Of a stretch of 64,000 nucleotides of DNA, positions 1-64,000 are shown piece after piece (position 1 is the first letter of the stretch; the number at the start of each line of letters is the position of its first letter). Both the position numbers and the translations under genes were made by a program. The stretch comes from an uncultured Erysipelotrichaceae bacterium (GTDB lineage: Bacteria; Bacillota_I; Bacilli_A; RFN20; CAG-826). The DNA lies in the NCBI GenBank assembly GCA_902791935.1, contig CADAXQ010000002.1, positions 1 through 64,000 on the forward strand, in the 5' to 3' direction. The notes below the pieces were generated by a model, which saw nothing but the letters and a program-made list of their open reading frames with translations, was not told the DNA's origin and searched no databases.

Positions 1-171
1 TGCCTTCGTCGATATCTGTTGCCCGATGATTTGGTGAACGACAGAGGAAAACAAGTCTGTATCCACTTCACGGCACACATGGCCTATTTTCGCCATCACT
101 TCTCCCAAAATCGGATCTTTCTTACTTAAATAGGCGACCTCATCGTCGCCGTATGGAAAATAGGAACACAT
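1..171 (-). CDS. DNA-3-methyladenine glycosylase (AlkA/HhH-GPD type), N-terminal 57 residues only
   Basis: Partial gene: the frame is open from an ATG at 171 down to base 1 and continues outside the window. The 57 visible residues begin MCSYFPYGDDEVAYLSKKDP and end with a QQISTKA stretch. This is the usual opening of base-excision glycosylases of the HhH-GPD superfamily, where FPYGDxExAYL precedes a bundle containing I-x-Q-Q-I-S-T-K-A. These enzymes remove alkylated purines from DNA. The hairpin-helix-hairpin and the catalytic Asp lie beyond the edge and cannot be seen. Identification rests on family motifs; the exact subgroup is open. Confidence 0.7.
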   Translation of the reverse strand, partial: MCSYFPYGDDEVAYLSKKDPILGEVMAKIGHVCREVDTDLFSSVVHQIIGQQISTKA

Positions 172-234
172 GCTTTATCTATCATAGCAAAGTCTTTTTG
201 AAAGGCACAAATTTCAGATCGTCTAGCAACCCAT

Positions 235-1608
235 TTAAAACATGTCTTCCAGCGTGAAATAGAGATTTTGACCGTTCGTATTAAAATCATATCCCGCCTT
301 AGAAAAGAAGCCTAAACGATAATAAGGAACCGCGGCTTTCTTTAATTGAGAGATCTCTTCCTCTACCACCGCCTTTCCGATTTTTTCGTTAGTAAATTTA
401 CATTCATAAAACGTATTGCCGTTTTCGTCTTGCGTTACCAGATCAAACTGACCGTTTTGATGAAGCTTTGGATTGTTATAGGTATAAGAACCGATGGAGG
501 TAAAAATGGGGTCCATTTTCCCTGCTTTGTTTCTTCGAATTAAAAATTCTTTCGCGATTTTTTCGAAACGATGAGGGATGAATTGAGTATTCATTTTCTC
601 TTCGACGAATTTTTGATAAAAAACCTCTGTGCTTACCAAAGGTTTGATACCAATTTGCGGAAAAATCACTTGATAATAAAACGCCAATAAATTGTCTTCC
701 ACCCCGTAATAAGCAGATTTCTTTCTCCCATCGTTTATCGCATACGTCTTGCTGACAAAGCCCATGTCTACCAGCTTTTTTAAAATGTAGTTGATATCGG
801 CGTTCGGCGCTTGCATTCGAAAGACAGAATTGATGTCTGAAAAAGAATGCTTTCCCTCCACGATTAAAGACATCACAAGAGAAGCATAACTAATTTTTGA
901 ATATTCTTCTCGCAACGTGGTTTTAATTTCTTCTTCTAGCGGTGCGAAGGGAGCCAAAATAAGTCGTTTCACGTTCTCTTCAAAAGGGAGGCTTTTATCC
1001 AGCATGCTGAGATAATAAGGAATCCCGCCAAAAACAGCGTAATAGCGGATTTTATCCACCAACGAAACATCGGGATAAAAAGATGCGCTATCGAAATAAT
1101 CAAAAGAGCCTAACTCGATTTTATAAAGAAACCTTCCGTGCAGCGGGTGGGTTTCGTCTAAAAGATGTTCCATCACGCCAACCGTACTGCCTGACAAGAC
1201 GATTTTCATATCGGTTTGTCGATGGGAGTCCATCAAACTCTGAAGAAAAGAGTCGATGGTTTCGCGCTGCTGCAAATAAGGGTATTCATCCAAAATCAAT
1301 AATAAAGGAGTTTCTTTTGCCAACGAAAAAATAAGCGAAAGGACATCCGTAAAAGAATAGGATCCAAAAAGTTTGACTTCCGGAAAGACAGCACGAAGCA
1401 CCAAGAAAAGTTGTTTCGCGTTCTCGCCATCGACGGCTTCCAAACATTGATAATAAATCACTTTCCCCGGAAAAGATTTTGCAGACTCTTGAATTAAGGC
1501 GGTTTTCCCGAAGCGTCGTCTCCCGTATACAATGGCTCCTTTTAAACCTTTTTGGGCATACAGCTCATGTAACGTGCTTAACTCCGTTTTTCTCGCATAG
1601 AATTCCAT
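235..1608 (-). CDS. AAA-family ATPase with C-terminal PD-(D/E)XK-like domain (DUF234 type)
   Basis: 457 residues. An N-terminal P-loop (GRRRFGKT, about residues 29-37, the GRRRxGKT variant typical of this family) is followed by a Walker B stretch ending LILDE (about 104-108). The middle is a winged-helix region. The C-terminal part has FDLV (Asp about 389) and YECKF (Glu 402, Lys 404), which matches the D...ExK pattern of the DUF234/PD-(D/E)XK-like domain that ends many such proteins. The family is widespread in gut anaerobes and archaea and its function is not established; defence or mobile-element roles have been suggested. Start: ATG at 1608 with AAAGGA upstream. It stands alone between two unrelated genes and has its own extended -10 promoter. 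Confidence 0.75.
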   Translation of the reverse strand: MEFYARKTELSTLHELYAQKGLKGAIVYGRRRFGKTALIQESAKSFPGKVIYYQCLEAVDGENAKQLFLVLRAVFPEVKLFGSYSFTDVLSLIFSLAKETPLLLILDEYPYLQQRETIDSFLQSLMDSHRQTDMKIVLSGSTVGVMEHLLDETHPLHGRFLYKIELGSFDYFDSASFYPDVSLVDKIRYYAVFGGIPYYLSMLDKSLPFEENVKRLILAPFAPLEEEIKTTLREEYSKISYASLVMSLIVEGKHSFSDINSVFRMQAPNADINYILKKLVDMGFVSKTYAINDGRKKSAYYGVEDNLLAFYYQVIFPQIGIKPLVSTEVFYQKFVEEKMNTQFIPHRFEKIAKEFLIRRNKAGKMDPIFTSIGSYTYNNPKLHQNGQFDLVTQDENGNTFYECKFTNEKIGKAVVEEEISQLKKAAVPYYRLGFFSKAGYDFNTNGQNLYFTLEDMF

Positions 1609-1669
1609 AAAGTCGAAGTCCTTTCTTTTACATGAATTAATTCTACCTGAATCGTTTCATGTTGAATTT

Positions 1670-1678
1670 ATTCTAGCA
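1670..1678 (-). promoter_or_regulatory. Extended -10 promoter element of the AAA-family ATPase gene
   Basis: On the minus strand the sequence reads TGCTAGAAT, an extended -10 (TGn + TAGAAT, hexamer at 1670-1675), about 60 bases before the ATG at 1608. No good -35 is visible. A second TAGAAT lies nearer the gene, at about 1640. Confidence 0.45.
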
Positions 1679-1867
1679 TAGGGCGTTTCTGCTTCAAAGT
1701 GTAAAATAGTAGGTACCTTCTCGGCGTACACAAAAAAGGCGACGTATCTTTGCCAAAAAAGCTTTCTTTTTTCTGCCATAAACAGAAATGGGATGTATAA
1801 ACTGCCGAAATCGCAGGAATCAATCGTCACGTTCTCTTGGAATCAAAAGGCAATGCCTTATGTTGCT

Positions 1868-1905
1868 TAAAAATAGAAAAGTGGCTGGTTTCCCCAGCCA
1901 CTTCT
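1868..1905 (-). terminator. Intrinsic terminator of yebC
   Basis: A perfect 8-bp stem (1881-1888 with 1894-1901, GTGGCTGG/CCAGCCAC) with a 5-base loop, extended by A-T pairs. Read on the minus strand it is followed by TTTTCTATTTTT. It starts about 20 bases after the yebC stop codon. Confidence 0.9.
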
Positions 1906-1920
1906 GTTTTTCCAAAAGAA

Positions 1921-2631
1921 TTAAAGATTGTCGACGTTCGTATAGACGTTTTGGACGTCTTCGCATTCATCGAGATCGGCCAACATGTCTTTGACTTTTT
2001 GTAAGTCGTCGCCTTCTAAGGCGATCGGTTCGTTCGCCATCATCGTGGCTTCTGCAGCGTCGAAATCCGTGACGCCGATACCTTTTAAGATTTCTTTGGC
2101 TTTTTCTAAGTCATTTGGTGCCATTTGAACTTCGATTTCGCCATCGGTTAAGTCCACAGAGCTCACATCGACATCGCCTAAGATTAAGTTCTCTTCGACT
2201 TTGTCCCGTAATGCTTGATCGCCTTTGAAATCTAAGATGCCTTTATAAGAGAAGTTATAGGCAACGCTCCCCATCTTGCCACCTTTGCGGGTCACAATGG
2301 TACGCACATTGACCAAAGCACGGTTTACGTTATCGGTTAACGTATCGACAATGATATAGCTGCCGCCTGGGCCAAAGAATTCATAACGTCCGGCAATATA
2401 GGCCGTTGCATCACCGCCTTTTGCTTTTTCAATGGCGCGGTCGATGACATCTTTCGGGCAGGTCTTACGATATTTTTCAATCGCACTCCGTAAGGCCAAG
2501 TTGGCTTCCGGGTCTGGGACGCCGCTTTTTGCGGCGGCATAAATCTCCTTCGAAGCGCGCATGTAAATGGCGCTCTTGGCTTTTGCAGTAGCCGCCATTG
2601 CAGCAGCTCTGACTTCAAAGTGTCTTCCCAT
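1921..2631 (-). CDS. yebC: YebC/PmpR family protein
   Basis: 236 residues, the usual length of the family. The N-terminus MGRHFEVRAAAMAAT and the internal GPGG, RTIVTRKGG and YNFSYKG stretches are diagnostic. YebC-type proteins bind DNA as transcriptional regulators in some bacteria. More recently the family has been tied to relief of ribosome stalling, acting in the cytoplasm. Start: ATG at 2631, preceded by AAAAGGAG at good spacing. The gene is monocistronic, with an extended -10 promoter at 2661-2669 and its own terminator just after the stop codon. The family assignment is very secure; the role in this organism is not deducible. Confidence 0.95.
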   Translation of the reverse strand: MGRHFEVRAAAMAATAKAKSAIYMRASKEIYAAAKSGVPDPEANLALRSAIEKYRKTCPKDVIDRAIEKAKGGDATAYIAGRYEFFGPGGSYIIVDTLTDNVNRALVNVRTIVTRKGGKMGSVAYNFSYKGILDFKGDQALRDKVEENLILGDVDVSSVDLTDGEIEVQMAPNDLEKAKEILKGIGVTDFDAAEATMMANEPIALEGDDLQKVKDMLADLDECEDVQNVYTNVDNL

Positions 2632-2660
2632 AATCCAACTACTCCTTTTACGCGTGTGTT

Positions 2661-2669
2661 ATTTTAGCA
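2661..2669 (-). promoter_or_regulatory. Extended -10 promoter of yebC
   Basis: Minus-strand TGCTAAAAT (hexamer TAAAAT at 2661-2666) would start transcription about 25 bases before the ATG, leaving just enough room for the AAAAGGAG ribosome site. The -35 region is poor, as is usual for extended -10 promoters. An imperfect GC-rich inverted repeat (about 2668-2686) lies across it. Confidence 0.55.
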
Positions 2670-2883
2670 CTCGCCTTGCAGGCGGTGTAGTGTTTCTTAA
2701 CGTTTGATGAAGAAAAGACGACTTTTTGCTTCTCTACTTCGTCCACCATTGCCAGTTTCTTTAGAAACTACTCAATGTTCCATAAAGAAGGCAACATTTC
2801 GAACTAAAAAGCGAAGTGACGGCGTTTAAAATAAAGAAAACGGGCGCGTTCATGCGCTTCCCGATAGAAAGGATGCTACCTCA

Positions 2884-4098
2884 ATGGAAGATTTATCCGC
2901 TTATATCAAGCGCCAGTGGCCCAATACCATTCGGCAACCTGGCCAGCACGCTTCGTGGTTCACCTATCCTGTTCCTTATACAACACCTTGTGCCGACGAA
3001 AACTTCACGCAGTTCTTCTATTGGGATACGTATTTCACGAACCTTGGCTTACTCCAAGATGGTTTTGTGGAGCAAGCGAAGAACAATCTCTTAACGATGA
3101 ATATGTTCATCAAACGCCTTGGCTATGTTCCGAATGCCGACCACTTGATCTTCCGTAGCCAACCCCCGTTATTCGCGCGTGGGGTTTATGACTATATCCA
3201 AGCGACACATGATCTTGCTACGTTAAAGGCCTTTATGCCTCAATTAGAACGTGAACATGGTTTCTTCGTGCATGACCGGGCTACTCCTTGTGGCTTGTCG
3301 CAATATTCTTCGTATGAGCCCATAGATGCCTTACTCGATATGTATCCCTATTTCAACGAACGGATTGGCTATAGCGAAGAAGAAAAACAGCTGGATAAAG
3401 CCTCGTTTGTGCGTAATTTGATGGCCATCGCCGAAAGCGGTTGGGATTTTAATCTCCGTTATCCAGGCAAGCACAACCGTTTTGCGATTCTAAATTATGC
3501 AAACGTGGATTTAAACTCCATCCTTTATGATGAAGAAAGCAAAATTGCCACATTCTACGATTGGTTAAAACAACCGGAAGATGCCAAGCGTTATCGCGAC
3601 TTTGCCGCGGAACGAAAAGCCTTGATGGAACGTTATCTACAAAGTCAAAAAGACCACATCTTCTATGATTATGACTTTGTCGATAAACGCTTATCCCCCA
3701 CATTAACGCTCGCCTCGTTCTACCCTTATGCCTTAGGCGTCAGCAAAGATGCCGAGACGGCAAAGAAGATTTATGAAGCCTTAAAGTTGCCTTACGGCAT
3801 TTCTGTCGCCGCCAAGCACGAAGGGCAATGCTTGCAATGGGATTATCCCAACATGTGGCCACCGACCATGTATTTCTTAGAAGAAGGGTTCACTTTGCTC
3901 GGTGAGAAAGAACGCGCGAAAGAAGTCCGTGACCTCTACTGTAACACCGTGGAGAAAGTCTTCCGGGAAACGGGTAATCTCTGGGAGAAATACGATGCCT
4001 TAAAAGGTGAAGTCTCAGTGAATCACGAATATAAGACCCCCACCATGATGGGCTGGACGGCTGGGGTATACGAATATTTCCAAAGCAAGAACCGTTAA
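2884..4098 (+). CDS. Trehalase-like glycoside hydrolase (GH37 type)
   Basis: 404 residues without a signal peptide, so cytoplasmic. It carries the hallmarks of GH37 alpha,alpha-trehalases: YWDTYF (46-51), RSQPP (91-95), ESGWDF (184-189) with the candidate acid Asp188, QWDYPNMWPP (318-327), and a C-terminal EKYD followed by HEY (Glu382, candidate base) and GWTAG. The expected reaction is hydrolysis of trehalose to two glucoses. It is shorter than typical GH37 enzymes (about 500-560), so another alpha-glucoside substrate or a GH63-like activity is possible. Start: ATG at 2884, with AAAGGAT upstream at slightly long spacing. It stands alone on the plus strand and ends in a strong hairpin terminator. 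Confidence 0.8.
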   Translation: MEDLSAYIKRQWPNTIRQPGQHASWFTYPVPYTTPCADENFTQFFYWDTYFTNLGLLQDGFVEQAKNNLLTMNMFIKRLGYVPNADHLIFRSQPPLFARGVYDYIQATHDLATLKAFMPQLEREHGFFVHDRATPCGLSQYSSYEPIDALLDMYPYFNERIGYSEEEKQLDKASFVRNLMAIAESGWDFNLRYPGKHNRFAILNYANVDLNSILYDEESKIATFYDWLKQPEDAKRYRDFAAERKALMERYLQSQKDHIFYDYDFVDKRLSPTLTLASFYPYALGVSKDAETAKKIYEALKLPYGISVAAKHEGQCLQWDYPNMWPPTMYFLEEGFTLLGEKERAKEVRDLYCNTVEKVFRETGNLWEKYDALKGEVSVNHEYKTPTMMGWTAGVYEYFQSKNR

Positions 4099-4111
4099 GC
4101 ATCATAAAACA

Positions 4112-4143
4112 CGAATAGGCGCGAGAAATCGCGCCTATTTTCG
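4112..4143 (+). terminator. Intrinsic terminator of the trehalase-like gene
   Basis: Perfect 10-bp stem (4115-4124 with 4129-4138, core ATAGGCGCGA) closed by a GAAA tetraloop and followed by TTTT. It lies 15 bases after the stop codon at 4098. Confidence 0.85.
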
Positions 4144-4145
4144 TC

Positions 4146-4175
4146 AAAAAAGCCGTCAGGGGGGTGATGGCTTTT
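4146..4175 (-). terminator. Intrinsic terminator at the end of the surface-protein/ABC operon
   Basis: Minus-strand hairpin with arms AAAGCC-x-TCA and TGA-x-GGCTTT, one mismatch, a C-rich loop and a T6 tract. It sits 15 bases beyond the stop of the last gene (4190). Together with the neighbouring plus-strand terminator it closes two convergent transcripts. Confidence 0.8.
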
Positions 4176-4189
4176 CAGAAGGAGAAACG

Positions 4190-5821
4190 TTAATTTGCTT
4201 CGTAATGCGCGTAGTAAGACGCATTAGAGCGGACGGTCATATCGCGGACGGCATTGCCATTTTGATCCGCCCAATAGGCGAAATGAGATGCGCTACGCCG
4301 TGGCATCTTGGGTGCCGCCGCATAGGCGTCTTTGCCATAAGCAAGCGTCATCTTGCCAAGCGCTTTCCCGTCTTCGGCATAATAATGAATGTCGTAAGAA
4401 CGGAGGAACGCCTCATAATGAGGTACATAAACGGCGTCACGAGTAACCATGAAATCCGTGACTAACGTGTCGGCACCATCCCGTAAGCGCCAGCCGTCGA
4501 AACGATATGTGTACTGTGCATCCGCTTCTTTGGTCGGAGCCTCGGTTAACGTCGGAAGAGTCGGCGTAGCTCCATAAGCTAACGTTTGCTCATCTTGATA
4601 AAGATTGCCATCCCTATCGGCAAACACAATGGTGTATTTTCGGATTTCTTTGCGGTAAACCGCGTGATAGGTGGTGTCTCCAGTGATGGTAAAGTCCGTT
4701 ACCATCTCTCCTGCATTGTTCGCCCATCCTTGGAAGTAATAGGTATAACCATCCTTGGTTTTCATCGGTTCCACCAAAGGAGCCACGCTAGAAAGACCCC
4801 AACCAACTTTCGCGGATTTGACTTGGTTCCCTTCGTCATCTAGGTAAATAACTGTGCAGTCTTCGCGCCACACAAAGTCTTCAGAAACCTCATAGGCAAC
4901 GTGCTGATTCGTGGTTGGCGCAATACTTCCCGCGCCTACAAAGGCTAGCTTCGGAATTAAGAAGCCTTTATGAATCACCAACGAATGAAGTAAAGATTTC
5001 GCGTTATCTTGGCCAAGATTTTTTGTGAAATACGCGATACTTCCGCCACCAATCGTGTTGTAGAACACCTGGCCATCGGTCCAGTTCTGCGTCCCATTGA
5101 TTTCAATGAGGTTTGGATTCCCTGCGCTCATCTCGGCGAAACGAGACGAATTCACGGGATATTCCCACCAACTGGAATTCGGAATGGCGGCCCAATCGTT
5201 TTGACTCACATAGAAATGCATCCGGACCATCGTAGAAACGGATTGAAGGTAGATGCCAGTAATTTGAACGGGTTCAGTCACGAACGTATAAGAAGGATCA
5301 TACCAAACCATATTGGGGTCTCCGTTATTGCCGCGGAGCTTTAAAGTGACGTCTTCGTCCAAGGCGTAGCAAGCCTTGGGCAAAGACGAATCGTGCGAGG
5401 ATGCATAGGAAGGGAATTCGCAACCTGCCGTGACCTTGACGCCCGTCCACGAAGTGGCGTCTTTGTTGGCGGAAAAGTAGGTGAACGTGCCACCACCATT
5501 CATGTTGAACTCAGCGGTAACGTTTTCGTCAAAGCTTATCGGCATCCAGTCGCCATCGGTTTTGTAGAAAAGATGGCCACGGAAATCCAAAGCAGAGACG
5601 TCCACCGACGTATTCGCCGCAACACCGTTATAATCATGCGTCGATAACGTAAAGTGCAACCGCGCCGATTGGTTATTGATGTTATGGACCATCAAAGCCG
5701 AAATCGTCGTGGTGGTCTTTTGAACGTCCGAATCTGCCTTGACAGACAAAGCAGAACGTTCAGGCATCACAAAGAGCAAAGATGGGAAGAACGCCAGAAG
5801 CAGCCATTTTGATGTTTGCAT
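4190..5821 (-). CDS. Secreted protein with InlB-type (Listeria-Bacteroides) repeats
   Basis: 543 residues from the ATG at 5821, which has GGAGGGG just upstream and opens a signal peptide (MQTSKWLLLAFFPSLLF...). The open frame extends 61 codons further upstream, but that part overlaps the preceding gene and lacks a signal sequence. A large N-terminal region resembles that of the neighbouring 967-residue protein, sharing FTLSTHDYNG, VRMHFYV and NGTQNWTDGQVFYN. Three InlB B-type repeats then cover about residues 345-540 (GYTYYFQGW, YTYRFDGW, HFAYWADQNG). There is no C-terminal membrane segment, so it is probably released or held by partners. It is the last gene of the operon. No catalytic motif is visible; a binding or adhesion role is inferred. 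Confidence 0.75.
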   Translation of the reverse strand: MQTSKWLLLAFFPSLLFVMPERSALSVKADSDVQKTTTTISALMVHNINNQSARLHFTLSTHDYNGVAANTSVDVSALDFRGHLFYKTDGDWMPISFDENVTAEFNMNGGGTFTYFSANKDATSWTGVKVTAGCEFPSYASSHDSSLPKACYALDEDVTLKLRGNNGDPNMVWYDPSYTFVTEPVQITGIYLQSVSTMVRMHFYVSQNDWAAIPNSSWWEYPVNSSRFAEMSAGNPNLIEINGTQNWTDGQVFYNTIGGGSIAYFTKNLGQDNAKSLLHSLVIHKGFLIPKLAFVGAGSIAPTTNQHVAYEVSEDFVWREDCTVIYLDDEGNQVKSAKVGWGLSSVAPLVEPMKTKDGYTYYFQGWANNAGEMVTDFTITGDTTYHAVYRKEIRKYTIVFADRDGNLYQDEQTLAYGATPTLPTLTEAPTKEADAQYTYRFDGWRLRDGADTLVTDFMVTRDAVYVPHYEAFLRSYDIHYYAEDGKALGKMTLAYGKDAYAAAPKMPRRSASHFAYWADQNGNAVRDMTVRSNASYYAHYEAN

Positions 5822-5853
5822 AAATACCCCTCCTATGAGGCGTGAAATGGGGA

Positions 5854-8757
5854 TTATTTCACGCCGTGTTTTTTCCGCAATAAGAAGATGACTAAGGTAA
5901 CGATGCCACCAACGACAACGACCGAGCCAATCACAATGCCTGCAATCGCACCGCCCGAAAGTCCTTTCTTGGCAGGTTCTTCCGGTTTGGCGATCGGATT
6001 CCAATGCGCGACGTAGACCGTATTTCCGGTGATGGCTTCATCGAAATTCACGGCGTTGCCATTCGCATCGAACCAGCCAGCGAACGTGTAACCTTCTTTC
6101 GTGGGATCCGCTGGCTTAGTGGCCTTCGAGCCATATCCGATGGTTTGAGAGGCGACTTCGCTACCGCCATCGCTATCGAAGGAGACCGTATATTGATTGA
6201 CGGTCGCCGTCCAATGTGCCTTCAAGGTCACGTTTCCTACAACCACATCGTTGTCAAAGTCCCAAGCTTTGTCACCGTTATACCAGCTCGCAAAGACATA
6301 GGTGTGTTGCGCATCGGCGGCTTTCACGGGGTCAGCGGGTTTGGCAATCTTGCCACCATAGGCGACTTGTAAGGAAGCGACAGAAGAACCACCATCCGAG
6401 TCAAAGGTGACCGTGTATTGATTCACGGTTTCGGTCCAATGAGCGGTCAAAGTAACATTGCCCGTGATGGTATCGTTCTCGAAGTCCCATAAGTCATCGC
6501 CGTTATACCAACCTGCAAACGTGTAGGAATATTGTGCCGTTGCCGCTTTGCTCGGATCAGCAGGTTTTGTCACCTTGGCACCATAATCCAACGTTTGTGC
6601 TGCAATGGCTTCCGAACTGCCGCCATTTAAGTCAAAGGTTGCGGTGTACTGATTCGTCACTTCTGTCCAGTGCGCGGTCAAGGTGACGTTTCCCGTGATG
6701 GTATCATTTTCGAAACTCCAAGCGGTTTCCCCATTAAACCAGCCAGCAAAGGTATAAGAATACTGGGCAGTTGGTTCTTTGGTAGGATCAGCTGGTTTCG
6801 TCACTTTCGCACCATAGTCAATGGATTGTGATTCAACGGCACTGCCACCATTTGCATCGAAGGTAACCGTATATTGATTCACGGTCTCCGTCCAATGGGC
6901 AGTCAACGTAACATCGCCCGTAATGGTATCGTTCTCAAAATCCCAGGCTTCATCGCCGTTATACCAACCAGCGAATGTGTAAGAATATTGCGCCGTTGCA
7001 GCTTTGGCGGGATCTGTTGGTTTCGTTACAGTATGGCCATATTCCACATGAAGTGATTCCACCTCTGAGCCGCCATCCGAATTAAACGTGACCGTGTATT
7101 GGTTCGTCGTTTGAATCCAGTGCGCCTTTAACGTCACATTGCCAGTGATGGTGTCATTCTCAAAGTTCCACTTGGTATCGCCGTTATACCAACCATCGAA
7201 GAGATAACGATATTGGTCGGTCCCTTCTTTGGTCGGCTCGGTCGGCTTCGTAATCTTGCTGCCATAGGCAATGGTTTGAGAATCGACGGCACTACCACCA
7301 TCGCTATTGAAGGTGACGGTGTAATTATTTACGGTTTCGGTCCAATGGGCTTGTAATGTTAACGCACCTGTGATGGTGTTATTTGTAAAATCCCACTTGG
7401 CATCGCCATTGTACCAGCCATCAAACGTGTAAGTATATTGTGCTGTTGCGTCTCTTGTAGGATCAGCAGGTTTCGTGACCTTTGCCCCATAATCCAACGT
7501 TTGAGAGGCGATTGCTTCCGAAGTGCCACCGTTTAAGTCAAAGGTTGCAGTGTATTGATTCACCGTTTCCGTCCAGTGCGCCGTTAACGTAACTGGGCCA
7601 GTCACTGTGGTCGAGAAATCCCATAACGTATCGCCGTTATACCAACCGGCGAAGGCATAAGAATATTGAGCAGTTGATGCTTTCGTGGGATCGGCTGGCT
7701 TAGTAATCGGTAAGCCATAACCGACGGATTGGGAATCGACGGCACTACCACCATTGGAATCAAAGGTAACTGTGCAAGCGCGGCGCCAAATATAGTCTTC
7801 AGAAACCTTGTAGGCAACGTGCTTCGTGGTCGTTGGGGCGATGCTCCCTGCGCCAACGAAGGCAAGCTTTGGAATCAAGAATCCCTTGGGAATCTTCACG
7901 GTATTGAAGGTGTCGGCTGCGTTCTCTTGGCCGAGATCTTTGGAGAAATAGCAAAGACTGCCATCACCGACGGAGCTGTAGAACACTTGGCCATCGGTCC
8001 AGTTTTGTGTGCCGTTCACTTCGATTAAGCTTGGGCTACCTGCACTCATTTCGGCCAATTTGCTGCTATTGATTGGATAGGTCCACCAATCATTGACCGT
8101 AATGGAAGATGACCAGTCGTTATGGTCTACATAGAAATGCATCCGGACCATATTGCCTACGGATTGCAAATAGAGACCAGTAACTTTTAAATCTTCCGTT
8201 TCGAACGTGTAATTTGGCACATAGTCATGCATATTGGCATCATCTGCTTTGGTGGATGAGAAAGTGAAGACAACATCTTCGGGCAGGACATAGCAGGCTT
8301 TTGTCGTCGTGGTGTCTTTCGTATAGGTATAAGACGGGAATTGGGCGCCCGCTTTCACGGTGACTTTCGTCCAGCTCGAACAATCGGCGCCGTCGGCAAT
8401 GATACACATCGTGCCAGTGCCATTCGTGTTATAGAAACCGCTTCCTTGATACGACAATGGAGTGGTTTCATCATTCACATAGATATAGTTTGCCAATTTG
8501 TAATCGGCGACGGCAAAGGAGTCGGAGCTTGACCAAGCGGTTGCACCATTATAGTCATGCGCGCTTAGGGCAAAATGGAAACGGACGTTGGTTCCCGCTT
8601 GATGAAGCATCAATCCCGTAAGAGAAGTTTCGGTTTCGGTGAAATCGCTATCGGCGTGGACACCTTCCGCTTTCTCAAACATCGGAACAGCGCCAAGCGC
8701 TCCCGCGAGAATGAGTGTTCCCGCTAAGGGTAGCATACGGTTGTGATGTAGGTGCAT
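5854..8757 (-). CDS. Large surface protein with eight InlB-type repeats and a C-terminal membrane anchor
   Basis: 967 residues. It has a signal peptide (start ATG 8757, GAGGAGG upstream) and an N-terminal region of about 300 residues paralogous to the next gene's product. Eight tandem InlB/Flg_new B-type repeats of about 75 residues follow, each of the form YTVTFxxxGG...TKPxDPTK...YTFAGWYNGD...AHWT. The C-terminus has a KKGLSGGAIAGIVIG membrane segment and a basic tail; no LPXTG is present. Such repeats form stalk-like extracellular modules in adhesins and internalins. The protein is therefore predicted to project from the membrane through the wall, with the unique N-terminal region outermost. 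It follows the polytopic membrane protein gene by 3 bases in the same operon. Ligand unknown. Confidence 0.8.
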   Translation of the reverse strand: MHLHHNRMLPLAGTLILAGALGAVPMFEKAEGVHADSDFTETETSLTGLMLHQAGTNVRFHFALSAHDYNGATAWSSSDSFAVADYKLANYIYVNDETTPLSYQGSGFYNTNGTGTMCIIADGADCSSWTKVTVKAGAQFPSYTYTKDTTTTKACYVLPEDVVFTFSSTKADDANMHDYVPNYTFETEDLKVTGLYLQSVGNMVRMHFYVDHNDWSSSITVNDWWTYPINSSKLAEMSAGSPSLIEVNGTQNWTDGQVFYSSVGDGSLCYFSKDLGQENAADTFNTVKIPKGFLIPKLAFVGAGSIAPTTTKHVAYKVSEDYIWRRACTVTFDSNGGSAVDSQSVGYGLPITKPADPTKASTAQYSYAFAGWYNGDTLWDFSTTVTGPVTLTAHWTETVNQYTATFDLNGGTSEAIASQTLDYGAKVTKPADPTRDATAQYTYTFDGWYNGDAKWDFTNNTITGALTLQAHWTETVNNYTVTFNSDGGSAVDSQTIAYGSKITKPTEPTKEGTDQYRYLFDGWYNGDTKWNFENDTITGNVTLKAHWIQTTNQYTVTFNSDGGSEVESLHVEYGHTVTKPTDPAKAATAQYSYTFAGWYNGDEAWDFENDTITGDVTLTAHWTETVNQYTVTFDANGGSAVESQSIDYGAKVTKPADPTKEPTAQYSYTFAGWFNGETAWSFENDTITGNVTLTAHWTEVTNQYTATFDLNGGSSEAIAAQTLDYGAKVTKPADPSKAATAQYSYTFAGWYNGDDLWDFENDTITGNVTLTAHWTETVNQYTVTFDSDGGSSVASLQVAYGGKIAKPADPVKAADAQHTYVFASWYNGDKAWDFDNDVVVGNVTLKAHWTATVNQYTVSFDSDGGSEVASQTIGYGSKATKPADPTKEGYTFAGWFDANGNAVNFDEAITGNTVYVAHWNPIAKPEEPAKKGLSGGAIAGIVIGSVVVVGGIVTLVIFLLRKKHGVK
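5995..7775 (-). repeat. Eight tandem repeats of about 222 bp encoding InlB-type modules
   Basis: The coding repeats are visibly similar at DNA level: recurring CCGTTATACCA, GTAACATTGCC and GGATCAGCAGG blocks on the plus strand. Repeats 2 and 6 share a distinct sub-type (FDLNGG...EAIA). That suggests duplication of blocks, not only of single units. The last repeat is shorter and more divergent. Copy number could change by recombination. Confidence 0.85.
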
Positions 8758-8760
8758 AAA

Positions 8761-9627
8761 TTACCTCCTCGGCGTTTCATGGGACGCCACATATAGCCCG
8801 CGGCGCACATCCGCAGGGCATGAGATCGGATTAATGTCCCGATCAAAACAAGACAAAGAGAATAACATCCATCCCAAACTCCAGGACGGAAGGAATAAGA
8901 TGGCTTCCAGAATGAGCGCCAATAAGCGCACGCTAAAGAACGGAATCAACGTGATGGCTTCCCAAGCGGCAATGCCCCAGGCAAATAACAAGGCGTAACC
9001 GGCATGATGGAAGAACAAGGCAAATGAGCCTTTGAACATTTCGCCCCAAGAGATCTGATAGGTAAGATGCAACGTTAGTAAGAAGAGTAAGGCGGGTAAG
9101 AAGAAATCCACCGCAAGCGCAAAGGGGAGGACACGGACTAACCAATAAAGCGAGCTCATTTCGTTCACCCAGGCACAAAGGAAACGAACGATGCCATAAA
9201 CGAAACCCGCGAAGGCGAACGTGGCGCCATCTTTCTTGATGCCTTGCCAAGCATCCATCCAGAAGAAGACAGGTTCATTGAACGAGAGTTGGCGCACAAT
9301 CCAGAAAATCGCGGCAAACCCCAGAAATAAGAAAGCAAAGCAAGGAACATCAAAGAGGTTGTAGGCCAATGTGAAGCGGGCCCGTTCTTGGGCCACGGCT
9401 TCCGCGCTCGTGTTCGCGCTTTCCCAACTGGCTTCTAAGGCTGCCAAATTAAACATGCGGAAAGCCATCACAAGAAGTAACGGCAACAGGGCAAGCAACG
9501 CCAAACCGCTTAAGGCAAACATCGTATTCCGCCGATTCTTCCATAAGAAGACAAACTCGGCACGACGGGTCGTTGGCAAGTCTTGCCACGAGAAATCACG
9601 TGACGCGTAACGCATTTTCCGTTTCAT
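8761..9627 (-). CDS. Polytopic membrane protein (possibly DUF624/YesL-like)
   Basis: 288 residues from the ATG at 9627, which overlaps the stop of the ATPase gene (ATGA) and is preceded by GGAGGG. An upstream start in the same frame would lie inside that gene. After a basic N-terminus there are six or seven hydrophobic segments (about residues 38-60, 85-108, 120-142, 150-180, 190-215 and 220-255). It has no EAA loop, so it is not a CUT1 permease. YesL/DUF624 proteins of similar size often accompany sugar ABC systems, and that is my best guess from length and context. Tight coupling to the ATPase suggests a joint role, perhaps as an accessory or alternative membrane partner. Confidence 0.6.
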   Translation of the reverse strand: MKRKMRYASRDFSWQDLPTTRRAEFVFLWKNRRNTMFALSGLALLALLPLLLVMAFRMFNLAALEASWESANTSAEAVAQERARFTLAYNLFDVPCFAFLFLGFAAIFWIVRQLSFNEPVFFWMDAWQGIKKDGATFAFAGFVYGIVRFLCAWVNEMSSLYWLVRVLPFALAVDFFLPALLFLLTLHLTYQISWGEMFKGSFALFFHHAGYALLFAWGIAAWEAITLIPFFSVRLLALILEAILFLPSWSLGWMLFSLSCFDRDINPISCPADVRRGLYVASHETPRR

Positions 9628-10340
9628 ACCCGCCCTCCGATTTGTGACTGTAATCTTAAGAAAGACGACTGATATTGCGCGTGATTTCCTTCTGCTAGGA
9701 CGCGCCCCCGCTCTAGCCATACGAAATGGTCAAAATAAGGCATGATCTCATTTTCTTCGTGCGAAACCAAAATCAACGTATTCTTTTGGACTTTTTGTAA
9801 CGCCAAGCATTTTTGGAATACGAATGACCGTGTTTCGGGGTCAAGATGGGAGAATGGCTCGTCTAATAACACGGGATCGGCTTCACGTAAGAATGCTTTT
9901 CCAAGCATGACGAGCTGTTGTTGCCCTAAAGAGAGATAACGCGGTAAGACACCTAAACATGGGCTAAGGGATAAGGCCTCGGCCATTTGAGTCACCTGAC
10001 GCACCACTTCATCGCGGTCATAATGACCATGTTTTAAGGGGAAGGCCAAGTTATCAAACACCGTTAAATTCGGATAAAGATCCGTCTCTTGATTCACATA
10101 AGCAAGATGTAAGTTCTGGGGCAAGGCATGGTCCATATTTTCGTCATCGAACCAAAGATGCCCTTCACCCGGAATTAAACGGGCAATATAACGAAGCAAC
10201 GTGCTTTTGCCAGCGCCAGAAGCGCCGCATAACCAATTGATTTTTCCCGATTCGAACGCGCACGAAACGTCTTGCAAAGCTTGGTCTTGCTCCTTGCCTT
10301 TGCCATAGGTAACCGCAACGTGTTCTAATCGGATTTCCAT
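9624..10340 (-). CDS. Short MalK-like ABC transporter ATPase
   Basis: 238 residues from the ATG at 10340, two bases after the preceding stop; a TTG six codons upstream is the alternative. All nucleotide-binding motifs are present: Walker A GASGAGKST, Q-loop VNQETD, signature LSLGQQQ (variant of LSGGQ), Walker B PVLLDEP, D-loop SHLD and switch His in VSHEE. The stretch LYPNLTVFDNLAFPLK is typical of the MalK/UgpC (CUT1) subgroup, but the roughly 120-residue C-terminal regulatory domain of MalK is absent. It is therefore probably the dedicated energy subunit for the two permeases of this operon, freed from MalK-type C-terminal control. It could instead pair with the adjacent polytopic protein. 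Confidence 0.8.
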   Translation of the reverse strand: MEIRLEHVAVTYGKGKEQDQALQDVSCAFESGKINWLCGASGAGKSTLLRYIARLIPGEGHLWFDDENMDHALPQNLHLAYVNQETDLYPNLTVFDNLAFPLKHGHYDRDEVVRQVTQMAEALSLSPCLGVLPRYLSLGQQQLVMLGKAFLREADPVLLDEPFSHLDPETRSFVFQKCLALQKVQKNTLILVSHEENEIMPYFDHFVWLERGRVLAEGNHAQYQSSFLRLQSQIGGRV

Positions 10341-10341
10341 G

Positions 10342-10971
10342 TTACTTCTCGTAAGCAATGACGCTTAATGTCGTCACCGCTTTGGCGTCTCCTTTCTTGG
10401 CGGTAATCGTGAATGTGGCCGTGCCTTGACTTAACGCCGTCACGTTCCAGGTAGAGAAATCGAGAGAGGCAACCGCCTCATTGGTGCTAGTCGCTTCATA
10501 GGTGCCTTCCACCGGTTCGCCATCTTCGAGTAACGTTGGAGTAATCGGATAGGTATCCCCTACATAGAGCGATAACGAAGTGACGTTGAGTTTGAAATAA
10601 AGCGCTTCTTCCGCTTTGATGTCTTTCGGCTTGACTGTGACTTCGCAAAGTAAGGCTTTGCCTTCGACTACCGCTTTCACATGGGTGACACCAGTAGACA
10701 CCGCAAAGACGGTGCCCATGGAAGAAACAGAGGCAATGGTTTCGTCACTACTCGTCCAAGTGGCATGCAGCACCTCTTCTGCCCCTTTTGTTAACCGAAT
10801 GCGGTACGATTCCCCTACCGCAAGCGACAAGTGATACGTATCAAACGCCAGCGTTTCGTCTTTCTCGGAAGACGTTACGGAATCCGGGATAGAAGATGTT
10901 TTTTCTCCGTTTTCACAAGCGCAAAGCAAAGGAAGCACGAAGCAAATTTTCCATAAATTTCGAATTTTCAT
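10342..10971 (-). CDS. Lipoprotein with bacterial Ig-like (BIG2) domains
   Basis: 209 residues from the ATG at 10971 (GGAGGAATT upstream). The signal peptide ends in LLCAC with a candidate lipidated Cys19. A serine-rich linker is followed by two Ig-like BIG2 modules, recognisable by VGESYRIRL...TWTSSDETIASVSSMGTV and VGDTYPITP...ATSTNEAVASLD. BIG2 domains serve as spacers or binding modules on cell-surface proteins. No catalytic residues are seen. It lies between the DUF4838 lipoprotein (13 bases away) and the ATPase gene, so it is presumably made with the importer and displayed outside the membrane; a substrate-capture role is inferred. Confidence 0.75.
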   Translation of the reverse strand: MKIRNLWKICFVLPLLCACENGEKTSSIPDSVTSSEKDETLAFDTYHLSLAVGESYRIRLTKGAEEVLHATWTSSDETIASVSSMGTVFAVSTGVTHVKAVVEGKALLCEVTVKPKDIKAEEALYFKLNVTSLSLYVGDTYPITPTLLEDGEPVEGTYEATSTNEAVASLDFSTWNVTALSQGTATFTITAKKGDAKAVTTLSVIAYEK

Positions 10972-10984
10972 CGTGAATTCCTCC

Positions 10985-12874
10985 TTAAAAACGCCCTTGC
11001 ACTGAAGTAGATTCAGAATAGTTGACGATGCCAAAACGCTCGCTATAGGAATAGAAATCAGCAATCATCTGACTGACTCCGCTGTCACTATAGGAAGCTT
11101 GGTAGTGCGCCAATTTGAGATAGAGCACCGTTAATTCTTGGCGTTTGATGCGTAAGAATAACGCTTGATAACGGTCAGGATCTGAGGTCTTGTACTTTTC
11201 GATGGCCGCATAAGCGTCATCAATCGCGCTCTGTAACGCATTCACGACCGGTTCCGTCCAAATGTCGGACGATTCGATGTCGGCATAAATGCCACCTAAC
11301 GTATCACTGACTTCCGTTTGGTAAACCGCATAACGGTCCCGCGTGATTTCGTAGTAGTGATATAACGCATCCCCAGCATCTTGGTAATAACCATGCATAA
11401 ACTCTTGTACCAAATCGTCGTAAGAAAGGGTGTTATCCCATAAGAGATGGCTTTCGACATAAATTCGCATCTCTTCTAACGTGGGGGCAGGAGAATCCAC
11501 AGACCCTTGACTAAAGACATAACTGACGCCGGCTTTCTTTAACTCTTCCATGTGTTCGACCCAGGTGGAGAAGTTATTGAAGTTCACGTAGTAATGTTTG
11601 AAGTTCGTGTCATACGTCCAGGTCATGAGTTGCCCTGCGGCAATGCTTTTCCAACCTTGTAACGCTTCGTAACAGAATTGGTTTTCATCATCGGTTAAGG
11701 CGTGGCTGAAGTCAGCAATAATCGGGGTGTATTCGATATATAAGTCAGGAGAAACCGTTATTTGCTCGCTATAAGGATGATAGGCACCATCGTCTCCTTT
11801 GACGACCGGTGGCTCTAGGGTGCCTTGATAGGCGAACATCAAGTATTTGACCTTGTGTAATCGTTCTGGCTCATATTGGGCGATTAAGGCATTCGTCTTT
11901 TCAATCACGTGATTCACGAAGACTAATTCCAGACCGGCATTATTTAAGCCATAGTCTTTCAACGCTTGTTGGCAACGATCGCACGTGCAATAGAACTGAT
12001 TGTCTTCTTGGCCAATCATAAAGTAGGTTGCTTGGGGATAAGAGGCGATCCAACGATGGTAGAACACGTTCGCGTATTCGTTTTCCATCTCCTCGCCTGC
12101 CGTCCAACAAAGTTGATTGTGTTGGGCATCGCCTGAGAACCAATCGGGATGGGCGTCATGGTATTCGCCCCAACGCAAGACGAATGTCGTCTGAGAATGG
12201 GCTAAGATTGGAGACCAAACCGTATCGGAATGACGGGCAAGTAGCCGCATTCTCTTGCGATATTGTTCCTCGTGGACGAGTTCATAGTAACCGAGTTCTC
12301 TTTGATCGAATGTTGGAATTTCGACTTCATCATACGCGTATAACGGAACGTCTTCTTTCGCGGTGTAGTCATAGACATCACCTGTATAGAAACGGAAATC
12401 AAACGCATCTTCTAGCACATGATAGGTGGCGGCTAAGATGCCTTCATCGTCACCGCTTGGATCATCATAAAGATACAAGGAATTCCCAATGGTTTTTAAG
12501 ACGTAACCGGAATTTCCAAGCGTAACATCACTTGGCAAGGAAACCACGCTGGAACGGACGGTATTCCCAAAGGAAATGACGGGTTGGGTCTCATTAGCGG
12601 ACTGAATGATCGGCAAGGTAACGCCACTGGCTTCTTTCCATAACGTCCGGAATTCTGTGACGGCATAACGGATGTTTTCGCTCGCTTCTTCGGGCATCAA
12701 CAACGAATACTCACTGACGCCATGGATGAGTAAGGCGTAAGGTGATTCCGCTTTCGTGGAAGAAGTCTCCGAAGAGGCCATGGACGAAGAAGAAGCCGCT
12801 GGTTCTGTCTTTTGGCAAGCAACGAGTAGCAATGCTGCCACGCTTAAAATCGGAAACAAACCCTTGTTTTTCAT
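10985..12874 (-). CDS. DUF4838 lipoprotein (candidate glycosidase or glycan-binding protein)
   Basis: 629 residues. Signal peptide with lipobox LVAC (Cys20), a Ser/Thr-rich linker, then a region of about 120 residues resembling the non-catalytic domain found before alpha-glucuronidases and GH20 enzymes (RYAVTEFRTLWKEASGVTLP, VLEDAFDFRFYTGD). The DUF4838 domain follows, with WFSGDAQHNQLCWT, IGQEDNQFYCTCDRC and YIEYTPIIADF. DUF4838 has a TIM-barrel-like fold and is associated with polysaccharide loci, but no activity is assigned to it with certainty. The paired Cys of CTCDRC are conspicuous. Start ATG 12874 overlaps the preceding stop (ATGA). Its place beside a sugar importer suggests extracellular processing or binding of the imported glycan. 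Confidence 0.75.
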   Translation of the reverse strand: MKNKGLFPILSVAALLLVACQKTEPAASSSSMASSETSSTKAESPYALLIHGVSEYSLLMPEEASENIRYAVTEFRTLWKEASGVTLPIIQSANETQPVISFGNTVRSSVVSLPSDVTLGNSGYVLKTIGNSLYLYDDPSGDDEGILAATYHVLEDAFDFRFYTGDVYDYTAKEDVPLYAYDEVEIPTFDQRELGYYELVHEEQYRKRMRLLARHSDTVWSPILAHSQTTFVLRWGEYHDAHPDWFSGDAQHNQLCWTAGEEMENEYANVFYHRWIASYPQATYFMIGQEDNQFYCTCDRCQQALKDYGLNNAGLELVFVNHVIEKTNALIAQYEPERLHKVKYLMFAYQGTLEPPVVKGDDGAYHPYSEQITVSPDLYIEYTPIIADFSHALTDDENQFCYEALQGWKSIAAGQLMTWTYDTNFKHYYVNFNNFSTWVEHMEELKKAGVSYVFSQGSVDSPAPTLEEMRIYVESHLLWDNTLSYDDLVQEFMHGYYQDAGDALYHYYEITRDRYAVYQTEVSDTLGGIYADIESSDIWTEPVVNALQSAIDDAYAAIEKYKTSDPDRYQALFLRIKRQELTVLYLKLAHYQASYSDSGVSQMIADFYSYSERFGIVNYSESTSVQGRF

Positions 12875-15800
12875 GCCGCTTCTCCTTTTGTGACTGTGAA
12901 GGCCACTTCTTTTGCCGTATGGTTATAGGATTCATCATAGGCCACATAACGAAGGCGATACGTTCCTTCTTCCCAAAGACGGAACGACATATCATCGACC
13001 GCAATTTCAGAGCCAAGGCGCGAAACATAGCTTGTGGTCTCTTCGCCAAAACGGAACAACAATATCGTTTGATTTTTCGGCGTTAATAAGTAAGCCAAAA
13101 CATAGGAAGAACCTGAGTTGTCACTCGAAGTCGCCTCCGGAAGTTTCAAAATATCGCCGAGATGATATTGGGAGGATATTCCATTGAAATCGACATCCAA
13201 GGTCGGCGCTTCTTTCTCGGCCACGTCAATCATCTTGAAATAGTTGTCTTCATTGCCTTGCCTGTCGGTGACTTTGTATTCCACCCGGTATTTCGCGAGT
13301 TTCGTAAACGTCACCGTATGTGAAACAGCCGCGGATGTTTCTTCAAGTAACGTTTCGTTCTCGTTTTTCACCGAAACCGTCACTTCTCCGACTTCATTTA
13401 AGACGTCATAGGCTGAAGCGGAAGGAATCGTTAACGTTGCCCCGATTTCTTGGCGGACAGCAAAGTCATTCGCTAAGATGACGATCGGGTTAATCCGGTC
13501 CTTGGCACGGGCGGGATTCCCGCCATGGCCAAAGGGTTGACCGCTAAGTCTTGTTAAAGACAATGTCTTAGAAGACGATAATGAGGCAAAACCAAAGCTA
13601 AACGAGAATTGGTCATTGAGTTGATCTATGGTTGAGCCATCGTCATAAGTCGAAGGGAATCCGATGGATTTTCCTAACCCATCTTTTAAAGAATGGTTTA
13701 AGGCATTGTAAGATAAGCCAAAGAAGCCAGCCGTATTCGTTAAGGTGATTTCACGGTCACTATTTGGATAGGTCACAACATAGGTATCATCCACCGCATG
13801 AACATGCAGGGTGATAGCCTTGCCATTTTGATGGAAACGAAGGAATAGGCCATTTAATCCATCGTCTGGAATGCGGAATAAGACTTCGAAGTTCTGGTTC
13901 GATAACGAACGAAGGAACGTGACTTCTCCGGCAGCAGAGAACGTCATATTCATGCTTTCGTCGACTTCTTCAATCGTGGCGTTCTCACCATAGAAATATT
14001 GAGCTTTGACTTTGCCCCCTTGCCCATCTTGCACTGGTATGGTGAGGTTCATGGTGTTTGTTCCGGTAACGCCGACCGCTTCATAACGGATGGAGAGGTT
14101 CTCCCCCGATGCTTCAAAAGAGGAACCATCGTCTAACGTATCATTACGATACGCTTTCACGGCCACGGCTTTTGCTTTGCCATCGTTTCCCGTCTCTACG
14201 GCTTCCATGGTTGGTAACGTGTAATGGAAGCCAGTAAGGTAGGCTTTTGGAAGGTCAGGTGCGCTTAAAAATACTGGCTTCGCAGTCGGGGCAATCGTAA
14301 GGTCCATCACCTTAGTCGCGGTGCGTCCTAAATAATCTTGTGCTGAGAAAGAGGCGTGGTAGGTGCCACTTTCTTCCGGAACAAAGGTGTTGTCTTTTAC
14401 GGTCATGACGTTGCCTTCAGGATCGGTCACTGTCAAGGCGAAATTGCAATGTCCATAGGCGTTTTCTGCTCGTAAGGCATCTAAGGATGGCAACGTAAAG
14501 GATTCAAACGCCGTTCCGTTTGTTTCAAATGTCGGTACCACAACCGTTAAATCTTGTGCGGCCTCTCCTGCCGTGAAGGAAACGACTTCTTCGGCTTTGT
14601 TTCCCGAACGGTCGCTCGATTCGTAATGAATTTGATAAGACCCGGCTTTTTCGATTTGAATCTTGCCATTTTGTATCGGAATACGAATAGCGGCATCGTA
14701 ACGTTCGTCGTGATAGGTCACATAGGTATCAATCGTTAACCCATCATCATAATCATCAAATACACTCGCCTTAAAAACGGGATAAGCCATGCCGACGACA
14801 CCATTTGGCGCGCCATCTTCTTTGCCATAATCCACGGTGATCTTCGGGGCAGACGTGTCTTGTTGTTCGCGCTTGCTAAGGTCATAGCCACCTAGCGAGG
14901 TCCATAACACATTCGCGGCAGAATGGAATCCTTCGCCCCAGACGGTCACGGTTGCTTTTCCAGAAGGGAAGCCACTCCAGGGGTTTGTCGGGAACGCTTT
15001 CGCTTCATCGAAGTCCACGACTAACGTACTTCCTGAATCTTGCCCATAAGGAGCGCTCGCATAAAGGGCGTTTTGCGAAGCATCATAATATAACGTAATC
15101 GGATGGTAACCCCATTTAGAAATGCCTTCTTTCGTTAAACCACGGAATGTGTGGCTTAATGGGGTTCCCCAGGTGCCATCGTTATGGAATGTCACGCGGT
15201 CACCTAGCCGTTCATAACCAGAAAGCGCTTGATTGAAAGCGCCCGCTCTCAAATAAGAGATGTGGCCATCCCCATTTATCGCACCGCCATTTTCCACGAC
15301 GATGGAAAAACCTTGGGAAGAATCTTCCACGTCTTGGAACGAGAAATGTAGTGTTTCAAAGTCAGCGCTCGATTCGGTGCTTGGCTCGACCATGAACTGG
15401 GCTAAAGGGGCACTTTGAGTGAACGAAGTCATGTCTAAGACTTTCAGGAACGTGAAACGACCACCCGTATTCATCTTGGTCATGACGCCGCTATAGCCGC
15501 TGTCGTAAGCAAAGATGGCTTGATTCGTAAACGAGATATCACCATTACCTTGGAATAAGTCAGAAGAATGGCGGACGGATAGGAATGTTTCGGTTTCTTC
15601 GACTAACGTATCGCCAAATGTTGCTTGATAATGCACTTCATAACGCCCGGCTTCAGAAGCCACGAACGATTCATCGGTGAGAATTTTTCCCGAAGGTGCC
15701 ACGATACGCACCTTCGCGACTTTCTTTTGCCCCTCGTGTTCAAGAATGTGAATCGGGAACGAAACGCTATCACCCATAAAGACCCAAGAGGGTAAGGGAG

Positions 15801-15891
15801 CGGTCGCATGCACCGCTTGATCCGATAACGTCGGGGCGATAAGCACACCAAGAAGCAACCAAGGAATACTACGTAAAGCCAATCGTTTCAT
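12871..15891 (-). CDS. Large secreted multi-domain protein with Ig-like modules
   Basis: 1006 residues from the ATG at 15891 (GGAGGTTATCGCA upstream; a possible start 13 codons earlier lacks this). Signal peptide (MKRLALRSIPWLLLGVLIAP...), then repeated beta-rich modules. Two look like lectin/laminin-G-type jelly rolls (about 105-330, with LHFSFQDVEDSSQGFSIVV; and about 640-800, with NGLFLRFHQNGKAITLHV). Several DUF5011/Ig-like modules are marked by the YxIHYESSDRSGN, YHASFSAQDYLGR, YRVEYKVTDRQGN and YRLRYVAYDESYN endings. It has no C-terminal anchor and no recognised catalytic motif. The jelly-roll pair suggests glycan binding. It lies between the permease and DUF4838 genes, with 4-base coupling to the latter. 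Confidence 0.65.
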   Translation of the reverse strand: MKRLALRSIPWLLLGVLIAPTLSDQAVHATAPLPSWVFMGDSVSFPIHILEHEGQKKVAKVRIVAPSGKILTDESFVASEAGRYEVHYQATFGDTLVEETETFLSVRHSSDLFQGNGDISFTNQAIFAYDSGYSGVMTKMNTGGRFTFLKVLDMTSFTQSAPLAQFMVEPSTESSADFETLHFSFQDVEDSSQGFSIVVENGGAINGDGHISYLRAGAFNQALSGYERLGDRVTFHNDGTWGTPLSHTFRGLTKEGISKWGYHPITLYYDASQNALYASAPYGQDSGSTLVVDFDEAKAFPTNPWSGFPSGKATVTVWGEGFHSAANVLWTSLGGYDLSKREQQDTSAPKITVDYGKEDGAPNGVVGMAYPVFKASVFDDYDDGLTIDTYVTYHDERYDAAIRIPIQNGKIQIEKAGSYQIHYESSDRSGNKAEEVVSFTAGEAAQDLTVVVPTFETNGTAFESFTLPSLDALRAENAYGHCNFALTVTDPEGNVMTVKDNTFVPEESGTYHASFSAQDYLGRTATKVMDLTIAPTAKPVFLSAPDLPKAYLTGFHYTLPTMEAVETGNDGKAKAVAVKAYRNDTLDDGSSFEASGENLSIRYEAVGVTGTNTMNLTIPVQDGQGGKVKAQYFYGENATIEEVDESMNMTFSAAGEVTFLRSLSNQNFEVLFRIPDDGLNGLFLRFHQNGKAITLHVHAVDDTYVVTYPNSDREITLTNTAGFFGLSYNALNHSLKDGLGKSIGFPSTYDDGSTIDQLNDQFSFSFGFASLSSSKTLSLTRLSGQPFGHGGNPARAKDRINPIVILANDFAVRQEIGATLTIPSASAYDVLNEVGEVTVSVKNENETLLEETSAAVSHTVTFTKLAKYRVEYKVTDRQGNEDNYFKMIDVAEKEAPTLDVDFNGISSQYHLGDILKLPEATSSDNSGSSYVLAYLLTPKNQTILLFRFGEETTSYVSRLGSEIAVDDMSFRLWEEGTYRLRYVAYDESYNHTAKEVAFTVTKGEAA

Positions 15892-15907
15892 TGCGATAAC
15901 CTCCAGC

Positions 15908-16819
15908 TTATTCTTTGATGCCGCCAACATTGATGTTCGTCATTAAGCGGCGTGAGAAGATGAGGGAAATGAGCAAAATCGGTAAGGTCATCAATAAGAT
16001 GCCTGCCAATTTAACCGGCGTGTAACTAATCTCCGTGACGGTGCTATTTTGGAATAAGAACATGCCATAGGCCGCAACGGGGTGGGATGGTAAATAAACC
16101 ATCGGGATTTGGTAATCGTTCCAAAACGTGACGAAGTTCAGAAGGAATACCGTGAATAACGTGTCTTTCGCCAGCGGAAGAATGACTTGCCAAAGCACAC
16201 GGGTATTACTGGCACCATCGATTTTGGCCGCTTCGCTATAAGCCGCTGGAATCGTCTTAAAGCGGGCATAGAATACCAAGAAGTAAATGCCTAAAAAGTT
16301 TGCCTTCATGAGCCAAATGCCCCAGAACGTGTCGAAGAAATGTAACGTCTTAGACATTTGAATCTCGGAAGGTAACGAGCCAACAATCGGTAGGGACATC
16401 GCCACTAAGACAATCGCATAGACGACTTTGCTAAAGCGGAACGGATAACGAGCGCAAAGATAAGCAACGAGACACGGGGTGATCGTGGCCGCCACGGCAC
16501 AACCCACGGAATACAGAATCGAATTCCAGAAAAGATAAGGCATCGTGTAATGGTACGTTTGGCCATTTCGTTGAATCGGGACATAGAAATTCGTATAAGC
16601 CGTCGCATAGTTCGACCATCGCCATGATGATGGCCAGCCTAAGATATTGTCTAAGATCGTATATTCATCGTTGTCTTTGACAGAGGTTAAGAATGTCCAA
16701 ATAACAGGGATTAGCAAAGATGCCGTATAAAGAAACAAAATCACAAAAATCACAAAGAAGAACCAATCGAATGTTCGTTTCTTCGTGTGACGTTTGGCAA
16801 TTTGAGAATTGGCGTTCAT
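15908..16819 (-). CDS. CUT1-type sugar ABC transporter permease (MalG-like)
   Basis: 303 residues from the ATG at 16819; its ribosome site GAGGTGG lies inside the last codons of the upstream permease gene. Six membrane segments are visible. The EAA loop reads YSEAAKIDGASNTRVLWQVILPLAK, matching the EAAxxDGAxxxxxFxxIxLPxxxP pattern that contacts the ATPase. The length and the C-terminal NVGGIKE ending (compare GGVKG in MalG relatives) mark it as the MalG-type half. With the MalF-like partner it forms the membrane channel for an oligosaccharide. Operon position: third gene. Confidence 0.9.
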   Translation of the reverse strand: MNANSQIAKRHTKKRTFDWFFFVIFVILFLYTASLLIPVIWTFLTSVKDNDEYTILDNILGWPSSWRWSNYATAYTNFYVPIQRNGQTYHYTMPYLFWNSILYSVGCAVAATITPCLVAYLCARYPFRFSKVVYAIVLVAMSLPIVGSLPSEIQMSKTLHFFDTFWGIWLMKANFLGIYFLVFYARFKTIPAAYSEAAKIDGASNTRVLWQVILPLAKDTLFTVFLLNFVTFWNDYQIPMVYLPSHPVAAYGMFLFQNSTVTEISYTPVKLAGILLMTLPILLISLIFSRRLMTNINVGGIKE

Positions 16820-16820
16820 G

Positions 16821-17747
16821 TTATTCCCACCTCTCAATCCATTTCCGGACAGCGTACGTTAAGGGCAATGCGATAAACGTGCAAGCAATGCCTAACGCAG
16901 CAGCATAAGGATACGAAGAAATATCGCTGGGGTTACGGTTCACCAACCAATAAAGGTAATAACCGATCGTGTAGTTCTCAGTGGTGGGAACAGCATTGCC
17001 ATAGAAATCCCATAAGTTCGCCTGATTCATAAATAAACCGGCGACACTCGACAACAAGAACGTGCCGACGGTCGGGAGAATCGAAGGCAAGACAATCGAG
17101 AAGAATTTCCGTGCGGAAGAGGCCCCGTCAAGGTCAGCGGCCTCCATGACACTCGGCGAGATTTGGTTCATGGCGCCGCTATAAAGCAACACCTGTGCCC
17201 CAAATCCAACCCAGACGTTATAGAAGAGAACTGCCCAGAATCGGATATCGGGATTGACAAGCAAGCCTTTGATTTTGGTGTTCGTCCATTCATAAGCCAA
17301 TTCGGGGATAGCCTCATTGGCAAAGAACTTAAACATCGTGGTCAACAAGATAACGGGCAGGATAGAAGGCAAGAACAAAATGAACTTAAAGACAACGCCT
17401 AAGAACCGTTTTTGGTAGATGTAATACGAGAATAACGTGGCAAAGAATGTGCCAAACACCAGGTTACAAACCCAGACAATCAACGAGTTCTTTAAGGCAT
17501 AGAGTAACGTGTAAGACTGGGTTAATTCTTCGCCGATATGGGCAAAGTTTTGGAAGCCAACCCAAGAATAGGTGCCTTCATAGATGTCATAGCTTTTAAA
17601 CGCTAAGAACAAGGAGTTGGCGTTTACCCCGATATAAAAGACGCAGAATTGGAGCATCGGGAATGCCATCAAAGCGACGTAGAAGAGAACGTCTTTCTTG
17701 TCGACGAGACGAGAAGACCTCCGTTTCTTGCTTCTTACGCCTTCCAT
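16821..17747 (-). CDS. CUT1-type sugar ABC transporter permease (MalF-like)
   Basis: 308 residues. A basic N-terminus (KKRRSSRLVDKKD) is followed by six membrane segments starting at about residue 21 (VLFYVALMAFPMLQFCVFYI). The EAA loop is VMEAADLDGASSARKFFSIVLPSILP. It pairs with the MalG-like protein encoded immediately downstream. It follows the binding-protein gene by 14 bases. As in other CUT1 systems it should import an oligosaccharide from the surface lipoprotein into the cytoplasm. The substrate cannot be read from the permease itself. Confidence 0.9.
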   Translation of the reverse strand: MEGVRSKKRRSSRLVDKKDVLFYVALMAFPMLQFCVFYIGVNANSLFLAFKSYDIYEGTYSWVGFQNFAHIGEELTQSYTLLYALKNSLIVWVCNLVFGTFFATLFSYYIYQKRFLGVVFKFILFLPSILPVILLTTMFKFFANEAIPELAYEWTNTKIKGLLVNPDIRFWAVLFYNVWVGFGAQVLLYSGAMNQISPSVMEAADLDGASSARKFFSIVLPSILPTVGTFLLSSVAGLFMNQANLWDFYGNAVPTTENYTIGYYLYWLVNRNPSDISSYPYAAALGIACTFIALPLTYAVRKWIERWE

Positions 17748-17761
17748 GATTTCGTCCTCAA

Positions 17762-19423
17762 TTACTTCAAATTGCTCCAGAACGAGGCGCCATGATAATC
17801 GGCACTGCCTAAGAAATAACTCCGCGCATCGGCTTTATTTTCTTGGAACGCCAAGAACGGATTCGTGTAATCTGTGTGATTGATGGTGGCGGCCCAGTAC
17901 CAGGTGTCGCAAGAGAAATCAGACGGATGGTTGATTTGCTTCACCAAAGAAGAATATGGATAAACAATGTCTGCTGTCTTCTTGAGTTCGCAGATCGATT
18001 TTGCAAACGACGTTAAATTGGCTTGATCAGAAGCGGTGACTTCGTAATTCAAGGCACGGGTTGTCGATGTTTCGGCCGTAAAGGCGCTTAATTCGGCATC
18101 GGTGTTGGTGAATTTCATGAATAACTTGGCTAAATCCAAGTGAGCCGTATTGGCGCTCACAAAGCCAAACGAGCTATTTTGTGAGACATAGGTTTGTTTC
18201 TTTTGGCCAACAGACGCGGGATCCGCAAACGGAATCGGCATCCAGGCGAAGTGACGATCTATTTTCTTAACGCCATAAAGACGTTCCACGGAAGCAAAGG
18301 CACCACTTGCTTCGTTTTCCCACCAAGAACCATCGATTAACATCGCATATTGATCCCGCTTCTTCGAATAACCGGCAATGAAGTTCGTTTGGGCATTCAT
18401 GTGTGAGACTGATCCGGCGTTGATGTCGAAATTGCTGGCGTCGCCAAGCATGATGTCTTTCATGAATTGAAGCGCTTGGTATTTGCCTGGCATCTTTTGC
18501 AATAAATAGCCATTGTCTTCCGTGATGGTAGTATCGGTGGTCGTAAAGGTGCCATCTTCTGCCACATTAGCGATTTTGGCAGTGCCGTTTAACGTATAGT
18601 TCAAGTTCATCGCGTCTTTGCCTTCGTTCGTGGCAAAGAAGTTTAAAATCGCACGCTCCGGATATTGGGACGCGTCCCCGCCGGCATAAGAGAATGGGGT
18701 CATACCGGCCGAACGAATTGCCTTCAATAATTGATTGAATTCGGTATAGGTTGCGGGAAGGCCGTCATCCGAGGTGCCTTTCACTCCATCGGGGCCCGAT
18801 GATTTTTCTTGATCCTTATCGCTAATGATGTTTCCGTCCATGCCGAGATAGAACGATTCTTGGTCAAAGAGGTCTTTGTCATAAACGATGCCTAAGAAGC
18901 CATCGTAGAACGGGACGGCATAGTATTTGTTGTCTTTTGCCGTGAGGTAACTCTTAAAGGCAGGATCCATTTTGTCTTCAATGGTCTTGCTTTCGCCAAA
19001 GTCCGATAAGCTACCAGTGACAACATCCGAGATATCCGCCATCTTGCCACGGTTCAAGAAATCGAAGTAAGAAACTTGTTCCGTAAAATAGATGTCACGT
19101 TCTAGTGTTTTATTTAATAACTGGGCACCCGAGTAGGCATCTTTTTGTCCATCCACACGGACGACAACGCCTTTTTTGCCGGCTTCAAAACTTTGATCGG
19201 CATATTTTTCTTCGAAACGTTTGGCAGCATTGCTTAACCATTGCGTGCCAAAACCACCATCAAACGTGCCGATGGTGAGTAAGGTCTTCGAAGCATCGGC
19301 GCTAGCGTTGTTGCCACCGCTATTGGTGCTATCGTTTACTGGCGTGGAAGCGGGGCTAATGCAACCCGTTAATAAAACCACGGACGAGACTAACGTAGAA
19401 AAAGCGAATAACTTTGTTTTCAT
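17762..19423 (-). CDS. Extracellular sugar-binding lipoprotein (family 1 solute-binding protein)
   Basis: 553 residues, long for the family. Signal peptide with lipobox LTGC (Cys21), a Ser/Asn-rich spacer, then a substrate-binding fold typical of CUT1 systems: KTLLTIGTFDGGFGTQW, RFEEKYAD, YAVPFYDGFLGIVYDKDLF, LPATYTEFNQLLKAI and the MLIDGSWWENEA stretch near the hinge. Start ATG 19423 with AAGGAG upstream. It is the first gene of the ten-gene operon, directly followed by its permeases and preceded by an AraC-type regulator. Large binding proteins of this kind usually take oligosaccharides; the particular sugar is unknown. Confidence 0.9.
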   Translation of the reverse strand: MKTKLFAFSTLVSSVVLLTGCISPASTPVNDSTNSGGNNASADASKTLLTIGTFDGGFGTQWLSNAAKRFEEKYADQSFEAGKKGVVVRVDGQKDAYSGAQLLNKTLERDIYFTEQVSYFDFLNRGKMADISDVVTGSLSDFGESKTIEDKMDPAFKSYLTAKDNKYYAVPFYDGFLGIVYDKDLFDQESFYLGMDGNIISDKDQEKSSGPDGVKGTSDDGLPATYTEFNQLLKAIRSAGMTPFSYAGGDASQYPERAILNFFATNEGKDAMNLNYTLNGTAKIANVAEDGTFTTTDTTITEDNGYLLQKMPGKYQALQFMKDIMLGDASNFDINAGSVSHMNAQTNFIAGYSKKRDQYAMLIDGSWWENEASGAFASVERLYGVKKIDRHFAWMPIPFADPASVGQKKQTYVSQNSSFGFVSANTAHLDLAKLFMKFTNTDAELSAFTAETSTTRALNYEVTASDQANLTSFAKSICELKKTADIVYPYSSLVKQINHPSDFSCDTWYWAATINHTDYTNPFLAFQENKADARSYFLGSADYHGASFWSNLK

Positions 19424-19570
19424 AAAAATCTCCTTGCCTCAAAACTAGACGTCGAGATATCTAAACTGCTAAATCCATTTTAAAGGGTGACGAAAAGCGA
19501 CTTTTTGCGGTTTATTGTCTTAAACGTCCAATATGTTGCTTTGCCCTAAAGGGGAAAGAAAAACGTTATC

Positions 19571-20398
19571 TTATTTGTTGCGGTGTTGGTTGCGATATTC
19601 TTGCGGTGTAACGCCGATATAGCGGCGGAACATGGCGAAGAATGTCGAAAGACTTCCATAGCCGCATGCGTTAGAGATTTCACTGACGGACCATTCGGTT
19701 TGCAAAAGGTAACGGCAAGCTAAATTCGCGCGGGTGCGCCCGAGATATTCTTGTAAGGATATCTTGGCTTCTTCGTGAAAGAGACGAGAGGTATAGCATT
19801 TTGAGTAACCGATATGGGCGGCAATCGAATCTAAAGATACCCCGCCTAAGTTCGATAAGTTTTGTTGCACATAGTAACAAACTTTTTGATAAATGCCGTT
19901 TGGTTTAGAATGGGGCGCTTCTTCAAAGAATGTGCGTAAGGCAGCATCAACAAGATCGTTCAAAATCAAAGAAGAGCTTCGTTCATCCCGGACGGCTTCT
20001 TCGATAAGTTGCAATAAGATATCTAATCGTCTTGCTTTCGCTTCGCTTAAAGAAATAACGACTGGGTTTTGTAAGGAATACGCCTCTAACAATAAAGCTT
20101 TTGATAAAGCGGATTCGCGGATTTGTAAGTGACGGAATTTGAGATTGCCCCAAATTTCATGAGAGTCCATGGAAGTGCAAAGAAAGACATCCCCTTTCTT
20201 TAAGGGGAACTTCTCTCCGTCAAATAATTGATAGCCTTCTCCATCGATGACGAGTTCCATCTCAAAGAAATCGTGATAATGCAGAAGAACGATGGAATTC
20301 GCATCCACCACGGAGATTTCCGAAGTGATGTCATCATTCAAAAGAAAGTGGAGATTGCCGTTCCGCCATTCGGTGGAGACAGGAGTCAAAGACTGCAT
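19571..20398 (-). CDS. AraC-family transcriptional regulator (with cupin sensor domain)
   Basis: 275 residues. The N-terminal half is a cupin-type ligand domain (HYHDFFEMELVIDGEG, FPLKKGDVFLCTSMDSHE). The C-terminal 90 residues are the double helix-turn-helix of AraC/XylS proteins (SLDSIAAHIGYSKCYTSRLF and SVSEISNACGYGSLSTFFAMFR, ending VTPQEYR). It probably senses a sugar and controls the operon that starts 148 bases downstream with the binding lipoprotein. The ATG at 20398 has no Shine-Dalgarno site, and a TACAAT box ends only ten bases before it, suggesting a leaderless message. The ORF is complete and intact. Confidence 0.9.
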   Translation of the reverse strand: MQSLTPVSTEWRNGNLHFLLNDDITSEISVVDANSIVLLHYHDFFEMELVIDGEGYQLFDGEKFPLKKGDVFLCTSMDSHEIWGNLKFRHLQIRESALSKALLLEAYSLQNPVVISLSEAKARRLDILLQLIEEAVRDERSSSLILNDLVDAALRTFFEEAPHSKPNGIYQKVCYYVQQNLSNLGGVSLDSIAAHIGYSKCYTSRLFHEEAKISLQEYLGRTRANLACRYLLQTEWSVSEISNACGYGSLSTFFAMFRRYIGVTPQEYRNQHRNK

Positions 20399-20407
20399 GT
20401 TGTCATT

Positions 20408-20413
20408 ATTGTA
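20408..20413 (-). promoter_or_regulatory. Candidate -10 box of the first AraC regulator, very close to its start codon
   Basis: Minus-strand TACAAT ends 10 bases before the ATG at 20398. With a normal 6-7 base distance to the transcription start, the mRNA would begin only a few bases before the AUG. This agrees with the lack of a ribosome site. No clear -35 is seen at 17 bases. Confidence 0.35.
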
Positions 20414-20551
20414 AAGGGAATCGCAACAAATCGGAATAGAAAATACAAAATTTAACAGCGATTTCTTACAAAATGAAAAGATTAATGGGACAAAGCGTTC
20501 TATAAAAATACTTCGATTTTTTACTTCGCAATCATAAAAATAGCCAGGATA

Positions 20552-21490
20552 TCATTCGTATTTTGCAACTGGCTCCGGATGTGACCACATGAATTTTTCC
20601 AATTCTGCTTTGTTTGCCAATGATGGAATGGCACCATGTTTAAGGGTAGTGAGAGCGCCCATTGCGTTCGCGGTGCGCAAAATATCAATTTCGTTCTTGT
20701 TCTCCATTAACGCTTTGATGAAAGCGCCATTAAACGAATCACCTGCAGCAACCGTGTCCACCGCTTGAACCGAATACGCGCCCACAAAAAGAGAACGTTT
20801 AGCATTTACCCACAAAGAACCGCGATCGCCCAAGGTACAAATTACATTTTGGACACCGCGTTGAAGCAAAGATTGAGCCGCTGCTCTTACCTGTTCTATG
20901 GTTTCCGTAGCGTGACCACTAAGCCGTGCAAGTTCTGTTTCGTTCGGTGTAAGGTAATCGATTTTAGATAAAACTTCGTCACGGAACGGGCGGCAAGGGG
21001 CGGGATTGACTACCGTAATTAATCCGTGCCGTTTTGCTAGCAGAATAGCCTCATCTGTCATCTCTGGATTCATTTCACCTTGCGTTAAAAACACATCGTT
21101 TGAAGCGATTGTCGTCTCTTCTCGATACAGGTCATCAATCGTGTATTCCAAGTTAGCCCCCAAAATGATGCAAATGCGATTTTGTCCTTGGCCATTAATT
21201 TGAACACTGGATACTCCTGTTGCTTGCGTTTTGCTTTTTAGAATGTGTCCTTCAATGTTTTCGGCTTGGAGTAATTGAACAAAACGATCCCCGAAAGCAT
21301 CGTTACCAACTTCTCCAAGCATGGTTACTTTTGCTCCAAGACGGGTCAAAGAAACTGCCTGATTTGCCCCTTTTCCTCCCATGAATTGTTGAAAACGAGT
21401 ACCAACTACACTTTCTCCAGCTTCAGGAAAACGGTCCATCGTTGCCACTAAGTCCGTGACAAAGGATCCTAGCACCAATACGCGATTCAT
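20552..21490 (-). CDS. Ribokinase (PfkB family), candidate D-arabinose kinase
   Basis: 312 residues with all ribokinase landmarks: N-terminal GSFVTDLVATMDRFPEAGE, the sugar-binding GGKGANQAVSLTRLG (38-52), NPAPCRPF (162-169), TPNETE (181-186), and the anion-hole/base motif DTVAAGDSFNGAF with catalytic Asp251. The normal reaction is phosphorylation of D-ribose on O5. Ribokinases can also take D-arabinose, giving D-arabinose 5-phosphate. It overlaps the upstream isomerase gene by four bases (ATGA), so the two are translated together. With the KdsD-type isomerase this suggests the route D-arabinose to D-arabinose 5-phosphate to D-ribulose 5-phosphate. Family is certain; substrate is inferred from context. 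It is the last gene of the operon. Confidence 0.9.
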   Translation of the reverse strand: MNRVLVLGSFVTDLVATMDRFPEAGESVVGTRFQQFMGGKGANQAVSLTRLGAKVTMLGEVGNDAFGDRFVQLLQAENIEGHILKSKTQATGVSSVQINGQGQNRICIILGANLEYTIDDLYREETTIASNDVFLTQGEMNPEMTDEAILLAKRHGLITVVNPAPCRPFRDEVLSKIDYLTPNETELARLSGHATETIEQVRAAAQSLLQRGVQNVICTLGDRGSLWVNAKRSLFVGAYSVQAVDTVAAGDSFNGAFIKALMENKNEIDILRTANAMGALTTLKHGAIPSLANKAELEKFMWSHPEPVAKYE

Positions 21491-22092
21491 TTTTGCTGAA
21501 GCTCCTTCTTTAACGATTCTCCTAACGCACCATTAGGGTGAAATTTGAAGAAATCTTCTTTCGTGAACCCATATGACTCTGATAGCGTCAATGCAATAGC
21601 GTCGCCTAATACAAGCGCAACCGTAGAAGAGTTGGAGGGAGCTAAATCATTGCGATCTGCTTCATGTGTGCAACGATATAAAATTCGATAAGAACAAGCC
21701 TTCGCTAAAGGAGAATTTTCTCGTGAGGTAAAAGCAACCAAAGTAGCACCAATGCGCTGCAATGGAACAATGTTTTGAATGACTTCTTTGGTGGAACCGC
21801 TATTGGAAATTAAAATCACAATATCTTTGCTTTCAATCATTCCTAAATCCCCATGGCAGGCTTCGGTACCATGAACAAAGAACGATGGCGTGCCGGTTGA
21901 TGAAAACGTTGCTGCTAATTTTTTGGCAATATGAGCAGACTTCCCAACACCCAAAAATATCACCTTACCTTGCCGGTGGCGGATTAATTCCACGACACGG
22001 TCGAGTTCCTCTTCGTGCAATCCCGTTTCCATTTCTTGGATGGCGGTTGTCTCTTCCTCAATGACTCGACGAATGCTTTCTTGATAATTCAT
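21487..22092 (-). CDS. SIS-domain arabinose-5-phosphate isomerase-like protein (KdsD/GutQ type, no CBS domains)
   Basis: 201 residues. The SIS domain closely follows KdsD/GutQ: GVGKSAHIAKKLAATF (48-63), STGTPSFFVH (65-74), EACHGDLGM (77-85) and SNSGSTKEV (96-104). These enzymes interconvert D-arabinose 5-phosphate and D-ribulose 5-phosphate. The E. coli enzymes carry a C-terminal CBS pair, which is missing here. In Gram-negative bacteria the product feeds Kdo synthesis for LPS. This organism has no visible LPS genes, and the gene is coupled to ribokinase in a glycan-import operon, so the catabolic direction is more likely. Start ATG 22092. An isomerase for another phosphosugar cannot be excluded. 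Confidence 0.85.
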   Translation of the reverse strand: MNYQESIRRVIEEETTAIQEMETGLHEEELDRVVELIRHRQGKVIFLGVGKSAHIAKKLAATFSSTGTPSFFVHGTEACHGDLGMIESKDIVILISNSGSTKEVIQNIVPLQRIGATLVAFTSRENSPLAKACSYRILYRCTHEADRNDLAPSNSSTVALVLGDAIALTLSESYGFTKEDFFKFHPNGALGESLKKELQQK

Positions 22093-22103
22093 ATCTATCC
22101 TCC

Positions 22104-23330
22104 CTAACGAAACGCAACCTCATAAAGAGATGTGTTATAAATTGGTGACCACTGTGACACTTGCAAATACACTTTCTGTCCGTGATTCCTCATCAAAAGA
22201 GGCGAGAGAAAGCCACCATAAAATTGCGGACATTCTTTTGCTGTAAGGATTAGATAGGATTCGCGGAAAGGGCCTTGAAAATCTTTCGCGTGATAGAGTT
22301 TCAAGCCTTCAAGCGAAATCATGGAAATCAACCACTCCCCTAGATATTCGTCATAAGCGATACTGGGTTCACTAGCATTCACCCCTGGCAAAATGGAATA
22401 AGGTAACTGCTGCCGACATTCTTTTATTGGAACATAACAGTCTTTTTTCATTAAGACTTCATAAGCATCGATATTTTCAATTTCATCTCGTTTTACGCGT
22501 AAAAGAGAAAGTTGGCCAAATCTTCCGCCGGGGATTGCCAATAAATGGATGTATGGCGATGAAGGTGAAGAAAGGAATGGAAATAATTGACCTGCAAAAG
22601 GATAATCCGCTTCAGAAAAAGACAACCCCGTTTTTTGAAATTCATCTAAATGATGGATGTCCGCTTTCCATAATGCATTTTCCGTTACGAACCACTCACC
22701 CGGTTTTCCCCAATAACGAACCGACATACCATAGACATAAAGAGACGAGCCCACTTGAATGCCGCCAGTAGGAATCTTTGTGATCTCTTTTTTGTTTTGA
22801 ATATCTAAGTTGTTTGGCAAATTCTCATCGTGTTGGCCTTGGAATAAAGGTTTAACTTTGCCATTGCTTCCAGTTACTAAACGAGAAAAATACATGCCCT
22901 TTTCCCAGTTTTGAAAATCGGCAAGTGCCATGAAATTGCTATTCCAGGTTCCTTGATTTACGTCTGGACCGCTAAAGGAATCGCCATATAGAAAAGCGAT
23001 TTCATCTCCTAAATCCACGGGAATGCCTAAATCCGTAGATCCTACACCCGCCTCGTTCATCAATCGTTCATTGAAGCCGCTTTTACCAGTGATTTTTCCA
23101 ATTTTTGTCACCGACACAACGTGCGCAGGGTCTAAAGTGAAAGATTCGTCTTCAGGAACGCTTACCAATAAATGAACACATTCTTTCTCGGCGTCAATCG
23201 CATAATCTAACACCGTATTTGGCAAGCCAAAATGCGTTTTACGATATTCAACGTTGCAATGATAATCGGCTAGCTTTTTCCGAGCTTCGGACAAAGGCAG
23301 TCCAACAGGATTAGGCACTGGAATTCGCAT
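22104..23330 (-). CDS. PASTA-GH183 (DUF4185) protein without signal peptide; candidate intracellular endo-D-arabinanase
   Basis: 408 residues. Residues 4-60 form a PASTA-like module (VPNPVGLPLSEARKKLADYH...HLLVSVP). The rest is a DUF4185 domain, a family now classed as GH183 with endo-D-arabinanase members. Conserved stretches shared with the upstream paralogue are STDLGIP (Asp100), LYGDSFSG (Asp117), NSNFMALA, TKIPTGGI, MSVRYWG and IPGGR; the two Asp are candidate catalytic residues. The start (ATG 23330, AAGGAGA upstream) lies just after the previous stop, so no signal peptide can be added. It is therefore predicted to act in the cytoplasm on imported oligosaccharides. A PASTA module, normally extracellular, is unusual there. 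Confidence 0.75.
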   Translation of the reverse strand: MRIPVPNPVGLPLSEARKKLADYHCNVEYRKTHFGLPNTVLDYAIDAEKECVHLLVSVPEDESFTLDPAHVVSVTKIGKITGKSGFNERLMNEAGVGSTDLGIPVDLGDEIAFLYGDSFSGPDVNQGTWNSNFMALADFQNWEKGMYFSRLVTGSNGKVKPLFQGQHDENLPNNLDIQNKKEITKIPTGGIQVGSSLYVYGMSVRYWGKPGEWFVTENALWKADIHHLDEFQKTGLSFSEADYPFAGQLFPFLSSPSSPYIHLLAIPGGRFGQLSLLRVKRDEIENIDAYEVLMKKDCYVPIKECRQQLPYSILPGVNASEPSIAYDEYLGEWLISMISLEGLKLYHAKDFQGPFRESYLILTAKECPQFYGGFLSPLLMRNHGQKVYLQVSQWSPIYNTSLYEVAFR

Positions 23331-23342
23331 TTTTTCTTCTCC

Positions 23343-24680
23343 TTAGCGATCTGTCAAAACGACTTCCATGAGGAAGGTATTGTAAATGGGGGTCCAACGT
23401 GATAATTGCAAATACATCCGTTGGCCTTCGCTATCCATAAAGGCGGAATGAACGAAACCACCATACAAGCCCGGATATTCCGTAGAGGAACAAATCGCGT
23501 GGCTTTCACGATATGGTCCCGTAATCGTTGGGCTAAGTAACATCGAAATCGATGAGCCGCGCAATGTGATAATGACGTATTGCTGAAGGTATTCACTCCA
23601 AGTCATCGAAAGCTCACTTGCGGCTGGATCGATGATGTAATACGGATTAGCATTTAATTTACTCATGCCCGTATCGCCTTTTTCCCATTGATTAGGTCCA
23701 ACAAGGTATTCGTATTCGGAACGATTTTCGAAAGATGAGGTTGCTACGCGCATCATGACGGCACCATCATTTCGACCGCCCGGGATGGTGATGAAATAAA
23801 TATGTTCTTGGTCATTCGGATCTTGATAAGGATAGATTTGGCCTCCAAACCGGAATTCCGACTCATTCCAGCGTAATGATTCGACAGGCTCCCAAGTTTG
23901 ATAGGTGTTATCCGCGGCTTTTAGTGCTTGATTGTAAGTAACAAGCCAAGAGCCACCTACGCCCCAATAACGAATTGACATATAAAAGATGTAGGCATTG
24001 CCGTTGACTGAAATGCCACCAGTCGGAATCTTGGTGACTTCCTTTGTCAAGTCATCTTCGCTACCGCTTTGATGTGCTCCTTGGGCAAAAGGCTTAAGCA
24101 TTCCGTTATCTTGCGTTACAACAGAATCAAACGTAATACCGTCATAAAACGTAGTATCAGAAGTGATAGCCATGTAGTTGGAGAACCACATGCCACTCAT
24201 GTTGTCTCCCGAGAAAGTATCGCCATAAAGAAGCATCATCCGGTTATCGGGAAGACGAAACGGAATGCCTAGGTCACAACCATACTCGCCTGCCGCAGAC
24301 AGCATTTCTCCGTTGATAGAATCGGGGCCAGTCTCTTTGGCGATAATGTTGTGATACGCAATGATAGAGTCGTCATTTGCTGTTGCTTCTTTGCTTCGCT
24401 GACTAACTTGGACGGGGACGCGTGTCCCTTTCGAAACCATGTCCCCCGCTTTTAAGCCGTCTCCATAAGAAAGGATCCGCCCCTCAATCAACTCGGTTGT
24501 TGGAGTTTGAATTTCTTCAAACAAGAAGGAGGCTCCTACTTGTAGTTTCGCTTGGCGTACGCTGAGGCCATAAAGATCGGGAAGCACCACTTTCTCTGCG
24601 TTTTGCTGCGCACCGCAGCTAACAAGTGACAGCGCAAGAAGCGTTCCAAAAACCGGCCAGTAAACGTGTTTATTTTTCAT
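23343..24680 (-). CDS. PASTA-GH183 (DUF4185) lipoprotein; candidate surface endo-D-arabinanase
   Basis: 445 residues. Signal peptide with lipobox LVSC (Cys22), one PASTA module (about 32-95, VLPDLYGLSVRQAKLQVGAS...GTRVPVQVS), then DUF4185/GH183 with CDLGIP (Asp136), LYGDTFSG (Asp154), WFSNYMAI, TKIPTGGI, MSIRYWG and IPGGRND. Only published GH183 enzymes are known to me as endo-acting on the D-arabinan of mycobacterial arabinogalactan and lipoarabinomannan. Tethered to the outer face of the membrane, this copy would make the first cuts, while PASTA may bind peptidoglycan, either its own wall or that of the prey. Its paralogue, without export signal, follows after 12 bases. Start ATG 24680 with AAAGGAGG. 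Confidence 0.8.
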   Translation of the reverse strand: MKNKHVYWPVFGTLLALSLVSCGAQQNAEKVVLPDLYGLSVRQAKLQVGASFLFEEIQTPTTELIEGRILSYGDGLKAGDMVSKGTRVPVQVSQRSKEATANDDSIIAYHNIIAKETGPDSINGEMLSAAGEYGCDLGIPFRLPDNRMMLLYGDTFSGDNMSGMWFSNYMAITSDTTFYDGITFDSVVTQDNGMLKPFAQGAHQSGSEDDLTKEVTKIPTGGISVNGNAYIFYMSIRYWGVGGSWLVTYNQALKAADNTYQTWEPVESLRWNESEFRFGGQIYPYQDPNDQEHIYFITIPGGRNDGAVMMRVATSSFENRSEYEYLVGPNQWEKGDTGMSKLNANPYYIIDPAASELSMTWSEYLQQYVIITLRGSSISMLLSPTITGPYRESHAICSSTEYPGLYGGFVHSAFMDSEGQRMYLQLSRWTPIYNTFLMEVVLTDR

Positions 24681-24712
24681 AGAAGTCCTCCTTTAATGTG
24701 GTGAATGTGGCG

Positions 24713-26761
24713 TTATTTCGCTTTCTTTTTCTTAATGATTAAAGGAATTGCTACGGCTAACCCCACGACGACAATTGCGCCAATGACAATGCCAATAATG
24801 GCACCGACGCTTAATCCGCCTTTTTTATTGTCATCTGGTGTCACTGGTTCGCCTTTTGTAACGGTCACGACGATAGAACCGCTAACACCATTGGAAGTCT
24901 GCGCTTTAATTTCAGCCGTTCCCTCTGCTAAAGCAGTCACAAGTCCAGTCGAACTCACTGAGGCAACCGTCCCATTGGAAGATGACCAAGTAATGGCTTT
25001 ATCATCGGCATCATTCGGCGTAACCGTGGCGCTTAATTGCTTCGTCCCGCCGATAGACAATTCAACATCGCCACCGGCAATCTCGACTTTCGTTACCGCC
25101 GTAGTAAACGGAGCCTCCGAAAGGAAATGCAACTCCACATTGTCGATGCTCAATGTATCGCCAACGGCATGGGGCGTGAAGAGCCAGCGAATGGAATTCC
25201 ACTGCACCTTGTCCGAAGTCACTTCGAAATCCAATGTAACGCGTGTATATCCGTTAGATAACGCCTCCGTGTGGATCGGATAAGAAGCTTTTTCAGCGCC
25301 ACTGGTGCTGGTATAGGTCTCATCCCGGCCTAATTTAGTCAAATCAATCTTGTAATAAGGAACGTTCGCCCCGCCGACAAAACAAGAGTTCAACTCTGCA
25401 TAAGAATCGAACGAATCGCTTGCCGTGACTTTATAGTCATAACGGAAACGAACGATATCCCCGATGGAAATGTCGTCTGGTGTCATTAAGAACATCGAAC
25501 TGTACGTTTTCGTTTGGGTATCATCAAGCTTGCCAATTTGGGCAACTTTTGAACCGCCATCTTCAGCAATTCTGGCTCCGTTATCATAAGAAGTAACGCT
25601 TCCCCAAGCTCCTTCTAATTGATCTTCGCTAAATTTTGTGCCAACTTCGAACTTCTCGAAGTCGCCATTCACCACGTAATTTTTGCTTTCGTAGTAAGTT
25701 TTAGAAGGATCGTAGCTTGAGGTATAGGCCGCTCTAACGACAATGCCGTCAATCACCACTGCGGTTGTGCCACTATATTCCAGCTGTATTTTCGCAATCG
25801 AGGCGTTTCCAGCTAATTGGGCACTATATTTTCCATCTTGATAAGCAGAATCTACAACGCCGTCTTTAATCAAATCCAAAGCAGAAACGCTATTGCCTGA
25901 TTCGTCTAAGAAATTGAATTTTAAAGACGTGCCGCTAGCGATTGTCAATTCTTTGACGGAAACGTCAATTTGATACGTTTTTTCCGTTAATGAAGTGATA
26001 ACGCCATAATAACCGCCATCCGTCAGCGAAACACCGCCTTTTACTAACGTAGCATTATGGCCGTATAAGCCATCTTCTCCTGCCGTTTCTGGGATAGTGC
26101 TCGGGGCATAATCCAAAAATCCTTCAAAGTCACCGCCCGTAAAAATATTCGTGCCAGACGTCTGACTAACAGCAGAAATGTTGTCTAAATAAAGATCGCC
26201 ATTTGCGACGTTAGCCCAAATGTGGGCAGAGTCGTAGCTCTTGCTAGCATCGAACGTTCTAGCCCACGCAACATGTTTCCAGCCATTGGCTTTATCCGTG
26301 ACGGTGGCGCCAGCACTTGTCAAATCGCTGCTGCTCAATACATTGACTTCGGGCAAACGATTGCTATCGGTGGTGCACCAAAACGCCATGCCGATGTTAT
26401 CGGTTCCATTAGGAGCGTAGTAGTCGAACGAAATGTCGTATGTCTCGCCAGAAACAATGCTTAACATGGCATACATGGAACTAAAGCCAGCGCCGTCATA
26501 AGTCTTAAAGGCTAGAACTGTATTGTTCTCGTCTGTGGGATCAGTAACAGCATATTGTGTTGCCTCAGCGTTGCCCCAGTTATGCCAAATAGAAGCAGAA
26601 CCAGGTCCGCCGCCAGCGGGAATTTTATATTCGCCAGCACTTAAGGCGAAATCACCGTTCGGGAAGAGGTTCGCGCCATAGAAAACGCTGCCAGCGTGTT
26701 GCGGCATCGCGACATTACCGACTAACGCGAGTAATGCCAAACTAAGTAAACATCCTTTCAT
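24713..26761 (-). CDS. Surface protein with three CBM-like jelly-roll domains, a BIG2 domain and a C-terminal anchor
   Basis: 682 residues. Signal peptide, then three modules of about 150-190 residues of the CBM4/9/22-like type, recognisable by openings such as NLFPNGDF, NIFTGGDFEGF and NYVVNGDFEKF and by the closing LYLDNIS, VVIDGIV and LSIDNVELHF. Next come a BIG2 Ig-like domain (VELSIGGTKQLSATVTPNDADDKAITWSSS, shortened here), a KKGGLSVGAIIGIVIG membrane segment and a lysine tail (KKKKAK). No LPXTG is present. It should hold a polysaccharide at the cell surface next to the GH183 lipoprotein. Start ATG 26761 with AAGGAGGTAA. The ligand (arabinan) is inferred from the operon only. Confidence 0.75.
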   Translation of the reverse strand: MKGCLLSLALLALVGNVAMPQHAGSVFYGANLFPNGDFALSAGEYKIPAGGGPGSASIWHNWGNAEATQYAVTDPTDENNTVLAFKTYDGAGFSSMYAMLSIVSGETYDISFDYYAPNGTDNIGMAFWCTTDSNRLPEVNVLSSSDLTSAGATVTDKANGWKHVAWARTFDASKSYDSAHIWANVANGDLYLDNISAVSQTSGTNIFTGGDFEGFLDYAPSTIPETAGEDGLYGHNATLVKGGVSLTDGGYYGVITSLTEKTYQIDVSVKELTIASGTSLKFNFLDESGNSVSALDLIKDGVVDSAYQDGKYSAQLAGNASIAKIQLEYSGTTAVVIDGIVVRAAYTSSYDPSKTYYESKNYVVNGDFEKFEVGTKFSEDQLEGAWGSVTSYDNGARIAEDGGSKVAQIGKLDDTQTKTYSSMFLMTPDDISIGDIVRFRYDYKVTASDSFDSYAELNSCFVGGANVPYYKIDLTKLGRDETYTSTSGAEKASYPIHTEALSNGYTRVTLDFEVTSDKVQWNSIRWLFTPHAVGDTLSIDNVELHFLSEAPFTTAVTKVEIAGGDVELSIGGTKQLSATVTPNDADDKAITWSSSNGTVASVSSTGLVTALAEGTAEIKAQTSNGVSGSIVVTVTKGEPVTPDDNKKGGLSVGAIIGIVIGAIVVVGLAVAIPLIIKKKKAK

Positions 26762-26781
26762 AAATTACCTCCTTGGATATT

Positions 26782-27843
26782 TCATTTGGGCTGATGAGGG
26801 ATGGGGAGCCGCTTTTCTACCGCAAGGATAGGTTCCTTCCATTCCGCTGGCCTGGCGGTATAGAAGTAAGCAGTCGAGCTCCAATCATCCGAACGATGAT
26901 TGTCGTGACCATGCTCTAACGTCACACGAATGCTCGTCCGGAAAGAAATCGGATCCATGATGTGGTATCGGTAATAGGTGATTTTCCCTTTCCAATTGGG
27001 GTCACCAGGCAAAATAATCCCGTGATAAGGGGCGTTATATTCCTGGGTTGGGCACCATGCCGAATTGAAATAATCTTCTGTACCAGTTCCGTTAATGGTT
27101 GGTATCGGGTCGCCGTCAATGAAAATCATGTCGTCACCTTCGCCCGGCCAATCCCAGCTATCGCAATCGCTTAAATTCTCAATATCTAAATGGCAACCAC
27201 AATAATGTCCTTCCCCTTTTAAATCCAGCAAAACATAGTTGTTCTTGCCATCTAAATTTTTGCCTTCGAATAAGAATGCTTCACGAGAAGGAAATTGATG
27301 ATAGTCCAGCCCTTTCGTGGGACATTCACGTTTCCAATACGCGCCAAAATAAAGAATGTCGTCGTCGAAAGTGCGTTCTTCGTAATCAATGTAGTAATAA
27401 AGCATCAGCCCGGTGTCACATTCATTGACTACTTCAATGCGTGCAGCTTTGCGGAAAGGCATCGGCCACCAACAATTCAAGGCTCTGCCATCTTCTGGCG
27501 AACGTTGAATCGGTTCGCTAACAAAATTTCGGCTAGCGGCATGGCCCAAGCCAAAGAAATCGCCTAAGGGGACCAATACGCTGGGATACTGTGCATCTTC
27601 CCAATAAAACTTCAGATAAACCTTTCGAAAAGCATTTTCTTCTAGGATGTCTCCTTCGTTCATCTGCGTCATCCAAATGTGTTCAATCAGTCCCGAACAA
27701 TGCACATTGAAAATGACGCGAGACTCCTTTGGCTGAATATGAATGCGGTCGTCGTTCCCTCCGGTTCGATCGTAAGAAGAGACGCGTTTGCGAATGCCTC
27801 CATCTTTCCAAAAAATGTTGGATAAATTGTGTCCTTGAAACAT
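26782..27843 (-). CDS. GH172 (DUF2961) glycoside hydrolase; candidate exo-D-arabinofuranosidase
   Basis: 353 residues without signal peptide. The DUF2961 hallmarks are LGDFFGLGH (93-101), NCWWPMPFRKAARIEV (123-138), YYYIDYE (149-155), WPGEGDD (232-238) and NGTGTEDYFNSAW (251-263). GH172 includes difructose-dianhydride/alpha-D-fructofuranosidases and exo-acting D-arabinofuranosidases. Glu235 and Glu256 are 21 residues apart. As I recall, the catalytic pair of the founding Bifidobacterium enzyme (Glu270/Glu291) has the same spacing, so the active site looks intact. Cytoplasmic location implies that it trims oligosaccharides after import to free D-arabinose (or D-fructose). It lies one base after the permease gene in the middle of the operon, which makes it a core part of the pathway. 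Confidence 0.88.
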   Translation of the reverse strand: MFQGHNLSNIFWKDGGIRKRVSSYDRTGGNDDRIHIQPKESRVIFNVHCSGLIEHIWMTQMNEGDILEENAFRKVYLKFYWEDAQYPSVLVPLGDFFGLGHAASRNFVSEPIQRSPEDGRALNCWWPMPFRKAARIEVVNECDTGLMLYYYIDYEERTFDDDILYFGAYWKRECPTKGLDYHQFPSREAFLFEGKNLDGKNNYVLLDLKGEGHYCGCHLDIENLSDCDSWDWPGEGDDMIFIDGDPIPTINGTGTEDYFNSAWCPTQEYNAPYHGIILPGDPNWKGKITYYRYHIMDPISFRTSIRVTLEHGHDNHRSDDWSSTAYFYTARPAEWKEPILAVEKRLPIPHQPK

Positions 27844-27844
27844 G

Positions 27845-28723
27845 TTATTTCACCCCCGTAAGGCTGATACCTTCTTTGATAAAACGTTGAATCACGGCAA
27901 ACACCACTACGGCTGGAATTAAGCTAATAAATGCTGCTGCTAATACCGCCCCATAGCCTAACGTCGACGCTTCATTAAACAAGCGATTGATCAACGTCAT
28001 AATTTGGGTATACTGCGCATGATTGCTATCGATGGTCAGCGTGGGCCAAAGATAAGAGTTGTAATAGCCCATAAATGTCCCAGCGCCCATAATCACCATC
28101 GGCGTCGCGCTATTGGGAAGATAAATGCGGAAATAAATAGCGATGGAATCGCATCCGTCAACACGGGCCGCTTCATCGTAATCTTTCGGAAATCCAAGAT
28201 AGGCTTGTCGGAAAAAGAAAATGTTATATGCACTGGCTAATCCCGGCACGATTAAAACCCAAATGGTATTCATCATGCCCATGGCCGCAACAACGCTAAT
28301 GGAAGTCAGAAGAATAGTGATTCCCGGGATAAACATGGTCGCCATCACAATGATCCATAAGACTTTTTTGCCTGGGAATTGAAGTCGAGCGAACGCATAA
28401 CCCGCAATCGAATTGATAAAGAGAGATAAGAGGGTAGCAATGGCCGCCACCAATAACGTCATCCCAAACGAAGCAAAGAAATTGACCCCAATGGTGGTGT
28501 ATTGCAAATAGAAAAGTCGGGAGAAATTATCCGTCGACCACACTTGTGGAAATACGTGGAAGTCCAAAGTAAAAATTTCGTTCTTGTTTTTAAACATGGA
28601 GATAAGTCCGAAGAACAACGGGATTGCGATATTTAAAAGAACGATGACTGCAATCACATAGAGAAGAATCGTGATGGCAATCTGCCCGCCGGTTTTCTTT
28701 TTCTGTCTACCGTAAGAGCTCAT
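27845..28723 (-). CDS. CUT1-type sugar ABC transporter permease (MalG-like)
   Basis: 292 residues, six membrane segments beginning at about residue 15. The EAA loop is YDEAARVDGCDSIAIYFRIYLPNSATP and the C-terminal ISLTGVK ending is typical of MalG relatives. It overlaps the start of the partner permease gene by four bases (ATGA), so the two are co-translated. No ATPase gene lies in this operon. The pair must borrow one, either a shared MsmX/MalK-type protein elsewhere or the short MalK-like ATPase of the neighbouring operon. Predicted cargo: short D-arabinan oligosaccharides. Confidence 0.9.
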   Translation of the reverse strand: MSSYGRQKKKTGGQIAITILLYVIAVIVLLNIAIPLFFGLISMFKNKNEIFTLDFHVFPQVWSTDNFSRLFYLQYTTIGVNFFASFGMTLLVAAIATLLSLFINSIAGYAFARLQFPGKKVLWIIVMATMFIPGITILLTSISVVAAMGMMNTIWVLIVPGLASAYNIFFFRQAYLGFPKDYDEAARVDGCDSIAIYFRIYLPNSATPMVIMGAGTFMGYYNSYLWPTLTIDSNHAQYTQIMTLINRLFNEASTLGYGAVLAAAFISLIPAVVVFAVIQRFIKEGISLTGVK

Positions 28724-29634
28724 CGTTTCTTCTCCTTTCGGTTCGTGACGCAGAAAACAACGGCGTTGATGGCGCCAATGACAATCATGATGACAATGCT
28801 TGCCGCAATAATCTGTGACTGAGGAACATTGCCATTGGCTCTAGCGTGAATTAAATAAAGCACTGGGGTCATTGTCTTATTGAGCGGTTGCCCGTTCGTC
28901 ATCAGCATCGGAATCTCAAACATTTGTAACGATCCCGTTACCAATGTCACAATGGTTAAAACGAAATAGTTTTTTAAAGACGGAAGTACCAGATAAAAGG
29001 TAGTGTTCCAAAAGCTTGCCCCATCCACTGCCATCGCTTCATAAAGACTTCTTGGAATATTGATGAGACCAGAGTAGAAAATCAAAGTAGTATAGCCGCC
29101 GCCAACCCAGATTGTCGGAACGATGATGGCAACATAAGCCCAGAACGTTGAGCCGGTAAATGAAATTGGGTCAGCGTTCATCTTTCCTAAAATTCCGTTA
29201 ATAACACCGCCGTTGTAGTAAGTCAGAAGTGTGAAGATACAAGCAACAACAATGCCAGAAAATAGATAGGGAAGATAAATAATCGTACGAACGAAAACGC
29301 CAAATTTATTTTTCATCCGCACCAGGATATTCGCGAAGAAGAACGATCCGACAACTTGTAAGAGGACAATAAACAAAGTCATGATGCAGACATTTGCCAA
29401 TGACCGCAAGAAAGATTCATCTTGGAAAACTCGAATGTAATTCTGAAATCCAGCGAATACCGCTTCATTCGGACCTGATTCGTAATAGAAGAACGAGCGA
29501 TAGATGGAGAGAATCAATGGCACCAGCACAAAAATGGTGAGCAAAATGAAGGCCGGCGCTATCAAAATAAGCCCCGAAACTTTCTCTTCAGTCTTTCGAT
29601 TTCTTAACGATTGATAAAGAGATGCTTTCGCCAT
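28720..29634 (-). CDS. CUT1-type sugar ABC transporter permease (MalF-like)
   Basis: 304 residues. A cytoplasmic basic N-terminus (SLRNRKTEEK) is followed by six membrane segments; the EAA loop reads YEAMAVDGASFWNTTFYLVLPSLKN. The second residue pair of the EAA signature is slightly altered (EAM for EAA), while the DGA core is kept. The gene follows the binding lipoprotein by two bases and overlaps the MalG-like gene. Together they form the import channel of the presumed D-arabinan system. Confidence 0.9.
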   Translation of the reverse strand: MAKASLYQSLRNRKTEEKVSGLILIAPAFILLTIFVLVPLILSIYRSFFYYESGPNEAVFAGFQNYIRVFQDESFLRSLANVCIMTLFIVLLQVVGSFFFANILVRMKNKFGVFVRTIIYLPYLFSGIVVACIFTLLTYYNGGVINGILGKMNADPISFTGSTFWAYVAIIVPTIWVGGGYTTLIFYSGLINIPRSLYEAMAVDGASFWNTTFYLVLPSLKNYFVLTIVTLVTGSLQMFEIPMLMTNGQPLNKTMTPVLYLIHARANGNVPQSQIIAASIVIMIVIGAINAVVFCVTNRKEKKR

Positions 29635-29636
29635 GG

Positions 29637-30998
29637 TTATAACCTGGGATTAGTTCCGGCGGTGGCGCAAAGTCCTTGTACCGTAGAATCGCATTTCTTA
29701 ACGGCGGTTGGAATATCATTGCCCATCGCCGCTTCTTCCAAAAGCCCTTCTACAGCAACGGAGATATTCCAATCATAAATGGGTTCAAGAATCGCTTTTC
29801 CAGCAACATCATTGATGGTTTCAACCCATTCTTGAGGAACATCATTTTGTTTCTGATAATCTTGTGCCAAGATAGCCTGTACGGATTTTCGAGGCGAATA
29901 TTTTGAATAATGAGCACGTTCAAAGTAATCCACGGCTTGAGCAGTATCTTCTGCCGTTAACCAGCGAATGACTTTTGCTGCGGCTTCCACATGCTTGCAT
30001 TCGGAAGAAATGACGTAGCACCAGCCACCATTGGTCGCTGTTGTTAGACTCTTATCACCGCTAAAAGTAGGCATCGGCACGAATCCAATGTTGTCTTTTT
30101 GATCAGGGTATTGATTCAAAACGGTAGAAATTGACCACGAGCCACAGGTGGCCATGACGCTCTTTCCGTCAGCAACATCAAAAACAGCTTCGGTATAGTC
30201 ACCGCTAGATAACGGAACGTATCCATTTCCGTATAAATCACGCCATAATTCAGCTAATTTTGTATAGCCAGGATCAGTAATTCGCGATGCGGTCCAATCA
30301 TCGGTGACGGCTAATCCGCCAGTGGCCGCTTGTTGCATGCCCCAACTCCCCCAAGCGCAAGCAACGCCGGTTGGCACAGAGAAAGGATAAACATTTTTAA
30401 CGCCTGCGCTACGAAGGGCGCTACGAATCGTGCCGCATAAATTCAAAAGCTCATCCCAGGTTTCGGGAGTTTTGGCATCTGCTCCAGCGTATTTGGTCAA
30501 TAGGTCTTTCCGATAGGCCAAAATTGTCGAAGGCTCCATCAAAATCGGATAGGCATAATACTTGCCGCCATAATTGACGGCCGTTTTTGCCATATCTGTT
30601 AAATCGTTCCAGGAATCATCGCTGAAATATTGCGTAATATCGATGGCACGACCAGCTTTAATTTCCTTATATAGATTTCCATAGCTTACCATATAGATAT
30701 CAGGCACATTCCCAGATTCATAACGAGAACGAATAAGATCGTCAAAATCGTTTTTGTTAATGTATGTCTGTTCAAGCTGAATGCCGTCAGTAAGATTAGA
30801 GTTGAATTTCTTGCGCTGGGAAATGTTGATCCGGTTCTCCCACTCCTCGAAATCCATCATCCACATGGAAACGGTCGTGGCATTTTCTTCCACTTTCTCC
30901 GCTTCGCTATCAATCACAATATCATCAGGTGGAGTACAAGATGCTAAGGCGGCTAATAGCACAAAAAACGAAGAAAACAAAAAGCGTTGTTGTTTCAT
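29637..30998 (-). CDS. Extracellular sugar-binding lipoprotein (family 1 solute-binding protein)
   Basis: 453 residues. Signal peptide with lipobox LASC (Cys21). Family features include VSMWMMDFEEWENRI, DLIRSRYESGNVPDIYMVSYG, YYAYPILMEPSTILAYRKDLL, TPETWDELLNLCG, MATCGSWSI and a C-terminal helix bundle. This is the usual cargo receptor for a CUT1 importer and it heads the nine-gene operon. Start: ATG 30998 with GAGGAAATT upstream. The promoter region between it and the AraC gene contains a CcpA-type site, so expression is probably repressed by preferred sugars and controlled by the AraC protein. Confidence 0.9.
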   Translation of the reverse strand: MKQQRFLFSSFFVLLAALASCTPPDDIVIDSEAEKVEENATTVSMWMMDFEEWENRINISQRKKFNSNLTDGIQLEQTYINKNDFDDLIRSRYESGNVPDIYMVSYGNLYKEIKAGRAIDITQYFSDDSWNDLTDMAKTAVNYGGKYYAYPILMEPSTILAYRKDLLTKYAGADAKTPETWDELLNLCGTIRSALRSAGVKNVYPFSVPTGVACAWGSWGMQQAATGGLAVTDDWTASRITDPGYTKLAELWRDLYGNGYVPLSSGDYTEAVFDVADGKSVMATCGSWSISTVLNQYPDQKDNIGFVPMPTFSGDKSLTTATNGGWCYVISSECKHVEAAAKVIRWLTAEDTAQAVDYFERAHYSKYSPRKSVQAILAQDYQKQNDVPQEWVETINDVAGKAILEPIYDWNISVAVEGLLEEAAMGNDIPTAVKKCDSTVQGLCATAGTNPRL

Positions 30999-31035
30999 AC
31001 AATTTCCTCTTATTTCTTTGTAACAACATCTTAAA

Positions 31036-31049
31036 AGAAAGCGCTTTCA
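31036..31049. promoter_or_regulatory. Catabolite-responsive element (cre) upstream of the presumed D-arabinan operon
   Basis: The near-perfect palindrome TGAAAGCGCTTTCT (minus strand) lies 38 bases before the operon's first ATG. It matches the CcpA cre consensus TGWAARCGNTWWCA in all but the last base. In Bacillota, CcpA bound at such a downstream position blocks transcription when glucose-like sugars are present. Whether this genome encodes CcpA cannot be seen. Confidence 0.65.
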
Positions 31050-31093
31050 AGTCATAGATGAAAAAAGTTGTATATGATAACAAAAAATTGGAG

Positions 31094-31109
31094 TTATTTT
31101 ATAAAATAA
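31094..31109. promoter_or_regulatory. AT-rich 16-bp palindrome between AraC gene and operon
   Basis: TTATTTTATAAAATAA is perfectly symmetrical and lies about 96 bases before the operon start, where an activator such as the adjacent AraC protein could bind. The surroundings are very AT-rich, so chance symmetry is possible. A candidate -35 TTGTTA follows closer to the gene. Confidence 0.3.
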
Positions 31110-31158
31110 TTCAATTATTTAGTATTTATCGAATGTTTTTGCTATTTTATATAAAAAA

Positions 31159-32022
31159 TTATAACTTTTTTTGAATTTTATATTCGGTAGGATAGCGACC
31201 ATCCAATGTATGGAACCACCGCGAAAACGTTTGCGGTTCTTTAAAACCAAGCTGTTCAGCGATTTCTTTGATGGACTTAAAAGAATTGCGTAACAAGTTC
31301 TTCGCGTAAGTTAAACGGAGGTGGTCGTAATATTTCTTAGGCGTCGTGTGATAGGCGCGCTTAAACATATCATTAATCGCCCACGCCGAAAGATTCGTCT
31401 TAAGCATGAAATCACGAATCGTTAAATTTGACTGTAAGTTCTCACTCATATAATGCACAAGCAAGGTAATCACATCGCAGCCTTCGGAATCGTCACTATA
31501 CCCTAGATTGTCACTGACAATTGCGGCAATCATCCCTTTAAGATCTGCTTCCATGCGCAATTCTTTCATTGGATCATTAAAGGTGTAGGCGTTGATTAAA
31601 TCGAGCAATAAACCGCGAATTCGTTCAGGACGTGCAGGATGATAGACATAAGGCAGATGTATACCGTGCTCCAAAAAATAATTTGGGCGAAATTGGCTTA
31701 GTTCTTCTGGCGTCATGTCCGCTTTTTCTTTCATAGAAACGCGGATTTTTTCGCTTTGCTCATCGCGGTTAAAATCAAAATGGACATGAGGCTGGCAACA
31801 GTTTTCGTGATACCAAGTAATCCGATGATGGACATCGGGCGGAATAACCACCACATCCCCTTCTTTCACGATATCTGTCTCGGTTGGGAATTCGATTTTC
31901 ATCTGCCCTTTATCGATATAAATAATTTCAAAGTCAAAAATAGATCGAGAGATGTAATAATCGCTCAACCACGTGTGATACATTGCCAAACGGATATAGG
32001 GATGAAAATCGAGCTGTTGCAT
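31159..32022 (-). CDS. AraC-family transcriptional regulator
   Basis: 287 residues. N-terminal cupin-like sensor (SRSIFDFEIIYIDKGQMKIEF, VKEGDVVVIPPDVHHRITWY) and C-terminal AraC/XylS DNA-binding region (LTIRDFMLKTNLSAWAINDMF; SIKEIAEQLGFKEPQTFSRWF; ending YPTEYK). It lies immediately upstream of the nine-gene glycan operon in the same direction, 160 bases away, and is its likely regulator. Only 26% or so of its length resembles the first AraC protein by eye, so the two probably answer to different sugars. The ATG at 32022 has no ribosome site and a TATAAT box ends 11 bases before it, pointing to a leaderless message. Confidence 0.9.
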   Translation of the reverse strand: MQQLDFHPYIRLAMYHTWLSDYYISRSIFDFEIIYIDKGQMKIEFPTETDIVKEGDVVVIPPDVHHRITWYHENCCQPHVHFDFNRDEQSEKIRVSMKEKADMTPEELSQFRPNYFLEHGIHLPYVYHPARPERIRGLLLDLINAYTFNDPMKELRMEADLKGMIAAIVSDNLGYSDDSEGCDVITLLVHYMSENLQSNLTIRDFMLKTNLSAWAINDMFKRAYHTTPKKYYDHLRLTYAKNLLRNSFKSIKEIAEQLGFKEPQTFSRWFHTLDGRYPTEYKIQKKL

Positions 32023-32033
32023 TTTGTGGTTTT

Positions 32034-32039
32034 ATTATA
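32034..32039 (-). promoter_or_regulatory. Consensus -10 box of the second AraC regulator
   Basis: Minus-strand TATAAT, 11 bases before the ATG. The implied 5' leader is about four bases long, without a Shine-Dalgarno site. Confidence 0.5.
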
Positions 32040-32060
32040 AAGCCTGAAACGTAAAAAGAA

Positions 32061-32077
32061 GGTCTAAGTTTTAGACC
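32061..32077. promoter_or_regulatory. Inverted repeat over the promoter of the second AraC gene
   Basis: GGTCTAA and TTAGACC, a perfect 7-bp inverted repeat with a 3-base spacer, sit about 22 bases upstream of the TATAAT box, over the -35 region. This is a good position for a repressor or autoregulator site. Confidence 0.45.
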
Positions 32078-32142
32078 ATTCGAACGATATAAATTCTTTT
32101 CCCATTATTTGAAGAGGAAAATTGTGACGACACAGGAAAAGG

Positions 32143-33624
32143 CTAATCAAATATCCAATTGCCTTGCGCAATCATCATCGCCCTTGCATTCTTCAAATAT
32201 TGAGAATCGTCACCATTCAAGATGGATACGATATAGCGATGATCTAGCCAAAAGCACATCGCTTCATAAGAAGTGAAGCCAGTTTTCTTATCGGCAACAG
32301 GCAATGTTTTTTGCCCTGTGTAAAAATTCGCAGCGTGAGGACGGACGTGGCAAACAGGATTTTCTTTCATGCCAACGAAATTGTTGCGGTAAATCGTTTT
32401 TAAAGTCCCATCCGCCATATTCATTGTAGATACCGAGGATACGATGTCACCTTGACGTAGAACTTCCTGCGTACGCTGATAGGTATAGCGCATAAAACCA
32501 TCTACAACGATATCGGGAAGTTTGTAAAAGAAAGCGCGTTGAAAATAATAGCCATCTTTTCCTTTCGCAAAAACGGCGAAAAGGAAATTAGACCCCTCAA
32601 AGTAGGAAAACCAATCTGAAGCTTGGAAATCAGTATCGGCTACTTCATTAAAATCCATGGCACTAAAGGACATATTTTCTTTTATGGTGCCATTCTCTTC
32701 TACTCTTATTGTTTTGACGTGAATATTGGCTTTCTGAAATTCTTCAGTAGCGTTCAAATCTTTTGTTCCGAGAATGCGCGATACATAGGAAGCGAATTTA
32801 TTTTTCGAACCTTCCGCTCCAGGAAAAGCTTGATTTAGCTCTAATTCGGTTTTTCCGTACCAAGAGCTCAATTTTCCTAAAATATATTGCTCAATGCTAC
32901 TCGTGCCTTCTTCTTCGACGGAATCAAATTCGGTATTAGAAATGTATTGGCGAATGATTGCCGTAAGAAAGGACGATTTGAGAGAAAAAGCACGTGGTTT
33001 TGCTTTCGTTTCGGAACCGAATTGGTTAACTCTAACGCTAGAATCAGAACTTTTAGTGCATGCGGCTAAATAATGTGTGTCAGATTCGGAGATGGTTTCG
33101 GCACGCCCGGAATTTATTTTTGCAAGGATGGTATTGTAATCATCTTCAATAATTTGAACATCTTTTTCAGAAAGATGATAAATAAAAGAATCGACGATAG
33201 GGAATTTGCTGTAATCCGGTGAGGCGCCAGGCGTTTCAGAAGGAATATAACGATAACAAGTAATGAGCATCGTGTCGCATTTCTTTAACAAGCCACTGTC
33301 TTCAAAAGAAATACCTGCATCCTTCACATAATTAATCTGATGGAGAACAAGGCGCTCTTTGGCACGGTAGCTTGATTCGTCTTTTTTGGAGTTACCTATT
33401 AATCCGGTTACCTTTAGTTCTAGATCCGCTTCAGGAAAGTCGGCACCAGGATCATTATCCGGATTTTTACCAAGATAAATTTGAATGACTTGCCCAATTC
33501 TTCCTTTATTTTTTGGATCTTCAAGGTAATGAGTAAAGTCAATCTCGCCAATAGTTTTTCCGTTGGCTTCCTTAACTTTTTTTAAAAGAGCAGCCCGTGC
33601 ACTAACAATTCTGTTGTTTTTCAC
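32143..33624 (-). CDS. Type II restriction endonuclease, Sau3AI/MutH family (GATC-specific type)
   Basis: 493 residues, the length of Sau3AI. The N-terminal half has the MutH/Sau3AI core: KNKGRIGQVIQIYLGK (38-53) and the catalytic D-x-E-x-K in FPEADLELKV (Asp67, Glu69, Lys71). It is followed by YRAKERLVLHQINY. The C-terminal half repeats a related fold without the catalytic set (ELNQAFPGAEGSKNKFASY), as in Sau3AI, where it is an effector-DNA binding domain. Known members cut GATC. The start is a GTG at 33624 with AAGGAAT upstream. It has its own extended -10 promoter, separated from the methyltransferase gene by a terminator. Exact recognition sequence is inferred. Confidence 0.88.
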   Translation of the reverse strand: MKNNRIVSARAALLKKVKEANGKTIGEIDFTHYLEDPKNKGRIGQVIQIYLGKNPDNDPGADFPEADLELKVTGLIGNSKKDESSYRAKERLVLHQINYVKDAGISFEDSGLLKKCDTMLITCYRYIPSETPGASPDYSKFPIVDSFIYHLSEKDVQIIEDDYNTILAKINSGRAETISESDTHYLAACTKSSDSSVRVNQFGSETKAKPRAFSLKSSFLTAIIRQYISNTEFDSVEEEGTSSIEQYILGKLSSWYGKTELELNQAFPGAEGSKNKFASYVSRILGTKDLNATEEFQKANIHVKTIRVEENGTIKENMSFSAMDFNEVADTDFQASDWFSYFEGSNFLFAVFAKGKDGYYFQRAFFYKLPDIVVDGFMRYTYQRTQEVLRQGDIVSSVSTMNMADGTLKTIYRNNFVGMKENPVCHVRPHAANFYTGQKTLPVADKKTGFTSYEAMCFWLDHRYIVSILNGDDSQYLKNARAMMIAQGNWIFD

Positions 33625-33650
33625 TACTTATTCCTTTAACCTCTGGGCAA

Positions 33651-33659
33651 ATTATAGCA
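33651..33659 (-). promoter_or_regulatory. Extended -10 promoter of the restriction endonuclease gene
   Basis: Minus-strand TGCTATAAT (TATAAT at 33651-33656), directly after the T-tract of the preceding terminator and about 27 bases before the GTG start. It allows the nuclease to be transcribed separately from the methyltransferase. Confidence 0.65.
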
Positions 33660-33660
33660 A

Positions 33661-33698
33661 AAACAAAAGAGGCCTGTGTTTGAATGGCACAAGCCTCT
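33661..33698 (-). terminator. Intrinsic terminator between methyltransferase and endonuclease genes
   Basis: Minus-strand stem of 6 + 4 bp with one mismatch (AGAGGC...GCCTCT core, 33668-33673 with 33693-33698), 9-base loop, followed by TTTTGTTTTT. It begins 13 bases after the methyltransferase stop. Confidence 0.8.
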
Positions 33699-33710
33699 CG
33701 CACCAATAAT

Positions 33711-34970
33711 TTAATTTTCGGAATCAACGATGCTTTCGATTGCTTGCCCCATAGATTTAATAAGGCCGGTAACCAAAGCGTTCCCCGCAATAAAATATCT
33801 TCTCTTTGGAGGCATTCCAGTGTTGGTCCAATCATCTGGGAACTCGTCTAGGCGTTCGCACTCAACGGGTGTGAGAATCCGATATCGATTTGATTTAGGG
33901 TCCAAAATAAAGTGAGAGCTCCGATTCGTGGTACCCTCGCTAGTCAGCATGGTACGGCTAGGTTGATTTAGATAATCTGGGAAGGCTATTGGGCCCTCTG
34001 AATAGTAATATTCGTGTCCATTCGCAGCTGTGCGAAGAATATGCTTTGCGCCTTTTAAGTACTTGAATTTCTCAACATCTACTTTATAGCAATAGTCAGG
34101 AACATGATCCACATCCAAGCATTCGCCTAAAGTCTTAACCTTCCCTTGATAAATTGCATCGACTCTAATGGTTTTGATTTCATAGTTCAAGCAATATCCT
34201 GCGCCTTGAAATGGAAAGGAAAAGTGTTCAGAAACATCAGGCAAGGTTTTATATTCTTTTTTAGACACCATTCCCTCTTTTAGAGCTTCGCCATCTTTTA
34301 CTTTGCACGGAAAAGGTTTTGAAAACATCATGTCTTCTACAATCACTTTTTCAGGACCATTGCCAGAAATAGTCATAAAATCGTCATAATATTTAGTATC
34401 TTTGTGGAAAGCGAAAATAAACGTTCTTCGTCGGCGTTGTGGATGACCGTAATCTGCTGCGTTTATCACGCGCCACTGCACGCCATATCCAGCATCGCAG
34501 AAGCAACGCAAGATAATGCCAAAAGCTTGGCCTCTTTGACGAGCGGGCGCCTTAAGAAGGCGATCTACATTTTCTAAAAGGACAAATGGGGGTTTCTTTG
34601 CTTTGATAATGTCGTTGATTTGCCACCAAAGAACACCTTTTTTCCCCTCTATCCCCTTTTCGTCGTGAAGGCTTCTTGCTACCGAATAATCTTGGCAAGG
34701 GAAGCCCCCGGTAAGCAACGTATGAACGGGGATGGATTTCTTATCTACAAGGCTGATATCAACATTGGAAGATTCTTCTTTTCCAAATCGTAATACATAG
34801 CAGTCAAAAGCATGCTGCTCTTTGGTTGCAGGCTCCCACTGATTGGCCCAAACGAATTTCCATGGACCTTTTTCAATAGCCCTGCCATGTTCGTCAAATG
34901 AAGTAACATCATTTAATCCGACGCGGAATCCACCAACGCCGGCAAAGAGTTCAACTGCTGTTTTTTCCAT
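33711..34970 (-). CDS. DNA (cytosine-5-) methyltransferase of the GATC-type restriction system
   Basis: 419 residues. Motifs in order: I ELFAGVGGFRVGL (7-19), IV GGFPCQDYSVA with the catalytic Cys, VI FVLLENVDRL, VIII QRRRRTFIFAF, and IX/X RTMLTSEGTTNRSS...YRILTPVECERLDEFP...GNALV. It transfers a methyl group to C5 of cytosine. Paired with a Sau3AI-like nuclease it should modify GATC and protect the chromosome. The gene is upstream of the nuclease and has a separate promoter whose -35 box contains a GATC. The ATG at 34970 lacks a clear ribosome site. The window around this system is AT-rich and repeat-bearing, as expected for an acquired unit. Confidence 0.93.
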   Translation of the reverse strand: MEKTAVELFAGVGGFRVGLNDVTSFDEHGRAIEKGPWKFVWANQWEPATKEQHAFDCYVLRFGKEESSNVDISLVDKKSIPVHTLLTGGFPCQDYSVARSLHDEKGIEGKKGVLWWQINDIIKAKKPPFVLLENVDRLLKAPARQRGQAFGIILRCFCDAGYGVQWRVINAADYGHPQRRRRTFIFAFHKDTKYYDDFMTISGNGPEKVIVEDMMFSKPFPCKVKDGEALKEGMVSKKEYKTLPDVSEHFSFPFQGAGYCLNYEIKTIRVDAIYQGKVKTLGECLDVDHVPDYCYKVDVEKFKYLKGAKHILRTAANGHEYYYSEGPIAFPDYLNQPSRTMLTSEGTTNRSSHFILDPKSNRYRILTPVECERLDEFPDDWTNTGMPPKRRYFIAGNALVTGLIKSMGQAIESIVDSEN

Positions 34971-35006
34971 ATCGTTATCGTTACTTTCTAGTTTCTTAAC
35001 GAAAAC

Positions 35007-35039
35007 ATTTTACATTAACAATCACAAAAGATCAAGATC
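35007..35039 (-). promoter_or_regulatory. Promoter of the methyltransferase gene with two GATC sites
   Basis: Minus strand: -35 TTGATC (35030-35035), 17-base spacer, -10 TAAAAT (35007-35012). The -35 hexamer contains a GATC (35030-35033), and a second GATC (35036-35039) lies two bases upstream of it. The predicted transcript starts about 30 bases before the ATG. Confidence 0.65.
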
Positions 35040-35190
35040 CCAAATGCATGTTTCTTATTATTTTTATTGCAGGCTTTTAGCGGTGAGTATGAATGTAGTT
35101 CTGTGCTGGTCTAACTAGTTCACGCTAGAGGCGCTAGTTTTTTAAATTAGCATCATAATTAGTCATTCAAAAAGTTCTAAAAATTACAAA

Positions 35191-35236
35191 CACGTAAATG
35201 AAATCGTTCCAAACGCGTAATTAAAATCGTTCCAAA
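35191..35236. repeat. Two iterated 23-bp direct repeats (IS-end-like)
   Basis: Units CACGTAAATG + AAATCGTTCCAAA and CGCGTAATTA + AAATCGTTCCAAA, at a period of 23 bases. The shared 13-bp core is exact. Iterated 20-bp blocks of this kind are seen at the ends of IS21- and IS1202-type elements, but no transposase is next to them. Confidence 0.5.
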
Positions 35237-35475
35237 TTAGGAAATATGAATTAAAAATTCCCATTGTTACTCATTTTTTCGATTTTTTAATTTTTGGGCA
35301 AAAAATCGATAAAATTATCTTTACAAAAAAATACAAAAATCGTCAATTTTTTAATTGACCATATTGCAAAGAAAAACGTCTACCCATTCTTGAAGTGCAA
35401 TTTTCCGTGATTTTTGCACCTGAAACAAAGAAATACGACTTTGAAGTGCAATAATCAACGTTTGTAGAAAAAGAA

Positions 35476-35500
35476 AACATCCGCCAAGAGACGGATGTTA
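35476..35500 (-). terminator. Intrinsic terminator of the PHP phosphatase gene
   Basis: Stem AACATCCG/CGGATGTT (35476-35483 with 35492-35499) followed on the minus strand by TTCTTTTTC. The hairpin overlaps the stop codon. Confidence 0.75.
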
Positions 35501-36325
35501 TTTAGTCTTTCTAGATGGGATATCAATGGTTTCTAACCAACGAAGCTTGTGACGAGTAACGAAGGATCGCACCCAATCATAAGGAGAAGTCTTTAATTCG
35601 TATGGTCGATGGTTATCGACACCGATCACACAAGGAATATCGGCTTCTGCCACGACGTTCCAGAAGTCTTCATCAGGATAGGGAACCCGTAATTCTTGTC
35701 CAATATAGTTCTTCTTTCCCCAACGAGAGGGACCCATATTGACTTCTAGAATCATATGCAGGTCTTTGGCCGTATTGATGATCTCATGGGCAATCTCTTT
35801 CGCGAAATCATCCCACTTCCCATACCACATCATATATAAATCAGGATGGGCGACATATAAGAAATCTCCTGACTTCATTCCTTCAATTAAGTTCTTTAAA
35901 TAAAGACGGGTCGCTTCTTTGGTGTCATAAATATCGCGATACCATACCCAGTGATTGGAAGAATCTAAGAAGCAATGTTGCCCAAGAAGCAGGTATTCCA
36001 CGATGCCTTTTGACAATAAATCGTGATAGTAGTCCGCCGTAACGTCTTCTAGCCATTCGGCTTCAAAGCCTAAATGAAGCTCAATCTTGGATTTGTACTT
36101 CTCTTTTAAGGCACGAATCGAATCAAAATAGTTTTGGGCATAGACTTCGTACGTTCCGCGCATGCCCATTTGGGGGTGATGCGGGATCATCACGTGATCG
36201 GTAACCCCATAGATTTCGTAACCGTTCTCAATCGCGGCACGAACAAATTCTTCATCCGTTCCTTCGGCATGCCCGCAACGGAACGTATGCGAATGATAAT
36301 TCGCTTTTAAGGGTTTATTTTCCAT
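35498..36325 (-). CDS. PHP-domain phosphatase (histidinol-phosphatase HisJ-like)
   Basis: 275 residues. The PHP metal-binding motifs are visible: NYHSHTFRCGHAEG near the N-terminus, GVTDHV (about 40-45), HLGFEAEW (about 83-90), LLLGQHCF, VAHPDLYM and a late GVDNHRP. This is the HisJ/HisK layout of Bacillota, which hydrolyses L-histidinol phosphate in histidine synthesis. No other his genes lie nearby, so another small phosphate ester may be the real substrate. It overlaps the upstream truA gene by 11 bases and ends the ECF-truA operon. Start ATG 36325, with GGAGG upstream. Confidence 0.8.
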   Translation of the reverse strand: MENKPLKANYHSHTFRCGHAEGTDEEFVRAAIENGYEIYGVTDHVMIPHHPQMGMRGTYEVYAQNYFDSIRALKEKYKSKIELHLGFEAEWLEDVTADYYHDLLSKGIVEYLLLGQHCFLDSSNHWVWYRDIYDTKEATRLYLKNLIEGMKSGDFLYVAHPDLYMMWYGKWDDFAKEIAHEIINTAKDLHMILEVNMGPSRWGKKNYIGQELRVPYPDEDFWNVVAEADIPCVIGVDNHRPYELKTSPYDWVRSFVTRHKLRWLETIDIPSRKTK

Positions 36326-37061
36326 AACGAACCTCCTCTAGCACTAACCCAATCGGATCGGCTTTATGATGCACGACTTCTCGTTTGCTTGCTACGAGTA
36401 ACCGCTTCACTTCTATGATGTTCATCCTTCCTAAGGCAACTTGGAAGGCCGTCCCCATCATCAAACGGACTTGATAGGTCATAAAGCCGTTCGCTTCGAA
36501 CATGACTTTGCGGTGCCCTTCTTCGAAGACCAAATAATCTAACCTTGTTATATCACGAATAAAGCCATCTTTGTCTTCGGGTTTCGCCGTAAAGTTCTGA
36601 AAGTTATGCTCTCCTTGAAATAAGGATAGACAGGATTGGCAATCCTCTTCGTTAAACTTCGGATAAGACATCTGAAACTCAAGCTTGCTTAGAACGTCCC
36701 GTTCTCCTAAATGGAACGAATAAGAATAGACCTTCCCAGTGCAAGAATGCCGGGCATCAAAACCATCTGGTCTTTCTTCTAAGGACCGCACCACCATATC
36801 TTTTGGTAAGACACGATTTAACGCGTGTAAGAAAGTGGCAACATGGGGGATTTTGTGCGATAAGACAAATGTAAAAGTTTGGCCTCTTGCCGATACCCCG
36901 CGGTCCGTACGGCCCGCACCATGAATGGTGACTTTTTCACTACACAAACGGGATAATGTTTCTTCTAAAGAACCTTGTACCGTGCGTTTATTGATTTGCT
37001 TTTCGAAACCATAAAAGTCCGACCCGTCGTACGCAAGAATGCCAAAGTAGGTCTGACTCAT
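36315..37061 (-). CDS. truA: tRNA pseudouridine(38-40) synthase TruA
   Basis: 248 residues from the ATG at 37061, which overlaps the ecfT stop codon (ATGA); starts seven codons upstream fall inside ecfT. The catalytic loop GAGRTDRGVSARGQ carries the active-site Asp. Further landmarks are YFGILAYDGSDFYGF at the N-terminus, FDARHSCTGKVYSYSFH, and FMTYQVRLMMGTAFQVALG near the end. It converts U38-U40 of the tRNA anticodon arm to pseudouridine. In Bacillota truA commonly follows ecfA1-ecfA2-ecfT, exactly as here. Confidence 0.96.
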   Translation of the reverse strand: MSQTYFGILAYDGSDFYGFEKQINKRTVQGSLEETLSRLCSEKVTIHGAGRTDRGVSARGQTFTFVLSHKIPHVATFLHALNRVLPKDMVVRSLEERPDGFDARHSCTGKVYSYSFHLGERDVLSKLEFQMSYPKFNEEDCQSCLSLFQGEHNFQNFTAKPEDKDGFIRDITRLDYLVFEEGHRKVMFEANGFMTYQVRLMMGTAFQVALGRMNIIEVKRLLVASKREVVHHKADPIGLVLEEVRYGK

Positions 37062-37924
37062 TTGGTGACTAACCCCCACCAAGTCGCATAGGCGTCAAAG
37101 TGGCCAAAGGCGACATAGAAGAAGCAGGCGATGACGGCAGAGACCACAACAAATTCAAAGAGATCCCACCACTGGAAATGAAGCTTCCGATATTTCGTCC
37201 GTTTTGAAGTTGGGTCATAGCCGCGGCATTCCATCGCGTTCGCGAGTTCATCGCTTCGCACAAACGAAGAAACAAACAACGGGATGATCAAAGAGATAAT
37301 CGCTCTAAACTTAGCGAAGATATGGCCGTGCTTGAAGTCGACGCCACGGGAAGACTGGGCTTTTAAAATACGTTCCACGTCTTCTAAGATGGTCGGAATA
37401 AATCGTAAGGCCAAGGCAATAATCATGGCTAAAATTGGAGTCGGAACACCCATCCAACGTAACGGGGATAAATACCAATCTAAAGCATCCGTTAAGGCTA
37501 ACGGGGTGGTAGTTGCCGTTAAAATCATCGAAACGGATAACATGACAATTAACCGTAACATGACTTTGCCTGCTTCTAACAAACTCTCCCAATAAACTTT
37601 GTAGGTCCCAATTAAGAAATACCAATCCGCGTTGGCCTCGGAATAACGCGGAACAAAAATATAGATAATCAAAATAAAGACAACCATGAACCACAAGGAA
37701 CTGAGCGACTTTAATAAAGATAATAAGGACATATGGGCAAGTCGTAATAAGACGATCGTCATGACAAATAAGATGCCAAGCATCGTATACGTCATGGCCC
37801 AGGTCGGATAGTTCACGAAAATCGCGATCATGAAAATGATGAGCGAATAGATCTTTAATCGCGGATCCATCCGATGTAAGAACGAGTTGTATGGCACATA
37901 ACGGCCCATGGTGAAGCGACTCAT
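37058..37924 (-). CDS. ecfT: ECF transporter transmembrane (T) component
   Basis: 288 residues with about six membrane segments, including the opening GRYVPYNSFLHRMDPRLKI typical of EcfT. Both coupling-helix signatures are present: AQSSRGVDF (an A-R-G type motif) and AMECRGYDP, which transmit ATP-driven movement to the substrate-binding S component. It overlaps ecfA2 upstream by four bases and truA downstream by four. It serves several vitamin S components, including the FolT-like one encoded at 44.1-44.9 kb. Confidence 0.95.
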   Translation of the reverse strand: MSRFTMGRYVPYNSFLHRMDPRLKIYSLIIFMIAIFVNYPTWAMTYTMLGILFVMTIVLLRLAHMSLLSLLKSLSSLWFMVVFILIIYIFVPRYSEANADWYFLIGTYKVYWESLLEAGKVMLRLIVMLSVSMILTATTTPLALTDALDWYLSPLRWMGVPTPILAMIIALALRFIPTILEDVERILKAQSSRGVDFKHGHIFAKFRAIISLIIPLFVSSFVRSDELANAMECRGYDPTSKRTKYRKLHFQWWDLFEFVVVSAVIACFFYVAFGHFDAYATWWGLVTK

Positions 37925-38847
37925 TTTTTCGCCTCCATGATGGCATTGGCCAAATCATCCACATTCCGTAACGAAGCGGTATTCAGTTTTAGTCCCCGTT
38001 TCTCTAAACGTAAAGCAAAATCAAAAACATGGGGGTTTTGCAAGGAATATTGCGTTAAATCCTGCCCGAATAGCTCAGAAGGTGGGCATTGTTTTACGAC
38101 TTGCCCATTTTCTAACACAATCACTTCATCCGCATATTGGGCTACCAAATCCATATCGTGTGTCACCAAAAAGACGCTGGTACCAGCTTGCTCGATTTTT
38201 TGAAAGAGAGCCATGGCGTCTTTCGCGGCCGCAGGATCTAATCCTGCCGTTGGTTCATCCACAATTAGGACTTCTGGAGAGGTCGCTAAGATACCCGCAA
38301 TCGCGACTTTCCGTTTCTCACCGCCCGATAAATCAAAGGGGCTACGGGTAAAGAAAGAAGAATCAAGGCCCACTTCTTCTAACGCTTGATGAGCTTTCTT
38401 TAACGCTTCTTCTTTGCTGTCCCCAAAGTTCTTCGGGCCAAACGCGACATCTTTTTCGACGGTTTCTTCAAATAACTGATATTCTGGGAATTGAAAGACT
38501 AAGCCAACATGTTTCCGTAATGCTTTGATGTCCTTGCTCTTATGCTTCTGCTGGATTCGTTTTTGCTCGGCTTTCCAAGCTTTCTTTTGCTCTTTGCTTA
38601 AATCTTTCGGCGCTTTTTTCGCCTTTTCGGGGTGATTGATATAATCCCCGATTTTCACGTAGCCATCCGTCGGAGACAATAAAGCGTTAATTAGTTGAAC
38701 GAACGTAGACTTCCCACTGCCCGTACGGCCCACTAATGCCACAAAACGATGTTCAGGAAGGGTGATATTAATGTCTTTTAAGGCATTGCTTTGAAACGGG
38801 CTTTTCGGATTATACGTGAAAAAGACGTGGGAGAAATTTATCGGCAT
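37921..38847 (-). CDS. ecfA2: ECF transporter ATP-binding protein EcfA2
   Basis: 308 residues, longer than usual (about 285-290). Walker A GRTGSGKST, Q-loop FQFPEYQLFE, signature LSGGEKR, Walker B VLIVDEP and VTHDMD are all present. The extra length is a Lys/Glu/Gln-rich insertion at about residues 72-105 (KKAPKDLSKEQKKAWKAEQK and following), between the first beta-sheet and the Q-loop, which looks like a surface helix pair. Start ATG 38847, GGAGGAATT upstream; it overlaps ecfA1 by ten bases. EcfA1 and EcfA2 form the ATPase dimer of the vitamin importer. Confidence 0.95.
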   Translation of the reverse strand: MPINFSHVFFTYNPKSPFQSNALKDINITLPEHRFVALVGRTGSGKSTFVQLINALLSPTDGYVKIGDYINHPEKAKKAPKDLSKEQKKAWKAEQKRIQQKHKSKDIKALRKHVGLVFQFPEYQLFEETVEKDVAFGPKNFGDSKEEALKKAHQALEEVGLDSSFFTRSPFDLSGGEKRKVAIAGILATSPEVLIVDEPTAGLDPAAAKDAMALFQKIEQAGTSVFLVTHDMDLVAQYADEVIVLENGQVVKQCPPSELFGQDLTQYSLQNPHVFDFALRLEKRGLKLNTASLRNVDDLANAIMEAKK

Positions 38848-39668
38848 AAGAATTCCTCCAACTTTTCTTCCGTATCGATCTCGTCCGGAATCTCCATGCC
38901 TTTCGCCTTAAGCGCGGCCTTTAACGATAAAAAGAATGGGGCATCTAAATGGATTTTCTTTAATTCTTCCGTATGGGAAAACACTTCAGCAGGCGTTCCC
39001 TCTAACACGAGTTTCCCCGCATTTAAGACCAAGACATAATCGGAACGGAACGCTTCTTCCACGTCATGCGTAATCGAAAGAACCGTTAAGTTCGGATTCT
39101 CTTCTCTTAAATGGAACGTAATATCCAAGATATCCCGTTTTCCGACGGGGTCTAACATCGAAGTGGCTTCGTCATATAGCACTAACTCTGGGTGCATGGC
39201 TAAGACGCCGGCAATCGCCACCCGTTGTTTTTGGCCACCCGATAAGTTTTCGGGCGACTGGTCTAAATAATCTTCCATCCCGACTTTCTTGGCATAGGTA
39301 TGGATGAAGCCATCCATTTCTTCGTGGGGCACTTGACGATTTTCTAAGCCGAAGGCGATATCATCTCGTACGGTCGATCCAACAAATTGATTATCGGGAT
39401 TTTGAAAAACAAAGCCCATCTTCTTTCGTAAGGCATATATCGCGGCATTGTCGGCTTTTTCTATTGGTTGCCCAAATAACGAAATCTTGCCTTCGTAATG
39501 GGTAATCAGACCGCTTAATAACTTCGCTAACGTGGATTTGCCCGAACCATTATGCCCGATTAACGTCACATACTTCCCGGCCGGGATCGTAAACGAAACG
39601 TCATCGACGGCAGGCTTGGAATTCTTGTCGTACGCGTATTTTAGGTGTTCAACTTCAATAATGTTCAT
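38838..39668 (-). CDS. ecfA1: ECF transporter ATP-binding protein EcfA1
   Basis: 276 residues. Walker A GHNGSGKST, Q-loop FQNPDNQFVGSTV (the EcfA1-type sequence), signature LSGGQKQR, Walker B LVLYDEATSMLDP and ITHDVEEA. Its C-terminus includes the LKKIHLDAPFF stretch common in EcfA1 proteins. It starts at ATG 39668, overlapping the stop of the deaminase gene (ATGA), and is followed by ecfA2, ecfT and truA in a tight operon. Confidence 0.95.
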   Translation of the reverse strand: MNIIEVEHLKYAYDKNSKPAVDDVSFTIPAGKYVTLIGHNGSGKSTLAKLLSGLITHYEGKISLFGQPIEKADNAAIYALRKKMGFVFQNPDNQFVGSTVRDDIAFGLENRQVPHEEMDGFIHTYAKKVGMEDYLDQSPENLSGGQKQRVAIAGVLAMHPELVLYDEATSMLDPVGKRDILDITFHLREENPNLTVLSITHDVEEAFRSDYVLVLNAGKLVLEGTPAEVFSHTEELKKIHLDAPFFLSLKAALKAKGMEIPDEIDTEEKLEEFLCR

Positions 39669-40153
39669 TCGGCTTTGATGTTCACGACCGGTCCTTGGTA
39701 ATGCGTTAATTTTACGCCGGCCATTTCTAAGATGCTTTTTGATGCTTTGTAAATGTCATCGTCATGATGTTTGTCATCAAGATAGATGACTTCTTTAATC
39801 CCGACTTGCACGATGGCTTTCGCACATTCGTTGCAAGGGAATAAGGTCACATAGAGTTTGCAACCTGGCAAATACCCGGCATCACGAGTATTGAGAATGG
39901 CGTTTAACTCCGCATGGCAGACATAAAGGTATTTGCTCTCTAATCCTTGACCATGACCCCACGGCACTTTTTCATCATCAACGCCGCGCGGCATGCCATT
40001 ATAGCCAATCGATACGACTTTGTGATCTTTATCGACGATACAAGCTCCTACTTGGGTTGACGGATCTTTGCTTCGTAAGGCACTTAATTGGGCAATTCCC
40101 ATGAAGTATTCATCCCACGAAATATAGTCATCGCGATGTTTTTCTAAGGCCAT
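39665..40153 (-). CDS. dCMP deaminase (ComEB-like)
   Basis: 162 residues from the ATG at 40153 (AAGGAG at seven bases); an in-frame ATG 17 codons upstream lacks a ribosome site and family similarity. The zinc site is CHAELNAI (His, catalytic Glu) and PCNECAKAI (two Cys). The opening ISWDEYFMGIAQLSALRSKDPSTQVGA is typical of dCMP deaminase/ComEB. The reaction is dCMP to dUMP, which feeds thymidylate synthesis. It heads the ECF-truA operon, overlapping ecfA1 by four bases. Confidence 0.92.
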   Translation of the reverse strand: MALEKHRDDYISWDEYFMGIAQLSALRSKDPSTQVGACIVDKDHKVVSIGYNGMPRGVDDEKVPWGHGQGLESKYLYVCHAELNAILNTRDAGYLPGCKLYVTLFPCNECAKAIVQVGIKEVIYLDDKHHDDDIYKASKSILEMAGVKLTHYQGPVVNIKAE

Positions 40154-40440
40154 AGTAAAGAACTCCTTTATCCATTCCGGATAAAAGTATAAACGCGAAA
40201 TCATCTTCCTGCATTAAAAAGGGCCGGAAGAAAATATGATGTCATATCGTTTTTCTGATGATTCAAAAGATTGCGAGATTCAACGATGCCTTCAGTAAGA
40301 AAAATACGACTTTCGTTCTATTTTCTTTACAATATTAAATAATCTAATTATATATACGAATAAATATTATTATTTCTATATTTACTGCTGCAAATTTTTA
40401 GAGCCAATTCTACAGGGTGGATGCAAATTTTTAGAGCCTA
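40154..40440. other. AT-rich gap between the deaminase and GH13 genes
   Basis: About 290 bases with no supported gene. It holds the upstream region of the deaminase operon, one copy of the AAAGTCG motif (about 40303-40316), a long A/T run (40330-40385) and, next to the GH13 stop codon, two exact 17-bp direct repeats (40389-40438). No terminator for the GH13 gene is visible in it. Confidence 0.6.
40389..40438. repeat. Two exact 17-bp direct repeats (IS-end-like)
   Basis: TGCAAATTTTTAGAGCC at 40389-40405 and 40422-40438, period 33 bases; the second ends two bases before the GH13 stop codon. Read on the minus strand each is GGCTCTAAAAATTTGCA. No transposase is adjacent. It resembles the doubled terminal blocks of the IS at 42.7 kb in layout, not in sequence. 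Confidence 0.55.
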
Positions 40441-42078
40441 TTATTTTACTTTCGCGATCAGCGCTTCGTACGGCCGTAACCATTTCTTATAGGTTAAGCC
40501 AGCATGCGGGTAGTTAGAAACCACCACTTGTCCAACCATCGTGGAAATGGTGCGCGGAAGGTGTACCCGATGACCTGTGAGATTAATTAAGACAAATAAC
40601 ATCTCGCCTTGATAGCTTCGCCAATAAGCCAAGATGTTGGATTTCGTTTGCAAAGGCTCAAAGTCCCCTTCTCTTAACGTCGGAGATTGGGAACGGAACT
40701 TTAATAAATCGCGGTAATAAGACCATACGGATGTAGGGTCCTTTTGTTGCTTCTCCAAAGCCATCTCTGAAGCGTTCTTTGCTACTTTGATCCAAGGTTC
40801 GTGGTTCGAAAAACCAACATACTCCCCTTCTTTCCAGGGATAAGGTTGGTGCGCATGGTCTGCTGTCACATGGTTAACAATCTTCTCAGCTCGACGAACG
40901 GAACAATGATGTTTCCGTCTTAACGCTTCGTAGAATGTCGCGGCATCCGGATCCAAGAAATCCCGCGGTTCAAGGGAGGGATAGTTCATCATGCCGAGTT
41001 CTTCACCTTGGTAAAGGAAAGGAATGCCACGCAAGGAGAACAACAAAGTGCCGAGCGCTTTCGAAGCCATCGGGGCAAGACGAGGATTGACGTTCAAACG
41101 GTTTAAGGAACGTGGTAAGTCGGCATTCTCTAAATAGGGGACATTCCAATCCAGTTCTTGTTGCCAAGTAAAAATCATTTGACGGAATTCTTTTAAAGAA
41201 TAGGTTGCTGTCGTCGGGCTTGGTTTCTTTTGCTGGCCCCAGCCATAGGAAGCGGGTTGCACAAAGTCCACTGCTTCTCCGACGAATCGTCTAGCATTCT
41301 TGTAAGGGATTTCGCCAGTGACACCGACGGTCATGCAGTCATAATGAGAGAACACATCATCATGAAATTTTTGGAACAAGATATGGTCGTTCTCCGTATC
41401 ATGACAATGTTCTTGGCCGATTTGATAACGGGCGTGTTTGCCACGTTCTAACGATTCTTTGCATAACGAATCAATCGCATCAAAACGGAATCCATAAACT
41501 CCTAAGTCCAGATAGAAGCGGAAAATCTTTTCCATTTCTTCTTGGAACTTAGCCGCATCTCCGTTGATGTCGGCTTCACCTTTACGACGGGTATGGAGAT
41601 ACCATGCCTTTGCTTCGGGGACGTAAGTCCACGCCGATTCCCCCGAAAGCATGGTCCAGTTATTCGGTGGCAGGCGGTTCTTCTTTCTTCCTACGGCCCA
41701 AACAAAGCAAGAACGATAAGGTGAATTCAAATCAAAAGACGCTTTAAACCAAGGGTGATTAATCGAGACGTGATGAATCGGAAAATCCAAAATGATTTTA
41801 AGATTCCGTTCCTTGGCGTCTTGGAGTAACTGCTTAAATTCCTCTAACGAGCCGAATTCAGGGCGTAAAGAAAGATAGTCAGAGACGTCTTTTCCATCGT
41901 CACGTTTCGGAGAAGAAAAGATGGGAGATAAATCTAAGGCTTGAATCCCCAGGGCAGAAAAAGCATCGAAATGAGAACGGATTCCCGCAAAATCTCCTAT
42001 GCCATCCCCGTTACCATCCGCGAAGGAAGGCACATAAATTTGATAGACCGCCCAAGCGGAAGCATCCTTGGTTTTCAT
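40441..42078 (-). CDS. Divergent GH13 alpha-amylase-family glycosidase
   Basis: 545 residues, no signal peptide. Overall layout is that of oligo-1,6-/alpha-glucosidases: YQIYVPSFADGNGDGIGDF (12-30), GFRFDAID with nucleophile Asp200, TGEIP with acid Glu256, and ENADLPRS with Asp320. The three carboxylates are kept, but several near-invariant neighbours are changed: Lys63 where GYD is usual, His102-His103 where NH is usual, and Ala319 in place of the His of NHD. The substrate pocket must therefore differ, or activity may be reduced. The transcript may be nearly leaderless (TATAGT nine bases before the ATG at 42078). It stands alone. Confidence 0.8.
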   Translation of the reverse strand: MKTKDASAWAVYQIYVPSFADGNGDGIGDFAGIRSHFDAFSALGIQALDLSPIFSSPKRDDGKDVSDYLSLRPEFGSLEEFKQLLQDAKERNLKIILDFPIHHVSINHPWFKASFDLNSPYRSCFVWAVGRKKNRLPPNNWTMLSGESAWTYVPEAKAWYLHTRRKGEADINGDAAKFQEEMEKIFRFYLDLGVYGFRFDAIDSLCKESLERGKHARYQIGQEHCHDTENDHILFQKFHDDVFSHYDCMTVGVTGEIPYKNARRFVGEAVDFVQPASYGWGQQKKPSPTTATYSLKEFRQMIFTWQQELDWNVPYLENADLPRSLNRLNVNPRLAPMASKALGTLLFSLRGIPFLYQGEELGMMNYPSLEPRDFLDPDAATFYEALRRKHHCSVRRAEKIVNHVTADHAHQPYPWKEGEYVGFSNHEPWIKVAKNASEMALEKQQKDPTSVWSYYRDLLKFRSQSPTLREGDFEPLQTKSNILAYWRSYQGEMLFVLINLTGHRVHLPRTISTMVGQVVVSNYPHAGLTYKKWLRPYEALIAKVK

Positions 42079-42086
42079 GCGCCACC

Positions 42087-42095
42087 ACTATAGCA
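42087..42095 (-). promoter_or_regulatory. Extended -10 promoter of the GH13 gene, almost at the start codon
   Basis: Minus-strand TGCTATAGT (TATAGT at 42087-42092), ending eight bases before the ATG. If used, the message starts about two bases before the AUG, although GGTGG between them could act as a weak ribosome site for a longer transcript. Confidence 0.4.
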
Positions 42096-42118
42096 CGAAA
42101 TTCAAAAATACCTAGGAA

Positions 42119-42159
42119 AAGTCGCTTCAAAAATTAAAAATCACCGAGAAAAGCGACTT
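42119..42159. promoter_or_regulatory. Widely spaced inverted repeat upstream of the GH13 gene
   Basis: AAGTCGCTT (42119-42127) and AAGCGACTT (42151-42159) are perfect 9-bp inverted arms separated by 23 A/T-rich bases, followed by CTTTTTT on the plus strand. Position 40-80 bases upstream of GH13 suggests an operator. A plus-strand terminator is unlikely because no plus-strand gene ends here. Confidence 0.4.
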
Positions 42160-42168
42160 CTTTTTTGA

Positions 42169-42205
42169 ACCAAAACAAAAAGGATGCCCGAATCTTGGGC
42201 ATCCT
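42169..42205 (-). terminator. Intrinsic terminator of the winged-helix regulator gene
   Basis: Perfect 9-bp stem AGGATGCCC/GGGCATCCT (42181-42189 with 42197-42205), 7-base loop, followed on the minus strand by TTTTTGTTTTGG. It lies 20 bases after the stop. Confidence 0.9.
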
Positions 42206-42224
42206 CTTGGAAGCGATTGGTGGT

Positions 42225-42587
42225 TTAGAAACGTTGTAACATCAGCAAACGGTATCCAACTCCGTAAATGGAATCGATACGGGCGCCTTTGATGTAGGCA
42301 AGCTTACGGCGAATGGATGAGATATGAACATCGATGGTACGCGTTGGATAAGGACGATCGCTGTTCTTTAATTCTTCGTAACGCTTTTCCCCGTTCTCGC
42401 TTTCCCATATCATTTTGATCAAGTCATCGCGTGAAACAACGTTCGGCCTTGCATCGTACAAAGTCTTCACGATCTTCCATTCGAGTGGAGTGAATCGAAC
42501 ATGATACCGGTAATAGGACAATGTGTGCTTTTCTGTGTCACATTGCACCAACGAACCATCACTTCTCTGAATCTCGACTAACGCCAT
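42225..42587 (-). CDS. OmpR/PhoB-type winged-helix DNA-binding protein lacking a receiver domain
   Basis: 120 residues from the ATG at 42587 (GGAGGGAAG upstream). The open frame upstream runs into the insertion sequence and is not real. It is almost entirely the Trans_reg_C fold: VRFTPLEWKIVKTLYDARPNVVSRDDLIKMIW, then the recognition helix in RTIDVHISSIRRKLAYI and the wing IDSIYGVGYRL. Full response regulators carry a phosphorylatable receiver in front, which is missing here. It may be a constitutive DNA binder or be controlled by protein contacts. A strong -35/-10 promoter directly precedes it, and an IS element has inserted immediately upstream of that promoter. Confidence 0.85.
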   Translation of the reverse strand: MALVEIQRSDGSLVQCDTEKHTLSYYRYHVRFTPLEWKIVKTLYDARPNVVSRDDLIKMIWESENGEKRYEELKNSDRPYPTRTIDVHISSIRRKLAYIKGARIDSIYGVGYRLLMLQRF

Positions 42588-42624
42588 AAATACTTCCCTC
42601 CTGTATTGGCATCGGCAAATTAAG

Positions 42625-42653
42625 AATATACTCAAATTATCGATTATTTTCAA
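42625..42653 (-). promoter_or_regulatory. Near-consensus promoter of the winged-helix regulator
   Basis: Minus strand: -35 TTGAAA (42648-42653), 17-base spacer, -10 TATATT (42625-42630). The IS target duplication begins at 42653, so the insertion touches the outer edge of the -35 box and leaves the promoter itself intact. Confidence 0.8.
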
Positions 42654-42670
42654 TGCATTACCAAACGTCT
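42653..42670 (+). repeat. Left 18-bp target site duplication of the insertion sequence
   Basis: ATGCATTACCAAACGTCT, identical to 44092-44109. The flanking bases differ, so the duplication is exactly 18 bp. Confidence 0.9.
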
Positions 42671-42675
42671 TGTAG

Positions 42676-42769
42676 TTATCCAGTGATTTGTTTCTAGGCA
42701 ATTATCCAGTGATTTGTTTCTACCCATCCATCCCCCTAGGGGGATCCGATTATCCAGTGATTTGTTTCC
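42676..42769 (+). repeat. Left-end array of the IS terminal repeat (three copies)
   Basis: Copies of TTATCCAGTGATTTGTTTC start at 42676, 42702 and 42750 (spacings 26 and 48). The right end has one copy in inverted orientation. Multiple internal copies may be transposase binding sites. Confidence 0.85.
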
Positions 42770-42812
42770 ATCTAATTCGCCAACTGGGATGATTAGGTCG
42801 GAGGGACAAGCC

Positions 42813-44069
42813 ATGAACGGACTCAATGACACATACGTAGAATCGGTGATTAGGAAGGCGAAAGAGGGAAAGCTCACGACGGGGCAGGCCGCCGCCAAGC
42901 TCGGAATAAGCAAGCAATACGTGAACAGGCTGAAGAGGGCCTATGCCGAAAAGGGGGCTTCCGCCTTCGGGCACGGCAATCGCGGGAAGGCGCCAAAATG
43001 GAAGACGGATCCCGAGACCGAAGTGAGGATACTGTCACTTTACGGGGGAAAATACGCCGGCTTCAACTTCAGGCATTTCGCCGAGAAGCTGAACGAGGAG
43101 GAAGGGATTCGCGCCACCTACAGAAACGCCCACAGGATCCTGACCGCCGCCGGCTTCAGATCGCCGAAGGGGCACAGGGCGAAAAAAGAAAAGGCCGAGC
43201 ACCCTTCCAGGCCGAGGAGGAAATGCTTCGGGGAGCTGCTGCAGATTGACGCCAGCATACACAATTGGTTCGGGGAGGCGCTCCCGAAGGCCACCCTCCA
43301 CGGGGCCATAGACGACGCCACCGGAACCGTGATGGGGCTTTTCTTCGACAAGGAGGAAACCCTCAAGGGTTACTATGAGATGATGTGGCAGATCCTCAAT
43401 AAATACGGGATCCCGGAGGCCTTTTACGGCGACAACCGCACCATATTCGAGTTCAGGAAGCTTTCCGAGAAGAACCAAACGATCGACCGCGATGTCCACA
43501 TCAACTTCAAACGCATGTGCCAGCAGCTCGGGATCGAGTTGATAACCACCTCGGTCTCCCAGGCCAAAGGCAGGATCGAGAGGCTTTGGGGGACGCTTCA
43601 GTCGAGGCTGATATCCGAGCTGAGGCTGAGGAGCATAACCACGATCGGCGAAGCCAATGCCTATCTTCCCGAGTTCATGGCCGACTACAACCGGCGATTC
43701 GCCATCAAGCCCGAGATGGAGTCGTCGGTCTTCGCCCCGGCCCCATCGCCGAGGGAAATCGATTTCTACCTCTCCGTCGAGTTCCAAAGGGTCGCGGACA
43801 ACGGCTCGTCGTTCGGGTTCGAAGGGAAAAGGCACCAGCTAATCGATGAGGACGGAATCGTCGCCAAGATCCCTCCGAAGACCGTCGTCAACATATACGT
43901 CACCAGATCCGGGAAGCGCGTCGGCGTGTTCGACGGCAGGCTATGGGACCTGGTGGAAATCGAAAGAAGGCAAGTGGAGCCGAAGCCGAAGCCCGTGGGC
44001 AGGCCAAAATACATCCCAGGCCCGAACCACCCGTGGAGGAGGTACGTTCTAAAAGCCAAGAAGGGCTAG
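42813..44069 (+). CDS. IS1202/ISNCY-type DDE transposase
   Basis: 418 residues from the ATG at 42813 (GGAGGGA upstream); codons before it lie in the IS end array. An N-terminal helix-turn-helix (about 18-42, KLTTGQAAAKLGISKQYVNRL) is followed by a second DNA-binding region. The integrase-fold core has Asp146 (LLQIDAS), Asp207 (FYGDNRT) and Glu256 (KGRIERLWG). A beta-rich C-terminal region ends RPKYIPGPNHPWRR. The stop codon TAG forms the first bases of the right terminal repeat. Intact and presumably active. Its codon use differs sharply from the host genes, a sign of transfer from a higher-GC source. Confidence 0.93.
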   Translation: MNGLNDTYVESVIRKAKEGKLTTGQAAAKLGISKQYVNRLKRAYAEKGASAFGHGNRGKAPKWKTDPETEVRILSLYGGKYAGFNFRHFAEKLNEEEGIRATYRNAHRILTAAGFRSPKGHRAKKEKAEHPSRPRRKCFGELLQIDASIHNWFGEALPKATLHGAIDDATGTVMGLFFDKEETLKGYYEMMWQILNKYGIPEAFYGDNRTIFEFRKLSEKNQTIDRDVHINFKRMCQQLGIELITTSVSQAKGRIERLWGTLQSRLISELRLRSITTIGEANAYLPEFMADYNRRFAIKPEMESSVFAPAPSPREIDFYLSVEFQRVADNGSSFGFEGKRHQLIDEDGIVAKIPPKTVVNIYVTRSGKRVGVFDGRLWDLVEIERRQVEPKPKPVGRPKYIPGPNHPWRRYVLKAKKG

Positions 44070-44087
44070 AAACAAATCACTGGATAA
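44067..44087 (-). repeat. Right terminal inverted repeat of the insertion sequence
   Basis: The complement of the left-end 21-mer TTATCCAGTGATTTGTTTCTA, without mismatch to the first two left copies; four further bases separate it from the target duplication. Confidence 0.88.
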
Positions 44088-44091
44088 TGAC

Positions 44092-44109
44092 ATGCATTAC
44101 CAAACGTCT
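44092..44109 (+). repeat. Right 18-bp target site duplication of the insertion sequence
   Basis: Identical to 42653-42670. Its last two bases are part of the folT stop codon (minus strand TAG at 44108-44110), so the IS landed just at the end of that gene without altering the protein. Confidence 0.9.
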
Positions 44110-44896
44110 AAGCCGTTTTCTCAGGATGCAATCGCACTTGTAAAGAAAGTAACCATGGGCAAAGTAAGGCCATCATGACGACTTGGATGGGAGAAGACAT
44201 CAAAAGCATGGATACAAAGAGCCAATAACTGTACCGGAACTCTCCGAAATAAAGAAAGAAATAGCAGTAATACGCAAAGGCTTTTGCAAAAACAAGCAAT
44301 AATAGATCCGATACAAAAGCAAAGAATGCCGTCTCATATAAAGAAGGAATGCTCGAATCCATCGGGCCCCGTTTTTGAAGATGGCGATTCCAAAGGAACA
44401 AAACGATGAGTAGTCCGATATCGAGCACTCCATTCACGGCTAAAACGACGGGTTTTGTCCAGGCAGGATAATAACCAAACCGGGCATTCAGGATATCGGT
44501 ACCATAAAAGAAATAGACCAAGACGGCATATTCAAGGATTACAAAAGCAAAAAGGATCCATGGCTTCGCAAAAAACGACCGAAAATGTCGGGTAAACCGT
44601 TCTAACGCCCAAGGTAAAATGCCAAGCAAAGCATAAGTAATCGTCAATAAGAAGTTATAAGCCCCTGTCGGCATGATGATGGCGGGAAGAAAATCCGATA
44701 ACGCACCTACCACTGCCCCATAGATGGGCCCCAAAGATAACGAGGCAAGCATGACGACGGTCGGAGTAAAAGAAAAAGACAGGTAACCAAAATGCGGTAT
44801 GGCAATTAATTTGCTCACCAAACCAAGCACTACCGCAACCGCAATGAGCATCGCTGAAGTCGCGACTTTTTCAACTGGGGAATACTTACGGTTCAT
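44108..44896 (-). CDS. folT: Folate-type ECF transporter substrate-binding (S) component
   Basis: 262 residues. The N-terminal half is a typical S-component: KVATSAMLIAVAVVLGLVS, FGYLSFSFTPTVVMLASLSLGPIYGAVVGALSDFLP, then MPTGAYNFLLTITYALLG, the FolT-like sequence. It is longer than usual FolT (about 170-180 residues): the extra residues include another amphipathic segment and more membrane helices. It captures folate outside and hands it to the EcfA1A2T module encoded 6 kb away. It overlaps folC by four bases, which supports the folate assignment. The IS element sits directly after the stop codon. Confidence 0.85.
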   Translation of the reverse strand: MNRKYSPVEKVATSAMLIAVAVVLGLVSKLIAIPHFGYLSFSFTPTVVMLASLSLGPIYGAVVGALSDFLPAIIMPTGAYNFLLTITYALLGILPWALERFTRHFRSFFAKPWILFAFVILEYAVLVYFFYGTDILNARFGYYPAWTKPVVLAVNGVLDIGLLIVLFLWNRHLQKRGPMDSSIPSLYETAFFAFVSDLLLLVFAKAFAYYCYFFLYFGEFRYSYWLFVSMLLMSSPIQVVMMALLCPWLLSLQVRLHPEKTA

Positions 44897-46116
44897 AGTG
44901 TTAGAGAGGCGCTAAGTTCCTTCACAAACGCTTCGGAACCCGTGACTAAAATCCAATCCTCGGGATAAAGATGTTGCAGATTTTGTAATGCCATTTTGGC
45001 ATCTTCAACATAAGGATAGTCTGCGGTATACAAGAAATAATCCATTTCACCTTTGGCAAATGGGTGAGAAAAAGTGGTTAACGTGATGTCTTTGGCGTCC
45101 GTGCCTAGACGTGGTAATTCCACCGCAATGTTTTTATCGCGCATCGAAGCAAACAAAACGTGAACTGGCTTTCCAGCCGTTAATGGCATCAGGCTTTTCA
45201 TTAAGGCATCAATGGCTTCGGGATTATGCGCACCATCAAAAATCACCTGCCGATGCCGTTCCATTCGGTAAGGAAGCGGCTTGACTAATAGTCCTTTTCG
45301 TACGGCTTCCTCACTGACAGGGAAACGAAGTTTTAATAATTTCGTGGCTTCGATGGCTAAGGCAGCAAAATCAAGCAAGTAACGAGCGGGTGAAAGAATC
45401 TCTAGCTTTGTATAAGGCACATAATCAAAGCGGAAATATGGTGCTTGATAAGAGAAATAATGGCAATTATCTACAACCATCACGCTACCCCGCTTCTTCT
45501 GGGCTTCGATACGAACGGCTTCCGAAGCGGCGTCGGGTAACTTCCCGATCAAGCACTGCCCTTGTTCTTTGATGAGCCCTGCTTTTTCGGTGGCAATCTC
45601 GGATAACGTTGTCCCAAGCACTGCCGTATGTTCCATGGAGACAGTGGTGATGATGACGAGTAATGGGCTATGACGTGGCAAGTTCGTCGCGTCATGCTGG
45701 CCGCCGATTCCTGCGGTTAAAATGGCTAACGAAACGTTTTGTTCCGCAAAATAAACGAGGGCGATCCAAAGCAAAATTTCAAAATCCGATAAGGAATAAC
45801 GAGAGAAATCCTTCTCGTATTGTTCATAAATCCGAATAAAATCCCCGTCCGAGATGGCTTTTCCCGAAACGCGGATGTCTTGCTTCGAAGGGGCAAGGCG
45901 CGAGACGTTAAAGCAACCAACGGAATATCCAGCTTGTTGATAGATAGAGGAAAGGTAATGGGCCGTGTCTTCTTTGCCATTACTACCTGTTACGACAATA
46001 TAAGGATAAGTAAAATCTTGTTTCTGCTTAACGAAGAAACGTTCCCATTCCTCGTTATCATAACGACGAAAGGAATGACTGGCGGTCAAATTCGCTTTGA
46101 TGTCTTCTATGGTCAT
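44893..46116 (-). CDS. folC: Folylpolyglutamate synthase/dihydrofolate synthase family protein
   Basis: 407 residues. Mur-ligase fold: P-loop YIVVTGSNGKEDTAHYLSSI (the usual GTNGKGS has become GSNGKED, the Lys kept), GIGGQHDATN (compare VGLGGRLDATN), MEHTAVLGTTLSEIATEKAGLIK and the C-terminal RMERHRQVIFDGAHNPEA, which is diagnostic for FolC. It adds glutamates to folates and so traps the vitamin imported by FolT, whose gene it overlaps. The changed P-loop residues are unusual and may affect nucleotide handling, yet the rest is well conserved. Start ATG 46116, three bases after smpB. Confidence 0.88.
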   Translation of the reverse strand: MTIEDIKANLTASHSFRRYDNEEWERFFVKQKQDFTYPYIVVTGSNGKEDTAHYLSSIYQQAGYSVGCFNVSRLAPSKQDIRVSGKAISDGDFIRIYEQYEKDFSRYSLSDFEILLWIALVYFAEQNVSLAILTAGIGGQHDATNLPRHSPLLVIITTVSMEHTAVLGTTLSEIATEKAGLIKEQGQCLIGKLPDAASEAVRIEAQKKRGSVMVVDNCHYFSYQAPYFRFDYVPYTKLEILSPARYLLDFAALAIEATKLLKLRFPVSEEAVRKGLLVKPLPYRMERHRQVIFDGAHNPEAIDALMKSLMPLTAGKPVHVLFASMRDKNIAVELPRLGTDAKDITLTTFSHPFAKGEMDYFLYTADYPYVEDAKMALQNLQHLYPEDWILVTGSEAFVKELSASLTL

Positions 46117-46119
46117 GGC

Positions 46120-46593
46120 TTATTCCTCATAATCACGGACACGATTGCCTTTTTGGGCTTCGCGATTTAAATCTTTTTCTTTTAACGCTTCGCGCTTATC
46201 GTGAAGTTTCTTTCCTTTCGCAACGGCAATTTCTAACTTCGCATAGCCATGGCTTAAGAATAGTTTAACGGGTACGCAAGTGCAGCCCGTGGCCGTGATT
46301 TTCTTTTGCAGTCGTCCAATTTCTTGCTTCGTTAATAACAATTTCCGATCGCGTAAATGGTTCACATTAAAGATATTGCCTTCGCGGTACGGGGCAATAT
46401 GCATATTGATCACATAGACTTCTTGGTTACGAATCACGATATAAGCGTCGCTGATCGTGGCATTATGGGCCCGTAACGACTTAATTTCAGTACCGGTTAA
46501 CACCAAGCCAGCCGTCATGAAGTCGCTTAAAAAATAATCGTGATATGCCCGACGGTTTTCGAGTAAAACAGAATTATCTTTCTTCCGGCTCAT
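46120..46593 (-). CDS. smpB: SsrA-binding protein SmpB
   Basis: 157 residues, standard length. Conserved core: NRRAYHDYFLSDFMTAGLVLTGTEIKSLR, DAYIVIRNQEVYVINMHI, HDKREALKEKD and a basic C-terminal tail. SmpB binds tmRNA and brings it to stalled ribosomes. It is first in the smpB-folC-folT group, with three bases to folC. The tmRNA gene itself is not in this window. A TATAAT box lies 24 bases upstream. Confidence 0.96.
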   Translation of the reverse strand: MSRKKDNSVLLENRRAYHDYFLSDFMTAGLVLTGTEIKSLRAHNATISDAYIVIRNQEVYVINMHIAPYREGNIFNVNHLRDRKLLLTKQEIGRLQKKITATGCTCVPVKLFLSHGYAKLEIAVAKGKKLHDKREALKEKDLNREAQKGNRVRDYEE

Positions 46594-46616
46594 AATCGTT
46601 CCCTGACCTGGTTACG

Positions 46617-46622
46617 ATTATA
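46617..46622 (-). promoter_or_regulatory. -10 box upstream of smpB
   Basis: Minus-strand TATAAT (preceded by GGC) 24 bases before the smpB ATG, squeezed between it and the stop of the upstream gene at 46637. The -35 would lie inside that gene and is weak. Confidence 0.45.
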
Positions 46623-46636
46623 GCCGATTTCCTTTC

Positions 46637-47302
46637 TCAAAAGACATAGAGAAGCAAAGAGAAGTACATCAAGATGGTGCCAAGCAAGCAGAAAAGATGG
46701 AATACGAAATGTAGCCACTGGCTTTTCTTTGCACCAATGCTATAGAGGATGGCGCCTAAGCTATAGGCAAGACCGCCTAGTAATAACAAGAATGTGCCGT
46801 TCCAGAATCCAACGGCCATCGTCAACGGGTAGAACGAAATAATGATGGTCCATCCCATCAAAAGATAATCGATGTAGCAGAACACCTTGAATTTTGTGAG
46901 ATCGATTGAATTTAAAATGATGCCAAGAATGCCGAGTCCTAGCACAATCCCATAGATGGAATAACACCAGGCCGGGGAATCTTGTAATCCAACCAAGCAA
47001 TACGGGGTGTACGTCCCCATAATCAGAATGAAGACGTTGTTATGATCTAAGACCCGCCAAATTCGTTTTTCATCGGAGGGTGGCAATGCATGATAGATGG
47101 CGCTTCCTAAATAAAGCACGCCTGCGCAGATCAAAAAGGCAACGGCAGAAAGTAACGAAACGATACTTCCACTGCCGGCAGCTTTTTGGATTAAGAAAGG
47201 CGCGCCTAAAATGACCAAAATGTAGCCGATAAAGTGTGAAATTGAATTGGCTCGTTCTTGGGATACGGTGTAACGAGGTAAGGCCGTTTTTCTTGGTTCC
47301 AT
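46637..47302 (-). CDS. Hemolysin III/PAQR-family membrane protein
   Basis: 221 residues with seven membrane segments. The family's histidine and acidic motifs are present: NSISHFIGYILVILGAPF, GSAIYHALPPSDEKRIWRVLDHNNVF, and WLHFVFHLFCLLG near the C-terminus, which form a zinc site in PAQR receptors. Bacterial members (YqfA/TrhA type) are linked to membrane-lipid homeostasis; the haemolysin label is historical. Start ATG 47302. It is divergent from the CDF exporter gene. Confidence 0.88.
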   Translation of the reverse strand: MEPRKTALPRYTVSQERANSISHFIGYILVILGAPFLIQKAAGSGSIVSLLSAVAFLICAGVLYLGSAIYHALPPSDEKRIWRVLDHNNVFILIMGTYTPYCLVGLQDSPAWCYSIYGIVLGLGILGIILNSIDLTKFKVFCYIDYLLMGWTIIISFYPLTMAVGFWNGTFLLLLGGLAYSLGAILYSIGAKKSQWLHFVFHLFCLLGTILMYFSLLLYVF

Positions 47303-47341
47303 GGCTTCATCATAGAGTCAATTAGTTTCATTGTCAAGATA

Positions 47342-47362
47342 ATCTAGTTTTAATTACTAGAT
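47342..47362. promoter_or_regulatory. Inverted repeat between the PAQR and CDF genes
   Basis: ATCTAGT-N7-ACTAGAT, a perfect 7-bp inverted repeat with a 7-base spacer (21 bp total), resembling metalloregulator operators in form. It is followed by a smaller TTAGT-N4-ACTAA repeat next to a candidate -35 (TTGCAC) of the CDF gene. Confidence 0.4.
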
Positions 47363-47418
47363 ACCATTAGTTTGCACTAACCAAAAAAGGACCTAGACTA
47401 TACGTTATTCGAGTCATT

Positions 47419-48612
47419 ATGGTTACCTTATTAAGAAAACTATTCATTCGAAATTACCGTAACGTCCACGACGAAAAAGTACGGACTGCCCATGGTGTCT
47501 TAGCCGCTTGGTTTGGCTTAGTGAGCAACTTTTTGCTGGTGGCAATGAAAATCACGGCTGCCTTATTACTGGCTGCCAAAAGCAACTGGCAGGTTTTCTC
47601 TATCGCTTTACTTGCCGACGCCTTAAATAACGTCTCTGATATGGCGTCTTGCATGGTGACGTTATTTAGTTTCCGCCTTTCTTCCAAGAAACCGGATCAA
47701 GAACATCCTTTCGGCCATCAACGGATTGAATACATCGCCGCATTGATTGTCTCTATCTTGGTCTTATTCGTCGGCATCGAACTCTTGCGAGAATCCATCA
47801 CCAAGATTGTGGAAGGCACGTTAGTAGACTACGATGCCTTAACCTTAATCTTCTTAGGAGTCTCTATTTTTATTAAGGTATTACAAGGCTATGTGTATCT
47901 TGGCTTAGCAAAATGCATCTCGTCTTTAACACTAAAAGCCCAAGGCGTAGATGCTTTGATGGACGTGCTAACCACTACTTTAGTCTTGGTGAGCGCCATC
48001 TTTGCCATGAGCCCATTACACTGGAACTTCTTAGATGCTTGGACAGGCTTAGTCGTATCCTTATTTATTATTTATGAAGGCATCATGATGATTAAGGAAG
48101 CCTCGGATCCCTTGATCGGTGAACCGAATAACGAAAAACTATCCCAAGAGATTCAAAAGAAGGTTTTGTCGCACGATCAGGTTTTAGGCATTCATGACCT
48201 TATCATCCATTCTTATGGAACAAGCATCCAATACGTCACGTTTGATGTCGAAGTCAATCAGTCGATGAGTTTAGTCAGCGCTCACGAGTTGATTGATACC
48301 ATTGAACGAGAAATCCGTCATGACTTCCGCGTGCAAGTTTCCATCCATGTCGACCCTGTGGAAGTCGGGAATCCTACCTATGATACTTATAAGGCACGCG
48401 CATTAGCCATCGTGCAATCCGTGGACGAAAAGGCGAGCATCCACGATTTCCAGATTCAAAAAGGTGCCGAGTTCACCACCATCTCTTTCGACGTCTTGCT
48501 CCCTTATGTGGATGACAGCAAACGCAAAGACATCGCGGACGCCATCAAAACTGAATTCCAAAAAATCGACCCTAAATTTCATTTCTCCATTCAATTTGAC
48601 CACCCGTATTAA
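47419..48612 (+). CDS. Cation diffusion facilitator (CDF) metal exporter, Mn-type by motif
   Basis: 397 residues. Six membrane segments and a cytoplasmic C-terminal domain, apparently with a second ferredoxin-like extension (the usual length is about 300). Metal-site motifs: LLADALNNVSDM in helix 2 (N-x3-D) and VDALMDVL in helix 5 (D-x3-D). Zinc CDFs have D-x3-D and H-x3-D. The N/D plus D/D set is the one reported for manganese exporters such as MntE, so Mn2+ (or Fe2+) is the likely cargo. HPFGHQRIEYIAAL is the conserved loop. It expels metal from the cytoplasm. Start ATG 47419, without a strong ribosome site. Confidence 0.85.
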   Translation: MVTLLRKLFIRNYRNVHDEKVRTAHGVLAAWFGLVSNFLLVAMKITAALLLAAKSNWQVFSIALLADALNNVSDMASCMVTLFSFRLSSKKPDQEHPFGHQRIEYIAALIVSILVLFVGIELLRESITKIVEGTLVDYDALTLIFLGVSIFIKVLQGYVYLGLAKCISSLTLKAQGVDALMDVLTTTLVLVSAIFAMSPLHWNFLDAWTGLVVSLFIIYEGIMMIKEASDPLIGEPNNEKLSQEIQKKVLSHDQVLGIHDLIIHSYGTSIQYVTFDVEVNQSMSLVSAHELIDTIEREIRHDFRVQVSIHVDPVEVGNPTYDTYKARALAIVQSVDEKASIHDFQIQKGAEFTTISFDVLLPYVDDSKRKDIADAIKTEFQKIDPKFHFSIQFDHPY

Positions 48613-48614
48613 TT

Positions 48615-48643
48615 TTGGAAAAATCCACAAAACATGCTAAAAT
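48615..48643 (+). promoter_or_regulatory. Promoter of the superoxide reductase gene
   Basis: -35 TTGGAA (48615-48620), 17-base spacer, -10 TAAAAT (48638-48643) with an extended TGC in front. The message would start about 18 bases before the ATG, just ahead of the GGAGG site. Confidence 0.75.
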
Positions 48644-48667
48644 GTGCTTGTTTTGGAGGAAATATCC

Positions 48668-49042
48668 ATGGAGCTTATCGAGTTTTACCGTTGTCCCAAT
48701 TGCGACAACGTCGTCACCCGTCTTTCTTCCGCATGCGGCAGAATGATCTGCTGCGGAAGCCAAATGGTCAAATTAGAACCGAAGACCGCTGACTTAGGGC
48801 AAGAAAAACACACCCCTGTTTTAACGCATAAAGATGGTGTGTTAACCGCTGCCTGTGGTTCGGTTCCTCATCCGATGGAGCCAAAGCACTACATCGAATG
48901 GATGGCTTTGCAAACGGAAGGACGTCTTGAAATCGTCTATCTCAAACCGGGCGAAAAAGCCGAAGCTTCATGGCCGGATGTACAGCACGGCGCCGTCTTT
49001 GCCTATTGTAATCTCCATGGCCTCTGGGTCACCACCTTCTAG
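48668..49042 (+). CDS. Desulfoferrodoxin-type superoxide reductase
   Basis: 124 residues from the ATG at 48668 (TTGGAGGA upstream). N-terminal desulforedoxin-like iron site: YRCPNCDN and ICCGSQM (four Cys). Catalytic Fe(His4Cys) site: the Glu-Lys-His of QEKHTPV, then VPHPMEPKHYIEW and CNLHG. It reduces superoxide to hydrogen peroxide without releasing oxygen, the usual defence of anaerobes. The next gene starts five bases later. Two-iron type, complete. Its presence is a good indication of an anaerobic lifestyle. Confidence 0.95.
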   Translation: MELIEFYRCPNCDNVVTRLSSACGRMICCGSQMVKLEPKTADLGQEKHTPVLTHKDGVLTAACGSVPHPMEPKHYIEWMALQTEGRLEIVYLKPGEKAEASWPDVQHGAVFAYCNLHGLWVTTF

Positions 49043-49047
49043 CTTCC

Positions 49048-50292
49048 ATGGCGAAGAAACGCGCACTTGTCCTCTGCGGAGGAGGATCTTTAGGAGCCTA
49101 TGAATTTGGCTGCTGGCAATACTTTAGAGAAAAGAATATGACGTTCGATGCCGTTTATGGCGCCTCGATTGGGGCTTTAAACGGCGCGATGATTGTTTCC
49201 GACGCCTTCAATGAAGCCGCCCATTTATGGAATACCATTACGGTGAATCAGGTCATTGATAAAGGCATGAATCTCAATGCTGACACGTTAAGCGAATACG
49301 GTGCGGAAGGATTATTCCGGTTTGCCCGTTCTTATTTCCGTAATTCTGGCGCCGATATTTCTCCTTTGGTGGAAGTCGTCAAAAACGCGATCAATCCTCA
49401 CAAAGTCAAAACAAGTTCCATTCCCTTTGGCATCGTCACGACTTCTTATCCTGGCATGAAAGAAAAGGACATCAACGTTCAAAAGGAGTTGTCCGAAGAA
49501 GAGATTCTTCCTTACTTGCACGCTTCTAGCGCTTGTTGGCCAATCTTCCCGATTATGAAGGTTGGAAAGAACCGTTTTGTTGACGGAGGATTTACCAATA
49601 ACTTACCCATTGATTTCGCTTTAAGAGAAGGCGCGGATGAAATCATAGCCATACGGTTAAAATCATATCCACCAACGCCGCAACATGTGGAACTTTGTTC
49701 GTTGCCAAACGTCACGACCATCTATTCCCGTCATGACTTAGGATCCATTATGGATTTCACACCAGAAGTCTTGAAACGGAATATTCGCTTTGGCTATTTG
49801 GATGCCAAAAAGATGTTTGGTGATGCGATTGGATTCGATTACACCTTCTCTGATTGGGGACCTTACGAATCCATTGCGGACCACTTCTTCTTAGATTCCA
49901 TCCGTGAAGATCCATTATGGTTCTCGGCCCTTCAAAAAGAATTCAGCGACGCGAGAACAAAACCAGAAACATCAAAAGATTATTTCTTGCTAACCATTGA
50001 AAGAATGGGAAAATGGTTGTCGATTCCTGAAGATGAAGAATATTCTTTGGTTGACTTCTTTTCCAAGGTAGTCAACACCGCACGCGAGATTAAGTTATCC
50101 CCCAAAGACAGCGTTAAATTCCAGAAAGGTACAAACCGCGCTTTAACCAAGCAAGAAAAGCCGGCTTACCTTGCCTATCTAAGTCACCAAATCCGTCACC
50201 AGCATCAAGTCAAAGGGTTAAAGACGGTTGTCAAACGCAATCCCGAAATCTTCTTAATTTGCGACTTACTAAAAACCATTCTTACCGCATAA
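49048..50292 (+). CDS. Patatin-like phospholipase
   Basis: 414 residues. Catalytic features of the patatin family: oxyanion hole GGGSLGAY (about 11-18), nucleophile elbow GASIG (Ser in G-x-S-x-G, about 39-43) and the dyad Asp in FVDGGFTNNLP (about 173-183). It should hydrolyse acyl esters of phospholipids or lysolipids. No signal peptide; cytoplasmic or membrane-peripheral. The C-terminal 130 residues are family-specific helices of unknown role. It follows the superoxide reductase gene by five bases without its own ribosome site, so it is probably co-transcribed. The pair ends in a strong terminator. Confidence 0.88.
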   Translation: MAKKRALVLCGGGSLGAYEFGCWQYFREKNMTFDAVYGASIGALNGAMIVSDAFNEAAHLWNTITVNQVIDKGMNLNADTLSEYGAEGLFRFARSYFRNSGADISPLVEVVKNAINPHKVKTSSIPFGIVTTSYPGMKEKDINVQKELSEEEILPYLHASSACWPIFPIMKVGKNRFVDGGFTNNLPIDFALREGADEIIAIRLKSYPPTPQHVELCSLPNVTTIYSRHDLGSIMDFTPEVLKRNIRFGYLDAKKMFGDAIGFDYTFSDWGPYESIADHFFLDSIREDPLWFSALQKEFSDARTKPETSKDYFLLTIERMGKWLSIPEDEEYSLVDFFSKVVNTAREIKLSPKDSVKFQKGTNRALTKQEKPAYLAYLSHQIRHQHQVKGLKTVVKRNPEIFLICDLLKTILTA

Positions 50293-50295
50293 GAA

Positions 50296-50330
50296 AAGGC
50301 AGCCGAGGCTGCCTTATCTTTTGCTTGTTT
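50296..50330. terminator. Bidirectional terminator between the patatin gene and gpmA
   Basis: Stem AAGGCAGC/GCTGCCTT (50296-50303 with 50308-50315). T-rich sequence follows on the plus strand (ATCTTTTGCTTGTTTTTTT), and TTTTCTT follows on the minus strand. It serves two convergent genes. Confidence 0.88.
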
Positions 50331-50332
50331 TT

Positions 50333-51040
50333 TTACAAATAGTATTTGTTCAAAACCTTGAGGGTCTTTTCGTCTAATTCATAGACGAGCGGTTTTCCAG
50401 TCGGGATTTCGACACTAATGATTTGCGCCGGAGTGAGATTCTCAAGCATCATGACGATCGAACGAAGCGAATTGCCATGGGCTGCAATCAAGACGGTTTT
50501 GCCCGCTTTGATTTCCGGAGCAATCTTCTCATCGAAATATGGTTTTACCCGTTTGGCCGTATCAATCAAGCATTCGGTTAATGGGCAATCATCAAGAGTC
50601 ATTTCGCCTTTACGGATGAGTTCTTGATATTTTTCTTGGTTGCCTGGCCAACGTGGATCGTCACGGGTTAACGCGAGCGGCGGAACATCGGCACTGCGAC
50701 GCCAAATGTGGACTTGCTCTTCGCCCCACTTCTTCGCAGAGTCAGCTTTGTTGAGTCCTTGAAGAGCGCCATAGTGACGTTCATTGAGACGCCAAGAATA
50801 GAATTTCGGGCAATCGGATTGTCCCATTTCTTCTAAGGCGAAATCCATGGTGTGGTTCGCGCGTTTCAAGACAGAAGAGAATGCCACATCAAAGTGATAG
50901 CCATCCTTCTTCAATAATTTGCCCGCTTCATGGGCTTCTTTCACGCCGTTTTCACTGAGTTCAACATCGGTCCATCCAGTGAAGAGATTCTTTAAGTTCC
51001 ATTCGGATTGACCATGGCGTAACAAGACTAGTTTGATCAT
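50333..51040 (-). CDS. gpmA: 2,3-bisphosphoglycerate-dependent phosphoglycerate mutase
   Basis: 235 residues. Phosphohistidine motif [10 protein letters not shown] (about 6-15), [13 protein letters not shown], the substrate loop [15 protein letters not shown], and AAHGNSLRS with the second active-site His. It interconverts 3- and 2-phosphoglycerate in glycolysis. Start ATG 51040 with AAGGAAGGAA upstream. Single gene; a TATAAT box is about 33 bases before the start. Confidence 0.96.
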
Positions 51041-51060
51041 AGGTTTATTGTGTTCCTTCC

Positions 51061-51306
51061 TTAACGAGGAACATTATAGACAATCTTCACCTTCTTATCA
51101 TGGCAAATCGTCATTACTGGCTTAGAAGAACGCATTCTCACCGAATTATCGTTTTCTAAGAATTCAAATAGACGATTCGGGAAGCAAAATCCAAAACCCC
51201 TACTTTTAGCCCAGTCAGTGAGTAAGTCATCACAAAAGTCGGGATTTTGAATTATGTGCGACTTAAACTTCAAAATTTGAGCAAACTCGCTTTCATGAAA
51301 ATTTTC
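51061..51306 (-). pseudogene. Possible remnant of an unknown gene
   Basis: An open stretch runs on the minus strand from about 51306 to a stop at 51061, encoding about 80 residues (including HIIQNPDFCDDLLTDWAKSR and NRLFEFLENDNSVRMRSS). It has no ATG, only a TTG (51273) without ribosome site, and its end covers the gpmA promoter. The amino-acid composition looks protein-like, but I recognise no family. It is best read as the tail of a decayed gene; chance openness is possible. Confidence 0.3.
51073..51078 (-). promoter_or_regulatory. -10 box of gpmA
   Basis: Minus-strand TATAAT (context GTCTATAATG) 33 bases upstream of the gpmA ATG, leaving room for the AAGGAAGG ribosome site. No convincing -35. 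Confidence 0.5.
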
Positions 51307-51342
51307 TGAAAAATGAAAATGAATTTTTTATAATTAGTTTTA

Positions 51343-51388
51343 AAATACAATGTATATTATAAATATATATTTGTAATACTTTGTATTT
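51343..51388. promoter_or_regulatory. Inverted repeat at the DinJ-type antitoxin promoter
   Basis: Arms AAATACAATGTATA (51343-51356) and AATACTTTGTATTT (51375-51388) match 12 of 14 positions when inverted, and the right arm lies in the spacer between -35 and -10. RelB/DinJ antitoxins bind such sites to repress their own promoter. Confidence 0.5.
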
Positions 51389-51399
51389 ACGAATAATAT
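51371..51399 (+). promoter_or_regulatory. Promoter of the DinJ-type antitoxin gene
   Basis: -35 TTGTAA (51371-51376), 17-base spacer, -10 TAATAT (51394-51399), about 18 bases before the ATG at 51417. Confidence 0.65.
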
Positions 51400-51416
51400 A
51401 TAAACGAGGTACAGAT

Positions 51417-51626
51417 ATGGATAAGGAAATTATTACGATTCGTGTAGATCGCGAAACAAAAGAGGATGCACAAGACTTATTTGACGATATTGGCATCACA
51501 ATGAGCGCGGCCATCAACATCTTCTTACGGCAATGCGTAAAAGAAGGGAAAATCCCTTTTGAGCTTGCCAAAAGCAAGACTTCTAATGCTGGCCGGAAGA
51601 TTAAACCCCTCTATCGGAGCAAATAA
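51417..51626 (+). CDS. RelB/DinJ-family antitoxin without an adjacent toxin
   Basis: 69 residues from the ATG at 51417 (GAGGT upstream; an in-frame ATG 12 codons earlier lies over the promoter). Ribbon-helix-helix N-terminus ITIRVDRETKEDAQDLFDDI followed by GITMSAAINIFLRQCVKEGKIPFEL, the RelB/DinJ signature. Such antitoxins neutralise a RelE/YafQ mRNA-cleaving toxin normally encoded directly after them. Here the 86 bases downstream hold only a terminator, and the next gene is galE on the other strand. It may be an orphan that guards against incoming toxins, or a relic of a lost pair. Confidence 0.88.
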   Translation: MDKEIITIRVDRETKEDAQDLFDDIGITMSAAINIFLRQCVKEGKIPFELAKSKTSNAGRKIKPLYRSK

Positions 51627-51660
51627 TCTCTTCTAATCCTTTTATATATAAGGATAAGGA

Positions 51661-51696
51661 AAAGGCACCCTAGATTGACCTCTAGAGTGCCTTTTT
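51661..51696. terminator. Bidirectional terminator between the antitoxin gene and galE
   Basis: Stem of 13 pairs with one mismatch (51662-51674 with 51681-51693, AAGGCAC and GTGCCTT outermost); TTTTT follows on the plus strand and TTTTCC on the minus strand. Confidence 0.85.
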
Positions 51697-51712
51697 AATG
51701 TTCAGGCTTGTT

Positions 51713-52729
51713 TTATTGAATGCCGTTTGGATTCATTTTCTGGAAATGATAGGCATCGCGGCACGCGTCAGCAATGGTGAACCGGGCCTTCCAGCCTAAT
51801 TCACGATAGGCTTTGTCACAATTCGCATAGTTCACGGCAACGTCGCCTTCCCGACGTGGAGCAATCACATAAGGAATCTTCACGTGATTGGCTTCTTCGA
51901 ATGCATGGACAAGCTCTAAGACGGTTGTTCCTTTGCCAGTTCCTAAGTTATAGATAACCAAACCAGGGTTTTGTTCGAGCTTTTTCAAGGTTGCCACATG
52001 GCCTTCGGCTAAATCCACAACGTGAATAAAGTCACGAACGCCAGTTCCATCCGGCGTCGGATAATCATTGCCGAACACTTTCAAGCACTTCAATTTGCCG
52101 ATGGCGACTTGAGAAACATACGGCAATAAGTTATTCGGAATGCCGTTTGGATCTTCGCCTAAGAGGCCAGATGGGTGGGCACCAATCGGGTTAAAATAAC
52201 GAAGCAAAGCGATGTTTAACGTCGGATCCGCTTTATAAACGTCCTTTAAGATACGTTCGATCATGACTTTGGTTTCGCCATAAGGATTGGTGGCTTCGGA
52301 GACAGGATCCGTTTCCACTAACGGGACGCGTTCGGGAACGCCATATACCGTCGCGCTCGAAGAGAAAATCAAGTTCTTCACGCCATATTTTCGCATCAAA
52401 TCCACGATCACAAGGGCACTATCGAGATTGTTCCGATAATATTCAATCGGCTTATAAACCGATTCGCCGACTGCTTTATAACCAGCAAAGTGAATGACGG
52501 CATCGATTTGATTTTCTTGGAAAATTTTCTCAGTTTTCGCTTGGTCTGTCACATCGACTTCATAGAATTTCGGACGGACATGCGTAATGGTCTCGATTCG
52601 GTCCAAAACCGCTAACTTGGCGTTATAAAGATCGTCCACGATAATCGGTTGATAACCTTTTTCTAACAACGCAATGACGGTCTCGCTTCCAATAAAGCCT
52701 AAACCGCCTGTCACAAGGATATTCTTCAT
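51713..52729 (-). CDS. galE: UDP-glucose 4-epimerase
   Basis: 338 residues. NAD-binding GGLGFIGSET (7-16), FAGYKAVGESV, FSSSATVYG with the catalytic Ser, NPYGETKVMIE with the Tyr-x3-Lys pair, and RYFNPIGAHPSG, which is typical of GalE. It interconverts UDP-glucose and UDP-galactose for galactose use and for cell-surface sugars. It is the last gene of the prfA...galE run, overlapping the DUF1836 gene by four bases. Confidence 0.96.
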   Translation of the reverse strand: MKNILVTGGLGFIGSETVIALLEKGYQPIIVDDLYNAKLAVLDRIETITHVRPKFYEVDVTDQAKTEKIFQENQIDAVIHFAGYKAVGESVYKPIEYYRNNLDSALVIVDLMRKYGVKNLIFSSSATVYGVPERVPLVETDPVSEATNPYGETKVMIERILKDVYKADPTLNIALLRYFNPIGAHPSGLLGEDPNGIPNNLLPYVSQVAIGKLKCLKVFGNDYPTPDGTGVRDFIHVVDLAEGHVATLKKLEQNPGLVIYNLGTGKGTTVLELVHAFEEANHVKIPYVIAPRREGDVAVNYANCDKAYRELGWKARFTIADACRDAYHFQKMNPNGIQ

Positions 52730-53526
52730 TTCGATTTTCCTTCTTTCTTTTTTGCTTTCTTTGCCGCTTTCTTCTTTTCGGCATCTTTCTGCTTTTCGTT
52801 TTCTAGCGTCTTCTTCTCATTGATGGCGTTTTCGTGAATCTGGGCCACACGCTCCGCAGCATGTTTGGCTTGGCGCATCTCATGACGAATTTCATGGGAA
52901 CCGGGTTGGAAATCCTTCTCATCGAAGGAATCGCCAATCATATCTTTGGCCAAGTATTGTAGGAGCGCATGCGACATTTGCTGATAAACGGCCGATTGAA
53001 TCGCCATTCTCATGGCAATGAGTCCAAGAGAATCCCGGAAATATTGATCGGCTTGTTCCGGGTCTTTCTTCTTGTTCTTTTCATAGGTTTCATAGAACCG
53101 TTCTACCCGTAATGCGGTGCGATTCCCGACATCATGGAAGACGTCTTCCGTCATGTTCTTATAGAACTTATAAAGAACAGATTTATCTGAGCTGACGTCA
53201 TCATCCATCCCGATTAATAAGGCAATGTCACTCATGGAAAGGACGCTTTTTAGCGAAGTAATCGCTAAAAGGTATCCCAAATGGTTCACGTTGTATTTCT
53301 TTTTATCGGGCTCGGCGATGATCTTTGCTTTCACGTAGTTATTGACCATGAATGAAGTTAATAACTGGCGGTCTTTTGTGGAAAGAGGTTCTAATGTTTG
53401 ATTCACATAGGCGACCACCTGTTCCATATATAAAGGAATCGAAGGGAGTTCCGCATAAGACGGAAGCGTCACGTTCTTTGTGGAAGCAAGATATTGCCGT
53501 AATTCGTCTAGCTCTTTCTCTTTCAT
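52726..53526 (-). CDS. DUF1836 family protein
   Basis: 266 residues. The central part matches DUF1836: LPSYAELPSIPLYMEQVVAY, then TSFMVNNYVKAKIIAEPDKKKY and HLGYLLAITSLKSVLSMSDIALLI. This has the look of a MerR-like helix-turn-helix with dimer helices; the function is unknown. The last 40 residues are a Lys/Ala/Glu-rich tail (EKQKDAEKKKAAKKAKKKEG) that may bind nucleic acid. It overlaps gatB upstream and galE downstream by four bases each, so it is firmly part of this operon. Confidence 0.8.
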   Translation of the reverse strand: MKEKELDELRQYLASTKNVTLPSYAELPSIPLYMEQVVAYVNQTLEPLSTKDRQLLTSFMVNNYVKAKIIAEPDKKKYNVNHLGYLLAITSLKSVLSMSDIALLIGMDDDVSSDKSVLYKFYKNMTEDVFHDVGNRTALRVERFYETYEKNKKKDPEQADQYFRDSLGLIAMRMAIQSAVYQQMSHALLQYLAKDMIGDSFDEKDFQPGSHEIRHEMRQAKHAAERVAQIHENAINEKKTLENEKQKDAEKKKAAKKAKKKEGKSK

Positions 53527-54950
53527 CGCTTCTTGATTTCCTCTTGCAGTGTCTTAGAGACCTCTGCGGGATTGACTTTGCCGTGGCTTGCTTTCATGAC
53601 TTGGCCTACTAAGAAGCCCAAAACACGTTGGTTGCCTGCTTTGTAGTCCGCGATAGATTTTGGATTTTGGTCCAAAACATCGGTCACAAACTTCAAAATG
53701 ACATTGCTGTCAGAGACTTGCGCCACAATATGTAACGCTTCTTTGGCTTCTTTCGGGCTGACGGAATTGGCTAAGACATAGTTTAAGATGTCGACGCATT
53801 GTTTATGTGACAAGCCATCTTTTTCTTGCCCGGTGATGATTTCGCCTAACGTCTTTGGGCTTAAGGCGAAGTCTTGGATAGCAACGCCTTCCTTGTTGAG
53901 ATACGTATTCACCTCAACAATCAGGTAATTGGCTAAATCTTTTGCGTTTTGCACGAAAGGCACGCCGGCTTCAAAGTAAGCAGCCATCTTCGGATCAGAC
54001 AAGATAATTTCAGCATCCGAACGCGATAATCCCATTGCCAAATAACGTTCTTTCTTCGCGTCATAAAGCTCGGGGCAAGTATCAATCGCGTTTTGCACGA
54101 AGTCATCGGAAAGATGAATCGGCGGGATGTTTGGTTCACAGAAATATTTATAGTCGACGGCGTCGGTCTTGACCCGCATTAACACCGTTTTGCCTGAACC
54201 TTCATCCCAACGTCTTGTTTCCTGACGAACTTTTTCGCCCGAAAGGAGCAAGCGCGATTGTCTTGCGATTTCGTAGTCGATCGCTAACTCAATGTTCTTG
54301 AAGGAGTTAATGTTCTTGATTTCGACTTTCGTGCCGAATTCTTTTTGCCCATAAGGACGGATGGATACGTTTGTATCGCAACGAAGCGATCCCTCTTCCA
54401 TCTTGCCGTCGGATGTGCCGGTATAAACGACAATATTCCGAATCGCTTCGGCATATTCCCGCGCTTCCGTGCCATTAGAAATCTCGGGCAACGAAACAAT
54501 TTCACAAAGTGGAACACCAGCACGGTTATAGTCCATTAACGTGTAATCCATGAAGTGCTCTTGTTTGCACGTATCTTCTTCCATGTGAATGCGCTCAATG
54601 CCAATGCGTTTTTTGCCACCTGGCACTTCGACATACACATAGCCATTTTTCCCGATTGGGCGAGCTTGTTGCGTAATCTGGAAGCCCTTAGGAAGGTCAG
54701 AATAGAAATAGTTTTTGCGGTCGAAATATAACGTATGGTCAATCGTCATATGTAAGGCATTTGCCACACGAATGGCGTTGATCACCGCTTGTTTGTTCAC
54801 GACTGGCATCGTGCCCGGGAAGGCCATATCTAACGGCGCGACCTGCGTATTCGGATCACGCGAAAAGCCATTCGGAGCCGAAGAGAACATCTTCGACTTC
54901 GTTTTTTGTTGGACGTGGATCTCTAACCCAATGACGGCTTCAAAGTTCAT
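53523..54950 (-). CDS. gatB: Aspartyl/glutamyl-tRNA amidotransferase subunit B
   Basis: 475 residues, full length. Opening FEAVIGLEIHVQQKTKSKMFS, then DLPKGFQITQ, MEEDTCKQEH (the usual LEED region), RAGVPLCEIV, MEEGSLRCDTNVSIRP and KNINSFKN, all GatB signatures. GatB binds the misacylated Glu-tRNA(Gln) or Asp-tRNA(Asn) and activates it with ATP for amidation. The C-terminal YqeY-like tail domain is present. It overlaps gatA by four bases. Confidence 0.97.
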   Translation of the reverse strand: MNFEAVIGLEIHVQQKTKSKMFSSAPNGFSRDPNTQVAPLDMAFPGTMPVVNKQAVINAIRVANALHMTIDHTLYFDRKNYFYSDLPKGFQITQQARPIGKNGYVYVEVPGGKKRIGIERIHMEEDTCKQEHFMDYTLMDYNRAGVPLCEIVSLPEISNGTEAREYAEAIRNIVVYTGTSDGKMEEGSLRCDTNVSIRPYGQKEFGTKVEIKNINSFKNIELAIDYEIARQSRLLLSGEKVRQETRRWDEGSGKTVLMRVKTDAVDYKYFCEPNIPPIHLSDDFVQNAIDTCPELYDAKKERYLAMGLSRSDAEIILSDPKMAAYFEAGVPFVQNAKDLANYLIVEVNTYLNKEGVAIQDFALSPKTLGEIITGQEKDGLSHKQCVDILNYVLANSVSPKEAKEALHIVAQVSDSNVILKFVTDVLDQNPKSIADYKAGNQRVLGFLVGQVMKASHGKVNPAEVSKTLQEEIKKR

Positions 54951-56416
54951 AAATTGCCCTCCTTTGGATTCCGGACGCTAAGTTCGGCTAAACCACTTGC
55001 TCTTTCAAAGGCAGCCGCCAACTGGAAGAGTAACGTTTCCTGGAATGCGCCTGTCATGAAGTTGACTCCTAACGGAAGTCCGTTTTCAAAGCCAAGCGGC
55101 AACGTGATCGAAGGAAGACCGGCGAAGTTTCCTAAGCAAAGATGGTTATCCGCCATCAAGTATTCATCGGATAAGCGGTCGCTCGATTGATCGAAACGCG
55201 GCGCAACACTCGGCGCAGCCGCCAAATAAATCGCATCATGATCCTTTAAGATCGCATTGACGCTTTCCACAATCTTCGCGCGGTTCCGTTGAGCCCGTAA
55301 GAACAGCTCTTCCTGGTTCTCCCGCATCAAGCAATAAGAACCAATCACAAAACGGCGTTTGATTAATTCCGAGAAGCCTTCGTTTCTCGCGTTGAACATG
55401 ACCTCTTGATAAGTCTTGCCACCGCGATAGGGGCCAAACTTAATGCCGTCAAGATTGGCATCATTCGAAGTTGCTTCGGCGCAAGAGATGACCATGTAGG
55501 TCGGATATAACGATTCAAGCAACGTGGAGTCCATCGAAACAAAATCGATGATGGCACCTTGCTCTTTTAAAACATCTAATGAATGGTTGAACGCTTTCAG
55601 TAACGTTTCATCCGCTAACGAGTCATAGATTTCCTGAATGACGGCAATCTTTTTGCCAGCAATTGGTTCATTCATCTTCGATTCGTACTTCTCTACCGGA
55701 CGTGTCGAAGAAGTCGAGTCATTCTCGTCTCTTCCGGCTAATACGTCGAGCAATACGGCTGCACTATAAACATCGCGCGTGAAATAACCGACATGGTCCA
55801 AAGAAGGGGCGAATGGGAATAACCCATAACGGGAAATCCGTCCCCAAGTCGGTTTCGTGCCGACTAAACCCGCAAACGAAGCTGGTTTTCGAACAGAGTC
55901 GCCCGTATCAGAGCCTAAGGCAAACGGCACAATACCGTCAGCAACGGAAACGGCGCTTCCACAAGAAGAACCACCGATTTCATGTTGGTGCGAAGGATCA
56001 TAGGGGTTATAGGTAATGCCTAAATGGCCCGTTGTACCCGTGCCACCCATGGCAAGTTCGTCCATGGTAGCCTTCGCAATCATAACGGCCTTGGCGTCTT
56101 TTAATTTTTGAATGACGGTTGCATCAAAAACTGGCACATAGCCATTCAAGATATTGCTTGAGGCAGTCGTAGGAATGCCTTTGGTTGAGAAGTTATCCTT
56201 CGCGACATACGGGATACCCCAAAGCGGATTGTCCGCTTCTGGTTCAGTTAAAGTGGCTGCAAACGCTAACGCGCCTTCTTCGTTAATGTACTCAAAGGCG
56301 TTATCGGAATTGGCTTTTGCTCGCGCAATGGCTTCTTTCGTTAATTCGAGTGGCGTGGTCTTTTTCTCCACCAAGGCTTGGTGAAGTTCTGCCAAAGAAA
56401 GATCGAGCATGTCCAT
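54947..56416 (-). CDS. gatA: Aspartyl/glutamyl-tRNA amidotransferase subunit A
   Basis: 489 residues. Amidase-signature catalytic set: Lys in PYVAKDNFSTKG, the cis-Ser in GGSSCGSAVSVADG, and the nucleophile region GSDTGDSVRKPASF. The usual bacterial motif is GSDTGGSIRQPA; the GDSxRKPA form is, as far as I recall, found in Mollicutes-related lineages. The enzyme releases ammonia from glutamine for GatB. It overlaps gatC by one base and gatB by four. Confidence 0.97.
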   Translation of the reverse strand: MDMLDLSLAELHQALVEKKTTPLELTKEAIARAKANSDNAFEYINEEGALAFAATLTEPEADNPLWGIPYVAKDNFSTKGIPTTASSNILNGYVPVFDATVIQKLKDAKAVMIAKATMDELAMGGTGTTGHLGITYNPYDPSHQHEIGGSSCGSAVSVADGIVPFALGSDTGDSVRKPASFAGLVGTKPTWGRISRYGLFPFAPSLDHVGYFTRDVYSAAVLLDVLAGRDENDSTSSTRPVEKYESKMNEPIAGKKIAVIQEIYDSLADETLLKAFNHSLDVLKEQGAIIDFVSMDSTLLESLYPTYMVISCAEATSNDANLDGIKFGPYRGGKTYQEVMFNARNEGFSELIKRRFVIGSYCLMRENQEELFLRAQRNRAKIVESVNAILKDHDAIYLAAAPSVAPRFDQSSDRLSDEYLMADNHLCLGNFAGLPSITLPLGFENGLPLGVNFMTGAFQETLLFQLAAAFERASGLAELSVRNPKEGNL

Positions 56417-56712
56417 TAGCCTACCACCTTCGGGAGTTTAATCTGCCCGTCTTGTTTGTTCCCGGCGTTCTTGAGCGCTTCTTCGCGTGTCAATGGAGCC
56501 ACAGGAACATCTTCCCGTAAGTAGGAAGTCGTGCAGTCAAAAGGGAACGTCATCGGTTCATAGTTTCCTAAATCCGGAATTTCCCCGATGATGGCCATCT
56601 GCTTGGTGAGGATTTTAAATTCGCCCATCAAAGTGTCGTATTGTTCGTCTGACATCGTGAAGAGCAGACGATTGGCGGCATCTTGTAGGACCTCTTTTGT
56701 GATCGTTTTCAT
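56416..56712 (-). CDS. gatC: Aspartyl/glutamyl-tRNA amidotransferase subunit C
   Basis: 98 residues, normal size. The N-terminal helix region (TKEVLQDAANRLLFTMSDEQYDTL) and the C-terminal REDVPVAPLTREEALKNAGNKQDGQIKLPKVV are characteristic; the LREDxV motif wraps between GatA and GatB. The start codon follows an AAGG site just after a hairpin with a T-tract that separates this trio from rpiB. Confidence 0.93.
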   Translation of the reverse strand: MKTITKEVLQDAANRLLFTMSDEQYDTLMGEFKILTKQMAIIGEIPDLGNYEPMTFPFDCTTSYLREDVPVAPLTREEALKNAGNKQDGQIKLPKVVG

Positions 56713-56723
56713 AAGCGTTACCT

Positions 56724-56751
56724 TAAAAAGGTTACCACTTCTTAGTGGTAA
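56724..56751 (-). terminator. Terminator or attenuator between rpiB and gatC
   Basis: Perfect 8-bp stem TTACCACT/AGTGGTAA with a 4-base loop (56732-56751), followed on the minus strand by CCTTTTTAAGG. It lies inside an otherwise continuous gene run, 16 bases after the rpiB stop and just before the gatC ribosome site. Confidence 0.7.
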
Positions 56752-56766
56752 TAAGAAGACAGAAGC

Positions 56767-57213
56767 CTAGGCGTTTTCTTTTTCTAGCGCCATGATTTTG
56801 GCAACGCGTGCCGTATGACGTCCTCCTTCAAAGGGGGTGGTCAAAAATAAATCCACGCGTGGCATGACTTCTTCAGGGGTCATGAAGCGGCCAGCAAAGG
56901 CGATCATATTCGCATCGTTATGTTGGCGAAGCAATCCAGAAACCGCATCGTTATAGCCGATGCCGCAACGCACGCCTTTGATTTTGTTCGCGGCCATGGA
57001 GATACCTTCGGCCGAACCACAGCACACAATGCCAAAGCGGGCTTTTCCAGAAACTACGTCTCTCCCCACGGCAGCACCATAATCGGGATAATCCACCCGT
57101 TCTTCAGAATGCGTGCCTTCATCGAGCACTTCATAGCCTTTTTCTAACAAATGAGCTTTGATGGCTTCTTTTAAAGCAAAGCCCGCATGATCTGAACCGA
57201 TAGCGATTTTCAT
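56767..57213 (-). CDS. rpiB: Ribose-5-phosphate isomerase B
   Basis: 148 residues from the ATG at 57213 (GGAGGTAAC upstream, overlapping the sua5 stop as ATGA); the ATG five codons before lies on the ribosome site. Signature IAIGSDHAGFALKEAIKAHL, DEGTHSEERVDYPDYG, and the GIVCCGSAEGISMAANK loop with the catalytic Cys (of the CGTG-like turn; here CGSAEG). It interconverts ribose 5-phosphate and ribulose 5-phosphate, so it would also process the D-ribulose 5-phosphate made by the arabinose route upstream in this window. Confidence 0.93.
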   Translation of the reverse strand: MKIAIGSDHAGFALKEAIKAHLLEKGYEVLDEGTHSEERVDYPDYGAAVGRDVVSGKARFGIVCCGSAEGISMAANKIKGVRCGIGYNDAVSGLLRQHNDANMIAFAGRFMTPEEVMPRVDLFLTTPFEGGRHTARVAKIMALEKENA

Positions 57214-57824
57214 TTTGTTACCTCCCATACCGCTTTTACGTTGTCAAAGGATAATGCCCCTTGCCGCACCAATGTCAGTTGATTGTCTTTTGATAAGTCG
57301 ACGATGGTCGTCGGAATTTTAGAAACGCATTGCCCTTTGACAATGCCGCCAATCTTGCCGTCGAAATAACGCAATGCCTCTTCATACGTTCTTGAGGTTG
57401 GCTGTCCAGAAAGATTGGCCGATGTCAATAAGCACGGAACACCGACTTCGTGAAGCAAACGCGAAACATAAGGATCGTCGGGAATACGGACACCGACAAC
57501 ACCAGTACCTAGCGTAACGTGCCAAGGCAAAGTGTTTTTTGCTTTCACTAAGACGGTGAGTTGACCAGGCAAGAACTTTTCCATGACCGCTTTGGCACGC
57601 TTATCAATTTCCAGATATGGCAAAGCGGAAGCAAGACAGTCAAACGCCAAAGCAAATGGCTTATCGGGATTGCGATTCTTGGTGGCAACCAGGCGGTCAA
57701 ATGCCGCTTTGCTATCCGCTCTTACAGCCAGGCCATAAACTGTCTCCGTCGGCAAGGCAAGCACCTCCCCATTTTGTAGGACTTTTACCGGCCCTTTAAA
57801 ATTCGAAGTATCGAAATATTCCAT
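57210..57824 (-). CDS. Threonylcarbamoyl-AMP synthase (Sua5/YwlC/TsaC family)
   Basis: 204 residues. Conserved features: GEVLALPTETVYGLAV, the basic RNPDKPFALAF, KFLPGQLTVLVK, VGVRIPDDPYVSRLL and LLTSANLSGQPT. It forms threonylcarbamoyl-AMP from threonine, bicarbonate and ATP for t6A modification of tRNA. The size is that of the single-domain TsaC form, without the Sua5 C-terminal domain. It lies 20 bases after prmC and overlaps rpiB. Confidence 0.93.
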   Translation of the reverse strand: MEYFDTSNFKGPVKVLQNGEVLALPTETVYGLAVRADSKAAFDRLVATKNRNPDKPFALAFDCLASALPYLEIDKRAKAVMEKFLPGQLTVLVKAKNTLPWHVTLGTGVVGVRIPDDPYVSRLLHEVGVPCLLTSANLSGQPTSRTYEEALRYFDGKIGGIVKGQCVSKIPTTIVDLSKDNQLTLVRQGALSFDNVKAVWEVTK

Positions 57825-57844
57825 GTAAAACCCCTCTCTTTTGG

Positions 57845-58693
57845 TTATTCTTCGTAGACAAATAAGAAACGATCAAATCCATTCAAATCCTTCTCAAATC
57901 GATATTCAGGATGCTTCATATATTGATGAATTAGCCCTTCTAGCCAGTCTTTTAAATCCGGTGAGATTTCAAAGACCATCAAGATGTCTCCTGACTTTAC
58001 TTTTGGGTAATCGCGGAATATCGATTCATAGACCGAGCGCGCTGGATCTAACCATAACGCCGAGGCAGGTTCATAACGACGTACGGATTCTTGCGCATCT
58101 TTCGGATCCAGGATGTAAGGCGGATTCGAAACGATGATATCTAGGTTCGTCTTGTTTTCAATATAAGGCTTTAAGGCATCGCCTTGGAACGTCTGAACAT
58201 TCATATGCTGGTCATGAAAGTTTTTCTTGGCAACCGCTAACGCTGCCGAAGAAATATCACTCGCGGCAAATAACCAGTTCGGGAACGATTGATGAAGTGC
58301 GATGGGGATACACCCACTTCCGGTTCCAACATCCCCGCAAACGAGATAATTCCTGGGGTCATAATAGTTCCCAATCTCTTCGGTTAATTTGGCGACTAAT
58401 TCTTCGGTTTCACCCCGGGGAATTAACACATTTTCATCCACGTATAGTGGAATGCCTAAGAAATCGGCTTGATGCAAGATGTATTCCACGGGCATGTCAT
58501 CGTCAATTAAGCGGCGGCATTGTTGCTGAAATAACGCATAATGTTTCATCGGTTCATCTTGATGCATTAACACATCAATGTGCTCCGCGAAACCTTCATT
58601 ATGCATGACTAAAAGACGAAGATCGTTGGTGGTTACTCCTTTGTCTTTTCCATAAGCATAAGCGGCATGCATGGCTTCAGCGATGGTTGGCAT
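57845..58693 (-). CDS. prmC: Peptide chain release factor N5-glutamine methyltransferase
   Basis: 282 residues. Substrate-recognition N-terminal domain, then the SAM-binding VCGDVGTGSGCIPIAL and the NPPYI catalytic motif (IIVSNPPYIL). The LIPRGETEELV motif is typical of PrmC. It methylates the Gln of the GGQ motif in release factors, including the RF1 encoded just upstream, whose 3' end it overlaps by 17 bases. Confidence 0.95.
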   Translation of the reverse strand: MPTIAEAMHAAYAYGKDKGVTTNDLRLLVMHNEGFAEHIDVLMHQDEPMKHYALFQQQCRRLIDDDMPVEYILHQADFLGIPLYVDENVLIPRGETEELVAKLTEEIGNYYDPRNYLVCGDVGTGSGCIPIALHQSFPNWLFAASDISSAALAVAKKNFHDQHMNVQTFQGDALKPYIENKTNLDIIVSNPPYILDPKDAQESVRRYEPASALWLDPARSVYESIFRDYPKVKSGDILMVFEISPDLKDWLEGLIHQYMKHPEYRFEKDLNGFDRFLFVYEE

Positions 58694-59774
58694 CTTGTTG
58701 CTCGCTTTCGAGGAGTTTTTGCTCCTGATCGTAATGAATTAACGCATCGATGATGGGTTCGAGTTCCCCTTCCATCACGCGGTCTAACGTGTTGGTCGTA
58801 AAGCCGATACGATGGTCAGTCACCCGGTTTTGCGGATAGTTATAGGTCCGGATCTTTTCACTTCGTTCGCCCGTCCCGACTTTGAGTTTCCGTTCGTTAT
58901 CCCGCGCGGCATCTTCTTTCGATTGGTAATAATCTTTGACTTTGGCCCGAATCATTCGCATACAGATTTCTTTGTTTTGCAACTGGGCTTTTTCCGTTTG
59001 GCACGAGACGACAATTCCCGTTGGAATATGGGTAATTCTTACGGCCGATTCGGTTTTATTCACGTTCTGACCGCCGGCGCCTTGGGAACGATATGTGTCA
59101 ATCTTTAAATCGGCAGGATTGATTTTGACGTCGACTTCTTCGGCTTCCGGCATGACCAAAACCGTTGCGGTAGAAGTATGAATTCGGCCAGAGGCTTCCG
59201 TCTTTGGCACTCGTTGCACCCGATGGGCACCGCTTTCGAATTTTAGCTTCGAATAAACGTTCTCCCCTTGCACCATGAAAGAAACATAGGAATAGCCACC
59301 TGCGGCCCCTTCTTCTCCATCGATGTATTTGAGTTTCCAGCCCTGCCCTTCGCAATAACGGGTATACATGCGGAACAAATCCCCGGCAAAAAGGTTGGCT
59401 TCATCGCCACCGACTGCACCGCGGATTTCCACGATGATGTTCTTCGAATCATTCGGATCGACCGGAATCAAAAGAACTTTAAACCGTTCTTCCATCTCCT
59501 CCATGCTCTTTAACATCGTCTTGCGTTCTTCTTTCATTGCTTCTGCAAGGTCAGGATCGCCGCTTTCGATTAACGCTAAGGCGTCTTTCGCGTCTTGCTC
59601 GGTTTTTAAATACGTCCGATAAAGCTCATAAGGTTCATCCAAAGAAGCGCGTTCCTTGGTTAACGCCGTTAAATGAGCAATATCGTTTTCAATGGCAGGA
59701 TCGGCTAATTCAGCATCAATTTCTTCGTGCCGTTTTAGTAACGTATCCAACCGTTTTCGCATGCTTTCTTCCAT
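58677..59774 (-). CDS. prfA: Peptide chain release factor 1
   Basis: 365 residues. It contains the catalytic GAGGQNVNKTESAVR (GGQ at about 235), the domain-2 codon-recognition region, and GERSEKIRTYNYPQNRVTDHRIG. It releases finished proteins at UAA and UAG. The ATG at 59774 is preceded by AAAGG; an ATG four codons later is preceded by GGAAG and is equally possible. First gene of the run prfA-prmC-sua5-rpiB. A candidate promoter (TTGAAG, 18 bases, TAGACT) lies about 40-70 bases upstream. Confidence 0.97.
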   Translation of the reverse strand: MEESMRKRLDTLLKRHEEIDAELADPAIENDIAHLTALTKERASLDEPYELYRTYLKTEQDAKDALALIESGDPDLAEAMKEERKTMLKSMEEMEERFKVLLIPVDPNDSKNIIVEIRGAVGGDEANLFAGDLFRMYTRYCEGQGWKLKYIDGEEGAAGGYSYVSFMVQGENVYSKLKFESGAHRVQRVPKTEASGRIHTSTATVLVMPEAEEVDVKINPADLKIDTYRSQGAGGQNVNKTESAVRITHIPTGIVVSCQTEKAQLQNKEICMRMIRAKVKDYYQSKEDAARDNERKLKVGTGERSEKIRTYNYPQNRVTDHRIGFTTNTLDRVMEGELEPIIDALIHYDQEQKLLESEQQDANHR

Positions 59775-59881
59775 CGTAATGCCATGCCTTTCTCTTTTTA
59801 CTTCTCCTATAGTCTAATGAAGAGAACAAGGTTCCTTCAAATAATTTCCATCAAAAGGGCTTTCAAAAACCATGTTCTAAC

Positions 59882-59910
59882 TAGTTAGAAAGGGGTCTAT
59901 CGGGTATAAT
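59882..59910 (+). promoter_or_regulatory. Promoter of the dnaX operon
   Basis: Consensus -10 TATAAT (59905-59910), 17-base spacer and a weak -35 TAGTTA (59882-59887). The start is about 12 bases before the ATG at 59929, with GCGGGT as a poor ribosome site. Confidence 0.65.
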
Positions 59911-59928
59911 GACAAGCGGGTAACGAAT

Positions 59929-61725
59929 ATGTCTTATAAAGCGCTCTATTTGAAGTATCGTCCGCAGACTTTTGAAGAAGTCGCCGGACAAGAAGCGATT
60001 GTTCGCACATTAAAAAATGCTTTGGCCAATGACAAATTGGCCCATGCTTATTTATTTGCTGGTCCAAGAGGAACGGGCAAAACTACGATGGCGCGTCTTT
60101 TAGCAAAGGCGCTAGATTGCTCCGAAGGAATCGGGCATCAATGCAACCACTGCGAAAACTGCGTGGCCATCACCGAAGGCACGCATCCGGATGTCATTGA
60201 AATCGACGCAGCCTCAAATAACGGGGTGGATCAGGTGCGGGAACTCATTGAAAAAGTGAACTATGCCCCGATTAAAGGCCGGTATAAGGTTTATATCATC
60301 GATGAAGTCCACATGATGACCGATGCGGCATTCAATGCCTTATTAAAGACCATTGAGGAACCGCCAGAGCGAGTCATCTTCATTCTTTGCACCACGGAAC
60401 CTTATAAAGTCTTGCCAACGATCCTTTCACGTTGCCAACGTTTTGACTTTGGAAAGATCCCTGAAGAAGAGATGAAGGCAAAACTTGCTGACATCTTACA
60501 AAAAGAAGGCGTCAGCTTCGACGAAAAGAGCTTGCCTTTGATTGTTCGTCTTGCCGATGGCGGCATGCGGGATGCGTTATCGATCCTTGACCAAGTCATC
60601 GCCTATTCGGGTTCTTCGTTACACCAAGAAGATGTCCTAGCGATGTTCGGTTTGGCCTCCGATGAAGAGAAAATCGACTTATTGGTCTCCTTAAAGAAAG
60701 GCGATGTCTCTAGAGTTGTTGGAAAATCCGAAGCCTATCTTGCTTCAGGCATCGATATCCGCCGCTTAGTCTCCGAACTCATTGGTTTCTTAAAAGACCT
60801 CTTAATTTATGAAAAAACGAAGACGCCGGCTTTAATGGATAGTTTGAACGAACAAGAAGCTCGTGAATTATCCCGTTCGTTAGGTCCAAAAGATTGCAAC
60901 CGCATGTTACAAAAATTGGTCGCAACACAAAACGATTTTAAGAATGTCTCGGACATCCGCGCTTTGTTCGAACTCGCCTTGCTTCAAATGGCAACCGATT
61001 CAAACGACGACGAGCCTGTTAAAGTGGCACCCGTCATCGCAAAACCCGAGCCTAAGCCTGAACCAAAACCTGAGCCGAAGTCAGAGCCAAAGCCGGAGCC
61101 AAAGACGGAAGTAAAACCAGAGCCTAAGCCAGCGCCCGCTCCGAAAGTCGAAGAAAAACCAATCGAGGACGCCCCAGATTGGTTATTGGCTGAAGACCGT
61201 CCAATCGAAGAAAGCAAGCCGAAAGCGTCAGAAGCGAAGCCTGCCCCTACGCCGAAGCCACAGCCAGTTACCCCCATTGATACGTCGAGCATCACACGTC
61301 CAAATATTGCCACGAGTGGTACCGCATTCCATCTTGAAGATGACCAACTCTTCTCCATCATGGTGCTTGCCAATCGAAACGAACGGACGGAACTGGTGAA
61401 GAACTGGGACCGTTTAGACCCGTTACGGCTCGATCCGAAGTTTGGCGCTTTAGCCAGCTTGCTTTACGAAGGAAAACCTTATGCTCTTTCAGCAGAAGCC
61501 ATGATTCTCTCATATCGTTTCACGACGAAGGCGGAATTGGCAAACCTCGTAGCGAATCAAGAACCACTCGAGCAATTAGCCGCCACCTTAATTGGGAGAA
61601 AAGTATTTATCTATGCGATTGACCCCGATGTGCAGACGAGAGTGCGTGGCATCTACTTCTCAAAGATGCAATTAGGAAAATTGCCAAAACGCGATGAAGT
61701 GAAACTCGTCTTACCGAAAATCTAA
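59929..61725 (+). CDS. dnaX: DNA polymerase III subunit tau/gamma
   Basis: 598 residues. Walker A GPRGTGKTT (45-53), a zinc module with four Cys (CSEGIGHQCNHCENC), YIIDEVHMM, the Lys/Glu-rich sensor 1 loop and LSRCQRF, all as in clamp-loader DnaX. Residues about 365-455 are a low-complexity Pro-Lys-Glu linker (PEPKPEPK repeats, 61045-61130). A C-terminal tau-type domain follows, presumably binding the polymerase. I see no slippery site, so a separate gamma product is not indicated. First gene of the dnaX-ebfC-recR-tmk-holB operon. Confidence 0.97.
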   Translation: MSYKALYLKYRPQTFEEVAGQEAIVRTLKNALANDKLAHAYLFAGPRGTGKTTMARLLAKALDCSEGIGHQCNHCENCVAITEGTHPDVIEIDAASNNGVDQVRELIEKVNYAPIKGRYKVYIIDEVHMMTDAAFNALLKTIEEPPERVIFILCTTEPYKVLPTILSRCQRFDFGKIPEEEMKAKLADILQKEGVSFDEKSLPLIVRLADGGMRDALSILDQVIAYSGSSLHQEDVLAMFGLASDEEKIDLLVSLKKGDVSRVVGKSEAYLASGIDIRRLVSELIGFLKDLLIYEKTKTPALMDSLNEQEARELSRSLGPKDCNRMLQKLVATQNDFKNVSDIRALFELALLQMATDSNDDEPVKVAPVIAKPEPKPEPKPEPKSEPKPEPKTEVKPEPKPAPAPKVEEKPIEDAPDWLLAEDRPIEESKPKASEAKPAPTPKPQPVTPIDTSSITRPNIATSGTAFHLEDDQLFSIMVLANRNERTELVKNWDRLDPLRLDPKFGALASLLYEGKPYALSAEAMILSYRFTTKAELANLVANQEPLEQLAATLIGRKVFIYAIDPDVQTRVRGIYFSKMQLGKLPKRDEVKLVLPKI

Positions 61726-61748
61726 AGAAAAGGAGATATCTAAATCTT

Positions 61749-62054
61749 ATGAATCAAATGCAACAAATGCTCATGCAAGCGCAACGCATGCAACGCGAAT
61801 TACAAAAGGCGCATGAAGCGTTAGAGCAAAAAGAATTTGTCGTTGAAAAAGCGGGCTTGGTGAAAGTCACGTTAACCGGGGACCGCAAAGTGAAATCCTT
61901 AGAAATCACACCTGACGCTTTAACGGCCGATGATGCCGAGATGATTCAAGACACCATTGTGGCTGCCATCAACGAAGCGTTAGAGCAAATTCAAGAAGCC
62001 AACGACAAGATTGACGAAGAAATCACCGGCCGGAAAGGTGGCATGGGATTCTAA
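61749..62054 (+). CDS. YbaB/EbfC family nucleoid-associated protein
   Basis: 101 residues. Helical N-terminus MNQMQQMLMQAQRMQRELQK and the family sequence GLVKVTLTGDRKVKSLEI. The protein forms a dimeric DNA-binding clamp. Start ATG 61749 with AAAGGAG upstream at 14 bases. It lies between dnaX and recR, its normal place in Bacillota, and its stop overlaps the recR start (TAATG). Confidence 0.95.
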   Translation: MNQMQQMLMQAQRMQRELQKAHEALEQKEFVVEKAGLVKVTLTGDRKVKSLEITPDALTADDAEMIQDTIVAAINEALEQIQEANDKIDEEITGRKGGMGF

Positions 62055-62647
62055 TGAAAGAACTCCCTTCGTTACAAGCTTTAATCGATTCGTTTGGCAA
62101 ATTACCTGGCGTCGGTGTGAAAAGCGCTGAACGGATGGCGTATGCCGTCCTTTCGTGGTCCGCGGAAGACCGAAGTGAATTTGCCAAAGCGCTTCAAGAC
62201 GTGAGTCAAAAAGTCCACCGCTGCCCAATCTGCGGTCTTTATACCGAAGACGAAAAATGCGAAATTTGCCAAGACCCTACTCGCGACCAAAGCGTGCTTT
62301 GTGTGGTGAATGAGCCAAAAGACGCCGTCGCCATTGAAAAAATGAATCGTTTCCATGGCCTATACCATGTTTTAGGTGGCGTCATTAATGTCACGAAAGG
62401 CATTGGCGCGGATGCTTTAGCGATTGATCCGTTACTTCATCGTGTCGAAGAAGGCCATATCCAAGAAGTGATTTTGGCCACCAACCCAACCGTTGATGGG
62501 GAAACCACTGCCTTATTCGTGGCGAAGTTATTAGAAGGCAAAGTCAATGTCACCCGCTTAGGTTATGGTTTGCCAATGGGTTCGGCACTGGACTACACCG
62601 ATTCTTTGACGTTAGCGAAAGCCTTTGAAGGCAGAAAGAAGATTTAA
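62054..62647 (+). CDS. recR: Recombination mediator RecR
   Basis: 197 residues. N-terminal helix-hairpin-helix (FGKLPGVGVKSAERMAY), the C4 zinc finger CPICGLYTEDEKCEIC (about 57-72), a Toprim domain (LCVVNEPKDAVAIEK...) and the C-terminal VTRLGYGLPMGSALDYTD. It acts with RecF/RecO to load RecA on gapped DNA. Overlaps ebfC by one base; tmk starts one base after its stop. Confidence 0.97.
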   Translation: MKELPSLQALIDSFGKLPGVGVKSAERMAYAVLSWSAEDRSEFAKALQDVSQKVHRCPICGLYTEDEKCEICQDPTRDQSVLCVVNEPKDAVAIEKMNRFHGLYHVLGGVINVTKGIGADALAIDPLLHRVEEGHIQEVILATNPTVDGETTALFVAKLLEGKVNVTRLGYGLPMGSALDYTDSLTLAKAFEGRKKI

Positions 62648-62648
62648 T

Positions 62649-63272
62649 ATGTTCATCACATTCGAAGGCGGTGAAGGATCGGGGAAAACGACCTGCATTC
62701 AAAAAGTTGTCGCCCATTTGCAAAACGAACATTACGATGTCGTCTTAACAAGAGAACCAGGCGGAACCCCCATCTCCGAAGAAATCCGGAATGTCATCTT
62801 AGATAAAAAGAATACCGACATGGATCCGAGAACGGAGGCGTTACTTTATGCCGCCTCGCGTCGGCAACACATCGTGGAGAAGATTCTTCCTGCCTTAAAA
62901 GCGGGCAAGATTGTGATTTCCGACCGATTCTTAGACTCTTCTTTAGCCTATCAAGGCGGAGCAAGAGGACTTGGCATCGATACGATTTACCAAGTGAATC
63001 AGTACGCAACCGAAGGCTTAGAACCAGATGTTACCTTCTTTTTTGACATCGATCCCGAAGAAGGTCTAGCCCGGATTGCGAAAAACGCTGGTCGTGAGGT
63101 AAACCGCTTAGACGTCGAAGCGTTAGCGTTTCACCAAAAAGTCCGGGCTGCTTTCCAAGCGATTGCGAAGCAGAATCCCAAACGAATCGTGACCATTGAT
63201 GCTTCCAAAAGTGCGGAAGAAGTTTATGAAACCGTGCTTCACGAAATTGAAAAGAGACTGAAGAAAGCATGA
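62649..63272 (+). CDS. tmk: Thymidylate kinase
   Basis: 207 residues from the ATG at 62649; upstream in-frame starts lie within recR. P-loop FEGGEGSGKTT (5-15), TREPGGTPISEEIR, the DRF-type motif ISDRFLDSSLAYQGGARGLG and a lid region. It phosphorylates dTMP to dTDP. The stop overlaps the start of holB (ATGA). The ribosome site is weak (AAGAAG), which suggests translational coupling to recR. Confidence 0.95.
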   Translation: MFITFEGGEGSGKTTCIQKVVAHLQNEHYDVVLTREPGGTPISEEIRNVILDKKNTDMDPRTEALLYAASRRQHIVEKILPALKAGKIVISDRFLDSSLAYQGGARGLGIDTIYQVNQYATEGLEPDVTFFFDIDPEEGLARIAKNAGREVNRLDVEALAFHQKVRAAFQAIAKQNPKRIVTIDASKSAEEVYETVLHEIEKRLKKA

Positions 63273-64000
63273 AATTTGGCGCGTATCTAGAACAATATCA
63301 ACCCGTCGCTTATCGGGCGTTTGCTCGTGCGTTAGAAAATCATCGGGTTGCACATGCTTATTTGCTTTCGGGTGAAGCAGGCGTGCCGCTTTTAAAAACG
63401 GCCACCTATTTCGCAAAATCACTACTTTGTGATCACCCGAACCCCTTAGCGTGCGAAGAATGTCGTTCTTGCTTACGCGTGGACCATCACACCTATTCCG
63501 ATTTTATTGTCTTAGATGGTAAGAATGGGCAAATTAAAAAAGGTGATGTCCAAACCATCGTCTCCGATTTTTCGAAAACTCCTTTGGAAGCCAAAGGCAT
63601 CTTGATCTATGTTGTGAACCTCGTGGAAAACATGAACGTTCAGGCGATTAACTCTCTATTGAAGTTCTTAGAAGAGCCGCCGGCAGGAACATATGCGTTC
63701 TTAACTTGTGAAAATGAAGCCAAGGTTTTGCCTACCATCATGTCGCGTTGCGAACGGATTCGTTTGTTATTATTGCCCGAAGACGTTGTATTCTCTGAAG
63801 CGTTAAAAGAAGGCGTCTTGGAAGAAGATGCCGAATGGTTGGCCCCGCTCATCAATGATCCAACCCAATTAGCCGAAGCGGCTTCATCGGAGGAATATCA
63901 CACGTTAAGGCAACTCATCGATGCTACGTTGGACGCTTTATTAAAAGGCCCTAATGATGCTGCCTTTGTGATGGAGTCTAGTGTGATTCCCGCCTTGACA
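63269..64000 (+). CDS. holB: DNA polymerase III subunit delta' (5' part)
   Basis: Partial gene: 244 codons from the ATG at 63269 to the window edge. Clamp-loader AAA+ fold: HAYLLSGEAG at the P-loop position with no GKT (as expected for delta', which does not hydrolyse ATP), a zinc module CEECRSC, IYVVNLVENMNVQAINSLLKFLEEPP in place of the Walker B/sensor region, and IMSRCERI (SRC motif). It completes the clamp loader with DnaX. Overlaps tmk by four bases. Confidence 0.93.
   Translation, partial: MKFGAYLEQYQPVAYRAFARALENHRVAHAYLLSGEAGVPLLKTATYFAKSLLCDHPNPLACEECRSCLRVDHHTYSDFIVLDGKNGQIKKGDVQTIVSDFSKTPLEAKGILIYVVNLVENMNVQAINSLLKFLEEPPAGTYAFLTCENEAKVLPTIMSRCERIRLLLLPEDVVFSEALKEGVLEEDAEWLAPLINDPTQLAEAASSEEYHTLRQLIDATLDALLKGPNDAAFVMESSVIPALT

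Follow-up and report, generated by a model that had tools for sequence, protein, structure and literature searches.

A surface PASTA-GH183 lipoprotein and its cytosolic paralogue in apparently peptidoglycan-free Bacilli: a probable division of labour in D-arabinan utilisation

The window, i.e. the whole stretch of 64,000 nucleotides analysed here, carries two adjacent genes of the GH183 family, one for a surface lipoprotein and one for a cytosolic enzyme. The pair probably reflects a division of labour in D-arabinan utilisation (we give this reading a probability of about 0.75), the cytosolic copy having arisen by tandem duplication and inherited its PASTA module. The GH183 family consists of endo-D-arabinanases and the GH172 family of exo-alpha-D-arabinofuranosidases (PMC10509167).

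Both genes are on the minus strand. The upstream one (23343..24680) encodes a 445-residue surface lipoprotein composed of a PASTA module and a DUF4185 domain (PF13810, E 9e-55; AF2 pLDDT 91.7), with a hydrophobic N-terminus and a lipobox (LVSC, with Cys22). The second gene (22104..23330) starts 12 bases downstream and encodes a 408-residue protein without signal, in which a truncated PASTA-like module precedes DUF4185 (PF13810, E 4e-47; AF2 pLDDT 93). In the Pfam search, the DUF4185 matches in the two proteins score 161.3 and 186.5 bits, compared to a cut-off of 39.5. Inspection of the N-terminus of the 408-residue protein revealed neither a hydrophobic stretch nor a lipobox. The gene junction reads TAA GGA GAA GAA AAA ATG: the in-frame TAA of the lipoprotein gene is followed by a GGAG ribosome site (23339..23345, minus strand), about 8 nt before the ATG of the 408-residue gene. 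A signal peptide is impossible for this protein since the lipoprotein's own TAA closes the frame upstream. Judged by its sequence, it is a cytosolic paralogue of the surface lipoprotein. The initial annotation had described the neighbours in this way, as paralogues of which one is a lipoprotein and the other cannot have a signal peptide, and both statements hold. We discarded an assembly artefact, a start-site artefact or a chance arrangement because the same pair is found in six genomes of four genera.

Indeed, the pair is present in 6 of the 196 genomes of the host family, including that of the window, and a search of 279 genomes of the order brought to light just two others, whose GH183s are more distant. 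In all six, the second copy has no signal and lies directly behind its lipoprotein paralogue (there are two lipoproteins in G182). In the tree of catalytic domains, the six cytosolic copies form one clade (100/100), sister to the lipoproteins of the family (100/99; joint node 100/98), and this joint group nests inside the PASTA-lipoprotein GH183s found across the class. The topology therefore indicates that a PASTA-lipoprotein ancestor was duplicated in tandem once and that the export signal was lost once. Within the cytosolic clade, the end branch of the window's copy is the longest (1.11 changes per column versus 0.05–0.67).

Elsewhere in the class, cytosolic GH183s free of PASTA stand beside exported ones (345 residues in G317, about 375 in G251 and G095), and the arrangement of one enzyme at the surface and one in the cytosol is therefore recurrent. 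G095 and G251, which belong to the host family, have a different D-arabinan locus (L094 and L097), in which several divergent GH183s stand in tandem, at least one of them lacking a signal, together with GH172, a kinase and a SIS isomerase. The D-arabinan operon of the window is absent from all the listed congeners of its genome, and present in only 6 of the 196 family genomes; given this sporadic spread, it has been gained by transfer or often lost.

By sequence, both proteins belong to the D-arabinanase family GH183/DUF4185 and retain the catalytic Asp pair, and endo-D-arabinanase activity is predicted for both. In the cytosolic enzyme the nucleophile would be Asp100 (23031..23033, minus strand; Asp33 of EndoMA1) and the acid/base Asp117 (22980..22982, minus strand; Asp51 of EndoMA1), both of which are invariant in 19 sequences. 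The positions that match Asp33, Asp51, Trp138, Arg198, Glu243 and Tyr293 of EndoMA1, residues whose roles are taken from PMC10509167, are invariant in both clades (the two Asp and the essential Glu243 in the 19 sequences), and those that match Pro141 and Leu292 are variable. The AF2 model of the 408-residue protein, to which this comparison is confined, is a five-bladed propeller that matches EndoMA1 (8hhv) with a VIA Z of 40.8 and 2.0 Å over 314 residues, and AraH2 (8an0) with a VIA Z of 23.3. Several residues that are invariant in the lipoproteins are altered in the cytosolic clade, e.g., those at positions 217 and 273 (position 273 lies three residues beyond the sugar-holding Arg270), which makes a shifted product or substrate preference of the cytosolic GH183 plausible. 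The dN/dS of the cytosolic catalytic domain is 0.086.

The Pfam PASTA model is called in neither protein of the window at E<=1. Searching the whole genome with PF03793 gives a sole match, the lipoprotein module (residues 30–97; 24390..24593, minus strand), with 15.1 bits for a cut-off of 23.2 and over model positions 1–63. The orthologous lipoprotein modules of G467 and G470 score above the cut-off (27.8 and 24.8 bits). A single-sequence phmmer search of the module against the PDB returned a chance match only; with a profile of 12 lipoprotein modules, the best five matches, all PDB structures, are the PASTA domains of PknB and of the staphylococcal kinase (E 2.3e-5 to 0.005). Because the orthologues pass the cut-off and the family profile matches PASTA structures of the PknB/PrkC type, sequence comparison identifies the lipoprotein module as a divergent PASTA.

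The module of the cytosolic enzyme (residues 3–60; 23151..23324, minus strand) has no match to PF03793 in the window's copy at E<=1; its best orthologue reaches 16.8 bits, over positions 3–47 only, and the profile of the cytosolic modules has no significant PASTA match in the PDB. When it is aligned with the lipoprotein modules, however, the hhalign probability is 97.7%, and all six cytosolic copies outscore 2000 shuffled sequences. At the level of profile comparison, the cytosolic module thus demonstrably descends from the PASTA module of the lipoprotein. In each of the six copies the last hairpin ('GD..xKG..V', also written '..GD.v.kG..V') is short by about 7 residues. The initial annotation had placed an N-terminal PASTA in both proteins: PASTA descent in both is borne out, but not a direct Pfam call, and the cytosolic module is truncated.

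Structure prediction, which had been named as a way to examine the two modules, was applied to both proteins. AF2 predicts with high confidence that the cytosolic module has one helix and three strands, in the order of a PASTA domain, but the short strand 81–83 of the lipoprotein has no counterpart in the cytosolic model. The fold search with the 408-residue model spanned residues 64–408, the propeller filling the match list, so that no PASTA chain is listed and the search is uninformative on the module. The pTM of this model is 0.91, which suggests that the module packs firmly against the catalytic domain.

The two modules seem to be under different constraints. In one close pair, the dN/dS of the module is 0.132 for the cytosolic form and 0.009 for the lipoprotein, and the mean identity among cytosolic copies is 30% in the module versus 48% in the catalytic domain. 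These values hint, on the thin evidence of that one close pair, at a strongly constrained lipoprotein PASTA and a more weakly constrained cytosolic module. The dN/dS of the latter, again from one close pair only, is nevertheless well below 1, and the module therefore does something, at least structurally. Two clade-specific residues, Pro4 and Asn7, are fixed in it. On the other hand, the module is unnecessary for a cytosolic role, since the cytosolic GH183s found elsewhere in the class are without it.

The host family seems not to synthesise peptidoglycan. The transpeptidase/PBP domain (PF00905) is absent in the seven genomes tested; the window's genome lacks the Mur ligase (PF08245), for which weak matches occur in three others. 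FtsW/RodA/SpoVE (PF01098) reaches the cut-off in one of 57 family genomes, which is not that of the window. The control profiles in this search behaved as expected. A published survey predicted that several such families of uncultured Bacilli are peptidoglycan-deficient (PMC10868615), and the lineage appears, from its gene content, to be wall-less. If so, the PASTA module of the lipoprotein cannot sense or serve the cell's own wall. An attractive idea is that it holds foreign wall material, in which arabinogalactan is bound covalently to peptidoglycan.

The pair belongs to an operon on the minus strand. This operon is headed by an AraC-family regulator (31159..32022; PF12833), followed by the solute-binding lipoprotein of an ABC importer (SBP_bac_8, 29637..30998; PF13416, E 8e-31) and two ABC sugar permeases (28720..29634, a multi-TM sequence, and 27845..28723, PF00528). 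Then come a GH172/DUF2961 protein without signal peptide (26782..27843; PF11175, E 1e-78), by its family a predicted cytosolic exo-alpha-D-arabinofuranosidase, and a membrane-anchored surface protein with Big_2 and a C-terminal TM segment (24713..26761; PF02368), which may bind D-arabinan. Behind the pair lie a SIS sugar-phosphate isomerase (21487..22092), KpsF/GutQ/KdsD-like but without CBS domains, and a PfkB/ribokinase-like kinase (20552..21490; TIGR02152, 309 bits for a cut-off of 299.7), the putative D-arabinose-5-phosphate isomerase and D-arabinose kinase, respectively. The isomerase matches TIGR00393 with E 4e-56, below that model's full-length cut-off. The order AraC–SBP–permeases–GH172–Big–lipoprotein GH183–cytosolic GH183–SIS–PfkB is kept in G057, G089, G120, G177 and G182. 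In G467 a locus of this kind, with the same gene order, encodes three PASTA lipoproteins but no cytosolic GH183; the cytosolic copy is therefore not obligatory.

The hallmark set of the Gram-positive D-arabinan locus, namely GH183, GH172, an ABC importer and a sugar kinase and isomerase, is thus present. GH116 (PF04685) has no match over the cut-off in nine genomes whose completeness is 92–98%, which leaves room for a missed gene in any one of them. One weak PF04685 match elsewhere in the genome, a 743-residue ORF, was set aside as it looks by eye like an alpha-L-rhamnosidase.

Other genes of the window lie on either side of the operon. Immediately upstream of it, the gene for a Sau3AI/MutH-type restriction endonuclease neighbours that for a C5 cytosine methylase (32143–34970, minus strand). 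A second carbohydrate locus (10985–19423, minus strand) encodes a 553-residue solute-binding-like lipoprotein without Pfam match, two permeases, a 1019-residue Ig-like surface protein and a 629-residue DUF4838 protein. Lastly, a 967-residue protein has eight Listeria-Bacteroides (InlB-like) repeats (5854–8757, minus strand).

We propose that the surface PASTA-GH183 lipoprotein would cut foreign D-arabinan, probably that in actinobacterial arabinogalactan or lipoarabinomannan, into oligosaccharides that would enter through the ABC importer. The cytosolic GH183 and GH172 would then degrade these to D-arabinose. KdsD, GutQ and KpsF interconvert D-arabinose 5-phosphate and D-ribulose 5-phosphate (PMC11591822), and the kinase and isomerase fit a phosphorylation-first route, in which the kinase, whose specificity we infer, would convert D-arabinose into D-arabinose 5-phosphate and the SIS isomerase would convert the latter into D-ribulose 5-phosphate. 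The gene for the cytosolic enzyme would be a tandem copy of the lipoprotein gene that no longer encodes the signal peptide or the lipobox. The truncated PASTA of this enzyme would be an inheritance that is now mainly structural or vestigial, presumably binds no ligand and is no wall sensor.

The fate of this module is where other readings come in. It could have kept or changed its ligand (imported arabinan on wall fragments, another sugar or a phosphate) and steer the cytosolic enzyme: all six copies have kept it through a long divergence, with a dN/dS below 1, a confident alpha-beta-beta-beta unit is predicted by AF2, and the new residues Pro4 and Asn7 are fixed. We consider this unlikely, considering the loss of the canonical hairpin in every copy, the low identity of the module relative to the catalytic domain, the related cytosolic GH183s that do without it and a host family that apparently makes no peptidoglycan. 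In addition, the substrates of such ABC importers are oligosaccharides and not arabinan-peptidoglycan conjugates. The initial annotation had considered a working binder of peptidoglycan or muropeptides, which the lost hairpin, the weaker constraint and the apparent lack of peptidoglycan in the host speak against. It had also considered that the module recognises arabinan taken up while still attached to pieces of wall; a gene duplicated in tandem that then lost its signal is a simpler account of a PASTA in the cytoplasm. A further, improbable reading is that the cytosolic GH183 replaces the GH116 step, acting on beta-capped or branched ends of the imported D-arabino-oligosaccharides with changed subsites, and that the reduced PASTA is an intracellular carbohydrate-binding or allosteric module; if true, this would be the first case of a domain derived from PASTA that functions in the cytosol of a peptidoglycan-free bacterium.

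Other alternatives concern the location or the existence of the second enzyme. The GH183s characterised to date are secreted or have an extracellular activity (PMC10509167, PMC10115798), and the 408-residue protein might likewise reach the outside, by a path that needs no signal or through lysis, so that both enzymes act there. However, none of the six orthologues has a hydrophobic N-terminus, which points to selection against, or a relaxed need for, export, and the protein is co-encoded with a cytosolic GH172, an isomerase and a kinase, which makes export quite improbable. Decay of a functionless duplicate would agree with the long end branch of the window's copy and with a constraint weaker than in the lipoprotein, but it is very improbable for a gene that is intact in six genomes of four genera, has its own ribosome site, keeps all catalytic residues and shows such a low catalytic-domain dN/dS. 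Finally, in the window the lipoprotein's TAA and the ATG behind it share one frame, and reading through this single stop would give one two-domain surface fusion protein. This is nearly refuted: in the relatives inspected the ATG is out of the lipoprotein frame and has its own upstream in-frame stop, so that read-through is not conserved, and a good ribosome site precedes the 408-residue gene.

A division of labour between surface and cytosol would have several consequences. The conserved cytosolic GH183 branch would add an intracellular endo-type step to D-arabinan use, while the published GH183s work extracellularly or on the cell wall. On apparently peptidoglycan-free bacteria, the peptidoglycan-binding domain of a PASTA-GH183 could only hold foreign wall material. 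The two proteins are a natural pair that differs in location and PASTA integrity, and offer a test of what PASTA adds to a glycoside hydrolase. D-arabinan is a sugar polymer of mycobacteria-type cell walls, and new D-arabinanases would be useful for the analysis of the mycobacterial wall.

The closest known system is the locus of Microbacterium arabinogalactanolyticum (PMC10509167), which also groups GH183s, GH172, an SBP_bac_8-type ABC importer, an isomerase and a kinase in one cluster, with an exported endo-enzyme and a cytosolic GH172. The model proposed for Microbacterium is cutting outside the cell, import, and completion inside by GH172 and GH116 (PMC10509167). The characterised GH183s of M. 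arabinogalactanolyticum have signal sequences, and its GH172 and GH116 are intracellular, whereas here one GH183 is cytosolic and GH116 was not found in the genomes searched. Its GH183s have a C-terminal CBM-like domain in place of the PASTA modules seen here; the kinase here is ribokinase-like and the isomerase KpsF/GutQ-like. Like EndoMA1 (8hhv/8ic1) and AraH2 (8an0), the enzymes of the window have the catalytic Asp pair and the sugar-binding Trp, Arg, Glu and Tyr, and the 408-residue one, as modelled, has the five-bladed beta-propeller fold. Their identity to EndoMA1 is 23–24%, and they differ from it by the N-terminal PASTA-derived module and, for the 408-residue copy, by the lack of a signal peptide.

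Mycosynbacter amalyticus, an epibiont of Gordonia from a different phylum, similarly has a lipoprotein endo-enzyme of GH183 outside and a non-secreted GH172 inside, and its authors proposed oligosaccharide import, but no cytosolic GH183 is described (PMC10115798). The lipoprotein module profile matches the PASTA domains of PknB/PrkC (2kui, 3m9g, 3py9) along almost their full length (E 2e-5 to 5e-3); here, however, PASTA occurs as a single copy joined to a glycoside hydrolase, no peptidoglycan synthesis is detected in the host, and the cytosolic derivative has lost the last hairpin. A Gram-positive D-arabinan locus was thus already known; the novelty lies in a conserved cytosolic branch of GH183 together with PASTA-GH183 lipoproteins in apparently peptidoglycan-free bacteria.
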